From Granulicella aggregans (GTDB lineage Bacteria > Acidobacteriota > Terriglobia > Terriglobales > Acidobacteriaceae): a DNA stretch of 64,000 nt. Location: assembly GCF_014203275.1 (NCBI RefSeq), contig NZ_JACHIP010000003.1, forward strand, positions 806,001 through 870,000, given 5' to 3'. This document shows positions 1-64,000 of this stretch, piece by piece (position 1 is the first letter of the stretch; each line of letters begins with the position of its first letter). Below the pieces are notes generated by a model. That model had not been told where the DNA came from. It did not search any database and was given only the letters and a program-made list of their open reading frames with translations. Made by a program: the position numbers and the translations under genes.

Positions 1-2622
1 GTAAACGGACAAAACCACGCCGGGTTTAGCGGCGACAACGGGCCTGCGAGCAGCGCATTGCTCAATGAGCCGGAAGGAATGACGGTTGATAGCTCCGGCA
101 ACCTTTATTTCGCAGACAGCTACAACCTGAGAGTGCGCAAGATCGCGTCCGCTACGGGCATCATCACGACCGTGGCCGGAAACGGCGATCAGAACTGCAA
201 CCCGCAGAGTGGTGACGGCGGACCCGCGCTGAGTTCTTCCTTCTGCTATCCGCGTTCCGTGACGGTCGACACTGCAGGCAACCTGTATGTGACGGACTAC
301 TCCCGGGTATCCTTCGTGACTGCACCAGGCGCTCCGCCAACGGCTGCGACCTCCGCACCGGCCTTTACCCTGGCCGCGGGAAGTTACGCCGGGCCGCAGA
401 CGCTGACCATCTCGGATACGGCAGTTGGCGCCGAGATCTACGTCACACTTGACGGCACCGAGCCTACCGCCTTGTCTGCCGCCTACCAGGGACCGGTCAC
501 CATTACTGGCAGTGTCACGGTAAAGGCGATTGCGCTGGCACCAGGCATGTTGCCAAGCAGCTCGACCTCGGCAGGCTACACGATCCTGTCGCCCCCCACC
601 GCCGTGCTCAAGACCATTGCCGGCAACGGCAAGTATGGATTCTCCGGGCAAGACGGTCCGGCGGCATCCGCCACGCTGGGCGATCTTGAGGCGTTGGCCC
701 TGGATTCAGCCGGGAATATCTATTTCTCAGACATTGGCAACGAGGTTGTCTGGCGCATTTCAGCGAGTACCGGAACCATCTCAGTGGTTGCCGGAAGCGG
801 AACTCCTGGAAGGAACGGGGACGGCGGTGCGGCGACGAGCGCGCAACTGTATTACCCTCAGGGGCTTGCGATCAATGCTGCCGGAGACCTTTTCATCGCG
901 GACTCCTTCAACAATGTCGTTCGCAAAGTCTCGGCGACGACAGGCATCATCACGACGGTGGCCGGGAGCGGCACCTTCAGCTACCCGCCCTTAATTGGGG
1001 ACGGCGGTCCGGCGACCATGGCACAGTTGAGCGAGCCGCTCTCCCTGGCGCTCGATGGCGCGGGAAACCTCTACATCACGGATTTTAGCGCCAACCGGGT
1101 GCGCATGGTGGCGGCAGCGACGGGCATTATCACCACCGTCGCGGGTACCGGCGACAACATCGATAAAGGCGACGGCGGGCTGGCCACAAACGCATCGATC
1201 CAATATCCGACTGCATTGACGATCGACAAGACGGGCAATCTTTTCTTTGCATCGGCACAAGGCGGATCGATCCGCCGCGTGGATGCGGTGACAAAGAAGA
1301 TCTCCACCCTCGGAGGCAACAAAAATCTTGGAAACAGCGGAGACGGTGGAGTTGCCCTGGCTGCCGAGGTCCGCGCCGAAGCTCTTGCCGTGGACGCTGC
1401 GGGCAATATTTACTTTTCAAATGTGCCGGGTTCGATCCGCAAGATCGATCCAACGACTGGAATCATCAGCAGAGTCGCCGGCAGCGGATATCCCGGAGTC
1501 GTAGCCGATGGCACTTCGGCAACTCTGGCCAGCCTGTCACAGCCGTACGGCATTGCCTTCGATAGCTCCGGCAACCTCTACATTGCCGAATACAACGGCT
1601 TCCGTGTTCGCGAATTGACCTTCCCGGGAGCGGCAGCGGCACCGGTGTTCAGTCCGGGAGCAGGTACGTATACAGGCACTCAGAACGTGACGCTGACGGA
1701 TTCGACTCCTGGTGCCGCCATCTACTACACCTTGGATGGCTCGACGCCTTCGCCGGCCTCGACCGCATATACCGGAGCGATTTCGTTGACTTCGAGCGCT
1801 ACGATCCGTGCGATCGCGGTGGCAGCGGGCTTTTCGGAGAGCCCGGTAGCGTCGGCAACTTTCACCATCAACCAGCCCGTCATCGACCCCCCTGTGCTCG
1901 GGACGCTTTCGCCGGCCTTCGTAAGTGCTGGAAGCTCAGCCTTCGTGTTGACGGTCAGCGGCTCGGCCTTCACCTCAAGCAGCGTTGTCTTGTGGGGCTC
2001 GACGAGCCTGCCAACGCAGTTCATCAGCGCGACTCAACTCACGGCATCTGTTCCGGCATCGGACGTAGCGATAGCAGGAACTGCGAATGTAACGGTACAG
2101 ACGCCAGGAGCCGGCGGAGGCACGTCGAACGCTCTTGCCTTCGAGATCGACTCCGCAGGTTCGGGTGGCGCAGCCACCTTCTCTCCAACCACCGCAACCG
2201 TGACGGCCGGGGCGACCGCAACCTATCCTGTGACGCTGCCCGCGTCGGCTACAAATGTCACGGCGACATGCCTTAACCTGCCCTCGGGGGGCATATGCAG
2301 CTACTCGGCCTCCACAAAGTCGCTTACGATTTCAACAGCATCGACGACTCCAAAGGGGACCTACCAGATCACGGTGGTCTTCACGGAGACGCTTCCTGGC
2401 GCGGCTGCAGGATCTCTTCTGCCGCTGCTTCTCCTGCTGCCAGTTCGCAGGGGAAAGCGTAGAGTTAGCCGTGGCTCGCTCGTTGTCATCACAATCGTGC
2501 TCGCGTCCGCCGCCTTCTTCACGATCGGCTGCTCAAGTGGTGGAGGCGGCGGTACGACGACGCCACCGCCCCAGACCCATCAGGCTACAAGTTCGGCAAT
2601 AGTGACCTTGACCGTACAGTGA
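1..2622 (+). CDS. NHL-repeat surface protein with chitobiase-like and IPT/TIG domains (5' partial)
   Basis: The frame is open from base 1, so the N-terminus lies outside the window; an internal TTG at 58 is not the real start. The visible ~870 residues hold at least six NHL-type beta-propeller blades, seen as repeated GDGGPA, then A.L..P.G/A..D, then G.LY/FIAD, V.RI/KV and TGIITTVAG. Two chitobiase/beta-hexosaminidase C-terminal-like segments (IYVTLDGTEP and IYYTLDGSTP) interrupt and follow the blades, and an IPT/TIG-like immunoglobulin fold comes after the second. The C-terminus has two hydrophobic stretches (LLPLLLLLP followed by basic residues, then VVITIVLASAAFF) and a serine/glycine run around a cysteine. 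By family this should be an exported, cell-surface protein; the ligand is unknown. A 13-bp hairpin follows the stop. Confidence 0.85.
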   Translation, partial: VNGQNHAGFSGDNGPASSALLNEPEGMTVDSSGNLYFADSYNLRVRKIASATGIITTVAGNGDQNCNPQSGDGGPALSSSFCYPRSVTVDTAGNLYVTDYSRVSFVTAPGAPPTAATSAPAFTLAAGSYAGPQTLTISDTAVGAEIYVTLDGTEPTALSAAYQGPVTITGSVTVKAIALAPGMLPSSSTSAGYTILSPPTAVLKTIAGNGKYGFSGQDGPAASATLGDLEALALDSAGNIYFSDIGNEVVWRISASTGTISVVAGSGTPGRNGDGGAATSAQLYYPQGLAINAAGDLFIADSFNNVVRKVSATTGIITTVAGSGTFSYPPLIGDGGPATMAQLSEPLSLALDGAGNLYITDFSANRVRMVAAATGIITTVAGTGDNIDKGDGGLATNASIQYPTALTIDKTGNLFFASAQGGSIRRVDAVTKKISTLGGNKNLGNSGDGGVALAAEVRAEALAVDAAGNIYFSNVPGSIRKIDPTTGIISRVAGSGYPGVVADGTSATLASLSQPYGIAFDSSGNLYIAEYNGFRVRELTFPGAAAAPVFSPGAGTYTGTQNVTLTDSTPGAAIYYTLDGSTPSPASTAYTGAISLTSSATIRAIAVAAGFSESPVASATFTINQPVIDPPVLGTLSPAFVSAGSSAFVLTVSGSAFTSSSVVLWGSTSLPTQFISATQLTASVPASDVAIAGTANVTVQTPGAGGGTSNALAFEIDSAGSGGAATFSPTTATVTAGATATYPVTLPASATNVTATCLNLPSGGICSYSASTKSLTISTASTTPKGTYQITVVFTETLPGAAAGSLLPLLLLLPVRRGKRRVSRGSLVVITIVLASAAFFTIGCSSGGGGGTTTPPPQTHQATSSAIVTLTVQ

Positions 2623-2627
2623 TGTTG

Positions 2628-2680
2628 CCGGCGACTTTGCCCGCTCTCAGCAAATGGGGAGGAGCAAGCAAAGTCGCCGG
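2628..2680 (+). terminator. Hairpin after the NHL-repeat gene
   Basis: A perfect 13-bp inverted repeat (2628-2640 and 2668-2680, arm CCGGCGACTTTGC) lies 6 bases after the stop, with a 27-nt loop. No T-run follows, so it may be an mRNA 3'-end stabiliser rather than an intrinsic terminator. Confidence 0.55.
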
Positions 2681-2821
2681 AGTCCGCGTCGACGTACTAA
2701 GCTGGTCGGTGAGCGCATTGGGCTTTGTCACTTATTGACATGGCTACGTCGGAAGTCTGTTCGCACCTAAGCACAAATGCACCTTGGGTAGTCGAATCTC
2801 TGGACGAAGTGGCGGGCATGC

Positions 2822-2944
2822 CTAGATCCGCACTCGCAGCGCACTCCAAAAGATCTGCTCGGATGGAGGAGCTGGCGATTGCTGTGCGCATGAGGATTGC
2901 AAGGTCAGTGCCGATAACAGTAGGCCTAGCATTACGGTTTTCAT
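2822..2944 (-). CDS. Short lipoprotein-like ORF, probably a 5' gene fragment
   Basis: A 40-codon frame starts at an ATG preceded by a strong AAGGAGAG ribosome-binding site. The product begins with a clear signal peptide (MKTVMLGLLLSALTLQSSCA) with a cysteine at a plausible lipidation position, followed by QQSPAPPSEQ, and then ends abruptly. A good start plus export signal with almost no mature domain suggests the front of a secreted-protein gene cut by a frameshift or deletion; a genuine tiny lipoprotein is the alternative. The rest of 2681-3032 shows nothing I can assign. Confidence 0.4.
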   Translation of the reverse strand: MKTVMLGLLLSALTLQSSCAQQSPAPPSEQIFWSALRVRI

Positions 2945-3032
2945 GGCTCTCCTTGATGTGTGGTTGCCGGTTATGAAACGTGAAGAGCCTAACTGGTCGT
3001 TCACGCTACGTAGATAAAGGAGGATTCGACAC

Positions 3033-4187
<1,155 letters not shown>

Positions 4188-4337
4188 GTTTGATCCCTCT
4201 AATCGTGATGTCGGTATCGGGCCTGCTATTCCCAATTCGCCGCAACCACCTCTTAAAATTAGCTTCGGCACAATGACTCTGCACTGCCGCCTACGACAAT
4301 CACACTGCGAATCACGACAATTTCGCTAGCAACCGAC

Positions 4338-4373
4338 TTGACGCTTTTCGCAGGCTCTTTGACGTCTTTCGCA
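4338..4373 (+). promoter_or_regulatory. Tandem 15-bp direct repeat, candidate AraC-type operator
   Basis: TTGACG(CT)TTTCGCA at 4338-4352 is repeated as TTGACG(TC)TTTCGCA at 4359-4373: 13 of 15 bases match, with a period of exactly 21 bp (two helical turns). That is the geometry with which AraC-family proteins contact direct half-sites. It lies in the divergent gap between the reductase (start 4187) and the regulator (start 4421). Regulation is inferred. Confidence 0.55.
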
Positions 4374-4420
4374 TGGCCGGGCGTTGCTCACCCCCGGTAT
4401 GCTTAGCGGAGAAGTCTGTC

Positions 4421-5428
4421 ATGCTCAAACACTTCCGGGTGCCAGGACGTCTTGCTGTAAAGCTTGAGGAACTGGGCGTTTCCGTTTCTGCGGTACTCCG
4501 CAGAGCTGGTCTCCCACGGGATCTCTTCGAGCAGACTCGCGTGCTTGTTTCTACAGGTGAGCTTTTTGCCCTCTGGCGAGCGATTGATCAGGTCTGCTCC
4601 GACCCACTGATTGGAGTAACGCTTCGAGTCGAAACGAAGACTGAGCGCTTTCACCCAATTGCGATCGCCGCGCTGTCTACCGAAAATCTTGTCGCTGCTT
4701 CACAGCACATGGCTCGATTCAAGAAGCTCACAGCGCCCGAAGAGATCCTTGTGGAGCTGGATGAAGAGGAGTTCACCGTCGGCTTCCGCTGGCTGCTTGC
4801 CGTCGATGACGAGCCACGGACTCTAACCGACTACTGCTTCTCGTGGATGCGTTCTCTGGCCCGACACGGGAGTGGAACGGCGCTCAACCCAGTGAGAGTC
4901 GAGTACGTTCAGCAGCGTTCCAACGTCCGGCAGATCGAACGTCGTCTCGGGTGCGAGGTCATTACCGGTGCACCGCGTAATGTCGTTGTCTTCTCTGCCT
5001 CAGACGCGACGAAGCCTTTCGTCACTCGCAATGCCGAATTACTCGACATGCTAGCTCCTCAATTCGAGGAGCAGTTGCGCCAGTACAAAGAGGAGGACAG
5101 CTTCCTGGAGCTGGTTCGCCGGACCATCCAGGACAATCTGAACGGGCACCCTCCGTCAATCAACGCGATCTCGCAAGCCCTGTATATGGGGCCGCGAACA
5201 CTACAGCGCCGCCTGCAGGATTCGGGGTCGAGCTTCCAGCGCGTACTGGATGAAGCCCGTCATCAGATGGCTCGGTACTGTCTCACCAACTCTGCGCTGG
5301 AGCTGAACGAAGCAGCTTACTTGCTTGGTTTTGAAGACCCTAACTCGTTCGGGCGAGCATTCCATAACTGGGAAGGTATGCCGCCAAGCGACTGGCGGGA
5401 AACAAATCGATCAACAAAGGTGATGTGA
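4421..5428 (+). CDS. AraC-family transcriptional regulator (AraC-N arabinose-binding-like type)
   Basis: This 335-residue protein starts at ATG 4421 (MLKHFRVPGR); the start matches the paralog at 45478, which begins MVKHFRVPGS. The N-terminal ~230 residues resemble the PF12625-type 'arabinose-binding domain of AraC regulator', and residues ~245-330 hold the AraC double helix-turn-helix (INAISQALYMGPRTLQRRLQ, then ...EAAYLLGFEDPNSFGRAFHNW). It is divergent from the aldo/keto reductase and very probably controls it through the tandem 21-bp-spaced repeat between them. It is intact although its presumed target is broken. The ligand is unknown. Confidence 0.88.
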   Translation: MLKHFRVPGRLAVKLEELGVSVSAVLRRAGLPRDLFEQTRVLVSTGELFALWRAIDQVCSDPLIGVTLRVETKTERFHPIAIAALSTENLVAASQHMARFKKLTAPEEILVELDEEEFTVGFRWLLAVDDEPRTLTDYCFSWMRSLARHGSGTALNPVRVEYVQQRSNVRQIERRLGCEVITGAPRNVVVFSASDATKPFVTRNAELLDMLAPQFEEQLRQYKEEDSFLELVRRTIQDNLNGHPPSINAISQALYMGPRTLQRRLQDSGSSFQRVLDEARHQMARYCLTNSALELNEAAYLLGFEDPNSFGRAFHNWEGMPPSDWRETNRSTKVM

Positions 5429-5542
5429 TCACCACTCGCGTTTTTGCAGCAGATATTACTTTTCCTTAGGCGCACTCCCGTCATCTATTCTGTCGGGTGC
5501 CAAGAAGGAACACGTGTTACCTGCCATCTCGGATGAGTGATA

Positions 5543-5595
5543 AATCGCCAATGCGCGTTTCGATGAGATCGCTTGGAAATGGGCATTAGCCTGAA
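5543..5595 (+). repeat. Palindromic repeat family 2, copy 1
   Basis: Left half AATCGCCAATGCGCG and inverted right half TGGGCATTAGCCTG are separated by ~25 nt. Related copies lie at 7058, 8520, 21548, 23265 and 29981. It sits in the gap between the AraC regulator and the esterase. Confidence 0.5.
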
Positions 5596-5730
5596 GTCAA
5601 CAGCTGGGTCTAAAGACCACTTGTCCGAAAAGCTGACTACACAGACAAGTGGAGCGAAGCGTGTTGGTGTATTCCGGTCGGTGAACTTCACGTTGCATCG
5701 AAGACTCTCTGCTTCAGTCGAACCGACGAG

Positions 5731-6864
5731 CTATTGCGAGGTCTGGAACAGGAGCGTGGCGAACCGAGTCAGGCTTGGATGCCACACGGTCCAGGTATGG
5801 CCTCCAGGCATCGTGACGCTGGTGACGGGCAGATTATTCTGTTTCATCCAGGCCGCGAGCTCGAGGTTTGGATGAAGATCCGGGTCACTCTCGCCGCAGC
5901 TAATCCAGATGAGGTTCAGGTCCGCATTCTTGTAACTTGTGGGTAGGTGATCGCGAATATTCCCATGCGTGCCGGAACTGAAGCCTCCGATCCAGGCGAA
6001 CTGGTCGGGGTGATTGAGTCCGATCATGATGCTTTCCGCTCCGCCCATGGACATGCCGGCAATGGCGCGCATTTTGCGATCTTTGGAGACGTGGTACTCG
6101 GCATTGATCCTGGGCATGATTTCCTCCAGGAGGACCGGAGAGAACAGAACGTCGCTGTTGTCCCAGGTAGCGTAGAAAGAATCATCTCCGGTGGGCGGAG
6201 ACCCCACCACGCCATACGAGAGCGGCATGACGACGACCATCGGCTGTGCCTTACCCTGCGCAATGAGGTGGTCGAGAATGAAGTTTGCGCCGCCGGGATA
6301 AGTCCAGTCGGAAGCCATCATGCTGAAGCCGTGAAGCAAATAGAGCGTTGGATATTGTTTTCCCGCCGGATCGTAACCGGGCGGCGTGTACACGTAGTAT
6401 TCGCTTTGCCCATTGGGCAGCCCCTTCATCAGCTTTGAGGTATAGAAATGATGAGCCACCGCCCCATGCGGGATGTTATCGACTTCCCATAACTGGGGCT
6501 TTGGCCCAGGAACGGTGATTACGCTGTCAAGGTAGAAGTAGTTGGGGAGCGAGACCTTGTTGTAAGGGTCGAGTTGGTCGTGGCCGTCGACATTGAAGGA
6601 ATACCAATAGATTTCAGGCGAAAGCCGAGGAGTGGTCGCCGACCAGATGCCGTTGGTGTTGGACATGGGGATTGGCTTCGGCAGGGTATCGACCCTTACG
6701 AGTACGGACGTGGCTCCCGAGTCTTTGTAATGGAAAGTGACCCTTCCGTCGGTCAGTATTTCAAAGGACCGAAAAGGCGCGTCCTGCCCGAGGCAGTAAC
6801 AGGAGACTGCCTGGAGAGCCACCAGAACTCCGATACACAGGTACCGACCACGATCTTTCAGCAT
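5731..6864 (-). CDS. Secreted esterase, feruloyl/acetyl-esterase-like alpha/beta hydrolase (CE1-type)
   Basis: The 377-residue protein has an N-terminal signal peptide (GRYLCIGVLVALQAVSCYCLG), an Ig-like E-set esterase domain at ~30-120, and an esterase D-like alpha/beta hydrolase domain from ~150. Visible catalytic elements are LYLLHGF (oxyanion region), the nucleophile elbow GMSMGG with Ser at ~272, an acid in the GESDPDLH segment (~326-331), and His ~356 in GGHTW. This is the architecture of XynZ/Fae-type enzymes that release ferulic or acetyl groups from plant polysaccharides; the exact substrate cannot be read. It stands alone on the minus strand; no operon partner is visible. Confidence 0.85.
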   Translation of the reverse strand: MLKDRGRYLCIGVLVALQAVSCYCLGQDAPFRSFEILTDGRVTFHYKDSGATSVLVRVDTLPKPIPMSNTNGIWSATTPRLSPEIYWYSFNVDGHDQLDPYNKVSLPNYFYLDSVITVPGPKPQLWEVDNIPHGAVAHHFYTSKLMKGLPNGQSEYYVYTPPGYDPAGKQYPTLYLLHGFSMMASDWTYPGGANFILDHLIAQGKAQPMVVVMPLSYGVVGSPPTGDDSFYATWDNSDVLFSPVLLEEIMPRINAEYHVSKDRKMRAIAGMSMGGAESIMIGLNHPDQFAWIGGFSSGTHGNIRDHLPTSYKNADLNLIWISCGESDPDLHPNLELAAWMKQNNLPVTSVTMPGGHTWTVWHPSLTRFATLLFQTSQ

Positions 6865-7372
6865 GGCAGATCAGCTTAGCACGCACACCGCTAAGTGTGG
6901 TCTATAGTAAACCGAGGGCAACGTGATCTCCGCTTTCCGGACATGGCTACATTCGTGGATCGGCCGACATGGTCTAGTTCAAGTGAACGTGTAACCGGCT
7001 GCTCAGACAAGTGATCTTCGCCAATAGAATCGTCCGGGCTTTCACGATGCGCGCATTATCGCCTATCCACTTATCGAGGAGCCGTCGAACTCGAAACGTG
7101 CATTGGCCTGTTGTCGTCAGTCGAGAAGACTACCTGTTGCCTCCCGTAAGCCGACTTGTCAGTACCGGCCCGAGGCCGAATCGAACAACCTTTCGCAAAC
7201 CCTCTGCACATCCTGTACCACCGACTGCCAGCGGCAGATAAGACCACCCGAACCGCGCGTGGTAATGGCATGAGCAAGGCAAAGGGGCCGGAAGCCCGCC
7301 AACAAAATACCTCAGTCCACCGAACCCTTTTGCCCGGTGCGGGTCTCTTGTGATTGACCAAAGGAGGTCACC
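6865..7372. other. Intergenic region with a palindromic repeat, no gene seen
   Basis: Upstream DNA of the esterase and of the sigma-factor operon. It contains a degenerate palindromic repeat (7058-7125) and a tail sequence at 7138-7168 that recurs at 21580-21610. RBS AAAGGAGG precedes the next gene at 7373. Confidence 0.5.
7058..7168 (+). repeat. Palindromic repeat family 2, copy 2 with tail
   Basis: Degenerate left half ATCGCCTATCCAC (7069-7081 region) and well-conserved right half AACGTGCATTGGCCTG (7094-7110). It is followed by the segment GCCGACTTGTCAGTACCG, which matches 24 of 31 bases of the tail behind the copy at 21548. Confidence 0.5.
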
Positions 7373-7573
7373 ATGCTCTATCGCAAGAACCTTCCAACCT
7401 GGGAACGATTTGCCCGCATCTTTGGCGCGATCGTCCTGACGACCTGCGCGTTTCATTACGGCAGGAATGCTGTCGGAATCACCTTTGGTGTGGCCGCGAT
7501 CGGCACGGTCCTCACCGGCCTGGTTGGATATTGCCCCTTCTGCCGGATCGGCGGCAGGAAAGGAATAGCCTGA
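7373..7573 (+). CDS. DUF2892-like small inner-membrane protein with CPxC motif
   Basis: A 66-residue protein with a strong AAAGGAGG RBS before ATG 7373. It has two membrane spans (WERFARIFGAIVLTTCAFHY and VGITFGVAAIGTVLTGLVGY) followed by CPFCRIGG. This matches the DUF2892 (YgaP membrane-anchor-like) pattern, in which two short helices are followed by a C-P-x motif. It is the first gene of a tight three-gene unit with an ECF sigma factor and a second CPxC membrane protein, which suggests shared regulation. Function unproven. Confidence 0.75.
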   Translation: MLYRKNLPTWERFARIFGAIVLTTCAFHYGRNAVGITFGVAAIGTVLTGLVGYCPFCRIGGRKGIA

Positions 7574-7586
7574 GTCAGGGTCACTT

Positions 7587-8093
7587 GTGGAACGAGACCA
7601 ACTTATTGCCGCGGCACGGGCCGGCGATACCGACGCGCTGAGTGCTTTGTTGAAAGAGTGCCAGCCTGATCTGCGCCGGTACGCTCAGAGCAAGTGTGCG
7701 TCCAAAGACGTCGATGATGCAGTGCAGGACGCACTCTGGATCCTGCATGAACAGTACAAAGCCCTGAAGCATGCCGCCGCTCTATCTGGATGGCTATTCA
7801 AGATCATAAAAGGCATCTGCTTTCGTATGGGATACCGTGAGAGGAATCTTACGACTCTCGAGGAGGACGTTGCTGAAGGGCAGACCTCTCACCCTGAAGA
7901 CTTGCGTCTCGACCTGGAGCGCGCACTGGCGGCGCTCGAGCCGCAGCACCTGGAAGTTCTTCTGTTACGGGATATGTACGGGTACTCTGCGGAGGAGGCG
8001 GCCACACGGCTACAAATTTCCGCAGAAGCAGTAAAGAGTCGTCTACATAGAGCGCGCACCAACGTGAGGCAAGCGTTGGGCAGAGGAGAATAA
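7587..8093 (+). CDS. ECF-type RNA polymerase sigma factor
   Basis: This 168-residue sigma-70 family protein most likely starts at GTG 7587, 13 bases after the stop of the DUF2892-like gene, with GTCAGGG upstream. Region 2 is seen as DLRRYAQSK..SKDVDDAVQDALW..., with WLFKIIKGICFRM at its end. Region 4 (~110-165) is seen as ALAALEPQHLEVLLLRDMYGYSAEEAA followed by an AVKSRLHRAR recognition helix. It redirects RNA polymerase to a small regulon. No classical anti-sigma factor follows; the flanking genes are small CPxC membrane proteins instead. Confidence 0.9.
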   Translation: MERDQLIAAARAGDTDALSALLKECQPDLRRYAQSKCASKDVDDAVQDALWILHEQYKALKHAAALSGWLFKIIKGICFRMGYRERNLTTLEEDVAEGQTSHPEDLRLDLERALAALEPQHLEVLLLRDMYGYSAEEAATRLQISAEAVKSRLHRARTNVRQALGRGE

Positions 8094-8095
8094 CG

Positions 8096-8338
8096 ATGTT
8101 GATGTTTGGAAACAGATCGCTGTCGATTCATATACTCCGTGGCATCGGCGGTCTAAGCCTCGTAGCCATGTCAGTGCACCTCATCGGTAAACCGCATGGC
8201 TGGCTCGCAATCCTCTTCATGCCGGCAGCCCTCTACCTGTTGAAGGGGTGTCCGGTTTGCTGGACCATCGGCCTCTTCGAGACCCTTGCACATCGGGTCC
8301 GCGAGTGGTCTGAAAAAAAAGCGTTTGTCGGCCAATAG
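8096..8338 (+). CDS. Small membrane protein with CPVC motif (DUF2892-like)
   Basis: The 80-residue product starts at ATG 8096, two bases after the sigma-factor stop, with GAGGAG inside the end of that gene, so the two are translationally linked. Two hydrophobic helices (ILRGIGGLSLVAMSVHLIG and GWLAILFMPAALYLLKG) precede CPVCW, and the C-terminal tail is charged. The topology and the CPxC motif after the second helix parallel the first gene of the operon. A role as a redox-responsive partner of the sigma factor is conjecture. Confidence 0.7.
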   Translation: MLMFGNRSLSIHILRGIGGLSLVAMSVHLIGKPHGWLAILFMPAALYLLKGCPVCWTIGLFETLAHRVREWSEKKAFVGQ

Positions 8339-8721
8339 CGGAGCAGACGGACAGCCTGCAAGTCCTTACCAGGTTGCGCGCACTCGTCCCGAGCTAAGCT
8401 CGACAACAGCCTGCCTCGCCTAAGCAGCAGTTCCCACCAACTGTCTGTTGCGATTCTGCGCAGGCTAGTCCTCATAAACGCTCTTCTCGGAAGCAGTCCA
8501 TCTCGCCCTAGAGGGATGTGGTCTCAATGAGTGCCTTGGCCTGATATCGCCAACCGAAGACCGTGCGCACACAGATCTGCGGGCAGCGATCGGTCTGAGA
8601 GGCCAATCTGCAGATTGCTCCGGACTTCGGTAAAGGTCTGTAATGCTCGATGAGCAAGCCTCGTGGACTTGCCTTGAACCAATGAGAGGACGCATGCCAT
8701 CTAACGATTCGGGAGCCGCAA
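8339..8721. other. Intergenic region carrying the left 77-bp repeat
   Basis: No credible gene. It contains the left copy of the 77-bp direct repeat (8469-8545) and the promoter region of the TetR gene. Confidence 0.5.
8469..8545 (+). repeat. 77-bp direct repeat, left copy
   Basis: Identical in 76 of 77 bases to 23211-23287. In one frame both copies encode RLVLINALLGSSPSRPRG and end in the family-2 palindrome half GTGCCTTGGCCTGAT. The right copy lies at the 3' end of a truncated integrase. This could be an attachment site pair or two relics of one gene end. Confidence 0.85.
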
Positions 8722-9297
8722 ATGAGGAAGTCCAAAACCGAAACTGCTGAGACACGAGCGCGAATCGTTCACACAGCCGCGAAAATGTTCTTAGAGAACG
8801 GACTAGGTGCAGTTGGAATGAGGGACATCATGGCCGCGGCCGGCCTCACCCGCGGGGCTTTTTACCGGCACTTCGCCTCGAAGGACGAACTGATAGCCGA
8901 AGCCAATGGGTCATCAAGTGAGCGGCTGTACTCCAGGCTTCAAAACGGCATAATTGGCAAGTCGCAAGCGAAGGCGCTCGAGAACATTGTGTCCATCTAT
9001 CTCAGCCAGGCTGAACAACAGGATGAGCAATCACCCTGCACGCTCGCAATGATAGGGGCAGAACTCAGTCACTATGACCGTGGTGTTCGCGACGTCGCGG
9101 TTAGTGCGTATGACCACATCGTCCAGCTCATCGCAAGTCAGTTGCCACAACAGAACAAGAAAAAGCGCCTGAGGATTGCGAGCGGAATAGTGAGCACGAT
9201 GGTTGGTGCAGTGACCCTCGCGCGGATTGCCCCTGATGCGGCAGTCGCGAAGACAATCCTCGCCAACGCGAAAGCTGCGGTATTGGCGGCACAGTGA
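8722..9297 (+). CDS. TetR/AcrR-family transcriptional regulator
   Basis: A 191-residue repressor-type protein. The N-terminal helix-turn-helix lies at ~10-55 (RARIVHTAAKMFLENGLGAV, then MAAAGLTRGAFYRHFASKDEL), and an all-helical ligand-binding domain follows. GAFYRHF is the recognition-helix signature of TetR proteins. It converges on the SDR gene at 9404. The usual targets of such regulators are adjacent redox or efflux genes, so the minus-strand oxidoreductase cluster is the likely regulon (inference). No operator was identified. Confidence 0.88.
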   Translation: MRKSKTETAETRARIVHTAAKMFLENGLGAVGMRDIMAAAGLTRGAFYRHFASKDELIAEANGSSSERLYSRLQNGIIGKSQAKALENIVSIYLSQAEQQDEQSPCTLAMIGAELSHYDRGVRDVAVSAYDHIVQLIASQLPQQNKKKRLRIASGIVSTMVGAVTLARIAPDAAVAKTILANAKAAVLAAQ

Positions 9298-9403
9298 ACA
9301 GCTCCGTTAAGTAGGTGGTCCTGACCATGTGCAATCCTCCAGCCTGTACCAACGTGGCGCGAGACTGGAGGAATGAACGACTCTTCACCTAATCTGCGCA
9401 TGC

Positions 9404-10132
9404 TCAGGGAAGCCGGGTCAACATTTTCGCCTGAAACCCTTTGGGATCGGCTGAGAAGGCCTGGTAAGCATTCTTTGTCAGAGTTCCGGCGAACACTTCA
9501 TCATTGGTGCCCCCCTCCACTGCATCAAGAGCATCCGCGACTACCTCCTCGGGTGTTAGCCGAGGCGAAGGTAGCTTTGCTCCCATGGATGTTTCGGCCT
9601 GTACTGCCAGAACGCCGACCACTAGCGTACCCTGGGCCGCCAACTCAGCACGAATACTTCGGGTGACAGAAAGGCCCGCTGCTTTGGAAGCCGAATAGGT
9701 CGCAGCCGCAGGGAGACTGATCAGAGAGAGCATGGACAGCATGTTGACGATCGCACCTCCGCCCGACGCTGCGAGAGTAGATTTGAATGCTCGCGAAAGG
9801 GCGAGGGGCCCAAAGTAATTAACTTCCATCTCCTCACGTGCATTCGAAAGGTCAGGAGACGAGATTGCACCTTCGAATGCAGCAAAACCGGCATTGTTGA
9901 TGAGAAGAGTGACATCCGAAGCGACCTCGGTTGCATCCGCGATCTGAGCTTGATCCGTGACATCGAGAACCATCGGAATGACACGAGGATCTTCCGAGCT
10001 GATGATGGATGCAGCGTCGCGAGAGGCCACGTATACCTTCGCCGCACCCCGCTTCAGGACCTCTGCTACGAATGCTTTGCCGATGCCTCGATTTCCTCCG
10101 GTGACGAGAACTACTGATTCGCTGATCTTCAT
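9404..10132 (-). CDS. SDR-family NAD(P)-dependent oxidoreductase
   Basis: This 242-residue classical short-chain dehydrogenase starts at ATG 10132 behind an AGAGGAG RBS. It has the cofactor motif TGGNRGIG, the NNAG motif in LLINNAGFA, and the catalytic YSASKAA (YxxxK), with a serine in the preceding LSMLSL strand. It is the last gene of a minus-strand run of redox genes (9404-11546). The substrate is unknown. Confidence 0.88.
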   Translation of the reverse strand: MKISESVVLVTGGNRGIGKAFVAEVLKRGAAKVYVASRDAASIISSEDPRVIPMVLDVTDQAQIADATEVASDVTLLINNAGFAAFEGAISSPDLSNAREEMEVNYFGPLALSRAFKSTLAASGGGAIVNMLSMLSLISLPAAATYSASKAAGLSVTRSIRAELAAQGTLVVGVLAVQAETSMGAKLPSPRLTPEEVVADALDAVEGGTNDEVFAGTLTKNAYQAFSADPKGFQAKMLTRLP

Positions 10133-10226
10133 GGTGTTGCTCCTCTGGTGTTGCATTTCCGCTGTTAGGTACCGATAGTCTAAAAAGCAGGCGCGGAGTC
10201 GGCCGTCGCGTGAGTCACTTGGTGGG

Positions 10227-11117
10227 CTAAGAAGCACGCTTGGGATTGAGCTGATCGATGTGTGCGAGCGCAAACTCGCCGACGGTCATGGAACGCTGCC
10301 CGGTCAGCTTTTCGATATTGTTATCCGCACCAGACATCACACCGTTTTGGTAGTCAGCCATCGCTCCGCCGAGATGCTGCACGACGTAGGGAGGAACTCC
10401 CATTGCGGCGATCGATGCACAGTATTCATCGATGGGCAGATCTTGGAAGGTAATCTTACGCCCCAGGGCTGCCGTGAGTTCAGCCGCCATCTGCTCATGA
10501 TCCATCTCAACGGGACCCGAGAGATCGAGCGTCTGGCCGAATAATTCGTCCGGATTCTTCAGGATGGCGGCGATGGCCCGCCCTTGATCCTCCGCCGCAA
10601 TCGGAGAGTGACGGCCCCTCCCGACTGGCATACGGAGTTTGCCCTCGTTTACAAAGAACGGCAACTGCCAGGGATACAAGAGCCATTGAAGAAAGTAAGT
10701 TGGTCTCAGATTGATAAACGGAATACCAGACCACTTGATCACTTCTTCCGCGATGAATGTGTCACGGCACGACCAGCTCGTGGATGTGCGGCTTGCTGAA
10801 CGTTGCGACAGGTTCACGATAAAGGAAACACCAGCTTCCTTGGCCGCTTGAAGAAAATTGACTGTTGCGTTGACGAGGCCTGGGGCGACCGGGTAGACGA
10901 AGTAAGCTGCTTCGACACCTTCCATGGCCTTGCTGAGTGTATTGATCTCTTGGAGGTCCCCAATCACGACCTCAGCGCCCAGCGCTTCAAGCGCTTTGGA
11001 GCGCTCGTCGACCTTTCTTACCATGGCCCGGACCGTTAGCCCCGCTTTGATGGACTCCGCGACGGCGGCCCTGCCTGTATCTCCGGTTGCTCCTGTGATG
11101 AGAACTTTACGGCTCAT
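10227..11117 (-). CDS. NmrA-like NAD(P)-binding protein
   Basis: This 296-residue atypical SDR starts at ATG 11117 (MSRKVLITGATGDTG) with GGAAGGGC upstream. The Rossmann motif is TGATGDTG; VRAMVRK follows at the end of beta-2 as in NADP(H)-preferring NmrA/azoreductase-type proteins. There is no YxxxK dyad in the classical position. A paralog lies at 11630-12541, and each is next to a small ferredoxin-fold-like protein, so the pair looks like a duplicated two-gene unit. Family members act as NADP sensors or quinone/azo reductases; which applies here is unknown. Confidence 0.85.
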   Translation of the reverse strand: MSRKVLITGATGDTGRAAVAESIKAGLTVRAMVRKVDERSKALEALGAEVVIGDLQEINTLSKAMEGVEAAYFVYPVAPGLVNATVNFLQAAKEAGVSFIVNLSQRSASRTSTSWSCRDTFIAEEVIKWSGIPFINLRPTYFLQWLLYPWQLPFFVNEGKLRMPVGRGRHSPIAAEDQGRAIAAILKNPDELFGQTLDLSGPVEMDHEQMAAELTAALGRKITFQDLPIDEYCASIAAMGVPPYVVQHLGGAMADYQNGVMSGADNNIEKLTGQRSMTVGEFALAHIDQLNPKRAS

Positions 11118-11216
11118 AGAGTGCCCTTCCTCGTGGCGCTTCGCGCCGATAGTGCATGCAGCGATCAATTGTGATTGCCAGCGGTGGAGCGGAGTTCCAG
11201 CGTCGGCGGTGGGCGA

Positions 11217-11546
11217 TTACTGAGTGAGTAGAAGCCTGAGCGGAAAGAGTGGGCCCAATTCGATGAGTTCGAAGTTCATCAAGTGTTCTTTCGCCAGGGG
11301 TAACGCGCTGAGGTACGTGTGCGCCTGATCAAGTGAGGTCAAATTCAGAATGAAGACAACGCCCTTTCCGTCTGGTCGACCGAACCATTGGTCGATCACG
11401 CCGTCGAGGTAAAGCCGAACCGTGTCCGGCACTTCCTGTGGCATAATGGCTGCTCGCTGCTGTGGCGTAATGGGCTCGTCGACCTTGCCGATCGCCAGGA
11501 TCTTTGTTGTACGGCGTGTCAATTTCTCATCGGTAGCAGTTGCCAT
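11217..11546 (-). CDS. Small protein, muconolactone-isomerase/YCII-like
   Basis: A 109-residue protein with the core pattern KILAIGKV ... DTVRLYLDGVIDQWF ... GVVFILNLTS...A...LSALPL ... FELIELGPLFPL, which resembles ferredoxin-like muconolactone isomerase/YCII-type folds. It is paralogous to the product at 12686-13090, which carries a signal peptide, while this one does not. It lies between the two NmrA-like genes on the same strand. The enzymatic role is unproven; such proteins are often found next to SDR/NmrA reductases. Confidence 0.65.
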   Translation of the reverse strand: MATATDEKLTRRTTKILAIGKVDEPITPQQRAAIMPQEVPDTVRLYLDGVIDQWFGRPDGKGVVFILNLTSLDQAHTYLSALPLAKEHLMNFELIELGPLFPLRLLLTQ

Positions 11547-11629
11547 GTATCCCTCCAGGATGGTGTTGCCGTCAAGTGCGCCGAGGAAAGGCCCCGGCGC
11601 ACTTCGCTTCTTCTCTGGGTTGCCGGTAT

Positions 11630-12541
11630 CTAAACGAAGGCGGCATGATTCGCCATGACGAAGTCCTCAACGGTCATCAAGGGTTGGCCGATAATTGCCG
11701 TTCCTGTCTCGTCGGTTCCACTCAAGAGGCCCTCTTGTTGATCCACCAGAACAGAGGTGAAATGGTTTCGCTTAGCGGTGTCCTCGGACAAGCCAAACAT
11801 ATCCAGGAATTCGGAGACGCTAACTTGCTCAAACTTGATCTCCTTGCCCAAGACGCGACCTACCTCTGCAGCCAGCTCTTTGTGACTAAATTCAACGGGT
11901 CCGTGGAGTTGATAGGCCTTTCCTTTGTGAAGAGACGGGTTCTCTAAAATGCCAACCACCACTCGAGCGATATCGCTCGCAGGCATCGGAGCGAAACGGC
12001 TCTCAGCGTCGAACGGCACAACATACCGCCCTTTCCGAATGAGTGGCGCAATGTAGAGCAACCATTCTGCGAAGAATGTGACTCTGAGATGCGCTGTCGG
12101 AACCCCGGACCAATTGAACACTTGCTCTGAGAGCCAGTGGCCCCGGGTTGCGGGGCTTCGAGCATAGGGGCGCGATTGCTTGTGTGACATGTTGGCGATC
12201 ATCTCCACTCCCTGCTCCTTCGCCGCCTGAGCGAAGATGACGGAAGCCTCGACGATTCCAGCTGCGAGTGGGTAAACGAAGTAGGCGGTTGACACGCCCT
12301 TTATCGCCGCCCTGATTTCGTTGAGATCCAAGAAGTTTCCGACGACCACCTCGGCGCCGAGCTTTCTTAGAGCGTCAGCACGCTCGTCCTCTTTTCTGAC
12401 CATCGCCCTGACGCGGTGACCCTTTTCCAGCAGAAGCTTGACTGTTGGGCGTCCCGTGTCACCTGTGGCCCCCGTCACGAGAATCAGCTTCGCGTCGGGA
12501 GCGCATGAAGCGCCCTCTTTGATCGTTTTCTCTGTCGTCAT
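11630..12541 (-). CDS. NmrA-like NAD(P)-binding protein (paralog)
   Basis: A 303-residue protein with LILVTGATGDTGRPTVKLLL and VRAMVRKEDERADALRKLGA near the N-terminus, closely parallel to the protein at 10227-11117 (both share STAYFVYPLAAG/EAAYFVYPVAPG and GATGDTGR). Its own 15-residue N-terminal extension (KTIKEGASCAPDA) is extra. It is one half of the duplicated NmrA-like/small-protein unit. NADP(H) binding is expected; the substrate is unknown. Confidence 0.85.
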   Translation of the reverse strand: MTTEKTIKEGASCAPDAKLILVTGATGDTGRPTVKLLLEKGHRVRAMVRKEDERADALRKLGAEVVVGNFLDLNEIRAAIKGVSTAYFVYPLAAGIVEASVIFAQAAKEQGVEMIANMSHKQSRPYARSPATRGHWLSEQVFNWSGVPTAHLRVTFFAEWLLYIAPLIRKGRYVVPFDAESRFAPMPASDIARVVVGILENPSLHKGKAYQLHGPVEFSHKELAAEVGRVLGKEIKFEQVSVSEFLDMFGLSEDTAKRNHFTSVLVDQQEGLLSGTDETGTAIIGQPLMTVEDFVMANHAAFV

Positions 12542-12685
12542 GTGATTTCTGCTTTCTTCCCGCCTAGTGGCTTCCGCCCTAAGGGGGTCTCGATGTAAGT
12601 GTTTTCTTTTCTGATTACCTAGCTGTGAACAGGTGTGTGCTGCCTAAAACAAGAGCCAACGGGTCAGCTCCGGCTTGGTACTGGT

Positions 12686-13090
12686 TCAGTGTTGGCTTGC
12701 ATGAGGAAGCGAAAGCGCCAGCGGGCTGAGCGGACCGATTGGAATCAATTCGAAGGTCATGATGTTCTTCTGGACAAACGGGAGATTGCCCAGGAAGGCT
12801 TGAGCATCACTGACCGAAGAGGCGTTGATCACGAAAACAACCCCGTCTCGATCTGTGAGGCTGTACCACTGATCGATCTTCCCGGAGAGATACATCTTGA
12901 CTGTGTCGGGAAGCTCGTCAGAAGCCAGGAGTTTTATGATCTCCGGCGTGCGCGGACCGGTAAGGTGCCCAATCGCCAGAACTTTTGTGGTTGGAACGGC
13001 TGGAAGCCGAGCTGGTTCCGTGTTCTGAGCGCGTAACGAAGCTGGGCAAGTTGCTGCGAAAAGAAGTACTGCAAGGACAAGATTCTTCAT
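12686..13090 (-). CDS. Exported paralog of the small muconolactone-isomerase-like protein
   Basis: It starts at ATG 13090 (AGAGCTT region upstream) with a signal peptide MKNLVLAVLLFAATCPASLR, cleaved probably before or after AQN. The mature ~110 residues align with the product of 11217-11546: TKVLAIGHLTG, DTVKMYLSGKIDQWY, GVVFVINASSVSDA, FELIPIGPLSPL. One cytoplasmic and one exported copy beside two NmrA-like proteins is unusual. Function unknown. Confidence 0.65.
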   Translation of the reverse strand: MKNLVLAVLLFAATCPASLRAQNTEPARLPAVPTTKVLAIGHLTGPRTPEIIKLLASDELPDTVKMYLSGKIDQWYSLTDRDGVVFVINASSVSDAQAFLGNLPFVQKNIMTFELIPIGPLSPLALSLPHASQH

Positions 13091-13139
13091 AAAGCTCTCC
13101 AGTAGACGTTCTGGTGATGCCGTGGCGACCGCGGTTCGG

Positions 13140-13310
13140 CGTGACGGTGATCTCTCATGCAGGTGCATGCAACCTACAGCTATCGGTCCATTTGCTTCTT
13201 TGCTGATTCAATCAAAAAGGTAGAAAAAACCTCGTTAGTTGCTACCTAGATGACTTCCTTCCGCTGTGACGGTGTCCCTCATGCAAATTTAGAGCGCAAC
13301 TGTCAGCTAA
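13140..13310. repeat. Imperfect ~40-bp direct repeat upstream of the small exported protein
   Basis: GTGACGGTGATCTCTCATGCA (around 13140-13160) and GTGACGGTGTCCCTCATGCA (around 13266-13285) recur about 126 bp apart, with further similarity after them (CAACCTACAGCTA versus CAACTGTCAGCTA). This could be a duplicated regulatory site. Confidence 0.4.
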
Positions 13311-13435
13311 AAGATGCAGAAAGTTTCAATCGGGACTGGCTGGCTGATGCGATGGATCCCTGCGCTTTGATTAGAGCAACGCCGCCCCGCAGGGGTCACG
13401 GTCTGTGAGAGCGGTCATGCATTGATCAGTCAGGT

Positions 13436-13999
13436 CTATTTAGAAAGTGCTCTTCGAGCGGAGTCAGACAGTGTGACAAGGGAAGCCGCGAGCATGATCG
13501 CATCTTTGATCACCAGTCGCCCGACCCCGGATAGGTATGGAAAGCCATGGGCCGTGTCCCCGAGTGCCGGCACCCATGCTTCTGGCGTCGTGATAAGAAA
13601 GCTGAGCGTTGTAAGGGACATGAAGAAGAGCAAAGCACTTCCTATAGCAGACACTCGCGGTGCGATTGGGGCACATGCGACGAGCAGTCCGATCCCTACG
13701 ATGACGGCACCTAAGAGATGAGAGAAGGTGTAGGTTCCATTGTTTTCGTGCCATCGCCGATTAGCTGGCTTGAGTTCACCTTCCTTGTTCATATGTGAGC
13801 GATAAGAGGCGGGGTCCCGATATAAGAACTTCATCAACGGGCTATTGGCAACCAGAGGAACGATGCTGTCGGCTTCATAGTTTGCGAACTTCAAGCCACC
13901 GATCCAGAGGAGCACGAGAACCAAAGCGCACCGCAACAGGTTGAGTCCGAAGCGCTCGAGATTTGCAGCGCGGCCTAATAATGTCGTTGCCATCTTCAT
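13436..13999 (-). CDS. DUF417/YkgB (RclC-like) membrane protein
   Basis: A 187-residue protein with four hydrophobic segments. It has the family signatures LWIGGLKFANYEADSIVPLV, ANSPLMKFLY, and HGFPYLSGVGRLVIKD. In Escherichia coli the family member RclC belongs to a reactive-chlorine stress operon. Its position among SDR/NmrA reductases fits a redox- or electrophile-stress setting, but that is inference. The start ATG at 13999 could also be the next ATG two codons on. Confidence 0.82.
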   Translation of the reverse strand: MKMATTLLGRAANLERFGLNLLRCALVLVLLWIGGLKFANYEADSIVPLVANSPLMKFLYRDPASYRSHMNKEGELKPANRRWHENNGTYTFSHLLGAVIVGIGLLVACAPIAPRVSAIGSALLFFMSLTTLSFLITTPEAWVPALGDTAHGFPYLSGVGRLVIKDAIMLAASLVTLSDSARRALSK

Positions 14000-14083
14000 C
14001 TCTTAGGAACCTCTTGCCTCAGACAACTTTTGAACTTGCGACCGCCGTGGCGTTGGACGCCGACCGCTTCGAGTTGCGGGACA

Positions 14084-14626
14084 TCACTCGTTACCGCGAA
14101 GCTGGGTGGGTGCCACGATGACTTCTATCTTTCCCGATGAGACATCGTAGACGAGACCCGAGATCATGAATCCGCCTGGGATATCTTTCTGTCTCCTATA
14201 CGCTACGACATCCATCGCGACCGCTTTCCTCGGATCGGTGATCTCCATAGTGTCCAGCTCAGATCGGCTAACGCCGAGATGGGTTGCGAGCAGATCCGGC
14301 GCGTGTTTGTAGCACCCAGTGATCCCACACTCGGTGTGGTGAAGCACGACCAGGTTCCAGCCCGATCCCATCTCTTGACCGGCCGCCCTAGTAACGATTG
14401 GAAGAAGAATCATAGCTTCAACCAAGGCCGGATTGATCCTCCCACCAATGTTCCGATAGATGGCCGCTTCTCCTGGCTTAAGCCCAAGAACATCCAGCGG
14501 GTCAACTCTGGGGTCGAGGCACCCGATGATGATAGTCTTCGTCGATGGAATGATCTTCAGATCCGCCGAATGACCGTGATTCGCAAATTCCGAGTTGCGC
14601 TGAATAACTGTTTCGATGAATGTCAC
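14084..14626 (-). CDS. Beta-class carbonic anhydrase-like protein
   Basis: A 180-residue protein with the zinc-site layout of beta carbonic anhydrases: CLDPR (Cys plus the Asp-Arg dyad) at ~36-40 and HHTECGITGC (His and Cys ligands) around residues ~96-105, with the glycine-rich RNIGGRI between them. Short beta-CA-like proteins of this size are common. The reaction would be CO2 hydration to bicarbonate in the cytoplasm. It lies between the RclC-like gene and an alpha/beta hydrolase on the same strand. Confidence 0.8.
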   Translation of the reverse strand: MTFIETVIQRNSEFANHGHSADLKIIPSTKTIIIGCLDPRVDPLDVLGLKPGEAAIYRNIGGRINPALVEAMILLPIVTRAAGQEMGSGWNLVVLHHTECGITGCYKHAPDLLATHLGVSRSELDTMEITDPRKAVAMDVVAYRRQKDIPGGFMISGLVYDVSSGKIEVIVAPTQLRGNE

Positions 14627-14729
14627 AACATCCTCCGCTTATTGACCAGGATTCCTTTTCGTGGGACCAACAGTGTTGTTGCTCTCTGACTTGCAGCGAG
14701 CTAGGTGGTTTCGTAGGCCATTACAGCTT

Positions 14730-15572
14730 TCAGACGTTAACCGTCAGATGAAGGTCAATCCAGGACTTGATGTCGGAGATCACCACCGACTTGTCGATGT
14801 CGTTGAGCAGATCGTGGAAGCCGCCCTCGTAGAGCTTCAAAGTCTTATCCACAGAACCGACCACGTCGTAGAAATGCTGGCTTCCGCTCGGCTTGGTATT
14901 CTCGTCAGCGGTGCCATGAAGAATGAGCACCGGCAGCGTAATCAAAGGAAATTCCTTCTTGAGACGCTCGTCCGCGCGAACCAAAGCAGCCATTGTTCGG
15001 GTCGGCTGAGTCTCTTTCCCGATCAGCGGGTCATTGTCCATGACCTCCACCGCCCGCGCGTCGCGCGAGAATTTCTCGTTTGGAAGGTGGAGCAGATGAG
15101 TGTGAGGTGCGATCAAGCTCAGCCCTTTGAAAACGGCGAGAACGAAATCCGGCGCCGGCAGTTCGTGAGCAAAGCTTTCGCAAATCAGTCCAGCCAGTTC
15201 ATTCGGATGATCAATCGTATAGAGACAGGCGACAACGCCCCCGGCGCTGTGGCCAAGCATCAGGATCGGAAGCCCGGCTTCTCTTGCTTTCACGATGTCC
15301 ATGAGGGCTTCAACGTCGTCGACATAATCTTCGAATGTCTCAACATAGAAGCGCTCTCCATCCGATTTACCGCGTCCACGTAGATCGATCGCGTATACGG
15401 CAAGATCGCCGGCAACGAACTGTTCGGCCACCCAGCCGTAATAACCACTGTGCGCGTTGAATCCGGGGATGATGACGATCACCGCTCGAGCCTTTGATGC
15501 AGGCTGCCATGATTGAACGAAGATATTCTGCCCCTTCGCGTTTTGAATCATTTCCTGTTTAGGTTCGCTCAC
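14730..15572 (-). CDS. Alpha/beta hydrolase, monoacylglycerol-lipase/S33-like
   Basis: A 280-residue cytoplasmic protein. It has the nucleophile elbow GHSAGG (Ser ~109), an upstream IDLRGRGKSDG strand typical of monoglyceride lipases, the acid Asp in LPVLILHGTADENT, and the histidine in YEGGFHDLLN. RBS GAAGGAATTC precedes ATG 15572. Substrates are likely monoacylglycerols or similar esters. The gene ends the minus-strand cluster on its 5' side. Confidence 0.85.
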   Translation of the reverse strand: MSEPKQEMIQNAKGQNIFVQSWQPASKARAVIVIIPGFNAHSGYYGWVAEQFVAGDLAVYAIDLRGRGKSDGERFYVETFEDYVDDVEALMDIVKAREAGLPILMLGHSAGGVVACLYTIDHPNELAGLICESFAHELPAPDFVLAVFKGLSLIAPHTHLLHLPNEKFSRDARAVEVMDNDPLIGKETQPTRTMAALVRADERLKKEFPLITLPVLILHGTADENTKPSGSQHFYDVVGSVDKTLKLYEGGFHDLLNDIDKSVVISDIKSWIDLHLTVNV

Positions 15573-15843
15573 AAAGAATTCCTTCTAGACTAGGTGATTT
15601 CCCCATTGCGTTACATGAGGTAGACACGTACGACGCTACATGGGGGTTTGTGATCCTTCTTTGCGAAACAGACCAATCGTTGTCGAAAAAGGTGACGATC
15701 ATCGCGGGATACCTCCCTAACCTCGGAGTACTACCAAAAGCTTGCTCACTTTCGGTAAAGGCGGAATAGGACAGGCGGAATGACGACCCCTTGATGCTGT
15801 CGGGCCCGGCGTCGCGGGTGTGCTCTAGCTTTGCGTTCTTGTG

Positions 15844-16560
15844 CTAATACGCCGTCACTTCGATCATGTCTACAGCAAGGAGTGGCGCCGCCGGGACGAT
15901 CCGATAGTCGCCGTCGGACGCGTACACTCGTCTCTTAGTAGGTACAACGATCCCTTGAACTTGGCGATATCGTGACGCGAAGTTAAGCCAAGTGGCTCCC
16001 TTGAGCAGATCGACTGAGTAGTCCTGTCGGCGGAGCAGACCGTCGGGGCCGAAGCAGGACACCTGGTCGCGAGTGTGACTGGTTACACCTTCCGGAAATG
16101 TCACCCACAGCCTTCGCCAGGTCTCCCCCTCCTCCTCGACCGAGGCAATCTCCCGGGTGACGAAACCATCGTAGCTGTACAGAAATGGGACAGTGAGATC
16201 GGTCCAAAGAGCTTCACTGCTAAAGCAAGCGACATCGAAGTCATCCCAGGGTGTCACGCGGTTGTGATTCGCCAAGCTGCCTCTTGGGTCATCGCGAGTC
16301 TCAAGAATCTTACCGTCGAAAGTTTCAAACACGATCCGATTCGGTTCGAAGATAGATCGCTTGCCTTGGGTGGGGAAGTCCGTAATGAGCCGCTCCCGCT
16401 TGGTTTCCGCCGTCATCACAACTTCTTTGAGAACATCCTCCTGGCCCTTATCAGACCAAAGAGTGCCGGTTATCGAAGCGACAATTCGAATGGAATGGAG
16501 CTTGTTCCAAGCTTTCAGCCCTCCATGCGCCTCGATAGCAAGATTTAGTAGATCGCTCAT
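15844..16560 (-). CDS. Conserved hypothetical protein
   Basis: A 238-residue protein without signal peptide or membrane span. The start (LLNLAIEAHGGLKAWNKLHS) and the alternating strand pattern that follows (ASITGTLWS, KRSIFEPNRIVFETFDGK, WLNFASRYRQVQGIVVPTKR) resemble LolA/LppX-like half-barrel proteins, but without an export signal the comparison is weak. I do not recognise a specific family. It is on the same strand as the hydrolase, 270 bp upstream of it; that gap shows no gene. Confidence 0.65.
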   Translation of the reverse strand: MSDLLNLAIEAHGGLKAWNKLHSIRIVASITGTLWSDKGQEDVLKEVVMTAETKRERLITDFPTQGKRSIFEPNRIVFETFDGKILETRDDPRGSLANHNRVTPWDDFDVACFSSEALWTDLTVPFLYSYDGFVTREIASVEEEGETWRRLWVTFPEGVTSHTRDQVSCFGPDGLLRRQDYSVDLLKGATWLNFASRYRQVQGIVVPTKRRVYASDGDYRIVPAAPLLAVDMIEVTAY

Positions 16561-16873
16561 CTGGATCTCTCAATAGTCAGAGCGTGTCGGCGCAAACGTG
16601 GCTGTTCATACCTAGGCTGTTATGTCGTGCAGAGTTGCGAGGCTCTTCGAAAGAAGGCGGTAGCGCTTTAGTAAAAAGCCGCCGAGCGACCTGGGTACGT
16701 GGTCTGTCACCAACATCCCAGGGGTTGGCCTGGAGCTTCGCTTAGACTAGGACATTGAGAAGGATTACATCTTGTTCAAAAGGATCCTCTCCTTGTCTAT
16801 TTCGGGCATAATGATGCCAGTCTGTTCCAGTTTCTAGGCAAGCTCTTGTTGAGTTGATTCGAGCATGTTTGCA
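16561..16873. other. Intergenic region, nothing assigned
   Basis: 313 bp between two minus-strand genes. I see no ORF with support, no strong hairpin and no repeat family member. Confidence 0.4.
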
Positions 16874-19800
16874 CTAAGCCTTGGCATGCAGGTGAGCGTA
16901 CTCGATCTTGGCCTGCTGGAATATAGGGAGACTTGCGTCTGCGCTCTTCCAGAGCGCGAAGAAGGTCTCATAGGACTTCTGCGCGGCAGCCGGGTTCCCT
17001 TCCATGGTTTCAGCTCTTGCCACCTGTAGGTGCGCTAGGGCGGCGGTTACGTCTCGACCGGTTAAGCCGGGGTTATCGATAAGCTTTTGAAACTCGAGGG
17101 ACGCGAGGTGACCTTGACCTGTTTGCAAATACGCCAGCCCGCGTATGTACGCGGGGTAGATACCATTGAAGGATTCGGGGGCGGCTAATTCATACGGGGA
17201 GGTCGATCGCAGGGCATCGATCGCCCCTTTAGGGTCATGATTGCAAATCATAATCGATGCTCGGATGGTGGGTAAGTAATAGTGTTGGACGATCGTATCT
17301 AGCGGGGTTTCTAGATCAAGCTCATCCATGATCTTCTGAGCTTTTGCCGGCTCGCCGGCTCTCGCGAAAGCCAATGCAAGGATTGGCAAAGTATTCGCGT
17401 TCTGGACCATAATCGAGTACTTTGCTGCAAGCTTTCGTGCGACGGCCTCGTCACCAATTTCGGCTCTATCGAGAGCAAGGAGATCACCATATTTAGCAGT
17501 GGTGGCTGAGTCTCCGCCCTTGTCAGCCATTTCGATGGAGCTATTTGTCAGGCGAGTCTCATCCGCAAACCGCCCGTAATACCCCTGCACCATCGCCTCT
17601 GCGAATAGAAACCTGTGATCGATGTGAGGCTTGCCAACTGCCCAACTCGACTGTTCCTGCATGCCCGGTTCATTCTTCGTCAAAAAGGCAAGAATGAATT
17701 TCTGATTGCGGAGATCGGGGTTGTCGAAGTTCAGCCTTTCTGCCTCTGCGATCGTCGCTGCAGCTTCTTCAAATCGATTGGTCACAATATAGACATAAGC
17801 AAGGGAGTCATAGCTCCATGGACTGGGGAATACGCGGACAGATTCCCTGGCCTCAGATAACGCCTGATCTAGCCTCCCGACCGTAAGCAAACTGATGCCG
17901 TAATTGGTATGAGCTATAAAATCGTCGGGATATAGTTGGACCCACTTCGCGAGGACGGAAAGATTCTTTTCCTGGTCCCCGGTCGCGGCTTGGTAATAGA
18001 CATTATCGATTTGGAACTGAACTGGCTGCGTGACCCTGTCTCGGAGAGTGAAGGCCTTTTTAGCAGCCTCGACAGCTAAACTGTGGAGTCCGATCTTGTC
18101 CTCCATTCCGGCCAACGCGGTGTAAGCCATCGCGAGATTTGGGTCGACAGCTATGGCTCTATTGAGGTCTGAGAGAGCCGCCGGAATGTCGAGAGCGAGG
18201 ATGCCTCTGTAACCCTCCATCAGGAGTTGCAATGCTTCGGGCGAGGCGCTCAGTGCTATGTCTAAGGGCTTGTTATAGGCGTTGACTGAATCTGGGGGTT
18301 CCCCTAGTTTGCCTCGCAGTTCGGCAAGCAGCTGCCCCGCCTCATGGGTTATCTGGGTCCTGCTTGGAACTCCCTCCTCAACGGCCGCGAGAATAGCCCC
18401 GGACTTGCAATCAAGCCCCTTCATCTCGATGCGAAAGTTGTTCCCTTCGTTGGCGATGGATGCCTCGATGACCATTCTGCTGTTGGTACGAACGCAGACC
18501 TGACGCCCTATCTCCGGAGTGATCTTGGCGTCGTTCGCTATGTGCATCTCAGCCATTGCTTCCTGAAGCTTCACGGTCTGCATCACATGCACGTAGGGCG
18601 TTTGCTGAAGGCCGAAATAGAGCGTCGAGTACAGCGCATCATCGAAGACTGGATCTCTTGTCTCATTCGCGGTTGCAAGTACGACCGTATCGTTTGGGGA
18701 GAGGACGATCCGCGGGTGGGCACGGCGATAGAGTGCTGTCCCTGTTCCGACAAGCGCGAGAACAGAAGCAGCCAAGATGCTAAGCTGCCTGCGGCTTGGC
18801 TTCAAGGTCGAGTCTGCTCGAACTTGCTCAAGAGCGCGACGCATCTCCAACGCGGAGGAGTATCTTCGTTTACGGTCTTTTTCCAGGGCCTTTGCTATGA
18901 CTGCATCAAGCTGTCGCGGCACCGATGGGTTGACTCGTCTGGGAGCGAGGGGGGTCTGACTGAGAATCGCATTGTGAACGAGTGTTGCATCCTCACCCTC
19001 GAAGGCACGCCGACCGGCTGCCGCCTCGTACAGAACAAGCCCCAAAGAGAAGATGTCCGTTGCGGGATCAAGTGGTGCTCCGCGGATCTGCTCCGGTGAC
19101 ATATAGCTTGCCGTCCCGATCTTCGAACCCGCGACTGTGATCGAGGTGTGGATCGCCTTGGACGCAGAGCCGCTGAGTCGACCGCCCTCCGTGTTCTCGA
19201 TCGATGCTGGAAGCGCGGGGACGCCCACAACATCCTCCTGATCAATCAGTTTCGCCAAGCCGAAGTCGAGTATCTTTATCGGTCCCGATGTGGTCAGAAA
19301 AATGTTCGCTGGCTTGATGTCACGATGAATGATGCCTTTAGTGTGAGCTGCCTGAAGGCCGTCGCAAACCTGAAGTGCGATCTCGATGATCCTCGTTGCC
19401 GAAAGAGAGTGGGAGACAGACTGATCAAGTTCGTGGCTCAGCGAAACTCCGTCGAGCAACTCCATCACAATGAAAGGTTGGGCATCCTGCTCCTCAACTT
19501 CATAGACCGTACAGATATTCGGATGGTTCAGAGTAGAGGCGGTCTGTGCCTCGCGCTCAAATCTTAAGAGCGTAGTTTCATCATTGGCCACCGCCGGAGG
19601 AAGAAATTTCAGTGCAACGCGACGGCCGAGCCTTAGATCCTCGGCGCTGTAGACGACCCCCATTCCTCCTACTCCGATGGCCTCGAGTACCCGGTAGTGC
19701 GATACCTTCTTTCCGATGATTTCGTCGCGCGGAGGAAGATCCTGTGCGATCTGCAAGCGTGGCAGCTGAGGCAGAGCGGCCGACTGAAGGACTTCTACTT

Positions 19801-20131
19801 CGACCAGCAGCCGATAGCCGCGTCTCGCCAGGGTTTCAATGTACCGGGGTTTGTCAGCAGAATCGGATAGCGCGCGGCGAAGGATACCTATGGCTACATT
19901 GATGCTGTGATCAAAGTTCACGATGGTGTCGTTTGGCCAGAGGGTCTTGCGCATTTCGTCGCGGCTGACCATTTTGCCGGGACGCTCAAGGAGCAATTTG
20001 AGAACACGGAAAGGCTGCTCTCTGAGGATCAGCCCATTGCCGCCATCGCCGTGCTGGGAACGCAATTCACCCGTCTGCAGATTGAGCTCAAATCCGCCAA
20101 ATCGGACCCGTGATGGAGCGATCTTTTCCAT
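16874..20131 (-). CDS. Winged-helix / Ser-Thr protein kinase / TPR fusion protein
   Basis: About 1085 residues from ATG 20131 (AAGAAGGA just upstream; a TTG six codons earlier is possible). Order: OmpR/CadC-type winged-helix DNA-binding domain (~10-115, ending YIETLARRGYRLL), Hanks-type kinase (~152-440) with GVGGMGVVYSAED loop, VALKFL lysine, HRDIKPANIF and DFGLA, then one membrane span (~455-473), an FlgO/periplasmic-like segment, and TPR-type helical repeats to the C-terminus. All kinase catalytic residues are present. A DNA-binding domain at the N-terminus of a membrane-anchored kinase suggests a one-protein signal-to-transcription device; targets are unknown. Confidence 0.9.
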   Translation of the reverse strand: MEKIAPSRVRFGGFELNLQTGELRSQHGDGGNGLILREQPFRVLKLLLERPGKMVSRDEMRKTLWPNDTIVNFDHSINVAIGILRRALSDSADKPRYIETLARRGYRLLVEVEVLQSAALPQLPRLQIAQDLPPRDEIIGKKVSHYRVLEAIGVGGMGVVYSAEDLRLGRRVALKFLPPAVANDETTLLRFEREAQTASTLNHPNICTVYEVEEQDAQPFIVMELLDGVSLSHELDQSVSHSLSATRIIEIALQVCDGLQAAHTKGIIHRDIKPANIFLTTSGPIKILDFGLAKLIDQEDVVGVPALPASIENTEGGRLSGSASKAIHTSITVAGSKIGTASYMSPEQIRGAPLDPATDIFSLGLVLYEAAAGRRAFEGEDATLVHNAILSQTPLAPRRVNPSVPRQLDAVIAKALEKDRKRRYSSALEMRRALEQVRADSTLKPSRRQLSILAASVLALVGTGTALYRRAHPRIVLSPNDTVVLATANETRDPVFDDALYSTLYFGLQQTPYVHVMQTVKLQEAMAEMHIANDAKITPEIGRQVCVRTNSRMVIEASIANEGNNFRIEMKGLDCKSGAILAAVEEGVPSRTQITHEAGQLLAELRGKLGEPPDSVNAYNKPLDIALSASPEALQLLMEGYRGILALDIPAALSDLNRAIAVDPNLAMAYTALAGMEDKIGLHSLAVEAAKKAFTLRDRVTQPVQFQIDNVYYQAATGDQEKNLSVLAKWVQLYPDDFIAHTNYGISLLTVGRLDQALSEARESVRVFPSPWSYDSLAYVYIVTNRFEEAAATIAEAERLNFDNPDLRNQKFILAFLTKNEPGMQEQSSWAVGKPHIDHRFLFAEAMVQGYYGRFADETRLTNSSIEMADKGGDSATTAKYGDLLALDRAEIGDEAVARKLAAKYSIMVQNANTLPILALAFARAGEPAKAQKIMDELDLETPLDTIVQHYYLPTIRASIMICNHDPKGAIDALRSTSPYELAAPESFNGIYPAYIRGLAYLQTGQGHLASLEFQKLIDNPGLTGRDVTAALAHLQVARAETMEGNPAAAQKSYETFFALWKSADASLPIFQQAKIEYAHLHAKA

Positions 20132-20511
20132 TTCCTTCTTACAGGTCAAGCCACCACAGTTCCGCGTTGCCTCAGACCAGCGCGGGTTCGCGTGAGTATC
20201 CAGGCCGACGCGTCCAAGGCATTCACTGTCGTCGGACTTGCCTAAAGTCTATCGCGAAGGGGGCCCAGGAAGACCAACACTCGACGTGATGCACAAGGGG
20301 AAACGGTCGGCATGTGTCCTCATCAGCTGCGAAACGCGTGGTCAAGTGTAGATGTTGCCTCAAATGACCGCTAGATGATCGGTGGTGTACCTGATGTTTG
20401 GTCGAAAAGAGATACGGTTTTTCTGTGATGCAGCATCCGGTTGTCGCTCACGAGCTCCACTCCACGATTCATTCAGTCTAACGCGCTCAGATTCCGATCA
20501 CAGGCACTGGA
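20132..20511. other. Divergent intergenic region
   Basis: About 380 bp between the kinase gene and the AraC-type gene, holding both promoters. I see no gene or strong hairpin. Confidence 0.4.
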
Positions 20512-21369
20512 ATGCAGACAAGCTCTTCGCATAAGCTCGACGGCCCGCGCCTCCCAATCTCCTTCACTGGCGATCCGGAGATGCCAACTTTCGATTTGCG
20601 CCTCAGCCACAGGAGCCCGGGTTCCGAGGTTGCCGAAGGCTCTGAACCGTTCTTGATCGTGATCGTGAACCTGTACCCAGCGTCGGTGAAGCAGCAGTGG
20701 TCAACAGGCCTGTCTGCTCCTGCAGACCGCCCGCTCCTTGCAGATTCTTCGATTGGGAAGAACCACAAATACAGAGGAGTTCGCTACCATGTCCCGTCCG
20801 ACACTCTTGACCACTGCGCGAAGCTTCATGGACTGAACTTGGCGGCCATCGAAATCAAGACAAAGATGTTCCGCTGCCCGATCTTCAACCGGCTCACCCA
20901 TCTTTTTCTGGCGTCGATCGAATCTCCAATCGCTGTAGCCCCAGCATTCATGGACCATTTCGCCACCTTGTTTAGTGCCCAGCTACTCCATGCCCAACTT
21001 CCGGCCTCGAATCAATTTCCGGCGAGGGGTGGACTAACGGCTCGCCAGAAACGCCAGATTGGGGAAGTGTTTGACGAAAATGGGCGTGAAAATGCGAGCC
21101 TCCCGCAGCTCGCCGGAAGGTGCGGCCTCTCGGTAAGCCATTTCGCGCGATCATTCAAGATCAGCTTCGGCACGTCAGTTCACCAGTGGATCATCGCCCA
21201 AAGAATCGAGCGATCCAAGGAACTCCTGCTGAACTCGGATATACCGCTCATAGAGATCGCGTTTCTCGCAGGCTTCTGTGATCAGGCTTCGTTCAATCGG
21301 GCCTTTGCAAAAATCACGGGCGAAACTCCGGGCCGCTGGCGTAGTGCGGGCAGATGTCCTCGCGGCTAA
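20512..21369 (+). CDS. AraC-family transcriptional regulator
   Basis: A 285-residue protein with the AraC double helix-turn-helix in the last ~100 residues: LPQLAGRCGLSVSHFARSFK, then PLIEIAFLAGFCDQASFNRA, and FAKITGETPGRWR. The N-terminal ~170 residues match no domain I recognise. The start is uncertain: ATG 20512 lacks an obvious RBS and the ATG at 20581 is an alternative. It differs from the two PF12625-type AraC proteins in this window. The downstream neighbour, a JmjC-like cupin, is 610 bp away. Confidence 0.8.
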   Translation: MQTSSSHKLDGPRLPISFTGDPEMPTFDLRLSHRSPGSEVAEGSEPFLIVIVNLYPASVKQQWSTGLSAPADRPLLADSSIGKNHKYRGVRYHVPSDTLDHCAKLHGLNLAAIEIKTKMFRCPIFNRLTHLFLASIESPIAVAPAFMDHFATLFSAQLLHAQLPASNQFPARGGLTARQKRQIGEVFDENGRENASLPQLAGRCGLSVSHFARSFKISFGTSVHQWIIAQRIERSKELLLNSDIPLIEIAFLAGFCDQASFNRAFAKITGETPGRWRSAGRCPRG

Positions 21370-21980
21370 TGCTTCGCTGTCGAGCGTTGATCTCGGAACG
21401 ACACCGACTCCCGCGCGACCAAGAAATAAAGGGAGTGAGCACACTCCTTTTGGGGAGAATCGCCTGAAATTTGGGTGAGCCCTCCAACGCCCTCAATTCC
21501 ACTCGAGCGGTAGACGCGCGACGGTTCGCCGTACACTGGAATGGTGCCAAATCGCCAATGCACTCGTCGAACGGTCGGATTGCTTCCGACATGCCGACTT
21601 ATCGGTACCGATTAGCCGCGTGCAGGAAGGAATTCGGCGGAAGTGATGGTGCGGCGGCTGGCATGCCGTGCTGCACCGCCGGACACCGCCGTCTTCGACG
21701 AGGAACTTCGGGTGACGCTAGCTACGGCTCGCACCGTTCCGTCCCTCGCACAAAACAGGTCAGCGTCTCTTTGAACCTCAGCATGGAAGGCGGCAGCTTG
21801 GTCGCCGGCAGCGCGATAGGATTTACGAAGACAGCAAAGCGATATTCGAGCCCGTCCCGTGAACCGGTCGAGACTGCATAGAAGACGCCAAAGCCATCGA
21901 TATTCTCGTACTGATTGTTTTACTTTAGACCGGGCTGGAGTCGTCCAGGATCTATTCTCAAAAGGTGTAGGAGTCGATAG
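21370..21980. other. Intergenic region with palindromic repeat
   Basis: About 610 bp. It contains a family-2 repeat half and tail (21548-21610). A 136-codon plus-strand frame at 21471-21881 has no family resemblance and biased composition; I do not call it. Confidence 0.4.
21548..21610 (+). repeat. Palindromic repeat family 2, copy 4 (half plus tail)
   Basis: AATCGCCAATGCACTCGTCGA matches the left half at 29980 in 19-20 bases. The following TTGC...GCCGACTTATCGGTACCG tail matches 7138-7168 in 24 of 31 bases. The inverted right half is missing. Confidence 0.5.
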
Positions 21981-22790
21981 ATGGACAGTCCTGTTGTTTG
22001 GTTTCCCAAGATATGTGAGGCTACCCGTGAGATGCCTCGCCTCGCCGCCCTGGACGTTCTTGATTCTCTAAGTGACGAGGCGTTTTCGAAAGAGTATGCA
22101 GCGCGCTCCAAGCCTTTTCTACTGCGGCTGGGTGCGTTAAAGTTCTCTGAAGCGGAGATCTTAGGTCTGCTGCAAGGAGCCTACGGCGATCAGCCCGTGA
22201 ACGTCCGTTTCGGCAATATGGCAGATCCAGGAAGCTACCTGAATCGCCGCGAAGAAGCGATGCCCCTGAGAAATTTTATTGGGGAACACTTCATGCAAGT
22301 AAACGATGCCGGGACGGCCTATGCCGCCGGCACCGTGATACCCGTCGAGATGGCGCGCGATCTAGGGGTCCCTTTTCCGATGTTCTACCCTGAGTATTTT
22401 CTCAATGAGCCACGTATGTGGATGGGTAAGAAGGGAACGGTGACTGCCCTGCACAAAGACATCCCGGACAACTTCTCGTTCGCATACTTCGGTGCCAAAG
22501 AATGGCTTCTCTATCCGCCAGCCGATTTTCCTTATCTATACATGATTCACCCGAACCCGAATGCACTTCCAGACTTCGGGGTCAGCATGGTCAACGCAAA
22601 GTCTCCGGATGCGACTCGCTTCCCGGAGTTCTCGAAGGCTACACCGATCTCCATCACGCAGCGTGCGGGTGATCTGCTCTATGTGCCTGCGGGGTGGAGT
22701 CATTTCGTGGAGAACCACGAAGACTCTCTGATGATCAATTTCTGGCTAAGGCGCGGAAGATCCCCTGCGGTGTTAGGCAGGGACCGATGA
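21981..22790 (+). CDS. Cupin-like (JmjC/FIH-type) 2-oxoglutarate oxygenase
   Basis: A 269-residue protein of the cupin-8/JmjC class. Iron-binding HxD is visible in ALHKDIPDN and the distal His in VPAGWSHFVEN; KEWLLYPP and NFWL are the usual core strands. No signal peptide. Members hydroxylate protein side chains or, in peptide pathways, small substrates, using Fe(II), O2 and 2-oxoglutarate. The target is unknown. ATG 21981 has AGGAGT upstream, a good fit. Confidence 0.82.
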   Translation: MDSPVVWFPKICEATREMPRLAALDVLDSLSDEAFSKEYAARSKPFLLRLGALKFSEAEILGLLQGAYGDQPVNVRFGNMADPGSYLNRREEAMPLRNFIGEHFMQVNDAGTAYAAGTVIPVEMARDLGVPFPMFYPEYFLNEPRMWMGKKGTVTALHKDIPDNFSFAYFGAKEWLLYPPADFPYLYMIHPNPNALPDFGVSMVNAKSPDATRFPEFSKATPISITQRAGDLLYVPAGWSHFVENHEDSLMINFWLRRGRSPAVLGRDR

Positions 22791-22927
22791 CAGGCGTACT
22801 CACCTTGTCTAACAATTGCGCCTTGAGAAGGATCAGTGGCAGCGCTTCAGACAATGCATCGTCTTTTGGTCGGACATGGAGAAATTGTACGGTGCGAGCC
22901 TACTACGACGGCCAGGAGGCCGTCCGT

Positions 22928-23272
22928 ATGGCGAAAAGAGCAAAGAGACCCAGGAGCGTTCTCAAACTTCCCAACCTCGATTATTCCAAGTCGGCGGTTC
23001 TCAACAGTCTTCCATCCTTGAACTCGCGACGGTCGTACGAACACGCCATCCGAGACTTCATCGAGTGGTGTTACTCCGAGCCACGGCTCGCGTTCAACAA
23101 AACGGTTGTGACCCGCTATCGTATCGCTTTGGAGCAACGTAGCGATGTAAAGCCTCAACTGTTTCCATATCGTCACTTCTACAGCACACAGGTGACAAAA
23201 GCGAGATTGGTCCTGATAAACGCTCTTCTCGGAAGCAGTCCATCTCGCCCTAGAGGGATGTGGTCTCAATGA
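22928..23272 (+). pseudogene. Tyrosine recombinase, N-terminal fragment
   Basis: From ATG 22928 the product has the SAM-like core-binding domain of phage-type integrases (SLNSRRSYEHAIRDFIEWCY, then AFNKTVVTRYRIALEQR). At ~23130 the similarity stops, and the frame runs through unrelated sequence and the 77-bp repeat to a stop at 23272. The whole catalytic domain (R-H-R-Y residues) is missing, so it cannot recombine DNA by itself. It sits against the right 77-bp repeat, as integrases do beside attachment sites. Confidence 0.75.
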
Positions 23273-23287
23273 GTGCCTTGGCCTGAT
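23211..23287 (+). repeat. 77-bp direct repeat, right copy
   Basis: 76 of 77 bases identical to 8469-8545, the only difference being near the 5' end. It overlaps the 3' end of the truncated integrase. Confidence 0.85.
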
Positions 23288-23305
23288 TCTCGTTAACCGA
23301 GAATC
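23285..23305 (+). terminator. 8-bp hairpin after the integrase fragment
   Basis: GATTCTCG (23285-23292) and CGAGAATC (23298-23305) form a perfect 8-bp stem with a 5-nt loop. No T-run, so terminator function is uncertain. Confidence 0.35.
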
Positions 23306-23504
23306 GAAGCTCCATATCAGAATTCGAGAGGCAGAATGTAGCGCAAGTAGTATTCGATTACCAGCGCCGCGCTTGCCCCGTCCGATTTGCTACAACTTCT
23401 ACGGCCTGCCGGCCGGTTTAGCGACCAAAGAGAGGCCGCATCGTCGCGAACTCCAGCCCTAAATCAATACTTCGTTTCGCCCTACGGTGTCGCAGGAAAT
23501 CCTG

Positions 23505-26500
23505 CTACTGCGTCTGAAGCAACACTGATACCCCCACCGAATTCGTTAAGGTCACCGCTACTCCTGCGATGGACGTCGCATCCGAGTCCAGCGTAAACGG
23601 CTGCGTATAAGTAAACGCCGACCCATACGCATCCGACGGCGCTGATCCATACCAACGCGCAAACACCGCACTTACATCGATTGTCACATCGGGGTCCTTG
23701 ATCAACGAGCCAGCCACCGGCGTAAAGTGAAACACCGCCTGTGTCACCTCGCGCGTGTTCGAGAAGCCGACCACCGCGACCGTCACCGTCTCTCCGCTCT
23801 TCGTCATCCTGGCAGAGTTCAGAGTGGGCACCGCCGCTGGAATGGTGATGACCACCGGGGCCACATCCGCTGGAGTCACATCCGCCCCATTGGAAGTCAC
23901 CGCAAGCGTCACGGTAGCCGTTCCCGCGATCGTTCCCGTTTGCAACTGCACAGCCGGGGTTGCCGTCGAGTTCGCCGGAATGCTGAAGTCGATCACCTGT
24001 CCGCCCGTTGCAAACTGCACGGCCGGATCACCCGTCACCTTCGCTGAGGCGACCGGCGCGAACGTCAGCGTCAGAGCTCCGGCCAGCGGAAACGGATAGG
24101 GATTGGTCAGCGTGAAGTTAAGCGCAGGCTGTTCGCCCGAGCTCGCAGTGGATGGTCCCGACAATACGAACTGCGGCGCTGGCGCGACAGTAAACGTCGC
24201 CGCCGCTGTCACCGTCTTGCTCACGGAATCGGCGACCGTAATCAGGCCCGTCCCTGCCCCGGCAAAAAAGGTGGCAGGCAGTGTCGCCGTCAAACTTGTC
24301 GCGCTAACCAGAGTCGAAGGAACCGCCGTCCCATTCAACTGCACCGTGTCCGTGCTCGCGAAGTTTGTCCCCGTCAGCGTCACCACCGTCGCGCCGCTTC
24401 CCACGATCCCAATCGTTGGCGAGATACTCGCCAACGTCGGCCCCGGTGCACTTACGAGGAAGCTCCGCGAGACAGGCGTCGCTGCGGCGTAAGTCGTGTT
24501 GCCCGCCTGCGCCGCCTGGATCGTCACAGTGCCGACTCCGGTCACCGTCACCGTACTGCCGACTACAGTAGCCGGGCCGCTGACTACGCTGTAGCTTATG
24601 TCGAGACCGGAGGATGCCGTCGCCGTCAGCACAAATGGCGCATCCCCATAGACATGGTTCGGAATGGCAGGGAATGTGATGGTCTGCGCAGTCCCCGTTA
24701 CGGTGACGATCTGCGCGCCGCTGCTGCTGGCGATGTAGTTCGTGTCGCCACCATAGCGCGCCGTAATGCTATGCGATCCCACGCCAAGCGATCGGACGGT
24801 CAGGCTCGCGATACCCGTGGCACCGGACACCGTCAGCGTTCCATTGCCCAGCGACGTCGTGCCATCGAAGAACGTGACACTGCCCGTGATCGCAGGAGAA
24901 GTGAGGTCGGTGACCGTAGCTGTCAGCGTCTCTGCTTGCCCGGCGGTGATATTCGCCGCCGAGACTCCGAGCGTCGTTGCCGAAGTCGCCTGCCCCACCG
25001 ACACCGTCTGCGCCGCACTTGTGCTCGCCTCAACATTCCCACCGCTATAGCTCGCCGTAATGCTGTGGGTCCCTACCGCCAGCGCCGTCGTCTGGAACTG
25101 CGCCATCGCCGTCCCGCTCTCCTGCGATGCGCTCAAAGCCTGCGTCCCGATCACCGTCGTCCCATCAAGGAAGTTCACCGTTCCGGTCGGCGTCGGTCCG
25201 GGCACCGTCGGTGCGAGAGGCGCTGCGGTAACAACTGCCTGGAAGCTCGCCGCCTGTCCTGCAGAAAGCTGTAGCGACGAAGCACTCAGCGCTGTCGTAC
25301 TCGTCACCGGACCCGGGATGTAGACCGTTCCCACGGCACCCGCGTTGCCGCCGTCAGAGCTTCCGCCCGTAGCGGTGGCCAGCGTCAGATTGAAGCCATT
25401 GGTGTTGAAGTAGAGCGCGACTCTTCCGCCGCCACCGCCCGCCTCACCGCCCCCGCCACCGTTCGCCGCGATGCTTCCGGAGCCCGCGAGGGCCGCTGTA
25501 TGGATGGATACCGATCCACCCGATCCGCCCCCGACCTGGAGACCGCTTCCGTCTCCGCCGTTCGCCGATATGACGCCATCGTCGGTCAGCGTTCCTGAAA
25601 CCGTGAGCAGAAGCGCACCGCCACCCGGTCCAGGAATCGTTCCGCAGCAGCGCGAGCCACCCCCGGAGCCGAGATCGACGGGCAGCATCAAGGATCCATA
25701 GATCGGGGATGGAGCAGCTCCGTCGCCCACTCCACCCAGCCCGCCATAAGACCCACCCGCGCTTGTACCAGCCGGAGAGCCGCCCGGCCCCGCGTTCGCG
25801 ACGTACCCTTGCGTGTCGGCGTTCAGCGAACCCGCTGCATTGACGTTGATCGAGCCAGCACTGATGGCTACGCCGGATCCCACCCACACGTCGTTCACCT
25901 GTGCCGTATTATTCGCGGATTGCGCGACCACGGTCCCGCTCACGGTAAGCGCCTTGGTCACCGTCACGGTGGCGCCGCCTCCGATCGTCAACAGCGCCCC
26001 ACTTTGCACCGTCACGTTGTTGTACGTCGGAGAGGCTCCCGCAGGAACCGTGAAGTTCTGGTAGACAGCAAGGTTGTTGTTCGTCGCCGAAGTATCGAAG
26101 AACGCCGATGTACCGTTGCTCCCCGGAGAAGCTGTAGCGCTGGTGCACTGGGTGCCGCAACCTCCACCCGAGGCGGTCGATGCGGAGAAGCCGGTGAAGT
26201 TGCTGGACGGTGCGTCGTAATAAATGGCCACACGACCGCCGCCTCCACCCGCCTCCCCGCCCAGCCCACCGTTGGCAGTAAAGGCTCCCGCCCCTGACAG
26301 CCCCGCGGTCTTGACGTAGACGGTTCCGCCGGAGCCGCCCCCAGCCTGGTAGCCGACGATAGCCGCGCCGTTAGCGGAGATCGTTCCATTATTAGTGAGA
26401 GTTCCCGACACATTGAAGAAGAGCGCACCCCCGCCCGCTCCCGCAGAGGTGGAGCAACAACGCAGGCCGCCGCCCGAACCGAGGTCGACGGGAAGACTCG

Positions 26501-29500
26501 CCGAACCATACGTAGCTGCCGAGGCGCTTCCGTCTCCCGTTCCTCCCGCTCCTCCATAGGAGCCACCCGCACTGGTGCCGACCGCGGCCCCGCCAGGGCC
26601 AGCACTCGGGACATATCCCTGGCCATCGGCGTTGATCGAGCCATTCGCGTTGACGACCACCTCTGCCACGTTTAGGGTGACTCCGCTACCTTGCCAGGTT
26701 CCGTTCACCAGGGCTGTGTTGTTGATCGATTGCGCGACCACTGTTCCACTCACCGTCAAAGAGCCGGCAACCGTAACCGTCGATCCGCCGCCAATCGTCA
26801 GGACCGCATTCGGCTGCACCGTGATCGAGTTATAGGCGACAGTCGTACCTGCGGGGATCGTAAGGTCCTGGTCCACCATCAGGTTGCTGTTAGTCGCCGA
26901 GGTATCAAAAAAGCCTACGGTCCCAACTGCGCCTGCCGAAGCTGCTCCGTTCGAGCATTGCGTGCCGCAACTGGCCCCGTTCGACGTGGACGTCGAGAAA
27001 CCGGTAAAGCTGCTGGTCGGTGCGTTGTAGTAAACCGCGATCCGTCCACCGCCACCGGCTGCCTCGCCGCCCGTACCGCCATTGGCCGTAAATACACCCA
27101 AGCCCGCCAGCCCCGCCGTCGTGACCCAGACCGATCCGCCGGAGCCTCCCCCACCCTGATATCCGACCAAGTTCGCGCCGTTCGCGGAGATAGCACCGTT
27201 GTCAGTCAAAGTCCCACTTACGATCAGGCGAATCGCTCCGCCGCCATTCCCAGCCACCGCTCCGCAGCAGCGAGATCCACCGCCCGAGCCAAGATCGGTG
27301 GGTGTTGTATCGGAACCATAGATCGGACCCGCCGGAGTAGGCCCTGACCCCGATCCCCCCATTCCACCATAGGACCCGCCAGCGCTCGAGCCAGCCAGAG
27401 CTCCACCCGGACCCGCACTTGCCAGATACCCCTGACCATCGGCATTGATCGAACTGCCTGCATCCACCTGTACAGAGCCCGCATTGATCGTTACGCCCGC
27501 CCCCCTCCATGCACCGTTCACCTGCGCTGCGTTGTTGATCGACTGCAGCACCATCTTCGAATCGCCCGTGACCAGGACCTCGCCGCTGATATTCAGCGTG
27601 GAGCCGCCGCCAACAGTAAAGTTGCCGCCGCCTGTCACCGTGACACTATGGGAAGCCAGGGTCGTACCGCTACCCACCGTCAGCGTCGCCGCGTTGTTCA
27701 CCGTGACGCTATTGAAGCTGAGGTTCGCATTCGGCGGCAAGGTCGTATTGTCCGAGACGGTCAGGTTCGAACCCGCACCGAGTGTGTAAACCGTTCCCAC
27801 CGCTCCCGGATTGCCGCCGCTCGATGCACCTCCGTTGGACGTGACCATCGCTGTGTCGAAGCCGTTGTTCGTGTTGTAGTAAAGCGCGACCCTGCCCCCT
27901 CCGCCGCCCGCCTCTCCGCCCGACCCCGCATTCGCCGCGACGCTGCCCGAACCCGTCAGGGTCGCGGTCTGAATCGATACGGTTCCCCCCGAACCTCCAC
28001 CCACCTGCAGCCCGACCCCATCTCCACCATTCGCCGAGATGACGCCGTTATCGGTCAAAGTGCCCGAGACGGTGATCGTCAACGCTCCGCCGCCCGCACC
28101 CGGAATCGTTCCGCAGCAGCGCGTGTTGCCCCCCGAGCCGAGATCGGTGGGCGCAGTCGTCGAGCCATAAATCGGCCCCGGAGAGACGCCGTCACCTACG
28201 CCGCCAAGCCCGCCATACGATCCACCCGCGCTCGAGCCGCTTGGCGCGCCGCCCGGCCCCGCCCCCGCAACATATCCCTGGCCATCCGCATTGATTGAAC
28301 CGCCCGCATTGACCACAACGGACGCCGCATGAAGAGTAACGCCGCTCCCTTGCCAGCTGCCGCTCACCTGCGCCGAATTGTTGATCGCCTGCCCGACCAG
28401 CGTACCGCTGACCGTCACCGCACCCGCCACATTAATAGTCGAGCCGCCGCCGATCGACAGCGTCGCCCCTGCCTGCACCGTAATCGCATTCAGGCTATGC
28501 GTCGCTCCCGCAGGAATAGTGAAGCTCTGATAGACACTCAGATTGTTATTCGTCGCCGAAGTATCGAAGAACGCCGACGTACCCGTGCCGCCCGCCGAAG
28601 CCGTGCCGTTGGAGCACTGCGTCTGGCAGCTTCCTCCCACCGCAGTGGACGCTGAAAATCCGGTAAAGCTGCTGCCTGCCGCGTTGTAATAGACGGCAAT
28701 CCTTCCGCCACCGCCCGCCGCTTCGCCGCCCGTACCTCCCGTGGCCGAAAAGACGCCCGCACCCGCCAGTCCCGCCGTCGTCACATACACCGATCCGCCG
28801 CCGCCCCCGCCGCCTTGGTACCCTACCAAATTCCCACCATTCGCTGAGATCACCCCGTTGTCGGTCAGAGTTCCGCTCACGATCAGCCGAATCGCTCCGC
28901 CGCCGGTCCCGGCAATCGCTCCACAGCATCGAGAGCCACCGCCCGAACCCAGGTCGGTCGGAGTAGCGGCCATACCGTAAATAGCGCCCGCAGCGGTTCC
29001 GGCACCCGTTCCGCCCAGGCCACCATACGATCCACCCGCGCTCGATCCCGCGGCCGCTCCAGCCGGACCGGCATTCGCAACATATCCCTGGCCGTCCGCA
29101 TTGATCGAGCTACCGGCATCGACCTGAACCGAACCCGCGTTCACCGTCACGCCCGTGCCCTGCCAGGTTCCGTTCACCTGCGAAGCGTTGTTGACCGATT
29201 GCAGCACGACGTTGGAGTTCGCCGTCACAAGAATCGCTCCGCTGACCGTCACCGTCGAGCCGCCGCCAACCGTCAGCGTGGCGCCATTCTCAACCGACAG
29301 GCTCGTCAGGTTATAAGTGCCTGTCGGATAGGTTGTGTTCGTGGAGATCACCACGTTGCCCGTCTGCGCAAGGAGAACGGGCTGAAACGCCGAAATCGAT
29401 GCAACCAGAACGCAGAGACCGAGAAGGGCAGACTGCCAGGACTTTGGGATCAGGGCACCAATCACCAACTCCTGAAACGAGAGCAGCTTAACGAGGTGAA

Positions 29501-29564
29501 TCGAGTTATGTCGACCGTTGAAGGTTGATTGAGGGCTCGCTTTCGCGCTTGCGTCAGCCTGCAT
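23505..29564 (-). CDS. Giant secreted glycine-rich repeat protein with Ig-like and IPT/TIG domains
   Basis: About 2019 residues from ATG 29564 (GGAG five bases upstream). After a long N-terminal export signal (hydrophobic ALLGLCVLVASISAFQPVLL), five modules of ~270 residues follow, repeating every ~810-840 bp. Each has a beta-strand 'GATLTVGGGSTVTV' part, SINADGQGYV, SAGGSYGG, DLGSGGGSRCCG, a GGGSGGSV patch and G.GGEAGGGGGR(V/I)A.YYN. Modules 1, 2 and 4, 5 carry FFDTSATN between them. The C-terminal third has two Big_3-type Ig domains (GTVNFLDGTT, GSVTFFDGTT), an MBG-like domain, an IPT/TIG domain and a final beta domain. It is probably a parallel-beta surface or extracellular-matrix protein. 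The conserved Cys-Cys in every module is unusual. Confidence 0.85.
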   Translation of the reverse strand: MQADASAKASPQSTFNGRHNSIHLVKLLSFQELVIGALIPKSWQSALLGLCVLVASISAFQPVLLAQTGNVVISTNTTYPTGTYNLTSLSVENGATLTVGGGSTVTVSGAILVTANSNVVLQSVNNASQVNGTWQGTGVTVNAGSVQVDAGSSINADGQGYVANAGPAGAAAGSSAGGSYGGLGGTGAGTAAGAIYGMAATPTDLGSGGGSRCCGAIAGTGGGAIRLIVSGTLTDNGVISANGGNLVGYQGGGGGGGSVYVTTAGLAGAGVFSATGGTGGEAAGGGGRIAVYYNAAGSSFTGFSASTAVGGSCQTQCSNGTASAGGTGTSAFFDTSATNNNLSVYQSFTIPAGATHSLNAITVQAGATLSIGGGSTINVAGAVTVSGTLVGQAINNSAQVSGSWQGSGVTLHAASVVVNAGGSINADGQGYVAGAGPGGAPSGSSAGGSYGGLGGVGDGVSPGPIYGSTTAPTDLGSGGNTRCCGTIPGAGGGALTITVSGTLTDNGVISANGGDGVGLQVGGGSGGTVSIQTATLTGSGSVAANAGSGGEAGGGGGRVALYYNTNNGFDTAMVTSNGGASSGGNPGAVGTVYTLGAGSNLTVSDNTTLPPNANLSFNSVTVNNAATLTVGSGTTLASHSVTVTGGGNFTVGGGSTLNISGEVLVTGDSKMVLQSINNAAQVNGAWRGAGVTINAGSVQVDAGSSINADGQGYLASAGPGGALAGSSAGGSYGGMGGSGSGPTPAGPIYGSDTTPTDLGSGGGSRCCGAVAGNGGGAIRLIVSGTLTDNGAISANGANLVGYQGGGGSGGSVWVTTAGLAGLGVFTANGGTGGEAAGGGGRIAVYYNAPTSSFTGFSTSTSNGASCGTQCSNGAASAGAVGTVGFFDTSATNSNLMVDQDLTIPAGTTVAYNSITVQPNAVLTIGGGSTVTVAGSLTVSGTVVAQSINNTALVNGTWQGSGVTLNVAEVVVNANGSINADGQGYVPSAGPGGAAVGTSAGGSYGGAGGTGDGSASAATYGSASLPVDLGSGGGLRCCSTSAGAGGGALFFNVSGTLTNNGTISANGAAIVGYQAGGGSGGTVYVKTAGLSGAGAFTANGGLGGEAGGGGGRVAIYYDAPSSNFTGFSASTASGGGCGTQCTSATASPGSNGTSAFFDTSATNNNLAVYQNFTVPAGASPTYNNVTVQSGALLTIGGGATVTVTKALTVSGTVVAQSANNTAQVNDVWVGSGVAISAGSINVNAAGSLNADTQGYVANAGPGGSPAGTSAGGSYGGLGGVGDGAAPSPIYGSLMLPVDLGSGGGSRCCGTIPGPGGGALLLTVSGTLTDDGVISANGGDGSGLQVGGGSGGSVSIHTAALAGSGSIAANGGGGGEAGGGGGRVALYFNTNGFNLTLATATGGSSDGGNAGAVGTVYIPGPVTSTTALSASSLQLSAGQAASFQAVVTAAPLAPTVPGPTPTGTVNFLDGTTVIGTQALSASQESGTAMAQFQTTALAVGTHSITASYSGGNVEASTSAAQTVSVGQATSATTLGVSAANITAGQAETLTATVTDLTSPAITGSVTFFDGTTSLGNGTLTVSGATGIASLTVRSLGVGSHSITARYGGDTNYIASSSGAQIVTVTGTAQTITFPAIPNHVYGDAPFVLTATASSGLDISYSVVSGPATVVGSTVTVTGVGTVTIQAAQAGNTTYAAATPVSRSFLVSAPGPTLASISPTIGIVGSGATVVTLTGTNFASTDTVQLNGTAVPSTLVSATSLTATLPATFFAGAGTGLITVADSVSKTVTAAATFTVAPAPQFVLSGPSTASSGEQPALNFTLTNPYPFPLAGALTLTFAPVASAKVTGDPAVQFATGGQVIDFSIPANSTATPAVQLQTGTIAGTATVTLAVTSNGADVTPADVAPVVITIPAAVPTLNSARMTKSGETVTVAVVGFSNTREVTQAVFHFTPVAGSLIKDPDVTIDVSAVFARWYGSAPSDAYGSAFTYTQPFTLDSDATSIAGVAVTLTNSVGVSVLLQTQ

Positions 29565-30163
29565 TGGGACTCCATGGTCGAGTGCGTGTACGGCGTGCAA
29601 CCGTGAAACGAGCCCAATCGCGGCGATGCGCTACGACGGGCACAGAACGCAAGGGACACCCGGAATCTTGACCGTTTACCTATTGACCTGGGGGCCGACT
29701 CGGAAAGCCTAACACGACAGGGATTTACTGGAGGCCGATTTGACGGCATATCCGACATTCCCGAAGTGCATTTAAGTAACTAGGCGCCCGGAGCTCAGGC
29801 GTGCCGTCTGCCTCGTTGATTTGGGGCCGGTATAGACGAAAGGCTACAAGCGGATGAGGAGACCGACCTGGTTTCAAGTTTCTCTCTCATTGACATCCAT
29901 TCATATGTCCGCTTACAAGGTGCGTCGATTTGTCACGGCCCATGTGCACCTCGTAAGGGATGCTTCTGGATTCACTCGAAATCGCCAATGCACTCGTTGA
30001 GGCAGACGGGGCTGGTAACGTGCATTGGCCTGATATCGCCAATCGAGCGTATGCGGGTGTCAGGGGCGGAGCAAGAGTGAGTCATCTGCGCCGGTAGGAG
30101 CTTTGAGATTGGTACGGCACGAGGCAAGCCGTATCAACCGGAAGAAACAGGCCGCCCCGATCA
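29565..30163. other. Intergenic region with a complete palindromic repeat
   Basis: About 600 bp with no supported gene. It holds the best-preserved family-2 repeat (29981-30047). Confidence 0.45.
29981..30047 (+). repeat. Palindromic repeat family 2, best copy
   Basis: ATCGCCAATGCACTCGTTGA (29981-30000) faces AACGTGCATTGGCCTG (30017-30032), giving the inverted core GCCAATGCAC/GTGCATTGGC with a ~30-nt centre. It continues into a second small hairpin, TTGGC-CTGATATC-GCCAA (30026-30043). Confidence 0.6.
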
Positions 30164-31594
30164 TCACAGTGAATTGAAGAGCTCTTCAATTTCCTCGAGC
30201 GACCTACCTTTGGTCTCCGGGACGAAGCGATAGACAAAGACCGCTCCAAAAAGACAGATGGCAGCGTAGGCCGAGAAGGTGCCCCCGGTGCCGAGTGCAC
30301 GATTCAGAAAAGGGAAAGAGTACGTAAGCGCAAAAGATGAGGCCCACAGTGCGGCGACAGCGATCGAAACTGCGAGCCCGCGGACACGATTCGGAAAGAT
30401 CTCTGCGATGAGAACCCAGGTGATTGGCGCTAGCGAGACGGCATAGCACGCGATCGCACTGAGCGTGAGGATGAGAACAGCCGGGCCGCGCATGCCGCGT
30501 GAGTAAGCAAACGCAGAGAGAAGGTGGGAGACACCTACTCCCAGAGTGCCGAAGAGCATGATGGAGCGCCGGCCAAAGCGATCGACGCAAGCCATGGCGA
30601 CGATGGTGAAGACGAAGTTGATGGCACCGGTGATGACGATGTTGAAGAGTATCTCGTTAACGCCATAGCCGGCGCTCCGGAAGACTTCCTCCGCATAGTT
30701 GAAGAGGATGTTGATGCCGCTCCATTGCTGGATGACAGCGAGTGTGATGCCGATCAGCAGGACTCGGCGCAGGCTGGGGGCGAATAATTCGCGCCAGGCG
30801 ACGCGGGACTTCGTTTCATGATTCAGACCCTCATGGATAGTAGCGACCGAGTGATCGGCATAGCCTGGTCCGCCGATCCGATTGAGGGTGAGGCGGGCCG
30901 CAGATTCGAACCCATGCACCATCTGCCAGCGTGGGCTCTCGGGAATCAACAGCGTGGCGAAGAAGAAAATCACACCAGGAAGCGCGACTGCGGTAAACAT
31001 CCAGCGCCATCCATACTGCACGTTCCAAGATTGTTCGAGCGCGAGAGCGCTGGCACCTTCTACAACTTTGCGTGCGATGGCGAAGTTAGCAACCTGGGCC
31101 ATCAGGATTCCGCTCACGAGAGCAAGCTGATTGAGGCTGATAAGCTTGCCACGCCATTGCGAAGGACTGATCTCCGCAATGTAGGTTGGACACACATTGG
31201 ACGCGAGTCCAATCGCTACGCCACCAGCGATCCTCCAAAAGATAAACGCGACGAAGCTATAAGACCATCCGGTAAGCAACGATGAAAGAGTAAAAAGTAA
31301 GGCAGAGCAAAGAAGGGTCTTCTTTCGCCCCGCCGAATCGCTTAATTTGCCTGCGGCGAGCGAGCCAAGCAGGCAGCCTATAAGAGCACAGCCATTGGCC
31401 CAACCGACCTGAAACTCCGAGGTGAGATGGAAGAAAGACTCGTAGAAGGGCTTGGCTCCGCCGATCACTACCCAGTCGTATCCGAAGAGAAGTCCCCCAA
31501 GCGCAGCGACGGATGCGATACCCCAGATGTAGCCGGCGTTCAGCTGCGTATTGACGTCTCCTGTATCCGTAGCTGGCGAGTGTACGGTCTGCAT
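30164..31594 (-). CDS. Sugar porter, major facilitator superfamily
   Basis: A 476-residue, 12-helix transporter from ATG 31594, one base after the stop of the upstream DUF5107 gene. It has sugar-porter signatures: GLLFGYDWVVIGG in helix 1, DSAGRKKTL (loop 2-3), IPESPRW after helix 6, QQWSGINILFNYAEEVF in helix 7, DRFGRRSIML (loop 8-9) and PETKGRSLEEIEE at the end. It should import a monosaccharide by proton symport. Its place at the end of the TonB/GH59 operon suggests galactose or a related sugar released by the hydrolase (inference). Confidence 0.9.
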   Translation of the reverse strand: MQTVHSPATDTGDVNTQLNAGYIWGIASVAALGGLLFGYDWVVIGGAKPFYESFFHLTSEFQVGWANGCALIGCLLGSLAAGKLSDSAGRKKTLLCSALLFTLSSLLTGWSYSFVAFIFWRIAGGVAIGLASNVCPTYIAEISPSQWRGKLISLNQLALVSGILMAQVANFAIARKVVEGASALALEQSWNVQYGWRWMFTAVALPGVIFFFATLLIPESPRWQMVHGFESAARLTLNRIGGPGYADHSVATIHEGLNHETKSRVAWRELFAPSLRRVLLIGITLAVIQQWSGINILFNYAEEVFRSAGYGVNEILFNIVITGAINFVFTIVAMACVDRFGRRSIMLFGTLGVGVSHLLSAFAYSRGMRGPAVLILTLSAIACYAVSLAPITWVLIAEIFPNRVRGLAVSIAVAALWASSFALTYSFPFLNRALGTGGTFSAYAAICLFGAVFVYRFVPETKGRSLEEIEELFNSL

Positions 31595-31595
31595 G

Positions 31596-34500
31596 CTACC
31601 GGCCTCTCGTACTCGCAGCGGATTGCTGCACCAGTCTGCTGAGATTCTGTGCGGCCACATGGTTGATGTCGAGCGATTGGACGATCTGCAGCAGGCGGCC
31701 GGCCTCAGCAAAGTTGCGCATACCGAAGCGTGCCTGCGCTTCGAGGAACGTGGCTTCGATCTTATTGCGTTGCCCGAGATCTTCCTCAAAGAGCAGCATC
31801 GTTGGCAGCGATGTAGCGAAGTAATCAATGGCGGGCAAAGTGGAGTGAAGCTCCTCGGCGAAGTCGAAGATGTTGCGCATTAGATCTTGCGCTGCCGCCT
31901 CCTCACCAAGCATGGCGAGCGATAGCCCAGTCCACAGGGTCGCAGTTGAGACGGAGCGCACGCTCATCTGCTGGAAATCGCCGGTCTGTCGTGCAGCGCG
32001 CTGCCACCAGTCGCGGGCTTGGCCATTCTCACCGGCCATGTGGAAGGCCATACCGAGCCAGTAGTAGATCTCACTCTGATTGACGAGTAGATGTCTAGCT
32101 TCGCCTAGATTCTCCGGGGTGTGCAGCGCGGCGGAGAAGCGCTCGACCGCGATACGTGGATCTGATTGCACGAGCGCATCCTGTCCAAGCACCAGATTGG
32201 CGCGAATGTATTGGTCAAGAACGAGACCTTCGCCTCCCTCCCACGCCTGGAAGGGACGCGATGTTAGAAGGTCGAGGGCTTCGCTCGAACGGCCTGCCTG
32301 ATTGAACAGGGTTGCGAGCTCGACAGAGAGATCGTTGCGGCGAGCGGTCAGGTCTGGGCGATTGAGTAACTCTTTGAGCCTGAGAACGGGATCAACCCCG
32401 ATACGCTTCCAGAGCTGGTCACGCTCGTAGAAGATGCGGGCGTCTGCCGGATTTGCGGCCAGGGCGCGTTCATAAGCTTCACGCGATCTCTTCCCATCGC
32501 CCTGCACGTTGAAGTAGGCGACGCCGAGGTTTCTCCATACCGTCGCAAAGGAGACTCCGAGCTTGAGTGCTTGTTCCCATGCGGCAATCGCCTCCTGGTG
32601 ACGGCGCCGGTCGTAGAGAAGGTTGCCAAGATAGTAGGAGGCCATTCCATCTCCAGCCGTTGCAGCCTGCTCGAGAATCAGCATCTCCTGAAGCGTGCTG
32701 GGAAAACAGTATCGTGGATCAGCGCTCTGTGCTTTCGCACTGCAGGAAGCGGCCAGGCTAACATCACCCACCGTCCTGTAACAGTGGGCAAGCGTGTAAA
32801 GAGCGATCGGATTCGAACCATCCAGGGCTTCACTCGAAGAAGCGGTTAGAACAATAATTGCCTCGGCGAAGAGTGCACAGCGCATCAGATCGGAGGCAAG
32901 CGCGAGACGCTTGTATCCGTCAGCGGGGACGATGCCTTCAGCAAGAAAGAGCGACCAACTGTCGAGCCGATCAAGTGTGCGTGTTTCTCCGAGTACTTGT
33001 TCAGCTTCGACCGAGTTACCTGTGCGTTCAAGCGCAACAGCAAGAAGGTTCCTTAGATTGAGATCGTCGGCGTTCATGCGCAGCGAAACGCGTGCGTGCT
33101 CGACGGCAAGAGTCCAGTCTCCGCGTGAGGCATCAATCTGCGAGAGTGCATGATAGCCAGGTCCGCGCCATGCTGCATTCCATGTTGCTTTGTAGAAGGC
33201 CTTATACGCTGCGTCCTCTTCCCCGAGATAGCGGCATACGAGGCCAAGCGTGTAATAAGGCTCCCCGTCATACGGGTTGGGGTTGAGTTCCGTAAGTCTG
33301 GCAATCGATCGCTCCAGATGCACTTTGGCTTGGACTAACTCACCGCGCTGCAGATGCCAGCGCCCCATCGCATGGCTAGCGCGAGCATCGTTGGCATCCC
33401 TGCGCAGGCACTCCCGCCAGTAGTCTTCAGGACGGCGCGTTGCGTGACGATATTGCTCGAGGTGCATGCCGATCAGGAAGAGTTGATCGGCGCTGGAAAC
33501 ATCTGCAGGCAGCGGGGGCTCAACTGCCGGTGCAGGCTCTACCGCCTCGACATAGCCAGCAGGTTGATGGGCGTAATGCAGGAGACGCTGCGCCCCCTGA
33601 TAGATGGATACGTCCAGGTCTTCCATTGAGACGCTTCGAGGTAGTCTTTCTACGAAGAAAAAGGGGTGACCGACTGTCAGGTCTTGCTCCGCAGAATAGA
33701 GCGTCTGGCCACCCGCTTTAACTTTTACCGAAGCGGCCGGTCGATCGCTGGTCACGGAGATGCCGAAACGGGCTACGCCGTCTTTGACGGCAATGCTTAG
33801 CGCGGCATCGCAGCTTGCCTGAACCGGAGGGCCGATCTCACGGATCGGATACCAGAATTGGCTGAAGGTCTTCGTCTCTCCCGAAGCAAGAAAGGAGAAG
33901 TCCGGCTGATTATCGGTATACACACCAGCCATCAGCTCGATGTAGGGGCCGTCGTTATCGGTGAGATTTCGGTCCCAGAGATATCCAAAGTCATGATTGC
34001 CCCACGTCCACTGCTTCTTGCCCGGAGCAATGTGGTGGTTCGCGTAGTGCACGAGGCCGGCACGCGCTGCGTGGTCATATCCTCCGACAAAGTCGCCTTC
34101 GCTTCCAAGGACCATGTAGCTCGTTGGCACAGGGATATTGGCGTACCAACTGAGATCATTCGCTGCGTAGCTACCGTCCGGGATGTGGTGGCGCGGCATC
34201 TCTTCAGCCGGAACGCCATCCTTTGCGCGTCCCGCATAGTCGATACCGTAGTAAGTCCCTTCGCAAAGGGGAAACTTACTGATGGCACGCTTGGCATGGT
34301 CCGCGACGTACTTCGCGTCGGGCGGGAAAAAAGATTGATAGTGCTCGTGGACGCGCGTGGCGACGTTGGCCCACCACAAGAAGGTCTGCGTGAGAGGAGT
34401 GGGATTGTAGAGGCGAGCCTTCAGTTCGAGATAGGACTTGCCGGGATGAAGGCATACTCCGTGCATCCCCTTCAAGCCGCTCATACGATCCACATCGCTG

Positions 34501-35015
34501 CACCAAACGGTCACGCTTCCATCGCTGTGCCGTTCGATGTCGATATCGACAGGCATGAACGTGGCCGGACGATGATGCTGCGGCCAGTTGAACTCAACGC
34601 CCCCTGATGCCCAAGGGCCAGCGAGACCCACCAGGGCAGGTTTGATCACGTTCTGACGGTAGAAGAAATCGTAGCCGTTCCTCTTGTCGAGACCGATGTG
34701 AATGCGGCCGCCGATCTCCGGAAGAATCATCACACGGATTGATTCGTTTTCGATATGCACCGCCTGCCACTGATGCTGCACAGGCTCAACGGCAACATGG
34801 TCGATCACGGGCAAAGGGTAGACACGTCCGCTGCTGCCCTGGTAGACACGCTTCTCCAGAAAGAGCGGATTTACATCCGGAAGGTCCGGCATATAACTGC
34901 GCATGACAACTGGCTCCTGCCAGGCGCGCACAGCGTAACGATGTTGCTCCGCCGGAGCATCGGGCAGATGAAGCAGCCCCTCTGACTTACCCTCTGTGCC
35001 GGTTTTTTCTTGCAT
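31596..35015 (-). CDS. DUF5107 domain protein with TPR repeats
   Basis: A 1139-residue protein without a clear signal peptide. The first ~400 residues match the DUF5107 carbohydrate-binding-like beta-sandwich (MILPEIGGRIHIGLDKRNG, SGGVEFNWPQHHRP, GKKQWTWGNHDFGYLW); the remainder is TPR-type helices (ASHAMGRWHLQRGELVQAKV, YYLGNLLYDRRRHQEAIAAW). Such proteins accompany sugar-utilisation genes in many soil bacteria, and the fold is related to galactose mutarotase-like sandwiches. It overlaps no neighbour but is coupled to the MFS gene (1-base gap) and lies 66 bp after the GH59 gene. A role in glycan sensing or in mutarotation is inference. Confidence 0.85.
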   Translation of the reverse strand: MQEKTGTEGKSEGLLHLPDAPAEQHRYAVRAWQEPVVMRSYMPDLPDVNPLFLEKRVYQGSSGRVYPLPVIDHVAVEPVQHQWQAVHIENESIRVMILPEIGGRIHIGLDKRNGYDFFYRQNVIKPALVGLAGPWASGGVEFNWPQHHRPATFMPVDIDIERHSDGSVTVWCSDVDRMSGLKGMHGVCLHPGKSYLELKARLYNPTPLTQTFLWWANVATRVHEHYQSFFPPDAKYVADHAKRAISKFPLCEGTYYGIDYAGRAKDGVPAEEMPRHHIPDGSYAANDLSWYANIPVPTSYMVLGSEGDFVGGYDHAARAGLVHYANHHIAPGKKQWTWGNHDFGYLWDRNLTDNDGPYIELMAGVYTDNQPDFSFLASGETKTFSQFWYPIREIGPPVQASCDAALSIAVKDGVARFGISVTSDRPAASVKVKAGGQTLYSAEQDLTVGHPFFFVERLPRSVSMEDLDVSIYQGAQRLLHYAHQPAGYVEAVEPAPAVEPPLPADVSSADQLFLIGMHLEQYRHATRRPEDYWRECLRRDANDARASHAMGRWHLQRGELVQAKVHLERSIARLTELNPNPYDGEPYYTLGLVCRYLGEEDAAYKAFYKATWNAAWRGPGYHALSQIDASRGDWTLAVEHARVSLRMNADDLNLRNLLAVALERTGNSVEAEQVLGETRTLDRLDSWSLFLAEGIVPADGYKRLALASDLMRCALFAEAIIVLTASSSEALDGSNPIALYTLAHCYRTVGDVSLAASCSAKAQSADPRYCFPSTLQEMLILEQAATAGDGMASYYLGNLLYDRRRHQEAIAAWEQALKLGVSFATVWRNLGVAYFNVQGDGKRSREAYERALAANPADARIFYERDQLWKRIGVDPVLRLKELLNRPDLTARRNDLSVELATLFNQAGRSSEALDLLTSRPFQAWEGGEGLVLDQYIRANLVLGQDALVQSDPRIAVERFSAALHTPENLGEARHLLVNQSEIYYWLGMAFHMAGENGQARDWWQRAARQTGDFQQMSVRSVSTATLWTGLSLAMLGEEAAAQDLMRNIFDFAEELHSTLPAIDYFATSLPTMLLFEEDLGQRNKIEATFLEAQARFGMRNFAEAGRLLQIVQSLDINHVAAQNLSRLVQQSAASTRGR

Positions 35016-35081
35016 GCAATTTTCACCCTTCTCAGCTTTACTGCAGTTATGCAGTCGTTTGGTTCCGAGACGTTCAAGATG

Positions 35082-37064
35082 TCAATTCGGAGTGACTTTG
35101 AGATTGTCGAACTCTGCCCTGGTCCAGCCAGTGCCGATGGCAAACATACCACGCGTGTGGTCTTCGTCGTCCGCGGAGAAAAGTTGTTTACCGTTCACGG
35201 TCGCACTGACGGTCTTGCCTGAGAAGTGCAGTTCCAGATGCTGCCATTGCTTCGACGGAAAGCCGATCTTGCCAGCCGCAAGGGCGTGAGTGGGCTTTTT
35301 GTAGATAGAGGAGTTCAATTGCCAGCGGCCATTCTCAAAGAGGCTGAGAATGTAACCACTTGGCCAGAGCGCCTTGCCATCCTGAAAGACGTCCGCAGAA
35401 TCGACACGACCCATCAGGGTGATCGGACCATCATCGACGAAGCGGGCATCCACGGAGACGGTGTAGTCGCGCCAGACGACATCGCCTGCCAGCGTGAAGG
35501 GGTCCGGAAGAGGCGACCAGGGAATGGGCTTCTCGGTGATGACCTGCTCAAGGCACTTCCCTGCCCTGCCTGTGCATGGATGCACTTCGAAGGCTCCATC
35601 CTGATCTGAAAGATACTTCGGTGCACGCGCAAGCGGCGTGCCCTCAAAGTCATCACCGTAAGGCATGGGAAAGGCTGCGGGCGCGGGCGGCTGTGCTGTT
35701 CCCTTATGTTGCCCGGTGGTGGTGGTCAGCGAATAGAGAGAGTCCGGATCGAACTTATATTCGTAGACACCATTCGTCACTGGCACATCTGCAACATGCT
35801 CGAACGACTTAGAGCGATTGGTCTGCCAGATGTGTACAACTCCAGTCGAAAGACCATTCTTGAGTTCGAAGCGCACCTGCTGTGGTTTTGTCGCGGCAAT
35901 TGTTTCGAGCACGGTGCTCCAGTTTTTTCCATCAGTTGACCTCAGCGTAACGAAGCTCCCCTTGCCAGAGAGCGTTCCGGAACCCGTGTCGAGATATTGC
36001 CAGCCTGGCTGCGCAAACTGGGTCGTATGCGCGGTCACCCAGATTGTCGATTGCACATCATAGTGGCCCGACCATGGAGTATTCGCATACATGAGGCCCG
36101 AGTTTGGCGCGGCAAGAATGTCGTAGTAAGAGGTGATTGGACTCCAGATTTCAGTCTTGGTCAGGGCACCCTCCAGGTAGTTTCGGTTGTAGACCGTAGC
36201 AAGAATCCGGCCGCCTGGGTTCCAAGTACGCTGCAGGATCGGTCCGCTCCCAGGGTTGGGCTGATCTTCGCTAGACCACAGAGGTTTCCCGGAGTTTCGC
36301 GCGGCTTCCGTCGTGTTGAGCTTGCCGTTGTCCTGGGGATAATGGGATCCGATCGCGGCAACCGCTTCTCGCAGTTCAGGATCGCTCTGCATCGCTTTCG
36401 CGACCTCCCATTGTTCTCCATCTTTCGTCTCGTCCTGGTCGCAGCAGACGATCTTGGTCTCGAGGTGTGCAGCATCGAGGGCTCGGCGCAGCTCCTTCAC
36501 GTAGGCGGCATCGTACTTGCGCTCATTCCAACTGCCCGTGTACGCGATGTCGAGCCCATATTTCGTCTTGGCGCCGGCGATGAAGTCGGCCATGTACTGC
36601 GCCATATCCGGCGAGTAGAGTTTCCCGTTCCCGATCCACCCTGGAGCACCCCACGGCAGTGTGTCAAGGATGATCTTGGGATTGCGCTTTCTCGCTTCGA
36701 GCATCAACCACCACTCATAGCCGCGAGTGTAGTCTCGATCCGTACGAGAACGCATATGACTCGGCTCAGATCCATCGGTCGAGTTCACATCTCCGCCGAC
36801 CTCGACCTTGAGATGCTGTAGCGAGGCGCCGTAGCCAAGCTTGAAGAGATAGTCGAGTATCTGGCTTCTCTGCGGTTCCGGGTAGTCGACAAGCAGACGT
36901 GAAGAAGCCCCTGCGCTGAGGGCTCCGATACCTTCGAAGACGCGGCCTTTGCTGGTTCCATCGACGATGACAGATTGCTGCGACCACACCGGTGCGACTG
37001 AACAGGGGGATACCGCAATGCAAATCAAAGCCACAAGGCCGAACAGATTCTGACGTACTCGCAT
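35082..37064 (-). CDS. GH59-like galactosidase (galactocerebrosidase family), secreted
   Basis: 660 residues from ATG 37064 with AAGGTAAGG upstream. A signal peptide (LFGLVALICIAVSPCSVAPV) is followed by the GH59 TIM barrel: FEGIGALSAGASSRLL at the start, acid/base Glu ~181 in GSWNERK, and nucleophile Glu ~266 in LWSSEDQP. A beta-sandwich and a C-terminal lectin-like LamG domain (~480-660) follow, as in human galactocerebrosidase. GH59 enzymes hydrolyse beta-galactosides; the natural bacterial substrate is not known. It follows the TonB receptor and an internal terminator in the operon. Confidence 0.88.
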   Translation of the reverse strand: MRVRQNLFGLVALICIAVSPCSVAPVWSQQSVIVDGTSKGRVFEGIGALSAGASSRLLVDYPEPQRSQILDYLFKLGYGASLQHLKVEVGGDVNSTDGSEPSHMRSRTDRDYTRGYEWWLMLEARKRNPKIILDTLPWGAPGWIGNGKLYSPDMAQYMADFIAGAKTKYGLDIAYTGSWNERKYDAAYVKELRRALDAAHLETKIVCCDQDETKDGEQWEVAKAMQSDPELREAVAAIGSHYPQDNGKLNTTEAARNSGKPLWSSEDQPNPGSGPILQRTWNPGGRILATVYNRNYLEGALTKTEIWSPITSYYDILAAPNSGLMYANTPWSGHYDVQSTIWVTAHTTQFAQPGWQYLDTGSGTLSGKGSFVTLRSTDGKNWSTVLETIAATKPQQVRFELKNGLSTGVVHIWQTNRSKSFEHVADVPVTNGVYEYKFDPDSLYSLTTTTGQHKGTAQPPAPAAFPMPYGDDFEGTPLARAPKYLSDQDGAFEVHPCTGRAGKCLEQVITEKPIPWSPLPDPFTLAGDVVWRDYTVSVDARFVDDGPITLMGRVDSADVFQDGKALWPSGYILSLFENGRWQLNSSIYKKPTHALAAGKIGFPSKQWQHLELHFSGKTVSATVNGKQLFSADDEDHTRGMFAIGTGWTRAEFDNLKVTPN

Positions 37065-37100
37065 GGCACACCTTACCTTTTGGATGCTCGCTGAATTTTC

Positions 37101-37139
37101 AAAAAAGAATGGCGGGAAGACAGGATGCTTCCCGCCATT
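37101..37139 (-). terminator. Intrinsic terminator between the TonB receptor and GH59 genes
   Basis: On the minus strand a perfect 12-bp stem (arm AATGGCGGGAAG, 37139-37128 with 37119-37108) and 8-nt loop are followed by a short T-run (37106-37101). It lies 5 bases after the TonB receptor stop and 36 bases before the GH59 start, inside the operon. This would lower expression of downstream genes relative to the receptor. Confidence 0.75.
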
Positions 37140-37144
37140 GGAGA

Positions 37145-40100
37145 TCAAAAGATAAACTTCATTGCAAACTGAACGAAGCGCGCGTCAGGACTGTTGCTTT
37201 GCAGCGATCGAGACGAGGTGATCTGGCCGCCATTGTCTCCAACACCGCCGTTCCGCGTGCCATAGGCCGGCGTATTCAATACGTTGAATACGTCAGTACG
37301 GAACTGGATGGTCGTTTCGCGATACACAGGGAAGACCTTGAAGATAGACATATCGATTCGCTCATAGCCAGGACCATACGCCTGATTTCTTTTACCTCCT
37401 AGATAAGCGAGCGCGGCAAAGCCGGTGATCTGCTGATTACCGGTGATGAGGTTTCCGTTGGGCGGGTTGGCGAAGGCGCAAGGGTTATACCAGTTAGCGA
37501 CAGTGCGCACCTTGGTCGGGCAGGTGATCTCCGGATTGGTCGGATCAGGACTACCACCGGCCTTGAAGGGGTCGCGCACCTGGATGGCGTGGGAGCTGGC
37601 TCCATTGACGGCGGAGTTGTTGCCGTTGACGGTGTACGGTTGGCCCGTCTGCGCACGGAAGACGAGTGTGCTCGACCAGCCACCAGCGATGTAGTTCAAC
37701 GTTGAGCCTTTATTCAGATAAGGTTTGCCATGTCCGAAAGGAAGCTCATACGTGCCGTTGAAAGTGATGCGATGCCTAGTGTCCCAGGGAGAATTGCTGT
37801 AGTCGGCCCCGATGCCGACCAGGTTCGGATTCCGGAAACCGCCATCTCCGTTGCTACCTAACTGAGTGGGGGCGTCGTCGAGAGAGTGCGAATAGGTGTA
37901 GGTTGCCAGCAGGTTCAGGCCGTGGGAGTAGCGTTTGTCGAGCTTGCCTTGGAAGGAGTTGTAGTTACTTGAGCCTTCGTAGACGGTGTACTCGACACCG
38001 TTGAGCAGGGGGAAGGCACGTACCGTGTTTGAGTTGAGGTTAGGAGCGATGAGCGCTTCTGGGCCGTTCCGATCATAGGCCGTTGCCAGGTGACGCGACA
38101 GCGATCCAACATAACCGGCAGTCGCAACCAGATCGTGAGACAGGGCGTACTCCATCGTAAGGTTGAACTGCTCACTGTAAGCGGTCTTCTGGTTCTGCTG
38201 CGTACCAACGAGAGACGGACTTTGCACCGCGTTGACCAGGCCCGCCGCGATCTGACTACTGAAGCCGGTCTCGAGGTTGAGCCCATTCGTAGGACAATCG
38301 TTGGGATCGCAGTTCCCGCTGTTGAAGTTTGATGAAAACTGGAATGGATAGTTGAAGCCAAGATTCGGTGATCCACCCTGACTTTCGAGACCTCCAAAGA
38401 AGATACCGAATCCGGCACGCGCAACAAGGCTGTCTCGCACTTTGTAGGCTAACCCGACACGTGGAGCGAAGTTGAGGTGCTGCGCGTCTACCAGCGAATT
38501 GTTGTTCGTATATTGCAAGGTGACGTTGCTACTGGACAGTAGATTGAGGAAGGTGTCCGGAAACTGGATGCTTCGGTTCACGCTGGGGAGTATGAAGTCT
38601 CCAGTTCCTATACCGGGTCCAGTCTGTCCAGTCACATCGAAGCGAGCCTGGCGCTGATGACGCTCGAAGATGGGCTGTTGGTACTCATACCGGACACCCA
38701 TGTTCAAAGTAAGGGACGGAGTGACCTTCCAATCGTCCTGGAAGTACGCGGAACGAGCCCAGCGAACCTGATCAACGCCGGCAAAATTGGAGATGCCGGC
38801 CGAATCGATCTGATCGGTAAGGAAGTCGGCGACACCGCTACCCGTAAAGCTCGTTCCTGGCTTTCCTGTGAACTTGCCACTGAAGGCATAGGAGCCGCGC
38901 GCATTGATGGGTGCCAGCGTATAGAAACGGATGTGCTGGAAGTTTACGCCGCCCTTCAAGGTGTGGTTTCCAGCGACCTTCGTGAGATTGTCGAGGATTT
39001 GAAAGACGTTCTCGTACTCGTTTGCAGCATAGAACTCCGGACCTCCGAAGTTTGCAATGCCCGTGATACTCGTGAAGGGCAAACCGCCGTTGAGCGGCGC
39101 ATAGGGAATGCCGCCGAGACCAACCGCGGCGGCGGTATCTGTATTCGCGCCTTCTTGCAGATCAGAAAAATGGCCGTAGTTGTAACCGAAGCGGAACTCA
39201 TTGATGAGCGTATCGGAGAAGCTGTGGGTCTCGCTCATAGCAAAGTTCTCACCGAGATTCTTGGTCGTACCTGTGCTGCCATAGCTGCCGCCATCGAGGA
39301 CCGGCCCGAGTGGAGCAGGGTAATTCACCGGCTCATTCAAATAACTGAATCGAGCGAATGTCTGGTCACGCTGACGAATGTTCCAATCGGCACGTACATC
39401 GAATTGAAAGGTGTTATCGGCGACATTGCGCAGCACATTGAGATTGTTATAGGTGTTCGCGCCGTTCGTATTGGGCAACGGATAAAGATTAAGCAGCTTT
39501 TGCGCCACAGCACTGATTTGGTCTGCGCAGAGCACGTTCTGCTGTCCGTCGCAGTTCTGGAGCGTTGCCCCTCCAGAACCAGGGCGGTAGAGCGTAACTG
39601 GCGCTTGCCCGGTCAGAGAGGTATTCAGAAGCTCTGTGAAATTGCCCTGGCGCATCAGAGGCGTGGGTACCGTGTAGATGTTTTGTTGACCAAATATGAT
39701 GCGGTTTGCCTCCACATCCCCGAAAAGAAAGAGCTTGTCTTTAAGGACTGGAAAACCAAGCGTAGCGCCGAACTGGTTCTGCCGGTACTTGGGGACTGCT
39801 GGCGCAAAGTAGTCGCGCGCGTCCAGCACATCATTCCGGAAATACTCCCACAGATCACCGTGGATCTTGTTGGTGCCGGACTTGATGCTGGCATTAACCA
39901 CAGCCCCCGCAGAGTGACCGAACTCTGCGCTGTAGGCGCCCGTCTGGACCTTGAACTCCGCAAGTGCATCAGGTGGAGGCCGCACCACGAAGCTGGCCCC
40001 GTTGAGGAAGTCGACGACGTTGGTGTTATTGTCCACTCCGTCGAGGATGAAATTATTCTGTTCGGCTCGTTGTCCGTTGGCGTTGAAATCGCCTTTGCCC

Positions 40101-40714
40101 TGCCCGCGTGCCCCGTTTGATCCGTCGACTCCAGCGGTCAGCTGTGCGATGAAGACCCAATTGCGTCCATTCAAAGGAGTGGCATCGATCGTTTTAGCCT
40201 CGATGACCTGGCCGGTCGAGCTATCTTCGGTCTGCATCAACGGAGGTGGGTCCGTAACCTGCACCGTCTGACTGACTGAACCCACCGATAGCTTGACGTT
40301 GACTTCAAGACGCTGCTGAATGTCTACGCGGATGTTTTCCTGGTTGGTCGTCTGGAAGCCCGGGGCCGTAACGCTTAGCGAATAGCGGCCGATTTTGATC
40401 GGCGAGAAGACATAGACACCAGATTCGTCGGTGTGTCGCGTCAACAGCAGGCCAGTGTCAGTGCTCGTCAAGGTGACTGCGGCATTAGGAATACTGGCCC
40501 CAGCCTGGTCCTGCACCGTGCCAGTGATGGCTCCCTGATCGGTTTGTGCGGAGAGAGAGCATCCTGGGCCGATCAACAGGAACAAGCTCACGGTCCAGAA
40601 GACGGAAGCAATTCTCCGCCAAGCCCAGGACATGAGCTTACCCATCTTGCGCTCGGTAGAAGTTCGGTTGAACTGAAAGCCCTTTTCGATGGGCCGGCCT
40701 GCATCAATCGCCAT
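37145..40714 (-). CDS. TonB-dependent receptor with CarboxypepD_reg-like N-terminal domain
   Basis: 1189 residues from ATG 40714, with GGGGAGAAG upstream. A signal segment (VFWTVSLFLLIGPGCSLSAQ) precedes a carboxypeptidase-regulatory-like beta-sandwich (GAITGTVQDQAGASIPNAAV), then the plug (LNGRNWVFIAQLTAGV, LDGVDNNTNVVDF) and a ~900-residue 22-strand barrel ending in MKFIF, the terminal aromatic typical of outer-membrane proteins. This is the acidobacterial oligosaccharide-type receptor. It is the first gene of the operon with GH59, DUF5107 and MFS genes and should bring a galactoside across the outer membrane. Controlled by the divergent LacI-type protein. Confidence 0.9.
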   Translation of the reverse strand: MAIDAGRPIEKGFQFNRTSTERKMGKLMSWAWRRIASVFWTVSLFLLIGPGCSLSAQTDQGAITGTVQDQAGASIPNAAVTLTSTDTGLLLTRHTDESGVYVFSPIKIGRYSLSVTAPGFQTTNQENIRVDIQQRLEVNVKLSVGSVSQTVQVTDPPPLMQTEDSSTGQVIEAKTIDATPLNGRNWVFIAQLTAGVDGSNGARGQGKGDFNANGQRAEQNNFILDGVDNNTNVVDFLNGASFVVRPPPDALAEFKVQTGAYSAEFGHSAGAVVNASIKSGTNKIHGDLWEYFRNDVLDARDYFAPAVPKYRQNQFGATLGFPVLKDKLFLFGDVEANRIIFGQQNIYTVPTPLMRQGNFTELLNTSLTGQAPVTLYRPGSGGATLQNCDGQQNVLCADQISAVAQKLLNLYPLPNTNGANTYNNLNVLRNVADNTFQFDVRADWNIRQRDQTFARFSYLNEPVNYPAPLGPVLDGGSYGSTGTTKNLGENFAMSETHSFSDTLINEFRFGYNYGHFSDLQEGANTDTAAAVGLGGIPYAPLNGGLPFTSITGIANFGGPEFYAANEYENVFQILDNLTKVAGNHTLKGGVNFQHIRFYTLAPINARGSYAFSGKFTGKPGTSFTGSGVADFLTDQIDSAGISNFAGVDQVRWARSAYFQDDWKVTPSLTLNMGVRYEYQQPIFERHQRQARFDVTGQTGPGIGTGDFILPSVNRSIQFPDTFLNLLSSSNVTLQYTNNNSLVDAQHLNFAPRVGLAYKVRDSLVARAGFGIFFGGLESQGGSPNLGFNYPFQFSSNFNSGNCDPNDCPTNGLNLETGFSSQIAAGLVNAVQSPSLVGTQQNQKTAYSEQFNLTMEYALSHDLVATAGYVGSLSRHLATAYDRNGPEALIAPNLNSNTVRAFPLLNGVEYTVYEGSSNYNSFQGKLDKRYSHGLNLLATYTYSHSLDDAPTQLGSNGDGGFRNPNLVGIGADYSNSPWDTRHRITFNGTYELPFGHGKPYLNKGSTLNYIAGGWSSTLVFRAQTGQPYTVNGNNSAVNGASSHAIQVRDPFKAGGSPDPTNPEITCPTKVRTVANWYNPCAFANPPNGNLITGNQQITGFAALAYLGGKRNQAYGPGYERIDMSIFKVFPVYRETTIQFRTDVFNVLNTPAYGTRNGGVGDNGGQITSSRSLQSNSPDARFVQFAMKFIF

Positions 40715-40781
40715 TTTCTTCTCCCCTAAATCGCCACTCTCAACCCAATTCCCCGGACGCTCGTTGTTCAATCTGAAACAC

Positions 40782-40795
40782 CGTGTACGTACACG
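40782..40795. promoter_or_regulatory. 14-bp palindrome, candidate LacI-type operator
   Basis: Perfect palindrome CGTGTACGTACACG, with weaker symmetry out to 40776-40801. It lies in the divergent gap, 68 bp upstream of the TonB receptor start and 225 bp before the LacI-type start. Central CpG symmetry is typical of LacI-family operators. Confidence 0.65.
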
Positions 40796-41019
40796 TTTTT
40801 TGACGAAACGAAATGTAGCGATTCGCAGCCGGATTTGTCAATAAGAATTCTGAACAAATTTTCGCAGTGACATTGGCTAGGTTTCGGGAACGCATCCCAC
40901 AAGTGATAACTTCGTGTTCGTTACCGCTTTTTCGCGCTCTTTCGCACTACCGACCCTGCGACAGGGACTTCGGAGCAACCTCGGCCTTCGTCCTCCGCCT
41001 ACCCTTGTATCCTTGCCAG

Positions 41020-42114
41020 ATGCAGGACTCGATTAAGCTCGCCGGAATCCGAGAGATCGCCGAGGCGCTCTCGATCTCGAATGGCACGGTGGACCGCGCT
41101 CTTCATGGACGCGGAGGCGTTAGCGCGAAGACCGCGGCGCGCGTGCTGAAAATGGCCGAAGAGCTTGGCTATCGCCCAAACCTTGCGGCAAGAGCGCTGA
41201 AGCTGAACCGGCGCATCCGCATCGGCGTGCAATTGCCGAAGCAGATTGCTTCGTTCTTCGATCCTCTTAGATCGGCAATACGCAGTGCTGCGACGGCTTC
41301 GCGGGGGTTCCAGATAGCGTTGGACTTCGAAGAGTATCCGCGCTTGGGTCACGGCGACGTCGAACTGCTCACGAGAGTACTGGGGAGGCCCAGCGACCAG
41401 CGCTACGATGCGCTGATCGTCACCCCCGGCAACCCAGCACGCGTCGATGCGTTGCTGACGAGTATCGCGCGATCTGGGACAGCGATTATTTGTGTCGCCA
41501 GCGATGCCCCACGCAGTGAGCGACTGGCATCCGTCGCGGTCGATGCCTATACGAGTGGTTCGATCGCGGCAGAATTGCTTGCAAGAACACTGCCAAACGG
41601 TTCGGTTGCGACGATTACAGGCGACCTGACAACCCTCGACCACGCAGACAAGCTGCGAGGATTTGCTGCGACACTCGCAACGCTAGCACCGCATTTGACT
41701 CTGCTCACTGCGGTCGAATCGCACGATCGAGCAGAGGAAGCGTACCGTCAGACCGTCGCTCTCTTGAAACGGAGGCCTCGTCCTGTCGGCCTCTATCTCA
41801 GCACGGCCAACAGTATTCCTGTCCTCGAGGCAGTGCGCGAACATAGAATGGCTGGCAAGATCCAGATCGTAACAACCGATCTCTTCAATGCCCTGCTGCC
41901 CTATATCGAGTCCGGAGATGTACTCGCTACGCTGTATCAGCGGCCCCAGACGCAGGCCAAGATCGCCCTGGAAACGATCACTAGCTACCTGCTTGAAGGT
42001 ACGTTGCTCAATCCAGTCACGCGACTTGCTCCGCACATCATTCTGCGAAGCAATCTCCCGCTTTTTCTAGATCACGTCACGGAACGCCAAATATCCCGCG
42101 GAGTAAGCTTCTAG
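41020..42114 (+). CDS. LacI-family transcriptional regulator
   Basis: 364 residues from ATG 41020 (MQDSIKLAGIREIAEALSIS). The N-terminal helix-turn-helix and hinge are seen as IREIAEALSISNGTVDRALH and GVSAKTAARVLKMAEELGYR, followed by PNLAARAL. The periplasmic-binding-protein-like sensor domain follows (IGVQLPKQIASFFDPL, YDALIVTPGNPARVD, LYLSTANSIPVLEAVREH). Position and the palindrome upstream of the receptor gene point to local control of the galactoside operon by a sugar ligand. Divergent from the operon. Confidence 0.88.
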   Translation: MQDSIKLAGIREIAEALSISNGTVDRALHGRGGVSAKTAARVLKMAEELGYRPNLAARALKLNRRIRIGVQLPKQIASFFDPLRSAIRSAATASRGFQIALDFEEYPRLGHGDVELLTRVLGRPSDQRYDALIVTPGNPARVDALLTSIARSGTAIICVASDAPRSERLASVAVDAYTSGSIAAELLARTLPNGSVATITGDLTTLDHADKLRGFAATLATLAPHLTLLTAVESHDRAEEAYRQTVALLKRRPRPVGLYLSTANSIPVLEAVREHRMAGKIQIVTTDLFNALLPYIESGDVLATLYQRPQTQAKIALETITSYLLEGTLLNPVTRLAPHIILRSNLPLFLDHVTERQISRGVSF

Positions 42115-42792
42115 CACTCACCATCCTCTGAACAAATAGGGCGATCATTACTCTGTCGATGGCCTTGTGTCATCTGGATCATCTAGCGCTCTCGGCCGAG
42201 GATTACAACATCGCGCCGTCAACCGATCAAGCTGTCATTCGGCAAAGCCGCCAGACCGGAGAGTGCGAGTTGATTTGGCCCGCTGGGACCTGGTGCCGCT
42301 CTTCACGAAGAGCCTTACTGACATAAAGCGTTGCACCATCCACCTGGGCAGACAGGTCTAGTGAGGCATCTGGGGCCACATCCATTGCCCACATTCTCTT
42401 CGACCGTTCCCTACACTATTCCCCACAGTTAGCATTAGCTAGGGGTCTTGCAGCGGCTATCCTGCACTTCTACCTAATGTGCAAACGGTTGAAAAGATTA
42501 AGCGAAAATCGATAAAACACTGGCATTTTGCAGAATCTGGGACCATAAACGTCTCAACGAGAATGCCCGCTTGGGTTTTATGTTCTTGATTATAAGAGAT
42601 TTATATGCGCTGGTTGCCCCCCAGGGAACCACTGGCTTTGATAGTACAGGGGTTACGGTCTTTTCCACATTTTTCCCCAAACCTTTCCCCAAACGCAAAT
42701 TAAGGATGTGTATCCCGGTCTACTGCTCTTCGTGGGGCCTCGTCAGAATAGCCGTGTGCAATCCGCCGAAGCGAGCGTGGACGGAATCACTC
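42115..42792. other. Intergenic region containing an SRAP remnant
   Basis: About 680 bp. 42195-42330 is a frameshifted SRAP relic. 42480-42720 is more AT-rich than its surroundings and carries two close C-rich tracts (TTTTTCCCC, CTTTCCCC near 42670-42690), otherwise unassigned. Confidence 0.45.
42195..42330 (+). pseudogene. SRAP (HMCES/YedK-like) gene fragment
   Basis: One frame reads AEDYNIAPSTDQAVIRQS, and after a frameshift near 42275 the next reads RWDLVPLFTKSLTDIK, then CTI. These match consecutive SRAP segments (PDDYNIAPSTFQPVIRE, MRWGLIPFFTKQLSDVK) of the broken gene at 49860. It lacks start and C-terminus. SRAP proteins bind abasic sites in single-stranded DNA through Cys2. Confidence 0.75.
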
Positions 42793-43608
42793 CTATGCTT
42801 TCGCCAGCAAGTCTACGAAGACACTGAACCGTGACTCAATCTCAGTGGCCGAAGTTGTCGAATAGCCCAGCTCCTTCGCCAGCACTTCGAGCTCCGGCTT
42901 CCACTCCGCTGCGAGCTGAACAGTCGGCGGAAAGCCATGGGTAGCGCGTTCCTTGAACACCTGTTCCGCCGCCGCTTGTACTTTCTTCGCATCCAACTTG
43001 CCGAGCATGTCGATCAACAGAATGTCGAGAACGTCGCGGGCGCGGCCCGCAGAGTACGGCCCCGTGCAGGCGTGAAGTTTTTGAGCGATTTGTTCGCTCA
43101 GATTGAGGCAGCGGATCGGAGATGGGACGCGCAATCCCATCGCGGCAAGTCCTTGAATTGTTGGCACGACAAATTCCACCGCGCCCCGTCCAGATGGTCC
43201 CAAATCAACGTCGATGGTTTGCCACGCGCGGGTTCGGTATCGGATGGCGAGTTCCAGTCGAACCGCGTCCACCTTGTCGATGTTCAAGGGCTTCCCTTTC
43301 AAACGAAAGGTGAAGTCATCGAAGCTGAGCGCGACGGCATCCTGAAATGCCCGTAGCCGCTTAGTCCGTTCGGCCGGTACACCGATGTCGATGTCCTTTG
43401 TCGCTCGTGCTCCCTCGGCGAATCTGAGTTCAAGAGCGACGCCGCCTTTCAGGTCGTAGCTGTCGAGAATACCTTCGCTCACCGCTCGTTCAAGAACGCC
43501 GCAAAGCGCCAGGAACGTAACCCAGCGGCGAAGACGCTCCTGCGCGACTCCCTGTTCCTTGGCGACCCGAGCTAGTGTCTTTTCGAGGCGTTCAACTGGC
43601 TGCGGCAT
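42793..43608 (-). CDS. AbiEii-type nucleotidyltransferase toxin
   Basis: A 271-residue protein of the AbiEii/AbiGii nucleotidyltransferase family (MNT/DUF1814 class). The core motif is GGVALELRF....ATKDIDIG, with Gly-Gly and the Asp-x-Asp metal site. It overlaps the 3' end of the antitoxin gene by 17 bp, an operon-coupled arrangement typical of type IV AbiE systems, where the toxin blocks growth (some members modify tRNA or other nucleic acids) and the antitoxin represses the operon. In some hosts AbiE also defends against phage. Both genes appear intact. Confidence 0.88.
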   Translation of the reverse strand: MPQPVERLEKTLARVAKEQGVAQERLRRWVTFLALCGVLERAVSEGILDSYDLKGGVALELRFAEGARATKDIDIGVPAERTKRLRAFQDAVALSFDDFTFRLKGKPLNIDKVDAVRLELAIRYRTRAWQTIDVDLGPSGRGAVEFVVPTIQGLAAMGLRVPSPIRCLNLSEQIAQKLHACTGPYSAGRARDVLDILLIDMLGKLDAKKVQAAAEQVFKERATHGFPPTVQLAAEWKPELEVLAKELGYSTTSATEIESRFSVFVDLLAKA

Positions 43609-44221
43609 GATGCACCTTCACCGACTTTCCGTTCGTCGATGGTGAGGGGATAGATGAAGTACGAGTAATGGATCTCCGAAGGCTGCTTGCCTCCGCGTTG
43701 TTGAGTAGCCCCTCGCGGAGCGCGGCGCTAACGGACTGCCGGGCAACATCGGTTCGGTGTGTGGCCGAGAGTACGTCCAAGATGCTGCGGCTCAGCGTGG
43801 TAACGGGGAGACCTTCATGTTCCCCGATGTCCTGGGGAGAAAGATTGGCTCTATGGATCGCTACCCACTCCGGGCACTTCCGACGCAATCTTGCTGAGGT
43901 GGGAACGGTAAGATTTACGCGCGGTGGGTTTGCATCGGAGATACCGTAGAGTAGCAATGCCGTCTCATGCGAGAGGGCGATGTCCTCTGGCCCTTGGCTG
44001 GCCTTAGCCCACAGGACGGCCTCGCGGTATTGAGCGAGACGGTCTGACGGGTAATGAGCAATCCGATAGACCCCCCTAGTCATGCGCTCCAATCGGCCAC
44101 GCTGCGCCAGACGAACCAAAACGGAATCTTGTATGCCGGCGGCGCGCGCCTCTTTCGACGTGAGCAGCCCATCATGCTCTTCGGCAAGTGCAAACAGTTC
44201 ATCCATGCGGGTGCGCGGCAT
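43592..44221 (-). CDS. AbiEi-type antitoxin / transcriptional regulator
   Basis: 209 residues from ATG 44221 (MPRTRMDELF). The N-terminal winged helix reads LFALAEEHDGLLTSKEARAA, then LVRLAQRGRLERMTRGVYRI, the hallmark of AbiEi proteins. The C-terminal antitoxin domain follows (ETALLLYGISD, TTLSRSILDVL). AbiEi binds inverted repeats in its own promoter; a 10-bp inverted repeat lies just upstream. Cognate toxin: 42793-43608. Confidence 0.85.
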   Translation of the reverse strand: MPRTRMDELFALAEEHDGLLTSKEARAAGIQDSVLVRLAQRGRLERMTRGVYRIAHYPSDRLAQYREAVLWAKASQGPEDIALSHETALLLYGISDANPPRVNLTVPTSARLRRKCPEWVAIHRANLSPQDIGEHEGLPVTTLSRSILDVLSATHRTDVARQSVSAALREGLLNNAEASSLRRSITRTSSIPSPSTNGKSVKVHHAAAS

Positions 44222-44251
44222 TAATTGATTTTGCTCCCAGCGCGCTAGCTC

Positions 44252-44286
44252 TGTCAATATCGTTCCATTGTTGAATGATACTGACA
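44252..44286. promoter_or_regulatory. Inverted repeat upstream of the AbiE operon
   Basis: TGTCAATATC (44252-44261) and GATACTGACA (44277-44286) are inverted with 9 of 10 matches, separated by 15 nt. The distal arm on the minus strand contains TTGACA, a -35-like hexamer, so repressor binding would block the promoter. This fits AbiEi autoregulation. Confidence 0.6.
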
Positions 44287-44605
44287 TGCTCAGATTGCTC
44301 AGTGAGTAACTCGGCGATTTCGAGTCAATGGAGAAACGCTACGGCCGAGATCACCGGCTTTAGTGATTTCTTTGCGAGGCCTATCGGCCGCCAGGTATCG
44401 CCTGCACTTAAGCTCGGCGCTCACTTCCCGGCGTTCCTCCTCCGAAAGATACACCTTTCAGGGATTGGCGCCCTCTGCAGGGTAATTGGCGTGCTTTGCT
44501 TGGCAGCCATCATCTCCGAAACCTAGCTTAAAACATATTGATTGCGAACGGAGCTCGACCCCTGAAAGGTTTGGAAGCGAGTCGGCGATCCATAGGAGAA
44601 AGTCT
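44287..44605. other. Intergenic region with an 11-bp inverted repeat
   Basis: ACCTTTCAGGG (44455-44465) and its exact complement (44560-44570) flank ~95 bp just before the reductase gene. Possible operator pair; otherwise nothing seen. Confidence 0.4.
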
Positions 44606-45436
44606 ATGAACACTGAAGTGGTTGTAGTCATCGGTGCTGGTGGCATTGGGATGGCAATCGCCCGTCGTCAGGGCTTTGGCAGACACATTCTTTTAGCGGA
44701 CTTCAACGAGCCGTTGTTAGCGGTCGCTGTAAAAGAACTTGAGGTGGCGAGTTACAAGGTTTCCCCGCTGAAGGTCGATGTTTCGTCCCGCAAGTCCGTG
44801 CGTGCTCTTGCCGATATGGCGGTCTCCCTCGGAAGCGTAATCAATGTCGTCAATACGGCCGGGGTTTCGCCGAACATGGCACCTCCCGACCGCGTGCTGG
44901 CCGTGGACTTATACGGGAGCGCAGTTGTCTTCGAAGAGTTCGAACATGTGATCGCTCCCGGCGGGTCGGCGCTGCTTGTTTCCAGCATGGCAGGCTATAT
45001 GTCCCCGGCGCTGCCGAAGGAGCAGGACCACGCCCTGGCGTTTACACCGGCAGATGAATTGCTAACGCTGCCGTTCCTCAGCGCGGAAGCGGTTCCGAAT
45101 TCGATGGTTGCGTACATCCTCTCCAAACGGGCAAACCACCTGCGTGTACAGGCATCCAGCATTAGCTGGGGAAAGCGTGGCGCTCGCGTGAACTCCATCA
45201 GCCCAGGAATCGTCTCGACTCCTCTTGCACAGCATGAGTTGAACTCGCCGATCGGCGATATGTACCGCGCCATGATTGAGGCGTCGCCCGCGAAGCGGAT
45301 GGCTTCGCCCGATGAGATCGCCGTTGCAGCAAACTATCTCCTTGGCCCAGATGCAGGCTTCATCACTGGGACCGACCTGCTGATTGACGGCGGTGTCATT
45401 GCTGCAATGCTCGCCGGTCTCCTGCCAACACCGTAA
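44606..45436 (+). CDS. SDR-family oxidoreductase
   Basis: 276 residues from ATG 44606 (AGGAGAAAG upstream). The Rossmann motif is VVVIGAGGIGMAIA, an unusual GAGGIGxA form; the catalytic motif is SMVAYILSKRANHL (YxxxK), with Ser-Ser in LLVSSMAGYM. SPGIVSTPLA and ITGTDLLIDGG are typical SDR C-terminal motifs. It is immediately followed by an AraC regulator (41-bp gap), repeating the reductase-regulator pairing seen at 3-5 kb. Substrate unknown. Confidence 0.87.
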   Translation: MNTEVVVVIGAGGIGMAIARRQGFGRHILLADFNEPLLAVAVKELEVASYKVSPLKVDVSSRKSVRALADMAVSLGSVINVVNTAGVSPNMAPPDRVLAVDLYGSAVVFEEFEHVIAPGGSALLVSSMAGYMSPALPKEQDHALAFTPADELLTLPFLSAEAVPNSMVAYILSKRANHLRVQASSISWGKRGARVNSISPGIVSTPLAQHELNSPIGDMYRAMIEASPAKRMASPDEIAVAANYLLGPDAGFITGTDLLIDGGVIAAMLAGLLPTP

Positions 45437-45477
45437 CAGGCCATCACAACATATCTCTCTTGAAAGCTGAGACGACA

Positions 45478-46503
45478 ATGGTCAAACACTTTCGCGTACC
45501 AGGTAGTCTTCGGTTGAGGTTGGAAGAGGCGGGCATCCTTGTTCCTGCAGTGCTGCGCAGGGCGGGGCTGTCGCAGAACCTCTTCGATCAAACCCGTATC
45601 CTCGTTTCCACGGAAGAACTCTTCGCGCTTTGGACTGCCATTGGCGAGGTCAGCAAGGACGCGTCTATCGGCGTGCGCCTTGGGACAGAGAGCAGCATCG
45701 CACGCTTCCACCCCATGGGGCTGGCAGCTCTCTCGACGGAGAGCTTTGGCACGGCAATCAAACACATGGCCAGATACAAGCGGCTCGCTGCCCCGGAAGA
45801 GATCCTGCATGAGGCGGTCGAGGACGAGTGGGCCATCCAGTTCCGGTGGACGCTTGCTGTTGATATCGAACCTGCGGTGCTTGTCGAGCATTGCTTCGCA
45901 TGGGTGCTCACCATCGCGCGGGAAGGCACAGGAACCCGGATCAAACCGCTTCGCGTTGAGTTGGTACAGCCACGAAGCCACACGAAGGCGTTGGAAAAGC
46001 ACTTCGGCTGCCCCGTGATCTGTGGCGCGTCGCGCAACGCAATTATCTTCCGCGCCGAGGATGCAGCCATCCCGTTTGTGACACGGAATGCAGAGCTCCT
46101 GGAGATGCTCGCGCCTCAATTCGATCAGGAGCTGAAGACACGAACTGCGGACGAAGACCACTTCATCGACCTGGTGCGCGGCACGATTCAGCAGAGGCTT
46201 ACCGGGCACCGTCCAGTGGTGGACGACGTTGCAAAGGACCTGCACATGAGCTCCCGCACACTTCAGCGGCGTCTTCAGGATTCAGGCTCCAGCTATCAAC
46301 GGGTTCTTGACGATGCCAGGCACCAGATGGCCCGGTACTACCTCAGCAATTCGGTACTCGAACTTGCAGAAGCTGCATATCTTCTGGGCTATGAAGATGC
46401 TAACTCTTTCGCACGGGCCTTCCGCGCCTGGGAGGGAATGCCGCCGAAGAATTGGCGCGAGGCCCAGCGAGCCACCCCGTCCAGCAGCTCTCGGCCCAAC
46501 TGA
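45478..46503 (+). CDS. AraC-family transcriptional regulator, paralog of 4421-5428
   Basis: 341 residues. The two proteins share VKHFRVPG.L...LEE.G at the start, STEELFALWTAIGEV/STGELFALWRAIDQV in the sensor domain, and a nearly identical helix-turn-helix end (MSSRTLQRRLQDSGSSYQRV; LLGYEDANSFARAFRAWEG). It is co-oriented with and 41 bp downstream of the SDR gene, so it is possibly in the same operon. The IS21 relic begins within a few bases of the stop, but the usual C-terminal GMPP..WRE motif is present, so the gene is complete. Confidence 0.87.
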   Translation: MVKHFRVPGSLRLRLEEAGILVPAVLRRAGLSQNLFDQTRILVSTEELFALWTAIGEVSKDASIGVRLGTESSIARFHPMGLAALSTESFGTAIKHMARYKRLAAPEEILHEAVEDEWAIQFRWTLAVDIEPAVLVEHCFAWVLTIAREGTGTRIKPLRVELVQPRSHTKALEKHFGCPVICGASRNAIIFRAEDAAIPFVTRNAELLEMLAPQFDQELKTRTADEDHFIDLVRGTIQQRLTGHRPVVDDVAKDLHMSSRTLQRRLQDSGSSYQRVLDDARHQMARYYLSNSVLELAEAAYLLGYEDANSFARAFRAWEGMPPKNWREAQRATPSSSSRPN

Positions 46504-46506
46504 CCT

Positions 46507-46727
46507 TAAAAGACTTCGAGATGCTCAGCCAGCGATACGAACGCGGATCGACTCTGATCACTTCGAACCTGCCGTTTCAAGAGTGGACCGAGATCCTCGG
46601 CTCGGAACGGCTGACCGGAGCCTTGCTCGACCGCCTTACCCACCACGTCCACATCCTGGAGATGAACGGCGACAGCTATCGCCTCAAGCAGAGCCGCCGC
46701 AAGCGTCCCCCATCTTCCGAACGCTGA
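46507..46727 (+). pseudogene. IstB-like ATPase C-terminal fragment (IS21 family)
   Basis: The frame reads SQRYERGSTLITSNLPFQEW, then ILGSERLTGALLDRLTHHVH, the last ~65 residues of IstB transposition helpers. The AAA+ ATP-binding part is missing and no istA is present. It starts right after the AraC stop, showing that an IS21-family element landed there and was mostly deleted. Confidence 0.8.
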
Positions 46728-46747
46728 CTCTACCCCCGAACGCGCCT

Positions 46748-46796
46748 CGGGGGAGAAGGGCCGCTTCCGCTACGCTCCAGCGGCCCTTCTCCCCCG
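46748..46796 (+). terminator. 18-bp perfect hairpin
   Basis: Arms 46748-46765 and 46779-46796 (CGGGGGAGAAGGGCCGCT and complement) with a 13-nt loop. Very stable; no T-run. It stands after the IstB relic and may be part of the IS21 end or a terminator. Confidence 0.55.
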
Positions 46797-46821
46797 ATAC
46801 TCAACAACCTGACTGCCAAAT

Positions 46822-46868
46822 ACTGGCCTACTTTTACTCCGCAACGTTGGTCTGGTTTTACTCCGCCC
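46822..46868 (+). mobile_element. IS21-family terminal repeats
   Basis: TGGCCTACTTTTACTCCGCA and TCTGGTTTTACTCCGCC are repeated ~25 bp apart. Multiple copies of a TTTTACTCCG-type motif at the end are characteristic of several IS21 elements. With the IstB fragment this defines a degraded right end. Confidence 0.65.
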
Positions 46869-47088
46869 TTGACACCGGTCGTCTTGAACCTCACGCCAGA
46901 TCAATACCACCGGCTAAAGTTCGGCTGCTAGATCACGATCGCAAACGTTGTCACCAAAGCCGCGCTTCTTCGATGGTTCGCCGGTACTCGAAACTTGATC
47001 CGACAGATACCTCTCGCCAGTTACGACGGATTCCACTAAACCTTGTTTTTGGTCGTGGGTGCTTATTTGAGGATGCTAGGGTTTCCCA

Positions 47089-47355
47089 ATGACAAGGGCT
47101 CATGCAATCTTTCTTGCAACACAACGAAAGCAACTTATTGCCTTACTCGCATCCGAAGGTGGCGCGGATACTTCATCCGACAGTGGAGGCAGGTATTCGC
47201 ATCTTGCCGAACTCTATGATGAACTCTCACTAGTCGAAAGTGCCTTGGACGGAATTCCCTACGAACAACTTACGCTGCTACTGTCCGGGCTCGCAGTTTT
47301 GGGCGAAACCGGCCAAAGAGTTGCTGTGCCTCAAACGGTTTTGCGCAACACCTGA
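47089..47355 (+). CDS. Hypothetical protein, 88 aa
   Basis: Soluble, mildly acidic, helix-rich (TRAHAIFLATQRKQLIALLA, SHLAELYDELSLVESALDGI). I do not recognise it. ATG 47089 lacks a strong RBS. It is the first gene after the IS21 relic, in the orphan-gene zone. Confidence 0.45.
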   Translation: MTRAHAIFLATQRKQLIALLASEGGADTSSDSGGRYSHLAELYDELSLVESALDGIPYEQLTLLLSGLAVLGETGQRVAVPQTVLRNT

Positions 47356-47444
47356 AGTACCTCTCCGTGCCATCTCTCCCCAACTGACGCTGCCAAGTTC
47401 GACTTGCGCTCCGAGACTCCTACCTCTAGGACTAGAATCGGCGG

Positions 47445-47672
47445 ATGCACCGTGAAGCCCTCCTCAAGCTTTGGAACATGGACGAGATACCAGCTTGCGA
47501 CAAAGGTATGGAACTCGCCCAGGCTTTCCTCATATCCGCTGGAGAGGCCGTCTACCGCCTCGGCACCGAAGAGCCTGGCGACCGGCTCACGGAGCTAACG
47601 GCGGCGTACATGGCAATGGCGGAACATTACGGCGGTTGCGACAACTGCAACGAAAACGCTCAGGCTGGCTAA
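47445..47672 (+). CDS. Hypothetical protein, 75 aa
   Basis: A small acidic helical protein (ALLKLWNMDEIPACDKGMEL, AEHYGGCDNC) with a C-terminal CxxC. No family recognised. The start could be ATG 47445. The opposite-strand candidate at 47595-47792 overlaps its 3' end. Confidence 0.45.
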   Translation: MHREALLKLWNMDEIPACDKGMELAQAFLISAGEAVYRLGTEEPGDRLTELTAAYMAMAEHYGGCDNCNENAQAG

Positions 47673-47792
47673 AGTTTGCAGAAAAGTGGCCACCCCGAAG
47701 AGTGGCCGATGAGAAGCCATTGTGTGAGAGGTGAAGGTCTTCGCCTTCTGCTCTAGCTTATCGAAATTTCGCTGATAGGCGACATAATCCAT
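47595..47792 (-). CDS. Possible small membrane protein
   Basis: 65 residues from ATG 47792: a basic helical N-terminus (RNFDKLEQKAKTF) and one C-terminal hydrophobic helix (LASLSVFVAVVATAVMF). It overlaps the gene at 47445-47672 tail-to-tail by 78 bp, so one of the two may be spurious. Confidence 0.3.
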   Translation of the reverse strand: MDYVAYQRNFDKLEQKAKTFTSHTMASHRPLFGVATFLQTLASLSVFVAVVATAVMFRHCHVRRR

Positions 47793-47887
47793 GCGGTCAA
47801 ACCACCTAGACGAGAGTGCAATTTCTAGATTGCATCCAAGGAAGCACGGCTTGCCGGTCTCGAACCTGCACGGATAGGATGATGGCG

Positions 47888-48028
47888 ATGAATTGCTCAT
47901 GCAAAGGCGGCGCGCTCATACGACAGCAACGGAGAGGCTGGATAGACGCAATTATGCGAGCGCTCAACCTCTTCCCTTGGCGTTGCACTAGCTGCGACCG
48001 AAAAGCCTATCGGTCTGCGCGGCACTAA
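47888..48028 (+). CDS. Small zinc-ribbon-like protein
   Basis: 46 residues from ATG 47888 (47879 possible). It has CSC...G near the N-terminus, RQQRRGWIDAIMRALNLFPW in the middle and RCTSCDRKAYRS at the end, so two cysteine pairs flank a basic helix. This is the layout of the short zinc-ribbon proteins found in many acidobacteria. Function unknown. Confidence 0.5.
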   Translation: MNCSCKGGALIRQQRRGWIDAIMRALNLFPWRCTSCDRKAYRSARH

Positions 48029-48482
48029 TGGTAGGAGGTCGCCCGTCTCGATGGCACATCTAGCAGACTCTGAGATAGAAGGTTGCAGAGAGTCGCCCCG
48101 AAGTGGGATGGGTTATCTTCGCCGACGGCATTAGTCTCTTCTCACTGATTCATTGCGCAACATTCTGCGATTCCGAGCTTGACACGCAGCCTCCTTTGAA
48201 CAGTTGCCCTGAGTGTCAAGCTCTCTTTCTCATTCGCGGACAGCGTGCTGGATGTCGACTCGTGGAGAAACGACGGCTACATGACAAGCGCCGAAGAACA
48301 AGTGTCGAGGCCGGCGGCCATTTTGGGGTAAATGTATTGAAGTCTCCTGCACTTTTTGATGGTGAGGCTGGAGTTTCCACTCGGGTGAATAGTTCTTTGG
48401 CGTTGTGTACTATGCCGGACGCACCAATTCGTTTGTTCACCCATAGAATCGGGCGATGCCTAGCGGCCAATCGAGGGACCAT
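48029..48482. other. Intergenic region, weak ORF only
   Basis: A 132-codon plus-strand frame (48103-48501) runs through, without family resemblance or RBS, and overlaps the start of the next gene. Not called. Confidence 0.35.
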
Positions 48483-48833
48483 ATGTCTAAACGAGTTCTG
48501 ATTCACGGAGCCGACCCGACCCTCTTAGAAACGCGCCGTCGGATACTTTCGTTGGACGGTATCGCTGCGGAGACAGTCTTGAACGGATCAATCATGGTCG
48601 ATTTGATCCGGGCAAAACGGCCCGACTTGCTTATCGTCTGTTCGAGCCTACCGCTCGACTTGCAGCAGCGCGATGTTCGGGCCGCCAGCGCAGTTCGTCC
48701 GAAGGTGAGGTGTCTGGTACTGGCACCACACCGACATACCGGCTCCGAGATCAGCGATGCGGATACAGTCGTCCACCCATTCGATGGCCCTGAACGGTTC
48801 GTATCTGAAGTTCGGAAGTTGCTCTCATCGTAA
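48483..48833 (+). CDS. Degenerate response-regulator receiver-like protein
   Basis: 116 residues from ATG 48483 (GAGGGAC upstream). The alpha/beta alternation fits a CheY-like receiver: KRVLIHGAD, RRRILSLDGIAAETVLNG, KRPDLLIVCSSLPL, KVRCLVLAPH, ADTVVHPFDGPERFVSEVRK. The usual phosphoacceptor position at the end of beta-3 is Cys-Ser-Ser (LLIVCSSLP) rather than Asp, and the beta-1 acidic pair is reduced to one Asp, so it probably cannot be phosphorylated. It could be a stand-alone pseudo-receiver. Confidence 0.6.
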   Translation: MSKRVLIHGADPTLLETRRRILSLDGIAAETVLNGSIMVDLIRAKRPDLLIVCSSLPLDLQQRDVRAASAVRPKVRCLVLAPHRHTGSEISDADTVVHPFDGPERFVSEVRKLLSS

Positions 48834-48960
48834 GCGGTGTCATCCGTGGCAGCCCCTGGCGTCACGATGCTCGGCCCCGCCCCAACCGACCCTTCACCAC
48901 CTAGAACCGAAGGCAAGGCAGACGCAACGCGGTCGATTTTGCACGCATCTTCAAAGGGGG

Positions 48961-49110
48961 ATGGAAAACAAGAACATCGTCGACGAGGTTCGCCGAATCT
49001 TGCTATAAGAAATCGACCCGAATATAGATGTCGTTGAAGTCGAAACCGCCTCGAATGTCTACGTCATCAAGCCCGCCGAATCCTCTCAAAGAGAATCCCG
49101 AAACCGATTA
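48961..49110 (+). pseudogene. Small gene broken by an in-frame TAA
   Basis: ATG 48961 (AAGGGG upstream) encodes MENKNIVDEVRRILL, then TAA at 49006-49008; the same frame continues EIDPNIDVVEVETASNVYVI, KPAESSQ. The two halves read as one soluble acidic protein. Low confidence because no homolog is recalled. Confidence 0.35.
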
Positions 49111-49115
49111 GCACC

Positions 49116-49139
49116 GTGCGGAACAACGGGCCGGAAATG
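49116..49139 (+). pseudogene. SRAP C-terminal tail remnant
   Basis: Encodes VRNNGPEMP in the frame of the SRAP tail; matches the VRNNGPEML end of the copy at 49860-50568. Confidence 0.45.
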
Positions 49140-49182
49140 CCGGACAGGCGCATACCTTTTCGGCATTGAGTCAGGATCTAAA

Positions 49183-49341
49183 TCACTTCACGGTCAACCC
49201 TCGGATAACGCACTCGTACACCGACCCTGGAATCCTTATAACTCGGTAGCGCCGTTTTCGATTAGCGGTGGGCCGATTTACGATGATGACCTCCGCGACG
49301 GTGAAGGCTTGCTTATCGGTGGTGGATCTGTTGGTGAGCAT
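49183..49341 (-). CDS. Small basic protein, 52 aa, with near-perfect Shine-Dalgarno
   Basis: From ATG 49341 with AGGAGGT three bases upstream. The product (starting MLTNRSTTDKQAFTVAEVII) is basic and beta-rich, with NRKRRYRVIRIPGSVYECVI toward the end. No family recognised. The very strong RBS is the main support. Confidence 0.45.
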   Translation of the reverse strand: MLTNRSTTDKQAFTVAEVIIVNRPTANRKRRYRVIRIPGSVYECVIRGLTVK

Positions 49342-49608
49342 GTGACCTCCTGCTATGTGAATTGGGCGTCGTGGCCGACAGTACTGCTTCGTGGCTCCGC
49401 GGTCAAATGATTGAATCTAAACGGTATACAGGTCAAATAGTAGGTACACGTAAGAAGTACAATTAGCACATAAAACTGTGGATGATATTCGCCTTGTATT
49501 CGCCTATTGTCCAGGCATGAGCCGGGAGCCGGCACACACCCCGGACGTGGTCGAGACGCATATGTTGCTCCTAGATGCCGCTGGAATCCCCGCCCGCCAG
49601 AGGTCCGA

Positions 49609-49824
49609 ATGTTTGATCCCGATGCGAACTTGCCCCGCCTCAACCGCAATATGGTCTATCTCGGCGCTTGCCTCATCGCGGGGATTCGGCTTGCCCGTGA
49701 GAAGCAAGTCAACATCCGGGTGATGCCGACGAGCGCGGCGATAGATGAGTCCGTCGAGATGGCGCACGAGATTTACAATCGGGTGTTTCGCCGGGTGCAC
49801 ACGCGGATCGGGGAGAAGGTCTAA
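49609..49824 (+). CDS. Conserved small hypothetical protein
   Basis: 71 residues from ATG 49609: one amphipathic helix (NMVYLGACLIAGIRLAREKQ) and a second acidic/basic helix (AIDESVEMAHEIYNRVFRRV). The pattern is of a real small protein; a longer start upstream (49507) gives a low-complexity N-terminus and is less likely. Located before the SRAP pseudogene. Confidence 0.5.
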   Translation: MFDPDANLPRLNRNMVYLGACLIAGIRLAREKQVNIRVMPTSAAIDESVEMAHEIYNRVFRRVHTRIGEKV

Positions 49825-49859
49825 AGCTCTCTTAGAGAGTTGGGCGGGATCACCAAGCT

Positions 49860-50568
49860 ATGTGTGGACGTTATCTTCGGAAATCCGACAAACAGCGCAT
49901 CGCCGAAGCGTTCCACACGCGAACATCAGCACCCTTGCCATGTCGCCGGACGATTACAACATCGCCCCTTCGACCTTTCAGCCCGTCATCCGAGAGAACA
50001 AAGACGAAGCGGGTCGCGAATTGGTGATGATGCGATGGGGCTTGATCCCGTTCTTTACAAAGCAACTATCCGACGTGAAGGGGATATCCACCATCAACGC
50101 GAGGGCCGGAACGATCCTTCGCAGCCCGATGTGGCGCGAGCCGTTCAAGAAGCGCCGCTGTCTTGTCCCTGTCTCCGGCTTCTATGAGTGGCACAAGATC
50201 GACGCGAAGACTCGGAAGCCGTACATCTTCACAGTCGCAGACTCATCACTGTTCGCATTTGCGGGGCTTTGGAACTCCTAGAAAGACCCCGATGGGGGAT
50301 GGCTTCAATCCTTCTCCATCGTAACCACCGAGGCGAACGAACTCATGTCCTCGATACACACTCGAATGCCGGTGATCCTCCATAGCCGCGACTACGACCG
50401 CTGGCTATCACGCGATGTCACCGAACAACCGCCGATTGATCTTCTACGACCGTTCGAATCAGACGAGATGGGATGGAACCGGCTAATCAGGCTGTCGGCA
50501 ATGTTCGAAACAACGGGCCGGAGATGTTGATTGGCGAGCCGCTGGTCAATACGGTTTCGCGGCCCTAA
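49860..50568 (+). pseudogene. SRAP (HMCES/YedK-like) gene with three lesions
   Basis: It starts MCGRYLRKSDKQRIAEAF at ATG 49860, with the catalytic Cys2 of SRAP proteins. A frameshift near 49920-49935 moves into the frame of SPDDYNIAPSTFQPVIRE, MRWGLIPFFTKQLSDVK, STINARAGT and CLVPVSGFYEWHK. A TAG at 50279-50281 replaces a probable Trp codon after FAGLWNS. A second frameshift near 50480-50495 leads to AVGNVRNNGPEML and a stop at 50568. SRAP proteins crosslink to abasic sites in single-stranded DNA and protect them. The gene cannot give a full protein without correcting all three. Confidence 0.85.
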
Positions 50569-50583
50569 GATCGGGAGGCAGAT

Positions 50584-50646
50584 ATGACCGAACAAGAACA
50601 AGAAACGATGCGAGTCTGGATTTGCGACAATTGCAACGAGGCTTAG
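50584..50646 (+). CDS. 20-residue peptide with strong RBS
   Basis: GGGAGG precedes ATG 50584. The product ends in ICDNCNEA (CxxC) and stops at 50646, 18 bp before the next gene. A leader peptide or a truncated gene. Confidence 0.3.
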   Translation: MTEQEQETMRVWICDNCNEA

Positions 50647-50663
50647 AGGAAGGAATTGAGCAA

Positions 50664-51050
50664 ATGATCGAGGAGCATAAGCGGAGCATCACTTGCTTAG
50701 TATTTCTAGGAAGCGAGTTTGATGGCGATGTCTTCAAGCCGAAGCACTACTGGTTGCAGTCCGCAAATAAAGCTTGGAAACGTCCGGCACCATTCCGCTC
50801 TTTTGACCGCGAGGAGGCGCTTGCTGCCCTCCCTACGAGCGTTCGACTGTTCTTTGAGCCGCTCGAACCGGCAATGATTCGCGGGAATGGTTTCTGGACG
50901 CTCCGTCTCGGCGTGACAGAAATGGACGAGGACGAACTGGATCGCGAATGGATATCGACCCCACATCCCGCCGTGGTCTTTCGTGAACCGGTGAACGAAG
51001 GAGACGACTGCGTTCCCGGGCTCGACGTGCCGGATGTCCTCATCCACTGA
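50664..51050 (+). CDS. Hypothetical protein, 128 aa
   Basis: From ATG 50664 with GGAAGGAA upstream. Soluble and acidic (FVFLGSEFDG-like start, SFDREEALAALPTSVRLFFE, EMDEDELDREWIS). No family recognised. A possible earlier start at 50622 overlaps the short peptide. An SRAP tail remnant follows directly. Confidence 0.5.
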   Translation: MIEEHKRSITCLVFLGSEFDGDVFKPKHYWLQSANKAWKRPAPFRSFDREEALAALPTSVRLFFEPLEPAMIRGNGFWTLRLGVTEMDEDELDREWISTPHPAVVFREPVNEGDDCVPGLDVPDVLIH

Positions 51051-51052
51051 GA

Positions 51053-51104
51053 TGCTGTCGGCGATGTGCGGAACAACGGTTCGGGAATGCTGGATAATGC
51101 GTGA
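51053..51104 (+). pseudogene. SRAP C-terminal tail remnant
   Basis: Encodes AVGDVRNNGSGMLDN and TGA, the terminal segment of SRAP proteins, with no upstream SRAP sequence. Confidence 0.5.
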
Positions 51105-51683
51105 ACTTACTCCTACGTCGCACCCACCCATCAAAGCCACAGCGCATCTAGGGACGGCGGGGATCGTCTAGCCTGCCGGCGCGGACCGAAGCTTGGAGCG
51201 CCGACAGTCTTTCGGCTTGCGCTGCTGTGCGCGGCTTGTCCTGGACATGCCTAGGGGAGTTTTTCGCTAGGCGCTAACTGCCGACAAGGGTGACTGTTCA
51301 ATGAAAACGGCGTTTGCGGAAGTTTCGGCTCCGCCGAATCGTCCGGACCGGCGAAGTTTCCGCAAACCTCGACTTTCCTGAAACCCATCTTTTTCGTTCT
51401 GCGCCCACCAAGTAAGTAGGGACTGCCCGAAAGGAACCTGTTCAGACGACCAACTTCATTGCGAACCCACTCACCGGCCTACATTCCAAAACCTCACGAA
51501 TACTCCGTCGTCCATAGGCCGCGTTCTCAAGCGAGCAGCTCCCCCGCCCCGTTCATTGCCGGACACAGATTCCATTTTTGGACAGTCACTACTATCCCCC
51601 TTCCAAGAAACCAGCAGTTCCAGTGTTGCGAATTGGCCACAAACCTGCAATGTCCCGGTCACTCTCTTCCGCCGGAGGCACCT
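51105..51683. other. Intergenic region with the first family-1 palindrome
   Basis: About 580 bp. Repeat copy A is at 51303-51384. A longer reading of the permease ORF (from 51459) runs through here but lacks an RBS. Confidence 0.45.
51303..51384 (+). repeat. Palindromic repeat family 1, copy A
   Basis: Left arm GCGTTTGCGGAAGTTTCGG and right arm CGGCGAAGTTTCCGCAAACC form an imperfect hairpin, closed by AAAACGG and CGACTTTCC ends. Confidence 0.75.
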
Positions 51684-54164
51684 TTGGAAATCCTCTTCCG
51701 TGAACAGCGCCACACCATCCGCCAGCTCCGTAAAGCACCCGGCTTCACCCTCGCCGCCGTGCTTACGCTCGCCTTCGGCATCGGTGCCACCACGACCATC
51801 TTCTCCATCGTCGAAGGGGTTCTCTTGCGCCCGCTTCCCTTCGCCGACCCCTCCCGGCTTGTCACCCTCGACGATCGCCTCTCCGGTGCCGGCGATGGCG
51901 TCGCGGGCATCTCCGCGCCAGAGATCGCGCCCTACACCCACGACACTCACAGCTTCACTTCAGTCGCCGCTTACCGCAGGGAAGCGGACGCACTCACAGG
52001 CGTCGGGGAACCCGCTCAGATCAGCGTCACCCGCCTCAGCGCGAGCGGCTTCCCCACGCTTGGGGTCTCACCTCTCTTCGGTCGGGTATACACCCTCGAA
52101 GAAGACGTACAGCGGCAGCAGGTAGCCATCCTCAGCTATCAGACCTGGCGCACCCGCTTCCACGGCGACACCAACATCCTCGGTAGGAAAATCCAGCTCG
52201 ACCGCCGCGAATACCAGGTCATCGGGGTCATGCCCGCTACCTTCGAGTTCCCATTGCTCCCCGGCCAGATCATGCGCAGCGAGCTCTGGGTTCCTCTCAG
52301 CCTCACCGACGCGGAGCAACTCCCACCTGCCATTAGCTGGAATTACAGCTTGTTCGGCCGCCTCAAGCCCGGCGTCTCTGCCTCCCAGGCCCAGTTCGAT
52401 GCCCAGCAGGTCGCGCAACAGGTCATGCGCGGCTTTCCCGCGGCCATGTCCACCCTCCACATCAGCTCCGTCGTCCAGCCGCTCGACGAAGCCACCGTCG
52501 CCCAGGCCCGCCCGCTCGTCCGCACCCTCTTCCTCGCCGTCGCCTTCGTCCTCTTCATCGCCTGCACCAACCTCGCCGGTTTGCTCCTAGTCCGCGTCAT
52601 CCGCCGCCGCCGCGAGATCGCCGTCCGCATCGCCCTCGGCGCCACAGCCGCCTCCGTCCTTCGTCAGACGCTGCTCGAAACCCTCACCCTCAGCGCAGGC
52701 GGCGCCGCTCTCGGCCTCGCCGCCGCCTCCGTCACACTTCGCGCCGGCGTTCGCTTCCTTCCCGAGAACCTGCCCCGCATCGCCTCCATCACCCTTGACT
52801 GGCAAGTCTCCACCTTCGCCTTCGTCCTTGCCATCCTCACCGGTCTCCTCTGCGGAGTCGTTCCAGCACTTGCCGCCTCACGAACCACCGTGAATGATGC
52901 CCTCAAGGAAGGCGGACGCACCGGCACCAGCGGCGGTTCACAGTCCCGCCTTCGCTCCGGTCTGGTCATCGCCGAGCTTGCCGTTGCTCTCGTCCTGCTC
53001 ACTGCTTCCGGCCTCTTCCTGCGCAGCTTCGAAAAACTCCGCTCCGTCGACCTCGGCTTCAGACCCTCCCACAGCCTCACCGCCTCCTATAGCTTGCCCG
53101 ACGAGCACTACCGCACCCAGGCCCAGATCGATGCCTTCAACGACCAGCTCCTCCTCCGCCTCCAGCAACTGCCCGGAATCGAGCACGTCGGCGTCACCTC
53201 CCAGCTCCCCATCAGCGGCGGCCCAGCCGGCAATTCCTTCCTTCCCGAAGGCACTCCACCCGCCAAAGACGGCGGCCTCATCCTCGGCTGGACCGCCCAG
53301 GCCTTCGGTGACTACTTCGCCGCCGCCGGAATCCCCATCCTCCGTGGCCGCGACTTCACCGAAGCCGACCGCCCCGACGCGCCCCTCGTCGCCATCGTCA
53401 ACCGCACCCTCGCCCAGCGCTTCTGGCCCAACCAGGACCCCATTGGCAAGCGCCTCCACTTCGGGCTCCGCGACACCCCGCTGCCCTGGCTCACCGTCAT
53501 CGGCGAGATCGGCGACGTCAAACAAACCAACGCCACCGCGCCCGTCGAGCCCCAGATCTTTCAGCCCGCCGCCCAGGCCAAGGCCTCCTACGGCATGCTC
53601 GCCCCTGCCGCCATGTTGAATGCCGACACAGGCTCCATCATGATGCGCGGCAGCATTCCTCCCGAGCAGATGGAGAACGCTCTCCGCTCCATCGTCCACT
53701 CCCTCGACCCCCAGCTCCCGCTCATCCAGGTCGAATCCATGCAGCAGGTCGTTGAAGAGGGCCAGTCCCCGCAACGCTTCAACGTCTCCGTCATCTCCTT
53801 CTTCGCCATCGCCGCCGCCCTGCTCGCCGTCCTAGGCATCTACAGCGTCATCGCCTTCTCCGCCGCCCTCCGCACCCAGGAGATGGCTATCCGCCTCGCC
53901 CTCGGGGCTCAGCGCCAGGGCATCATGAAGATCATCCTCCTCTCCGGAGCAAGGCTCGGCCTAATCGGCTGCACCATCGGCGCGGTCCTCGCCATCTTCG
54001 CTACCCGCCTCGTCCGCACCCTGCTCTTCGAAGTTGACCCCCTCGACCCCACAGTCATTGCCCTCGCCGCAATCGCCATCTTCCTTATAGCCATCGCCGC
54101 CTCGGCCATCCCCGCCCGTCGCGCCGCCTCGATCGAACCCATCGAAGCCCTACGCTCGGAGTAG
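51684..54164 (+). CDS. ADOP-type MacB/FtsX ABC transporter permease
   Basis: 826 residues from TTG 51684 with GGAGG five bases upstream; the frame is open back to 51459 but without export or family sequence. An N-terminal membrane helix (LAAVLTLAFGIGATTTIF) leads a MacB_PCD periplasmic domain, then FtsX helices (FLAVAFVLFIACTNLAGLLL, VLAILTGLLCGVVPAL), and a second such half ending in FFAIAAALLAVLGIYSVIAF and IALAAIAIFLIAIAASAIPA. ADOP ('acidobacterial duplicated orphan permease') proteins are frequent in this phylum and lack an adjacent ATPase, as here. The third codon position is extremely C-rich. Confidence 0.88.
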   Translation: MEILFREQRHTIRQLRKAPGFTLAAVLTLAFGIGATTTIFSIVEGVLLRPLPFADPSRLVTLDDRLSGAGDGVAGISAPEIAPYTHDTHSFTSVAAYRREADALTGVGEPAQISVTRLSASGFPTLGVSPLFGRVYTLEEDVQRQQVAILSYQTWRTRFHGDTNILGRKIQLDRREYQVIGVMPATFEFPLLPGQIMRSELWVPLSLTDAEQLPPAISWNYSLFGRLKPGVSASQAQFDAQQVAQQVMRGFPAAMSTLHISSVVQPLDEATVAQARPLVRTLFLAVAFVLFIACTNLAGLLLVRVIRRRREIAVRIALGATAASVLRQTLLETLTLSAGGAALGLAAASVTLRAGVRFLPENLPRIASITLDWQVSTFAFVLAILTGLLCGVVPALAASRTTVNDALKEGGRTGTSGGSQSRLRSGLVIAELAVALVLLTASGLFLRSFEKLRSVDLGFRPSHSLTASYSLPDEHYRTQAQIDAFNDQLLLRLQQLPGIEHVGVTSQLPISGGPAGNSFLPEGTPPAKDGGLILGWTAQAFGDYFAAAGIPILRGRDFTEADRPDAPLVAIVNRTLAQRFWPNQDPIGKRLHFGLRDTPLPWLTVIGEIGDVKQTNATAPVEPQIFQPAAQAKASYGMLAPAAMLNADTGSIMMRGSIPPEQMENALRSIVHSLDPQLPLIQVESMQQVVEEGQSPQRFNVSVISFFAIAAALLAVLGIYSVIAFSAALRTQEMAIRLALGAQRQGIMKIILLSGARLGLIGCTIGAVLAIFATRLVRTLLFEVDPLDPTVIALAAIAIFLIAIAASAIPARRAASIEPIEALRSE

Positions 54165-54290
54165 AGAACGTTCGCCAATCGTGGATATCAGTGGCTGCAC
54201 AGATGTGAGTACCGCAGTGCTCCCGTTATGGCTGATAGCCATCGCCATTAACATGGCTGCCTTCTGAAAGCCATGTGGGGGCATCCTCAC

Positions 54291-54386
54291 GAAAAACGAG
54301 GTTTGCGGCAACTTCGAGCCGTTGTGCCACCCGCGTTGCCTATCGACCACATTGGGCGGACTTGCCCCAAACACCGACTTTGCGGA
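54291..54386 (+). repeat. Palindromic repeat family 1, copy B
   Basis: GAAAAACGAGGTTTGCGGCA at the left and CCCCAAACACCGACTTTGCG at the right, with a longer centre than other copies (~96 bp in all). Confidence 0.65.
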
Positions 54387-54421
54387 CGTCTCACGACAGT
54401 CCTACCGCGATAGCTCGCGAG

Positions 54422-54640
54422 ATGGACGAGAAGGTCTGGTTGCTTTGGTTTGAGCAAGCGAGCGAAGAGGGTGAGGACACGGAGCTGCTCATCGGCGTTT
54501 ACCGAACCGAGGAGACGGCAAAAGGGGCGATCATGCGCTTACAGGATCAGCCCGGTTTTAGAGAGTATCCCGATGGGTTCCACATCTACGCACGGATCCT
54601 GGACCAGGATTCGTGGACGGAAGGATTCGCGAGGGTATAG
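54422..54640 (+). CDS. DUF7336-like small protein
   Basis: 72 residues from ATG 54422. The pattern KVWLLWFEQ.....TELLIGVYRTEETAKGAI, PGFREYPDGFHI, LDQDSWTEGF matches a widespread family of small cytoplasmic proteins (GVYST-type strand then helix, PGF..., ...WTEGF). Function unknown. It follows repeat copy B. Confidence 0.7.
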   Translation: MDEKVWLLWFEQASEEGEDTELLIGVYRTEETAKGAIMRLQDQPGFREYPDGFHIYARILDQDSWTEGFARV

Positions 54641-54695
54641 CTCCTCTCTGCAGCCGCAAGCGATGAAGTGTCCCATAACGTCGACTTCGTGGGAA

Positions 54696-54944
54696 TTAGG
54701 ACGTCAAACCAGCTCGATGGGAAGGAGCTGAGAACTTCTTCTTCATGTCCGTCCAATGCATCTGTGCTGAAATCAGCCCCGGCAGCACGGCATCGACGAA
54801 GCCGTCTTCCATCGTTGTGGACCCGGGCGAAGACAACCAGCCAAAGTGGAAACAAGCAACATGCGCGGCTCGCACAGCAGCATAGCAAGCGATGGAAATG
54901 ACGATCCACAGAGTGAGATATTGGACATGACCTCCACGGCGCAT
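54696..54944 (-). CDS. Small membrane protein
   Basis: 82 residues from ATG 54944 with GGGAGAGA upstream. One clear membrane segment (LTLWIVISIACYAAVRAAHV) and a second weak one. No family recognised. A longer frame upstream to 55340 has no support. Confidence 0.45.
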   Translation of the reverse strand: MRRGGHVQYLTLWIVISIACYAAVRAAHVACFHFGWLSSPGSTTMEDGFVDAVLPGLISAQMHWTDMKKKFSAPSHRAGLTS

Positions 54945-55023
54945 TCTCTCCCACTGTGCTGACGACCGACGGCTTTGGAGCCACTTCCACGCCATGGGGA
55001 AAGGATACACATCAACGCCAATC

Positions 55024-55107
55024 CCGGAAAACGGCATTGTCGGAAACTTCCACCCGTCCGGTGGCCCGAGGCCCGTCCTTGCTGGAAAAGCCGACGTTGC
55101 GGGAACT
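55024..55107 (+). repeat. Palindromic repeat family 1, copy C (diverged)
   Basis: GAAAACGGCATTGTCGGAAA followed ~55 bp later by GAAAAGCCGACGTTGCGGGA; possibly two half-units. Confidence 0.5.
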
Positions 55108-55117
55108 CCGCGTGCTC

Positions 55118-55642
55118 TCATTTCCAAGCAACCACACACTGCTTCAGAATGCACGGCGCAGTCCAGGCGGTCATGAACTCTTCTCTGGGTATCGATTTCC
55201 CCTCTGCAAGCCTTAGCTTTCCACGAGTGGCTCCAACGATGATGGAGAAGTGACCGGTGTCGGACGGGGTATCGTACAGAACGATAGGGATACGTCCCCG
55301 TTTCCTTTGCGCCAGTACTTCGGGCAGATGAATCGCGCATTGCACGGGGACACCTAAGCGTTTCAGGCGATGGTAGCCACGCATCTCGAAACCGCCAACG
55401 TCCGCGTCAGGATCTGAGTGGAATGAAACTTGAAGGCCCAGTTGTTTGAGGCCAGCTGCTATGTGTACGGCGAACGCTCCATAGCGTTTCGTGTGTCGGC
55501 AAGCAGAGATGATCTCGGCCGGTTCGGGACTCTTCCCAAAATGATGAAGTGCACACCACGCAGCGAGGGGGCCACAATGCCCATCCAAGTTCAAGATTTC
55601 TTCTGGAGCCGTCCACCAATCGGGAAGATTCATCGTATGCAC
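55118..55642 (-). CDS. Peptidase C39-like family protein
   Basis: 174 residues. The papain-like site is seen in LDGHCGPLAAWCALHHF (Cys in the GHCGP motif) and TGHFSIIVGATRGKL (His in the GHFS motif), the usual C39 Cys-His spacing. No signal peptide and no ABC transporter fusion, so it is not a bacteriocin exporter; stand-alone C39-like proteins of unknown use are common. An orphan cassette-like gene between repeats. Confidence 0.65.
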   Translation of the reverse strand: MHTMNLPDWWTAPEEILNLDGHCGPLAAWCALHHFGKSPEPAEIISACRHTKRYGAFAVHIAAGLKQLGLQVSFHSDPDADVGGFEMRGYHRLKRLGVPVQCAIHLPEVLAQRKRGRIPIVLYDTPSDTGHFSIIVGATRGKLRLAEGKSIPREEFMTAWTAPCILKQCVVAWK

Positions 55643-55901
55643 GCTTCGGACTAGCTGAATGCGCTAACGCAGAGCATACAGCGTTCCCATCCCGGGAAAT
55701 GGGGTTATGACCAACTTCGACCTAGCGAGCCCACTTCATACATCTGATCGGCCGTCCTGCTTGTCCGAGCTTGCCACGAAGACGCCTCTTGGGCCAGTTC
55801 GATGATGGCTTCGGCGGAACGCTTAGCTAAAATCGAGCTCCGCTAGAAACATCCAGTGTCTACAATTTAGCCAACACGTAGTCTCGGGCAAGAGCACGAA
55901 A

Positions 55902-56279
55902 ATGCTGACTCACGTTGAATTTAGATCCGACCGATTTGGTGCAGTGGCAGGGGAAGGCAAGCTCGTGAATCCTGATCTTTGGGGAAGAAGGCTTGCGGAT
56001 TTCCTAAGAGCAGGCCTGATCAACGAGGGATTTGAGGTGACGGAGCCGATTGCAGAAGACTGGGGCTGGGCCATGAAGATCAAGAGCGAAACCCCGTACC
56101 TCTGGGTCGGATGTGGTCATTACCAGGAACATGCCGACGGCTATCTTTGTTTCATTGAGCCGAACGCTCCTCCTGCTTGGCGGCTATTTGGCAAGATGAA
56201 AATGACGAGGCGGATCGCGGAGCTTCAGAGGTCAGTGGACAGAATTCTTGCCGAGGAAGCTGGCATCCGCGCAAAGTAA
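55902..56279 (+). CDS. Conserved hypothetical protein
   Basis: 125 residues. Recognisable widespread pattern: NPDLWGRRLADFLRAGLINE, GFEVTEPIAEDWGWAMKI, LWVGCGHYQEHADGYLCFIE, and a basic C-terminal helix (ELQRSVDRILAEEAG). No function assigned. Starts at ATG 55902. Confidence 0.65.
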   Translation: MLTHVEFRSDRFGAVAGEGKLVNPDLWGRRLADFLRAGLINEGFEVTEPIAEDWGWAMKIKSETPYLWVGCGHYQEHADGYLCFIEPNAPPAWRLFGKMKMTRRIAELQRSVDRILAEEAGIRAK

Positions 56280-56393
56280 TGGTGGAGCTACGAGGATTTC
56301 AACCTGCATCGACGTGAACTTCCCGGTATTTGAAATTGAACTGCCTTGATGGGATGACGACGTTGCCGAAGTCGTCAACTTTCGTGGAGCAGC

Positions 56394-56663
56394 CTACATC
56401 TGGTTGCTCCGATTGGACCTCGAAGCTCTCCACCAATCAACCGCTAAACCTAAAGCGCCACCGACCGCTAAGCCATAAAGCGCGTAATGAGGAGCATATT
56501 CGAATTCCATCCACATAGGGCGAGCATGTCCAAGGAGCAAGGTCCCGAAGAACATGGATCCACCGAGCAAGAATGCCCCTGTCCCAGCGAGGCAAACTGT
56601 GTATTTTGGCTTTTCAGGCGAAACCATAAAACCAAGCGTACTCGCGACAAGCAGGTACGTCAT
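56394..56663 (-). CDS. Membrane protein, hypothetical
   Basis: 89 residues with three hydrophobic helices (TYLLVASTLGFMV, CLAGTGAFLLGGSMFFGTLL, HYALYGLAVGGALGLAVDWW). No family recognised. Near family-1 copy D. Confidence 0.45.
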   Translation of the reverse strand: MTYLLVASTLGFMVSPEKPKYTVCLAGTGAFLLGGSMFFGTLLLGHARPMWMEFEYAPHYALYGLAVGGALGLAVDWWRASRSNRSNQM

Positions 56664-56710
56664 TAGGCCTGGTTGAATCTACTGCAACCTGCTCCCGAGT
56701 GTGACCTCCC

Positions 56711-56791
56711 GCGAAACGGTGTTTGCGGAAGTTTCGGATCCGCCAAATCGTCCGAACCGCCAAATTTTCCGCAAACAACGACTTTCCGGAA
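56711..56791 (+). repeat. Palindromic repeat family 1, copy D
   Basis: GTGTTTGCGGAAGTTTCGGA and TTTTCCGCAAACAACGACTT; arms pair imperfectly. Confidence 0.75.
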
Positions 56792-56833
56792 GTCTTCAGC
56801 GGACACTACAAGCCGTAGTAAGGTGTGAAGTCT

Positions 56834-57271
56834 ATGGAACGATTCCACCTTGATGCTGCGCTTCTTTATTCGGAATGGGCATTTGAGTTTCTTCTGCTCC
56901 CCCCGATATCGGCCCTATTCGTCGGAGCCGCGATCAGCTCAGTTTGGGCAGGACTCTATCAGCGACCGTTCCGAAAGCATCTCTGGAAGCGGCACTACGC
57001 GCTTGTGCTGACTCACTTCTCATTCTTTGCGGCAGCTATCGTAGTCGGCTTACTTTGGGTGAACGATCCGAGGAATCACCACCCTGCCAGTCGGGTCGCG
57101 ACGTTCTGGTTAGACGCTGTGATTTGCGGATCGCTCGCTTCTTGCATCATTTGGACTTGGCAGATGAAAGGATTTCGGTGGTTTGCGGCCAGCTTGATGG
57201 TATTGGCTGAAGTGATCACGTTCGGCGCTATCTTCGTGGCTGGCATGTCGATATCGGGCGACTGGTTGTAG
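56834..57271 (+). CDS. Membrane protein, hypothetical
   Basis: 145 residues from ATG 56834 with four hydrophobic helices (FEFLLLPPISALFVGAAISS, ALVLTHFSFFAAAIVVGLLW, FWLDAVICGSLASCIIWTW, ASLMVLAEVITFGAIFVAGM). No family recognised. Flanked by family-1 copies D and E. Confidence 0.6.
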   Translation: MERFHLDAALLYSEWAFEFLLLPPISALFVGAAISSVWAGLYQRPFRKHLWKRHYALVLTHFSFFAAAIVVGLLWVNDPRNHHPASRVATFWLDAVICGSLASCIIWTWQMKGFRWFAASLMVLAEVITFGAIFVAGMSISGDWL

Positions 57272-57295
57272 GCTGCTGTCACGCCCTAAGTCCCG

Positions 57296-57374
57296 AGAAA
57301 CGGGGTTTGCGGAAGTTTCGGCTCTGCCAAATCCTCCGGACCGGCGAAGTTTCCGCAAACACCGACTTTGCGGC
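57296..57374 (+). repeat. Palindromic repeat family 1, copy E
   Basis: GGGGTTTGCGGAAGTTTCGG and GGCGAAGTTTCCGCAAACAC: 17 of 21 arm positions pair. Confidence 0.8.
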
Positions 57375-57406
57375 AGGCTGGTCCGCGCCAAGTCGGCGTT
57401 GCACAA

Positions 57407-57814
57407 TCACGCGACAGCCGAGCGTTTCAATCTGCGCATAGCCACTGCGACGAGGAAACCGATGATGCTGATAGGGATGCCGATCATCCCGATGCACCCT
57501 ACCAATCCGAAACCCACTGCGAGCGGGCCGCCGTCGCCGTGGGCGCTCCCGCCAGCTAGAGCGAAAAGGATGAGTCCCGCGAGGAAGGAAGCAAATGAAG
57601 TGCATACTCCTGCCAGCCAGCGGCCTAGACCGACCCTATCCGTCATCAGCCTGAATGCTTGGATCTCCAGAAGGCAAAGCAAACCGATAAATGAGACGAA
57701 CTCCGCTATGTGAATGTAGAACCTGTGCGCGTCGCCGTTGTGTTGCCCATGAATCACATCAGCAACGGCCAAGATGAGTGTGGACATACCGAAAACAGCG
57801 GTCGCTTTCTTCAT
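57407..57814 (-). CDS. Membrane protein, hypothetical
   Basis: 135 residues with four predicted helices (FGMSTLILAVADVIHG, FVSFIGLLCLLEIQAF, FASFLAGLILFALAGGSA, GCIGMIGIPISIIGFLVAVA). No family recognised. Confidence 0.55.
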   Translation of the reverse strand: MKKATAVFGMSTLILAVADVIHGQHNGDAHRFYIHIAEFVSFIGLLCLLEIQAFRLMTDRVGLGRWLAGVCTSFASFLAGLILFALAGGSAHGDGGPLAVGFGLVGCIGMIGIPISIIGFLVAVAMRRLKRSAVA

Positions 57815-57862
57815 TGACGAAAGTTTATCGCACGGTATCGTCAGCTGAAGCTAATCGTTCCC

Positions 57863-57900
57863 CCGAAACGGGGTTATCGGAAACCTCGGGCCGGTCCAGC
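57863..57900 (+). repeat. Palindromic repeat family 1, half copy F
   Basis: CGAAACGGGGTTATCGGAAA and CCTCGGGCCGGTCC, then the element is lost. Confidence 0.5.
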
Positions 57901-57903
57901 GTC

Positions 57904-58269
57904 TCAGGCGACCCCAAGGTCTTCAACGAAACGAGCATCGTATCGAACCTTCTCCGGTTTCAGACTCTGCTGATCGACAATAACCGCAACGAGGCAATCC
58001 CAGACGCTCTGGGGGGACCAGGGGAGGACCTCCGCCGGTGCCGGAAGCGGCGTGTGCTTGTACATGAATAGGAACGTCTTCTCCTTCATCGTTATCTCAG
58101 GCAGTTGTGCAGAGCTGACGGGTGCCTGTAGTGGGACCAGGTTCAGTTTGCCGCAGACCAGATCGTAGAAGTTCCCGACGGTTCGAACGGTCGCAGCCTC
58201 GCCGTCCTCTACTGTGATTACGAATAGCTCTTCCGTGCGAAGAACGATCTCTACGGCATCGAGTCCCAT
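57904..58269 (-). CDS. Small protein with acyl-carrier-like pattern
   Basis: 121 residues. The start MGLDAVEIVLRTEELFVITV, EDGEAATVRTVGNFYDLVCG resembles the helix II/III part of acyl carrier proteins, and the protein ends ARFVEDLGVA. No phosphopantetheine Ser (DSL) motif at the start, so carrier function is doubtful. It ends near half copy F, which could have truncated it. Confidence 0.5.
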   Translation of the reverse strand: MGLDAVEIVLRTEELFVITVEDGEAATVRTVGNFYDLVCGKLNLVPLQAPVSSAQLPEITMKEKTFLFMYKHTPLPAPAEVLPWSPQSVWDCLVAVIVDQQSLKPEKVRYDARFVEDLGVA

Positions 58270-58321
58270 AGATTGAGGTTAGCGCGAACAAACCTGTGGC
58301 CGCGCCCAGATGTGATGCACT

Positions 58322-58388
58322 TAAAACGGCGTTTTCGGAAACCGCTCCCGCTCGATGTCTGTCGCCGACACGGTTCCCGCAACCCGAC
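58322..58388 (+). repeat. Palindromic repeat family 1, copy G (short)
   Basis: AAAACGGCGTTTTCGGAAAC and GGTTCCCGCAACCCGAC. Confidence 0.55.
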
Positions 58389-58490
58389 CCATCGCAGCGC
58401 CGTTTGTGCGCATCGGACGCAAATCAAAACAGCTACGCGGAGAGCAACCGACAATGGCAGAGAACGCCGCACACCTAGCAGTCTTGGAGG

Positions 58491-59324
58491 TCAGTCTACC
58501 CGCGCCCACGCTCCATATTGCACAGTTGCCAGTAACTGGCTTCCCGTCTCCACTGCTTCTTTTTCCAAAAGCCCCGCCAGATTCGCATCAAGTGCTATCC
58601 CCTCTGGAGGGGTTAATCCGAGTCGATGCAGAAGCGGCGCAATGCTGATCATCGAGTTTGCTAACCAGCCATATACATACGAAGCACGGCCGCCGCCGAC
58701 GATGCCGTTGGACTCTATTGTAGGAAACGGCAATCCGGCTTGAAGGAAGGTGCCGCCAAGCCGTCGTCCAAAGTCCGGCTTCGCTCCGGATTTCAGGAAT
58801 GCTTGCGTGACCAAAGAATATAACTGGTCGAAAAGGGGACACGGAGGGTAACTGGGCTGCTCGATCGGGATGTCCACATCATGAAACGCAACGATGGCTC
58901 CCCGATTCAGAAACCTTATTAAATGCCGCAGAGTGGCGGCAGGATCCGGCAGGTAAAGCAGAATGTATCTGCCGATCAACGCGTCGTACTTTTCTTCCGA
59001 AGCAAACTCATCCAGCGTAGACGTCTGAAACTCCACCCAGGAAGAGCATCCCTGCTGGGAGGCCCGCTCTTGTGCTCGCTTAATCGACATGGAATCGCGA
59101 TCGATGCAGGTCACACGACCACCCGGACCGACGATGTCAGCAGCCAAAAAGGCCACGTCTCCGACGCCACACCCCACATCGAGCACGCGCATGCCGACCG
59201 AGAGCCCTGCTGCTCGAAAGTAGTGTTCTGTGTACGGACGGAGAAATCGGCCCTGAAAGAGCAACCGCTCCTGCTCAAAAATGGATTGCCCAAAGACGTA
59301 ATTCTCACGCGATGAGTCACTCAT
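58491..59324 (-). CDS. SAM-dependent methyltransferase
   Basis: 277 residues from ATG 59324. Class I methyltransferase motifs: LDVGCGVGDVAFLAA (motif I), VTCIDRD (motif post-I), YDALIGRYILLYLPDP (motif II region). Typical of ubiE/cypemycin-type small-molecule methyltransferases. A longer frame upstream (59528) adds unrelated sequence covering repeat H. Substrate unknown. Confidence 0.82.
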   Translation of the reverse strand: MSDSSRENYVFGQSIFEQERLLFQGRFLRPYTEHYFRAAGLSVGMRVLDVGCGVGDVAFLAADIVGPGGRVTCIDRDSMSIKRAQERASQQGCSSWVEFQTSTLDEFASEEKYDALIGRYILLYLPDPAATLRHLIRFLNRGAIVAFHDVDIPIEQPSYPPCPLFDQLYSLVTQAFLKSGAKPDFGRRLGGTFLQAGLPFPTIESNGIVGGGRASYVYGWLANSMISIAPLLHRLGLTPPEGIALDANLAGLLEKEAVETGSQLLATVQYGAWARVD

Positions 59325-59443
59325 CGGCGAAGTATACCGCCGCGTCATTACTATGTCGCTCATTTTTAGCAGTGCTAGACGTTGTTCGATGAATCGCCTG
59401 TGCGGAATCATCGCTTGGCCCAAGAGGATCCCACAAGCTCCCT

Positions 59444-59526
59444 CAAAACGGGATTTTGGGAAACCTCGAACCGTTTCGGCCGCCCGGGAGACCCGATGTT
59501 GCCGCAAACACCGACTTTCAAGGAAC
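59444..59526 (+). repeat. Palindromic repeat family 1, copy H
   Basis: CAAAACGGGATTTTGGGAAA at the left and TTGCCGCAAACACCGACTTT at the right. Confidence 0.65.
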
Positions 59527-59543
59527 AATGTTTCTGGGCTGAG

Positions 59544-59849
59544 TTAGCGAATTCTTCTCGGTTGATTCGATGGCACAAGCGTTCTGTACAAAACCCTCCC
59601 GCCACCTATTGCGATTGCAGCGGTCGTGAATATGCCGATCCATGCGCCTCGCTGGTAAGCGATCACTGCGGCTCCGATTCCACCGAGAAGAAGAGTTCCG
59701 CCCACCACCATCGCGCCTGCCCGCTGTATGCGAGATTTGTCTCGTGTGCCGTTCCAGAACACGTCATTGACATGGCGGTCATTGGCAATGACGTCAGAAG
59801 GCAGCGTGTTGCGTTGTCTCTTCCTCAGATCATCGTTGATTGTCGGCAT
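59544..59849 (-). CDS. Small membrane protein
   Basis: 101 residues; a charged N-terminus and two hydrophobic helices (AGAMVVGGTLLLGGIGAAVI, GIFTTAAIAIGGGRVLY). No family recognised. Flanked by copies H and I. Confidence 0.5.
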   Translation of the reverse strand: MPTINDDLRKRQRNTLPSDVIANDRHVNDVFWNGTRDKSRIQRAGAMVVGGTLLLGGIGAAVIAYQRGAWIGIFTTAAIAIGGGRVLYRTLVPSNQPRRIR

Positions 59850-59891
59850 CGGCGAGGTCTCTCAAACGTATCCACAGCATAGCTGGTTCCC

Positions 59892-59973
59892 TGGAAACGG
59901 GGTTTGCGGAAGTTTCGACTCCGTCGGACCGCCCGGCGGACTACCTTGCCGCAAACGTCGACTTTACGGGAGG
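59892..59973 (+). repeat. Palindromic repeat family 1, copy I
   Basis: GAAACGGGGTTTGCGGAAGT and CTTGCCGCAAACGTCGACTT. Confidence 0.7.
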
Positions 59974-60042
59974 TTCTCTCGTTCTGTTCAACCTGAGCTA
60001 GAATTCCGGAGCGGCAGGACTCAGTGCCAAAGGAGCTTGGCT

Positions 60043-60654
60043 GTGGCAGACCCGTTGACGATTGATCCCTCTCGCACAGCCTTGTTGAGCATGGATTGCC
60101 AGGTCGGCATCCTCTCCATCTACACCCGCGATGCCAAGGACGCTTTCCTTGGTCGAGCCGCAAAGGTCCTCAGTCATGCTCGTGCCGTTGGGATGACGAT
60201 CATCCATGTTCAGGTAGGCTTTCGCCCAGGGCTGCCCGAAGTCAGTGCTCGCAATGCGCTGTTTGGTGCCGTCAAGACTTCGGAACAGCATCAACAACTC
60301 TTCCGGGCACCACTCGGGTCCATCCCCGACATCATTGCGCCGAGGGGTGACGAGATCGTCATCACCAAGCATCGAGTCAGTGCGTTCGCGGGAACCGATC
60401 TTTCCATGATCCTCCGCGCCAACGATATCGATACCCTGATCCTTTATGGCATTGCCACCAGCGGTGTGGTTCTGTCTACCCTCGTCGAGGCCGCCGACGC
60501 CGATTATCGCCTTGCCATCATAGGCGACTGCTGCGCTGACCTTGACCTTGAGCTTCACAATCAACTCCTCCAGCGATTCTTCCCCACGCGAGGCTTGGTT
60601 TTGTTATCCGACAGCTTCATCGATGTCCCTTTGAAAAAGAACGAGGAAGGCTAG
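60043..60654 (+). CDS. Isochorismatase-like hydrolase lacking the usual Cys
   Basis: 203 residues from GTG 60043 with AAAGGAG seven bases upstream. Asp is present in TALLSMDCQVGILS, Lys in ITKHRVSAFAGTDL. In the nucleophile position the typical Cys of the T.xxCV motif is Val (GIATSGVVLST), so normal cysteine-hydrolase chemistry is unlikely; some phenazine-type isochorismatases also lack it. ADLDLELHNQLLQRFFP is the usual C-terminal helix. Small, orphan, next to family-1 copy I. Confidence 0.75.
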   Translation: MADPLTIDPSRTALLSMDCQVGILSIYTRDAKDAFLGRAAKVLSHARAVGMTIIHVQVGFRPGLPEVSARNALFGAVKTSEQHQQLFRAPLGSIPDIIAPRGDEIVITKHRVSAFAGTDLSMILRANDIDTLILYGIATSGVVLSTLVEAADADYRLAIIGDCCADLDLELHNQLLQRFFPTRGLVLLSDSFIDVPLKKNEEG

Positions 60655-61104
60655 GACTTGTGGCCATGAACGGACTCATCGGCCTGTGCCCTCAGTGGAG
60701 ATCACTGGCGGAGGTTGTTCTCCGATCACTGAGCTTCCAGGAAACGGGGCGGTCTCAACCGGTCGATGCAACACTGGCATGGAGTTTACTAGCTGGAGTT
60801 TCAAAATCCAACGTCGCCAAATCTCGGACTTCTGCTCCGCAGAAAGACCATGACGTCTCCCTTGTCTCATACACACCACCTCTCAAGAAATGATCTAAAT
60901 CAGATGGTGTTGCATCGACCGGTTGAGACCGCCCCATTTTGAAGGGCTAGAACAAATCCATGAAAGCGAAAGCAGATCAGAATACTCCTCAGTGCCCCAG
61001 TCTGAGGCAGCATTGCTTTTCGCCTGCGTTTCTGGTGTTCCAAAGAGATAACGATAAAACTATTGAAAGCGGCTTAGCGCTTTGCCGATAGCAACGGAAG
61101 GAAA
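60655..61104. other. Intergenic region with an IS30-derived miniature element
   Basis: The 190-bp element 60746-60935 is described separately; the remainder (60936-61104) shows nothing. Confidence 0.5.
60746..60935 (-). mobile_element. IS30-derived miniature element (MITE) with perfect 29-bp TIRs
   Basis: 60746-60774 and 60907-60935 are exact inverted copies (GGGGCGGTCTCAACCGGTCG... start). On the minus strand the interior begins a transposase: RRHGLSAEQKSEIWRRW, the N-terminal helix-turn-helix start of IS30-family transposases, then truncated. The element is a non-autonomous deletion derivative; it needs an IS30 transposase elsewhere. Confidence 0.8.
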
Positions 61105-61464
61105 GTGAGTGAGAACTATATGAGCGCCTCTGAGCTGCTAGTCATTCAAATGGAATTTGTTGTCAAAAACGGGGAGCAACCACTTTCGGTAATACTTAGG
61201 CGCCCAATGACCTCTGAACCTCATAAGGTGGTCCAGCTATGCTTGCATGAGGCACGGGTACTGGGTGGCATTTGGGACCTGTCAGGCAAAGTGTTTTATC
61301 CCTGGCATGAAGTGAACCAGATGACCTGGCGGCCAGATGCTGCCACTGCAGAGGACTGGGGGCATCTCGGCTTCCGTGCGGCGATGAAACACTTAGAACT
61401 GACTGGAGGGGCGATCTCCGAAGATCCTTATAGAATCCCCGAGGACGAGCGGATCAAAAGCTGA
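61105..61464 (+). CDS. Hypothetical protein, 119 aa
   Basis: From GTG 61105 (GGAAGGAAA upstream); the next ATG 61120 is an alternative. Soluble, with ELLVIQMEFVVKNGEQPLSV, MTWRPDAATAEDWGHLGF. No family recognised. Confidence 0.5.
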   Translation: MSENYMSASELLVIQMEFVVKNGEQPLSVILRRPMTSEPHKVVQLCLHEARVLGGIWDLSGKVFYPWHEVNQMTWRPDAATAEDWGHLGFRAAMKHLELTGGAISEDPYRIPEDERIKS

Positions 61465-61705
61465 CTTTATGGGCGATGACGAACGAAACGAAGGGGCGCG
61501 TTGCTCCACCATGGCGGGCGACCGTCGTCGCTGGAGCGGCGCAGCTTCAGACACCCGGAGACCAGTCCCCGAGACCGGTCCGGGATCAGTTTACTGGCCA
61601 CGATCAGGCGCAGCTTCCTCTGATTGGCAGCCCTTCGCTCGCTCGGTGCGTTGGCGCGTATCGACACACGAGTGCTATTTTGCCTGTAAAGCGCGTACCT
61701 CCGAT

Positions 61706-62323
61706 CTAGAGCGTTCTTATCGCTGCGTTCGGTACAGAACGAATCAAAAGCCAGCCGCCGGTCGAGAGTTCTGCAAGCAGCATCGGGATCCACAGAACCG
61801 CGCTCAAAGCTGGAAAATTGGGCCGAACGAGATGTGTAGCGCACGCGGCGAAAGCGAGGATCGATGCAACTAGACCCAACCAGCCTAGAACCCTTGGAAT
61901 GGATACCGATCGGACAAAGACAAAGAAAAAGAGCGTTGAACCAATCGTGAAGATCAGGGCATCAAAGCTGGTCGCAGTATTCCAGTCCACGAACTCAAGA
62001 ATGAAGCTGCCGAAGTGCGCACCGGCGAACGCTGATCGGACTGTATCGAAACGGACCACCGCTACAATAAGCCCGATAAGAACTTCCACAAGTCGGCATG
62101 CCAGCGCAATGGCCGACGTGACAGGCTTAAACATCTTCAGTGTGAAGTAAAGGCCTAGCGCCAGCGGCACAACAAATACCGAACCAGCCAGCATTAACCA
62201 CTTCCCAAGCAACTGATGGGATAACTGCAAGCCGGTAAGATCGACCCCCAGGACCAGCAGGTAAGCCAATCCTGAGACCCGTGCCCATAAACGTCGTGAC
62301 TGGAGATCACGATTCGATGTCAT
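61706..62323 (-). CDS. DUF4386-like membrane protein
   Basis: 205 residues with six hydrophobic helices (RVSGLAYLLVLGVDLTGLQL, WLMLAGSVFVVPLALGLYFT, ACRLVEVLIGLIVAVVRFDT, LGWLGLVASILAFAACATHL, LWIPMLLAELSTGGWLLI). RLVEVLIGLI in helix 3 fits the DUF4386 family. Function unknown. Confidence 0.7.
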   Translation of the reverse strand: MTSNRDLQSRRLWARVSGLAYLLVLGVDLTGLQLSHQLLGKWLMLAGSVFVVPLALGLYFTLKMFKPVTSAIALACRLVEVLIGLIVAVVRFDTVRSAFAGAHFGSFILEFVDWNTATSFDALIFTIGSTLFFFVFVRSVSIPRVLGWLGLVASILAFAACATHLVRPNFPALSAVLWIPMLLAELSTGGWLLIRSVPNAAIRTL

Positions 62324-62741
62324 CCTCGCACCTCGCTTTTGTCACAGAGGCATACGCCTGCTGCTATCTCCTGGTTCCCCTCTAATCTAGTTGGTTGCCT
62401 CGCTTCCCCAAAAAAATTCCTATCTTTATTCAATTGTGGTGCGATGGCATCTCGACTGGACCATTCAGAGCGATACGCTGATTTACTTTGAACTGTCTCA
62501 AATGGCGACTCTGAAGCTCGGCTACGGATGACGATCTTGCGCGGATCTGGCCAGTCGGTCTCGAACCTGCCGCGAAGTCGGTGTTTGCGGAAACCTCGTC
62601 GGTCCGGACGGTTTGGCGGAGCCGAAACTTCCGCAAATCCCGTTTGCGGGATCAAGGCAACAAATTGTTCAGGATGCTTCCTACCTTCTACGACCGGCCA
62701 TTACTTGCGTCCTGCCTGATCGCCCTGAGAGGATGGCTTGC
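62324..62741. other. Intergenic region with family-1 copy J
   Basis: No supported gene. It holds a full-length repeat in reverse orientation (62570-62653). Confidence 0.45.
62570..62653 (-). repeat. Palindromic repeat family 1, copy J (reverse)
   Basis: Reverse complement reads GGATTTGCGGAAGTTTCGGC and GGTTTCCGCAAACACCGACT, very close to copy E. Confidence 0.75.
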
Positions 62742-62951
62742 ATGGAAACAGCAGGTATGTGGCCGCGCATTATCTGCACATGCTTCGGGATGTTGCTACT
62801 CTACTTCGTGGCACATGGAACGATAACAGGGCGAGCATTCGGAAAATTCGGTGAGTTGGATCGCATACGCCAGCCCTTCGGGTATTGGTTAGTCCTGGTT
62901 TCGCAGGCTGCGGCTGGCATCCTGTTATTCGTTGCAGCCATCCTCCTGTAG
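62742..62951 (+). CDS. Small membrane protein
   Basis: 69 residues from ATG 62742 (GAGAGGA upstream), with two helices (WPRIICTCFGMLLLYFVAHG, YWLVLVSQAAAGILLFVAAI). No family recognised. Flanked by copies J and K. Confidence 0.5.
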   Translation: METAGMWPRIICTCFGMLLLYFVAHGTITGRAFGKFGELDRIRQPFGYWLVLVSQAAAGILLFVAAILL

Positions 62952-62957
62952 TCACGA

Positions 62958-62990
62958 CGCTGATTTCCGCAAACGCCGTTTCTGGGGAAT
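62958..62990 (-). repeat. Palindromic repeat family 1, half copy K (reverse)
   Basis: Reverse complement reads AGAAACGGCGTTTGCGGAAA. Confidence 0.5.
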
Positions 62991-63089
62991 TAATGTCTCT
63001 CTGCCGCGTCGCTCCGACGCAACTGGTCCCGACAGCGGCTGTCTCGCGGTTCACATCTCCTTTCATCGATTCGAGTGCTCATTGCTTCC

Positions 63090-63147
63090 GTGTTCGAGTA
63101 CCCACAGTCCCAAGCCCGTGCCATTCGCGCCCTTCGTCGTTTCCTGC
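63090..63147 (-). pseudogene. Histidine-kinase ATPase (G2 box) remnant
   Basis: Encodes ETTKGANGTGLGLWVLEHGS, matching the TTK...GTGLGLWV ATP-lid region of histidine kinases. Nothing else of the kinase remains. Confidence 0.6.
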
Positions 63148-63276
63148 ATGATCTCCGCATTGACCGAATCCATCAGCACCCAATCCGCTTCCGCCATCGC
63201 AGAGGCCGCCTGCGCCTTCGGCATCGGAGCACCCCAGGCAGATGACATCACCGTCCTTACCATCACTCGCGAGTAG
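63148..63276 (+). pseudogene. SpoIIE/PP2C phosphatase C-terminal remnant
   Basis: Encodes SISTQSASAIAEAACAFG, then QADDITVLTITRE and stop: the typical end of RsbU/SpoIIE phosphatases (..DDITVLTL.R). The catalytic core is missing. Confidence 0.7.
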
Positions 63277-63320
63277 CCGGTCGAAGCGCGATCCTGATCT
63301 AATGGTTTTGCCGATTCCCT

Positions 63321-63350
63321 TGAAACGGCGTTTTCGGAAACTGAGCCGAG
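63321..63350 (+). repeat. Palindromic repeat family 1, half copy L
   Basis: TTGAAACGGCGTTTTCGGAA, then sequence is lost. Confidence 0.5.
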
Positions 63351-63423
63351 CCTAGATCCCGATGAACGCTTTCCCATCAGAAGTGTTTCTGGCTTGATGA
63401 TCAAGTCGGCGATACAGTCGCCA

Positions 63424-64000
63424 TCATGCTGGAGCGACTACCAGAGGGTTCTTAGCGAATGTGCCGTCTCGTCTCGCTTTATCGAAGTGCTTCTGCGTTT
63501 TCAGCAAAGCGATGAGGACTCCAAGCAGTCTGTCGGCTAAACCGCGCAATGCCCGTGCATGCTGGTGGCCTGCTCCCCTCAGTGCGTCGTAGTGTTTTCG
63601 GCTCCTGATGTCACAGCAGAGGCTACTTGTCGCCCAATAGAACACTGCGTTTCGCAAGCGCGGACTGCAAGCCTGACGCATGCCGACGGTTTTTCTCTTG
63701 CCGCTTTGCCTAGTAACCGGAGCCGTGCCGGCATAACAGCGCAATGCCTCGTAATCCCGGTCCCGGATCGGCTTGGAGGCCTCCGTCAGAATAGCTGCGG
63801 CGACAGCAGGGCCGATACCAGGAATAGATAGGAGCAGGCCGGCATCGCACGGTGGCTGATTCGTCCCTGCGTTCGCCTCAGTCATGACGGTTAGGAGGCA
63901 CTTGATGCGATTGCCCACTTCCCGAAGTTGCTCCTCCAGTAGCCTCACCTGGGGAAGCGGCAGTTGAACATGCTCACAGGCCGCCTCGGCTGCGCCTGGA
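63424..64000 (-). mobile_element. IS110-family transposase (5' partial at window end)
   Basis: On the minus strand the frame is open to base 64000. The C-terminal IS116/IS110/IS902 domain is clear: LLLSIPGIGPAVAAAILTEA, LRCYAGTAPVTRQSGKRK, RNAVFYWATSSLCCDIRSRK. The N-terminal DEDD nuclease half lies outside the window. IS110 elements move without long inverted repeats and use a non-coding RNA guide encoded near the ends in characterised members; the 3' end region is at 63424 and below. Transposase stop at 63424-63426. Confidence 0.85.

Follow-up and report, generated by a model that had tools for sequence, protein, structure and literature searches.

The window, by which we mean the whole 64,000-nucleotide stretch of Granulicella aggregans DNA analysed here, probably holds part of a cassette array that resembles both integrons and pdif modules and is served by a dedicated integrase. 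The initial annotation had proposed that a palindromic repeat between small genes marks mobile cassettes, a REP/BIME element or a MITE. That interpretation is partly supported: copies are clustered and co-oriented, modules common to several loci break at the copies and the repeat is associated with an integrase, all of which favour its mobile cassettes.

Palindromes and genes of the window

A covariance model (R1) located nine full palindrome copies in the window, eight on the forward strand and one on the reverse, and repeat and pattern scans added three half copies (57859 and 63321, forward; 62964, reverse), so that the earlier count of twelve full or half copies between 51.3 and 63.35 kb was right (Table 1). 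A wider covariance model (R2) recovered eight of the nine full copies, missing the one at 58317. Neither model found a copy in the window upstream of 51.29 kb, in agreement with the annotated absence from the first 51 kb. The remark that copies lie in both orientations holds weakly, with a single full copy on the reverse strand but eight of nine on the forward strand. The repeat itself is real and far above chance, its arm pattern AAACGGNGTTTGCGGAA occurring 17 times in the 7.3-Mb genome versus 0 times for the backwards control. An RNA element or terminator was rejected: Rfam gave no match above gathering score at 48000-64000 of the window, and the sites are oriented without regard to the strand of the genes.

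Table 1. Sites, genes and modules of the window, and the nested integrase gene
Feature	Position	Strand	Evidence or remark
Full site: L core (AAAACGGCGTTT), loop, R core (CCGCAAACCTCGACTTT)	51298..51386	+	pattern/repeat scan, R1, R2
MacB/FtsX-like permease gene between sites 1 and 2, 826 aa	51684..54164	+	Pfam
Full site, long loop	54287..54391	+	R1, R2
Module gene, 72 aa	54422..54640	+	Pfam; DUF7336 match below its cut-off
Full site, diverged	55022..55108	+	R1, R2
Module gene, 174 aa, no Pfam match	55118..55642	-	ORF list, Pfam
Module gene, 125 aa, no Pfam match	55902..56279	+	ORF list, Pfam
Module gene, 89 aa, no Pfam match	56394..56663	-	ORF list, Pfam
Full site	56707..56795	+	R1, R2
Module gene, 148 aa, no Pfam match	56825..57271	+	ORF list, Pfam
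Full site, top-scoring copy of the genome search	57291..57379	+	R1, R2
Module gene, 135 aa, no Pfam match	57407..57814	-	ORF list, Pfam
Half site, L core alone	57859..57884	+	repeat and pattern scans
Module gene, 121 aa, nothing above Pfam cut-off	57904..58269	-	ORF list, Pfam
Full site, degraded	58317..58400	+	R1, weak (E 0.46); missed by R2
Module gene, methyltransferase domain, 277 aa	58491..59324	-	Pfam
Full site	59439..59528	+	R1, R2
Module gene, 101 aa, no Pfam match	59544..59849	-	ORF list, Pfam
Full site	59888..59975	+	R1, R2
Module gene, isochorismatase domain	60091..60654	+	Pfam
X element: inverted arms GGCGGTCTCAACCGGTCGATGCAACAC, outer L half-core joined on each side (AAACGGGG / CCCCATTT)	60736..60945		repeat scan
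Gene, 119 aa, no Pfam match	61105..61464	+	Pfam
Gene, DUF4386	61706..62323	-	Pfam
Full site	62564..62652	-	R1, R2
Module common to the window and C3 of G011 (another species), 96.7% over 363 nt	62629..62989		alignment
Half site, L core	62964..62990	-	repeat and pattern scans, alignment
Half site, L core	63314..63343	+	repeat and pattern scans
IS110-family transposase, 174 codons searched, frame continuing beyond the window end	63424..63948	-	Pfam, gene calls
Integrase ORF	C22:39971-40927 (G000)		inverted R arms at -74..-50 and +4..28

Anatomy and arrangement of the sites

Two tyrosine-recombinase-like core sites, L and an inverted R, are placed head to head in every copy and form an imperfect palindrome. 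The L core reads TCCCGCAAA-ACGGCG-TTTTCGGCAA and the R core, in reverse complement, TCCCGCAAA-GTCGGTG-TTTTCGGCAA; the arms match, and the spacers (GTCGGTG in R) are unlike in sequence and often in length. As read from the alignment, the spacer is bounded by AAA and TTT within CCGNAAA/TTTNCGG. Of 100 copies, 94-97 retain AAACGG, 96-97 GACTT and 87 the final T, and the asymmetry between L and R is preserved, with a mean column identity of 60%. When the twelve copies were folded as single strands, as had been suggested, four reached z <= -2.2 but several did no better than shuffles, and folding by itself is weak evidence. Among the 100 diverse copies, pairing is accompanied by two-sided changes at 14 of 20 pairs, a level equalled by 8 of 500 shuffles, and the covariation score was equalled by none of 500. 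Distances between the cores cluster at 42-45, 52-55, 62-66 and 84-86; a strict 10.5-nt rule for the spacing is suggestive only, the resultant at 10.5 being 0.64, slightly higher at 20-21, from related copies that are not independent.

The R1 search of the genome, which scored 150 of its 2290 first-look candidates, gave at least 76 matches. They are confined to the final 21 kb of C3, a region close to the end of C2 and small contigs; other genome searches gave a few stray copies on C1 and C4. Contigs with arrays include C3 (at its end), C22, C31, C34, C45, C52 and C53. This is not the even genome-wide scatter that the initial annotation had named as evidence against its reading. A pattern scan of genome contigs gave two deltaproteobacterial matches. 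In the loci fetched from 15 genomes, 158 of 167 neighbouring sites within 3 kb are co-oriented and 9 opposite (150 versus 9 with one of each near-identical genome pair left out). Co-oriented sites are spaced 0.4-1.7 kb with small genes between them, and up to eleven stand within 10 kb (C3 of G011). The genes in the co-oriented intervals lie on the same strand as the sites in 56 cases and on the opposite strand in 50, the home-made gene caller having called no gene in 69 of the 158 intervals. Replication polarity was rejected by eye as the reason for co-orientation, because orientation flips within a few kb of one contig (G011 C1, 3504676- to 3507578+; G031 C4, 80808+ to 85624-).

The nested integrase and modules common to several loci

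In four genomes a XerC/D-like integrase gene lies inside a palindrome loop, beside arrays. Inverted R arms flank the integrases of G031 (C4:73450-74400) and G011 (C3) as they do that of G000. The copies of G034 have an L-type arm upstream (C120, C162 and C146) and, by eye, a weaker R-like arm downstream on C120 and C162. On G000 C22, G011 C3 and G031 C4 the nearest sites on either side point away from the integrase, and the R arms on both sides in these three genomes could be the equivalent of attI. The array integrase scores 86 bits against PF00589 (Phage_integrase) and carries R162, K189, H259, R262, H285 and Y295 in alignment, which we take to be the active-site positions of tyrosine recombinases. 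With this domain and the R, K, HxxR, H and Y residues, it is a member of that family.

Of 61 genomes, six have a relative at 74% identity or above, and all six are among the 13 that bear sites (hypergeometric 3e-5, for a threshold picked after the list was seen). The other 7 of the 13 have no such relative, so that their sites would need an enzyme acting in trans or would be relics. The integrase gene is frameshifted in G011 and the C162 copy of G034 is split in two; an open-frame integrase and an array are found together on plasmid pACIX905 of Granulicella tundricola MP5ACTX9 (WP_013573308.1). Among 21 loci searched for sites (20 fetched for integrase homologues and one viral contig), sites of the present family (family 1) occur in two, L216 with a 77% integrase and L220 with a 63% one, and the model called none in L217 (79%) or L218 (74%, partial). 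The search of viral contigs with the integrase gave one relative (66%), and its contig has no family-1 site.

Some 5-6 kb ahead of the window is a second integrase, with 63% identity, which may be inactive, as it has Cys in place of the catalytic tyrosine. Its flanks in part resemble another palindrome family, found at 5.5-30 kb of the window. When this family was compared with the flanks of 61-63% integrases, two of six comparisons were reached by 0 of 500 shuffles and one by 5 of 500, three being non-significant, which points to a partial link. Several integrase/site pairs may have operated side by side in one genome.

In modules common to several loci or species, homology switches at the L or R core. 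Among 42 non-orthologous site pairs listed, 24 have one flank in common, with the break at L in 12, at R in 11 and undecided in one; examples are 90.9-98.9% identical, and several single-flank pairs, with flank identities of only 72-78%, could be chance or old. Of 509 distinct ends of HSPs with at least 74% identity, counted without the near-identical genome pairs, 38 fall no more than 15 nt from an L or R core; random placement, repeated 200 times, gave 6.5 such ends on average and never more than 14. Another 13 ends lie nearer to the loop centre than to any core. A first model, in which each site had a single crossover point like that of attC, was rejected because homology breaks at the L box and at the R box alike. 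Flanks are shared like with like in 27 of 30 cases (17 L-L, 10 R-R, 3 L-R), some pairs in these counts and in the single-flank list above being redundant (G014 and G215 each against G297; G029 against G108 and G143, with the whole site in common). All three L-R pairs, and two of the L-L pairs, adjoin X arms.

Modules have also moved without either adjacent palindrome, as on C4 of G031 (653 nt at 98.9%) and, within the own genome, between C45 and C29 and between C53 and C2. The module common to the window and G011 (96.7%) probably did the same: homology stops inside a core at both ends, the G011 cores being visible in the alignment and uncalled by the model. Gene order conserved between strains, another observation said beforehand to weigh against cassettes, is seen in part. 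In the near-identical genomes G014 and G215, the core and both flanks are retained in 15 of the site pairs listed between orthologous genomes, and two clear breaks fall at cores. Many indels between the two genomes lie away from sites.

Proposed mechanism and alternatives

We propose that a gene unit is bounded on one side by the R core of a palindrome and on the other by the L core of the palindrome that follows. In the loop of one palindrome lies the gene for a dedicated XerC/D-like integrase, which would exchange strands in the spacers, pairing L with L and R with R; site polarity would thereby be kept and inversion within the gene unit avoided. A gene would be swapped by a pair of exchanges, L x L together with R x R, and a single exchange would lose or gain a gene along with a palindrome. 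From the sequences we infer that the array integrase is the acting enzyme, that the strands cross in the spacer and that the substrate is double-stranded rather than folded DNA. More tentatively, the arrays could represent a third kind of natural gene-cassette system, alongside integrons and Xer modules and independent of both. Its genes would stand between two mutually incompatible cores and so be swapped by double exchange, a natural recombinase-mediated cassette exchange; its integrase gene would occupy the loop of its own site, each short palindrome being in consequence an empty integrase slot.

REP/BIME elements with RAYT genes and MITEs are short extragenic palindromes in many copies, as are the sites described here. 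It is unlikely that passive repeats of this type merely spread between the genes, which hairpin-provoked template switching or homologous recombination then shuffled. Polymerase stalling could give breaks at the hairpin bases of such palindromes, four of the twelve fold clearly better than shuffles, and the short copies could derive from the full-length ones that carry the integrase. Yet 95% of neighbours are co-oriented independently of gene strand, breaks occur at both boxes rather than one, flanks are shared L-L and R-R (L-R only beside X arms), and copies so diverse (mean column identity 60%) are a poor substrate for homologous recombination. RAYT-type genes, sought at the suggestion of the initial annotation together with transposases and integrases, are few and unlinked: the genome has two matches to Y1_Tnp (PF01797), on C4 and C1, and both lie away from arrays. 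The copies are instead tied to an integrase and to module boundaries. With the copies clustered and the RAYT genes unlinked, REP/BIME was rejected, and a simple MITE finds no support either, as modules have moved with no palindrome attached and the sites are oriented regardless of gene direction.

The attC sites of integrons have a paired two-box architecture with the R-box consensus RYYYAAC and GTTRRRY. The arrays resemble integrons in this pairing, in their long rows of small, mostly unannotated genes with a co-oriented palindromic site every 0.4-1.7 kb (158 of 167 neighbours), in the presence of a tyrosine recombinase and in cassettes common to loci and species; integrons are also reported in Acidobacteriota (excerpts of PMC8618304). 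An ordinary chromosomal integron or CALIN (orphan attC cluster) with unusual attC sites is nevertheless highly improbable. None of 278 sites has both R boxes on one strand, and the array integrase scores 30.9 bits on TIGR02249 (IntI) versus a cut-off of 265, which no match exceeds in eight genomes (matches scored in pieces); the integron reading was rejected on these two tests. Unlike in integrons, moreover, the genes point both ways, the integrase gene lies inside a site, and both cores would exchange, so that modules can move without their site. Excerpts of PMC11705084 describe Acinetobacter pdif/xrs modules as genes between core sites that lie in inverse orientation and differ in their central regions, with exchange between like sites proposed; the L and R cores, with their non-identical spacers, flank genes in the same way. 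It is improbable, though less so than an integron, that the host XerC/XerD act on the cores and that the nested integrase is one more passenger. The cores lack the ATAA-central region-TTAT motif given for Xer sites in those excerpts, their spacers being bounded by AAA/TTT, and the integrase gene occupies its own palindrome's loop in four genomes, with close relatives accompanying arrays. The excerpted Acinetobacter modules differ further in arm sequences and in having neither an array-encoded dedicated integrase, nor cores paired into palindromes, nor long co-oriented series of sites, of which C3 of G011 has up to eleven in 10 kb. An inverted repeat and palindrome around recombinase genes are likewise reported for RIT elements (excerpts of PMC3414803), but these have three tyrosine recombinases per element, and a cassette array is absent from their description in the excerpts.

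The proposed integrase-served arrays look like a form of cassette swapping in soil Acidobacteria distinct from classical integrons, and searches of the open PMC literature listed no description of this system. If this is true, cassette arrays that capture genes have more than one origin, and they differ in enzymes, sites and rule, the rule here being two incompatible cores instead of one attC. G. tundricola MP5ACTX9, with the integrase and array of pACIX905, would be a cultured test strain, and the system could be a natural source of two recombination sites incompatible with each other. Such arrays would not be expected to be detected by tools that seek IntI and attC. The swapping would also explain the origin of many orphan genes of soil Acidobacteria and their movement between species.

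Form and distribution of the palindrome

Pattern and repeat scans, together with covariance models, recovered the family-1 palindrome where the initial annotation had placed it, as nine full and three half copies between 51.3 and 63.35 kb, and found none in the first 51 kb, where none had been seen before. The window covers bases 806001 to 870000 of the 877-kb contig C3, in a genome of 7.3 Mb and 83 contigs. The covariance model R1, built from six copies, returned at least 76 rows genome-wide with 150 of 2290 first-look candidates scored, many of them two-strand echoes; these rows map to the final 21 kb of C3, to sequence close to the end of C2 and to small contigs. A few stray copies on C1 and C4 were seen in exact-pattern, DNA and R2 (wider model) searches. 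The arrays were probably broken up by the assembly.

Among the genome and its relatives, 13 of 61 genomes carry the palindrome, all of the same genus (one of 17 genera). Across the class, R2 detected it in 20 of 299 genomes and 4 of 106 genera: 16 genomes of this genus, one of a second genus of the same family and three, with weaker matches, of two genera in another family. Site-like copies were noticed on three contigs (C121, C125 and C557) of G319, a genome from another family of the class (f7); the copies belong to one length class, with 52 nt between boxes in three of three, and possibly represent a related system.

Alignment of 100 copies shows almost invariant boxes near the ends (AAACGG in 94-97, GACTT in 96-97, the following T in 87), a variable middle and arms that pair with compensatory changes. 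Such pairing alone does not distinguish a hairpin from two inverted protein-binding sites. Read from outside inwards, the left arm is TCCCGCAAA-ACGGCG-TTTTCGGCAA and the right arm, as its reverse complement, is TCCCGCAAA-GTCGGTG-TTTTCGGCAA. Judged by sequence, each arm (hereafter the L and R cores) is built like a tyrosine-recombinase core. The asymmetry between left and right spacers is conserved; some relatives have a right spacer shorter by one base, its sequence still unlike that of the left spacer. Distances between the left and right boxes cluster at 42-45, 52-55, 62-66 and 84-86 nt.

Array polarity and module boundaries

Orientation was examined in 278 sites from 23 genomes, taken from fetched loci selected for containing hits. 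Neighbouring sites less than 3 kb apart were co-oriented in 158 of 167 pairs and opposite in nine (15 genomes), or 150 versus nine once one genome of each near-identical pair was removed. Co-oriented neighbours are separated by a median of 719 bases (10th-90th percentile 392-1698). Our own codon-based caller, which left 69 of the 158 intervals without a called gene, placed 56 genes on the strand of the site and 50 on the opposite one. For pACIX905 (NC_015060), a plasmid of Granulicella tundricola MP5ACTX9, 11 co-oriented intervals at 74-92 kb were checked against the published annotation, a twelfth at 19-20 kb being left out. Seven hold one non-transposase gene, two an insertion sequence and one gene, and two none; three of the non-transposase genes follow the strand of the site and six oppose it. 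Since gene strands are thus mixed within co-oriented intervals, site orientation is independent of transcription.

An all-against-all comparison at 74% identity or more, excluding near-identical genome pairs, gave 509 distinct alignment ends. Thirty-eight of them are no more than 15 nt from the centre of a core (23 R, 15 L). Random placement put 6.5 ends there on average and never more than 14 over 200 runs, and for ends displaced by 150-600 nt the average was 5.2 and the highest count 11. Thirteen ends were nearest the loop centre. Of 42 listed pairs of non-orthologous sites that share something, exactly one flank was common in 24, the break being at the left core in 12, at the right core in 11 and unclear in one, some of these pairs being redundant or borderline (flank identity 72-78%). 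The others comprised 11 pairs under every threshold, five sharing only the core or with too short a core, and two wholly shared. Flanks were shared L-L in 17 cases, R-R in 10 and L-R in three; all three L-R cases and two of the L-L pairs are copies adjoining X arms, the inverted arms of the X element.

Individual modules have similar limits. On pACIX905 a 653-nt module present in two copies (98.9% identical) has unrelated palindromes on either side. A 708-nt alignment (98.3%) there covers a shared gene and palindrome and ends in the right spacer. Two module pairs of the G. aggregans genome (C45/C29 and C53/C2) run from an R core to an L core, amid differing palindromes. Window positions 62629-62989 match a sequence from another species (G011) at 96.7% identity over 363 nt, and at either end the homology stops in a core; those of G011 are visible in the alignment and were not called by the model.

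The initial annotation had set conserved gene order between strains against the cassette interpretation. Order is kept in part, 15 of the 20 site pairs listed between near-identical genomes (G014/G215 and G108/G143) retaining both flanks and the core, and is clearly broken at cores in two places. Both breaks are between G014 and G215, whose common array region spans about 107 kb with long blocks 97.8-99.8% identical; they lie at G014 C2:1667800 (left) and 1688809 (right). As the G215 core adjoins non-core sequence at the left break, that one may alternatively be a plain deletion. One indel of 100 bp includes a half site; others, among them indels of 2.8 and 0.85 kb, lie away from sites.

The array integrase and other repeats

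A transposase, RAYT or integrase was what the initial annotation had suggested looking for, and an integrase was found, a 318-aa tyrosine recombinase. Among named models it scores highest with XerC and XerD, far below their cut-offs; the integron integrase model gives it 30.9 against a cut-off of 265. Inverted R-type arms flank the integrase gene, 50-74 bases upstream and 4-28 bases downstream, and also flank close relatives on pACIX905 (86% identical) and in G011 (C3; 83-87%, two pieces). In G034 the upstream arm is L-type on C120, C162 and C146, the last of them at the end of a contig, and by eye C120 and C162 have a weaker R-like arm downstream. With arms on either side, the gene lies inside a palindrome loop in four genomes. 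The nearest sites on both sides point away from it in G. aggregans, G011 and G. tundricola. A 77% identical relative on G018 C469 has a site 2.8 kb away, and at G034 C146 and G017 C33 a relative is present where the model calls no site.

Relatives at least 74% identical occur in six genomes, all among the 13 bearing sites (3e-5, for a threshold picked after the list was seen); the G017 relative is a 154-residue piece, and seven site-bearing genomes lack such a relative. The copy in G011 has a frameshift, and that on G034 C162 is in two pieces. We also noticed by eye a conserved leader before integrase start codons, including those of several paralogues (loci L081, L151, L142, L171 and L219-L226), in which a small inverted repeat surrounds a GGAG resembling a ribosome-binding site (e.g. 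GCGG-AAGGGAGACCGC); the leader is possibly a translation control.

A second, distinct palindrome family, CGCCAATGCAC...GTGCATTGGCCTGATATCGCC, has copies in the first 44 kb of the window; searched for across the genome, it gave 15 rows with E values of 1 or below. The integrase gene preceding the window has an upstream flank weakly like the left arm of this family, and may be dead, because cysteine aligns with the catalytic tyrosine. A near-identical 78-nt pair at second-family copies suggests recent exchange there too. X arms (GGCGGTCTCAACCGGTCGATGCAACAC) occur in the window and at further places in the genome. By our reading of their contexts, each of the 18 found in the fetched G. aggregans loci (two in the window) meets a family-1 half-core at the spacer; X arms could be a partner half-site, or else an element using the cores.

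Coordinates of integrases and of repeats other than family 1 (second-family copies mostly on the plus strand)
Feature	Location	Remark
Array integrase	C22:39971-40927	
Integrase	C3:799931-800815	63% identical to array integrase; 5-6 kb before window
Integrase fragment	window 22952-23140	
Second-family copy	window 5529-5608	
Second-family copy	window 7090-7125	
Second-family copy	window 8468-8558	
Second-family copy	window 21536-21570	
Second-family copy	window 23210-23287	
Second-family copy	window 29966-30047	
Second-family copy	window 44298-44335	
78-nt pair	window 8468-8545 and 23210-23287	99% identical, 14.7 kb apart
X arms	window 60736-60945	
300-nt repeat, five copies	window 25399-28977	spacing about 810 nt; other four 61-75% like first

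Proposed like-core exchange and known systems

In the simplest reading, the array integrase would act on the head-to-head cores, with exchange between like cores only. Such exchange would keep array polarity and leave gene orientation free, and two exchanges would swap one gene alone. We infer the array integrase as the enzyme, as well as the strand-exchange point and the form of the substrate. Rival readings are that templates switch passively at hairpins, that host XerCD is responsible, or that the array is an unusual integron. Each of these three explanations has a prediction that is absent from the data.

The array resembles an integron in layout. Like-core exchange by the array integrase would resemble in logic the pdif modules of Acinetobacter, for which excerpts of PMC11705084 describe genes bounded by sites in inverse orientation whose central regions diverge, and propose exchange between like sites. 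Tests of membership placed the array among neither integrons nor pdif modules, and we therefore call it a new form within the known tyrosine-recombinase cassette systems.
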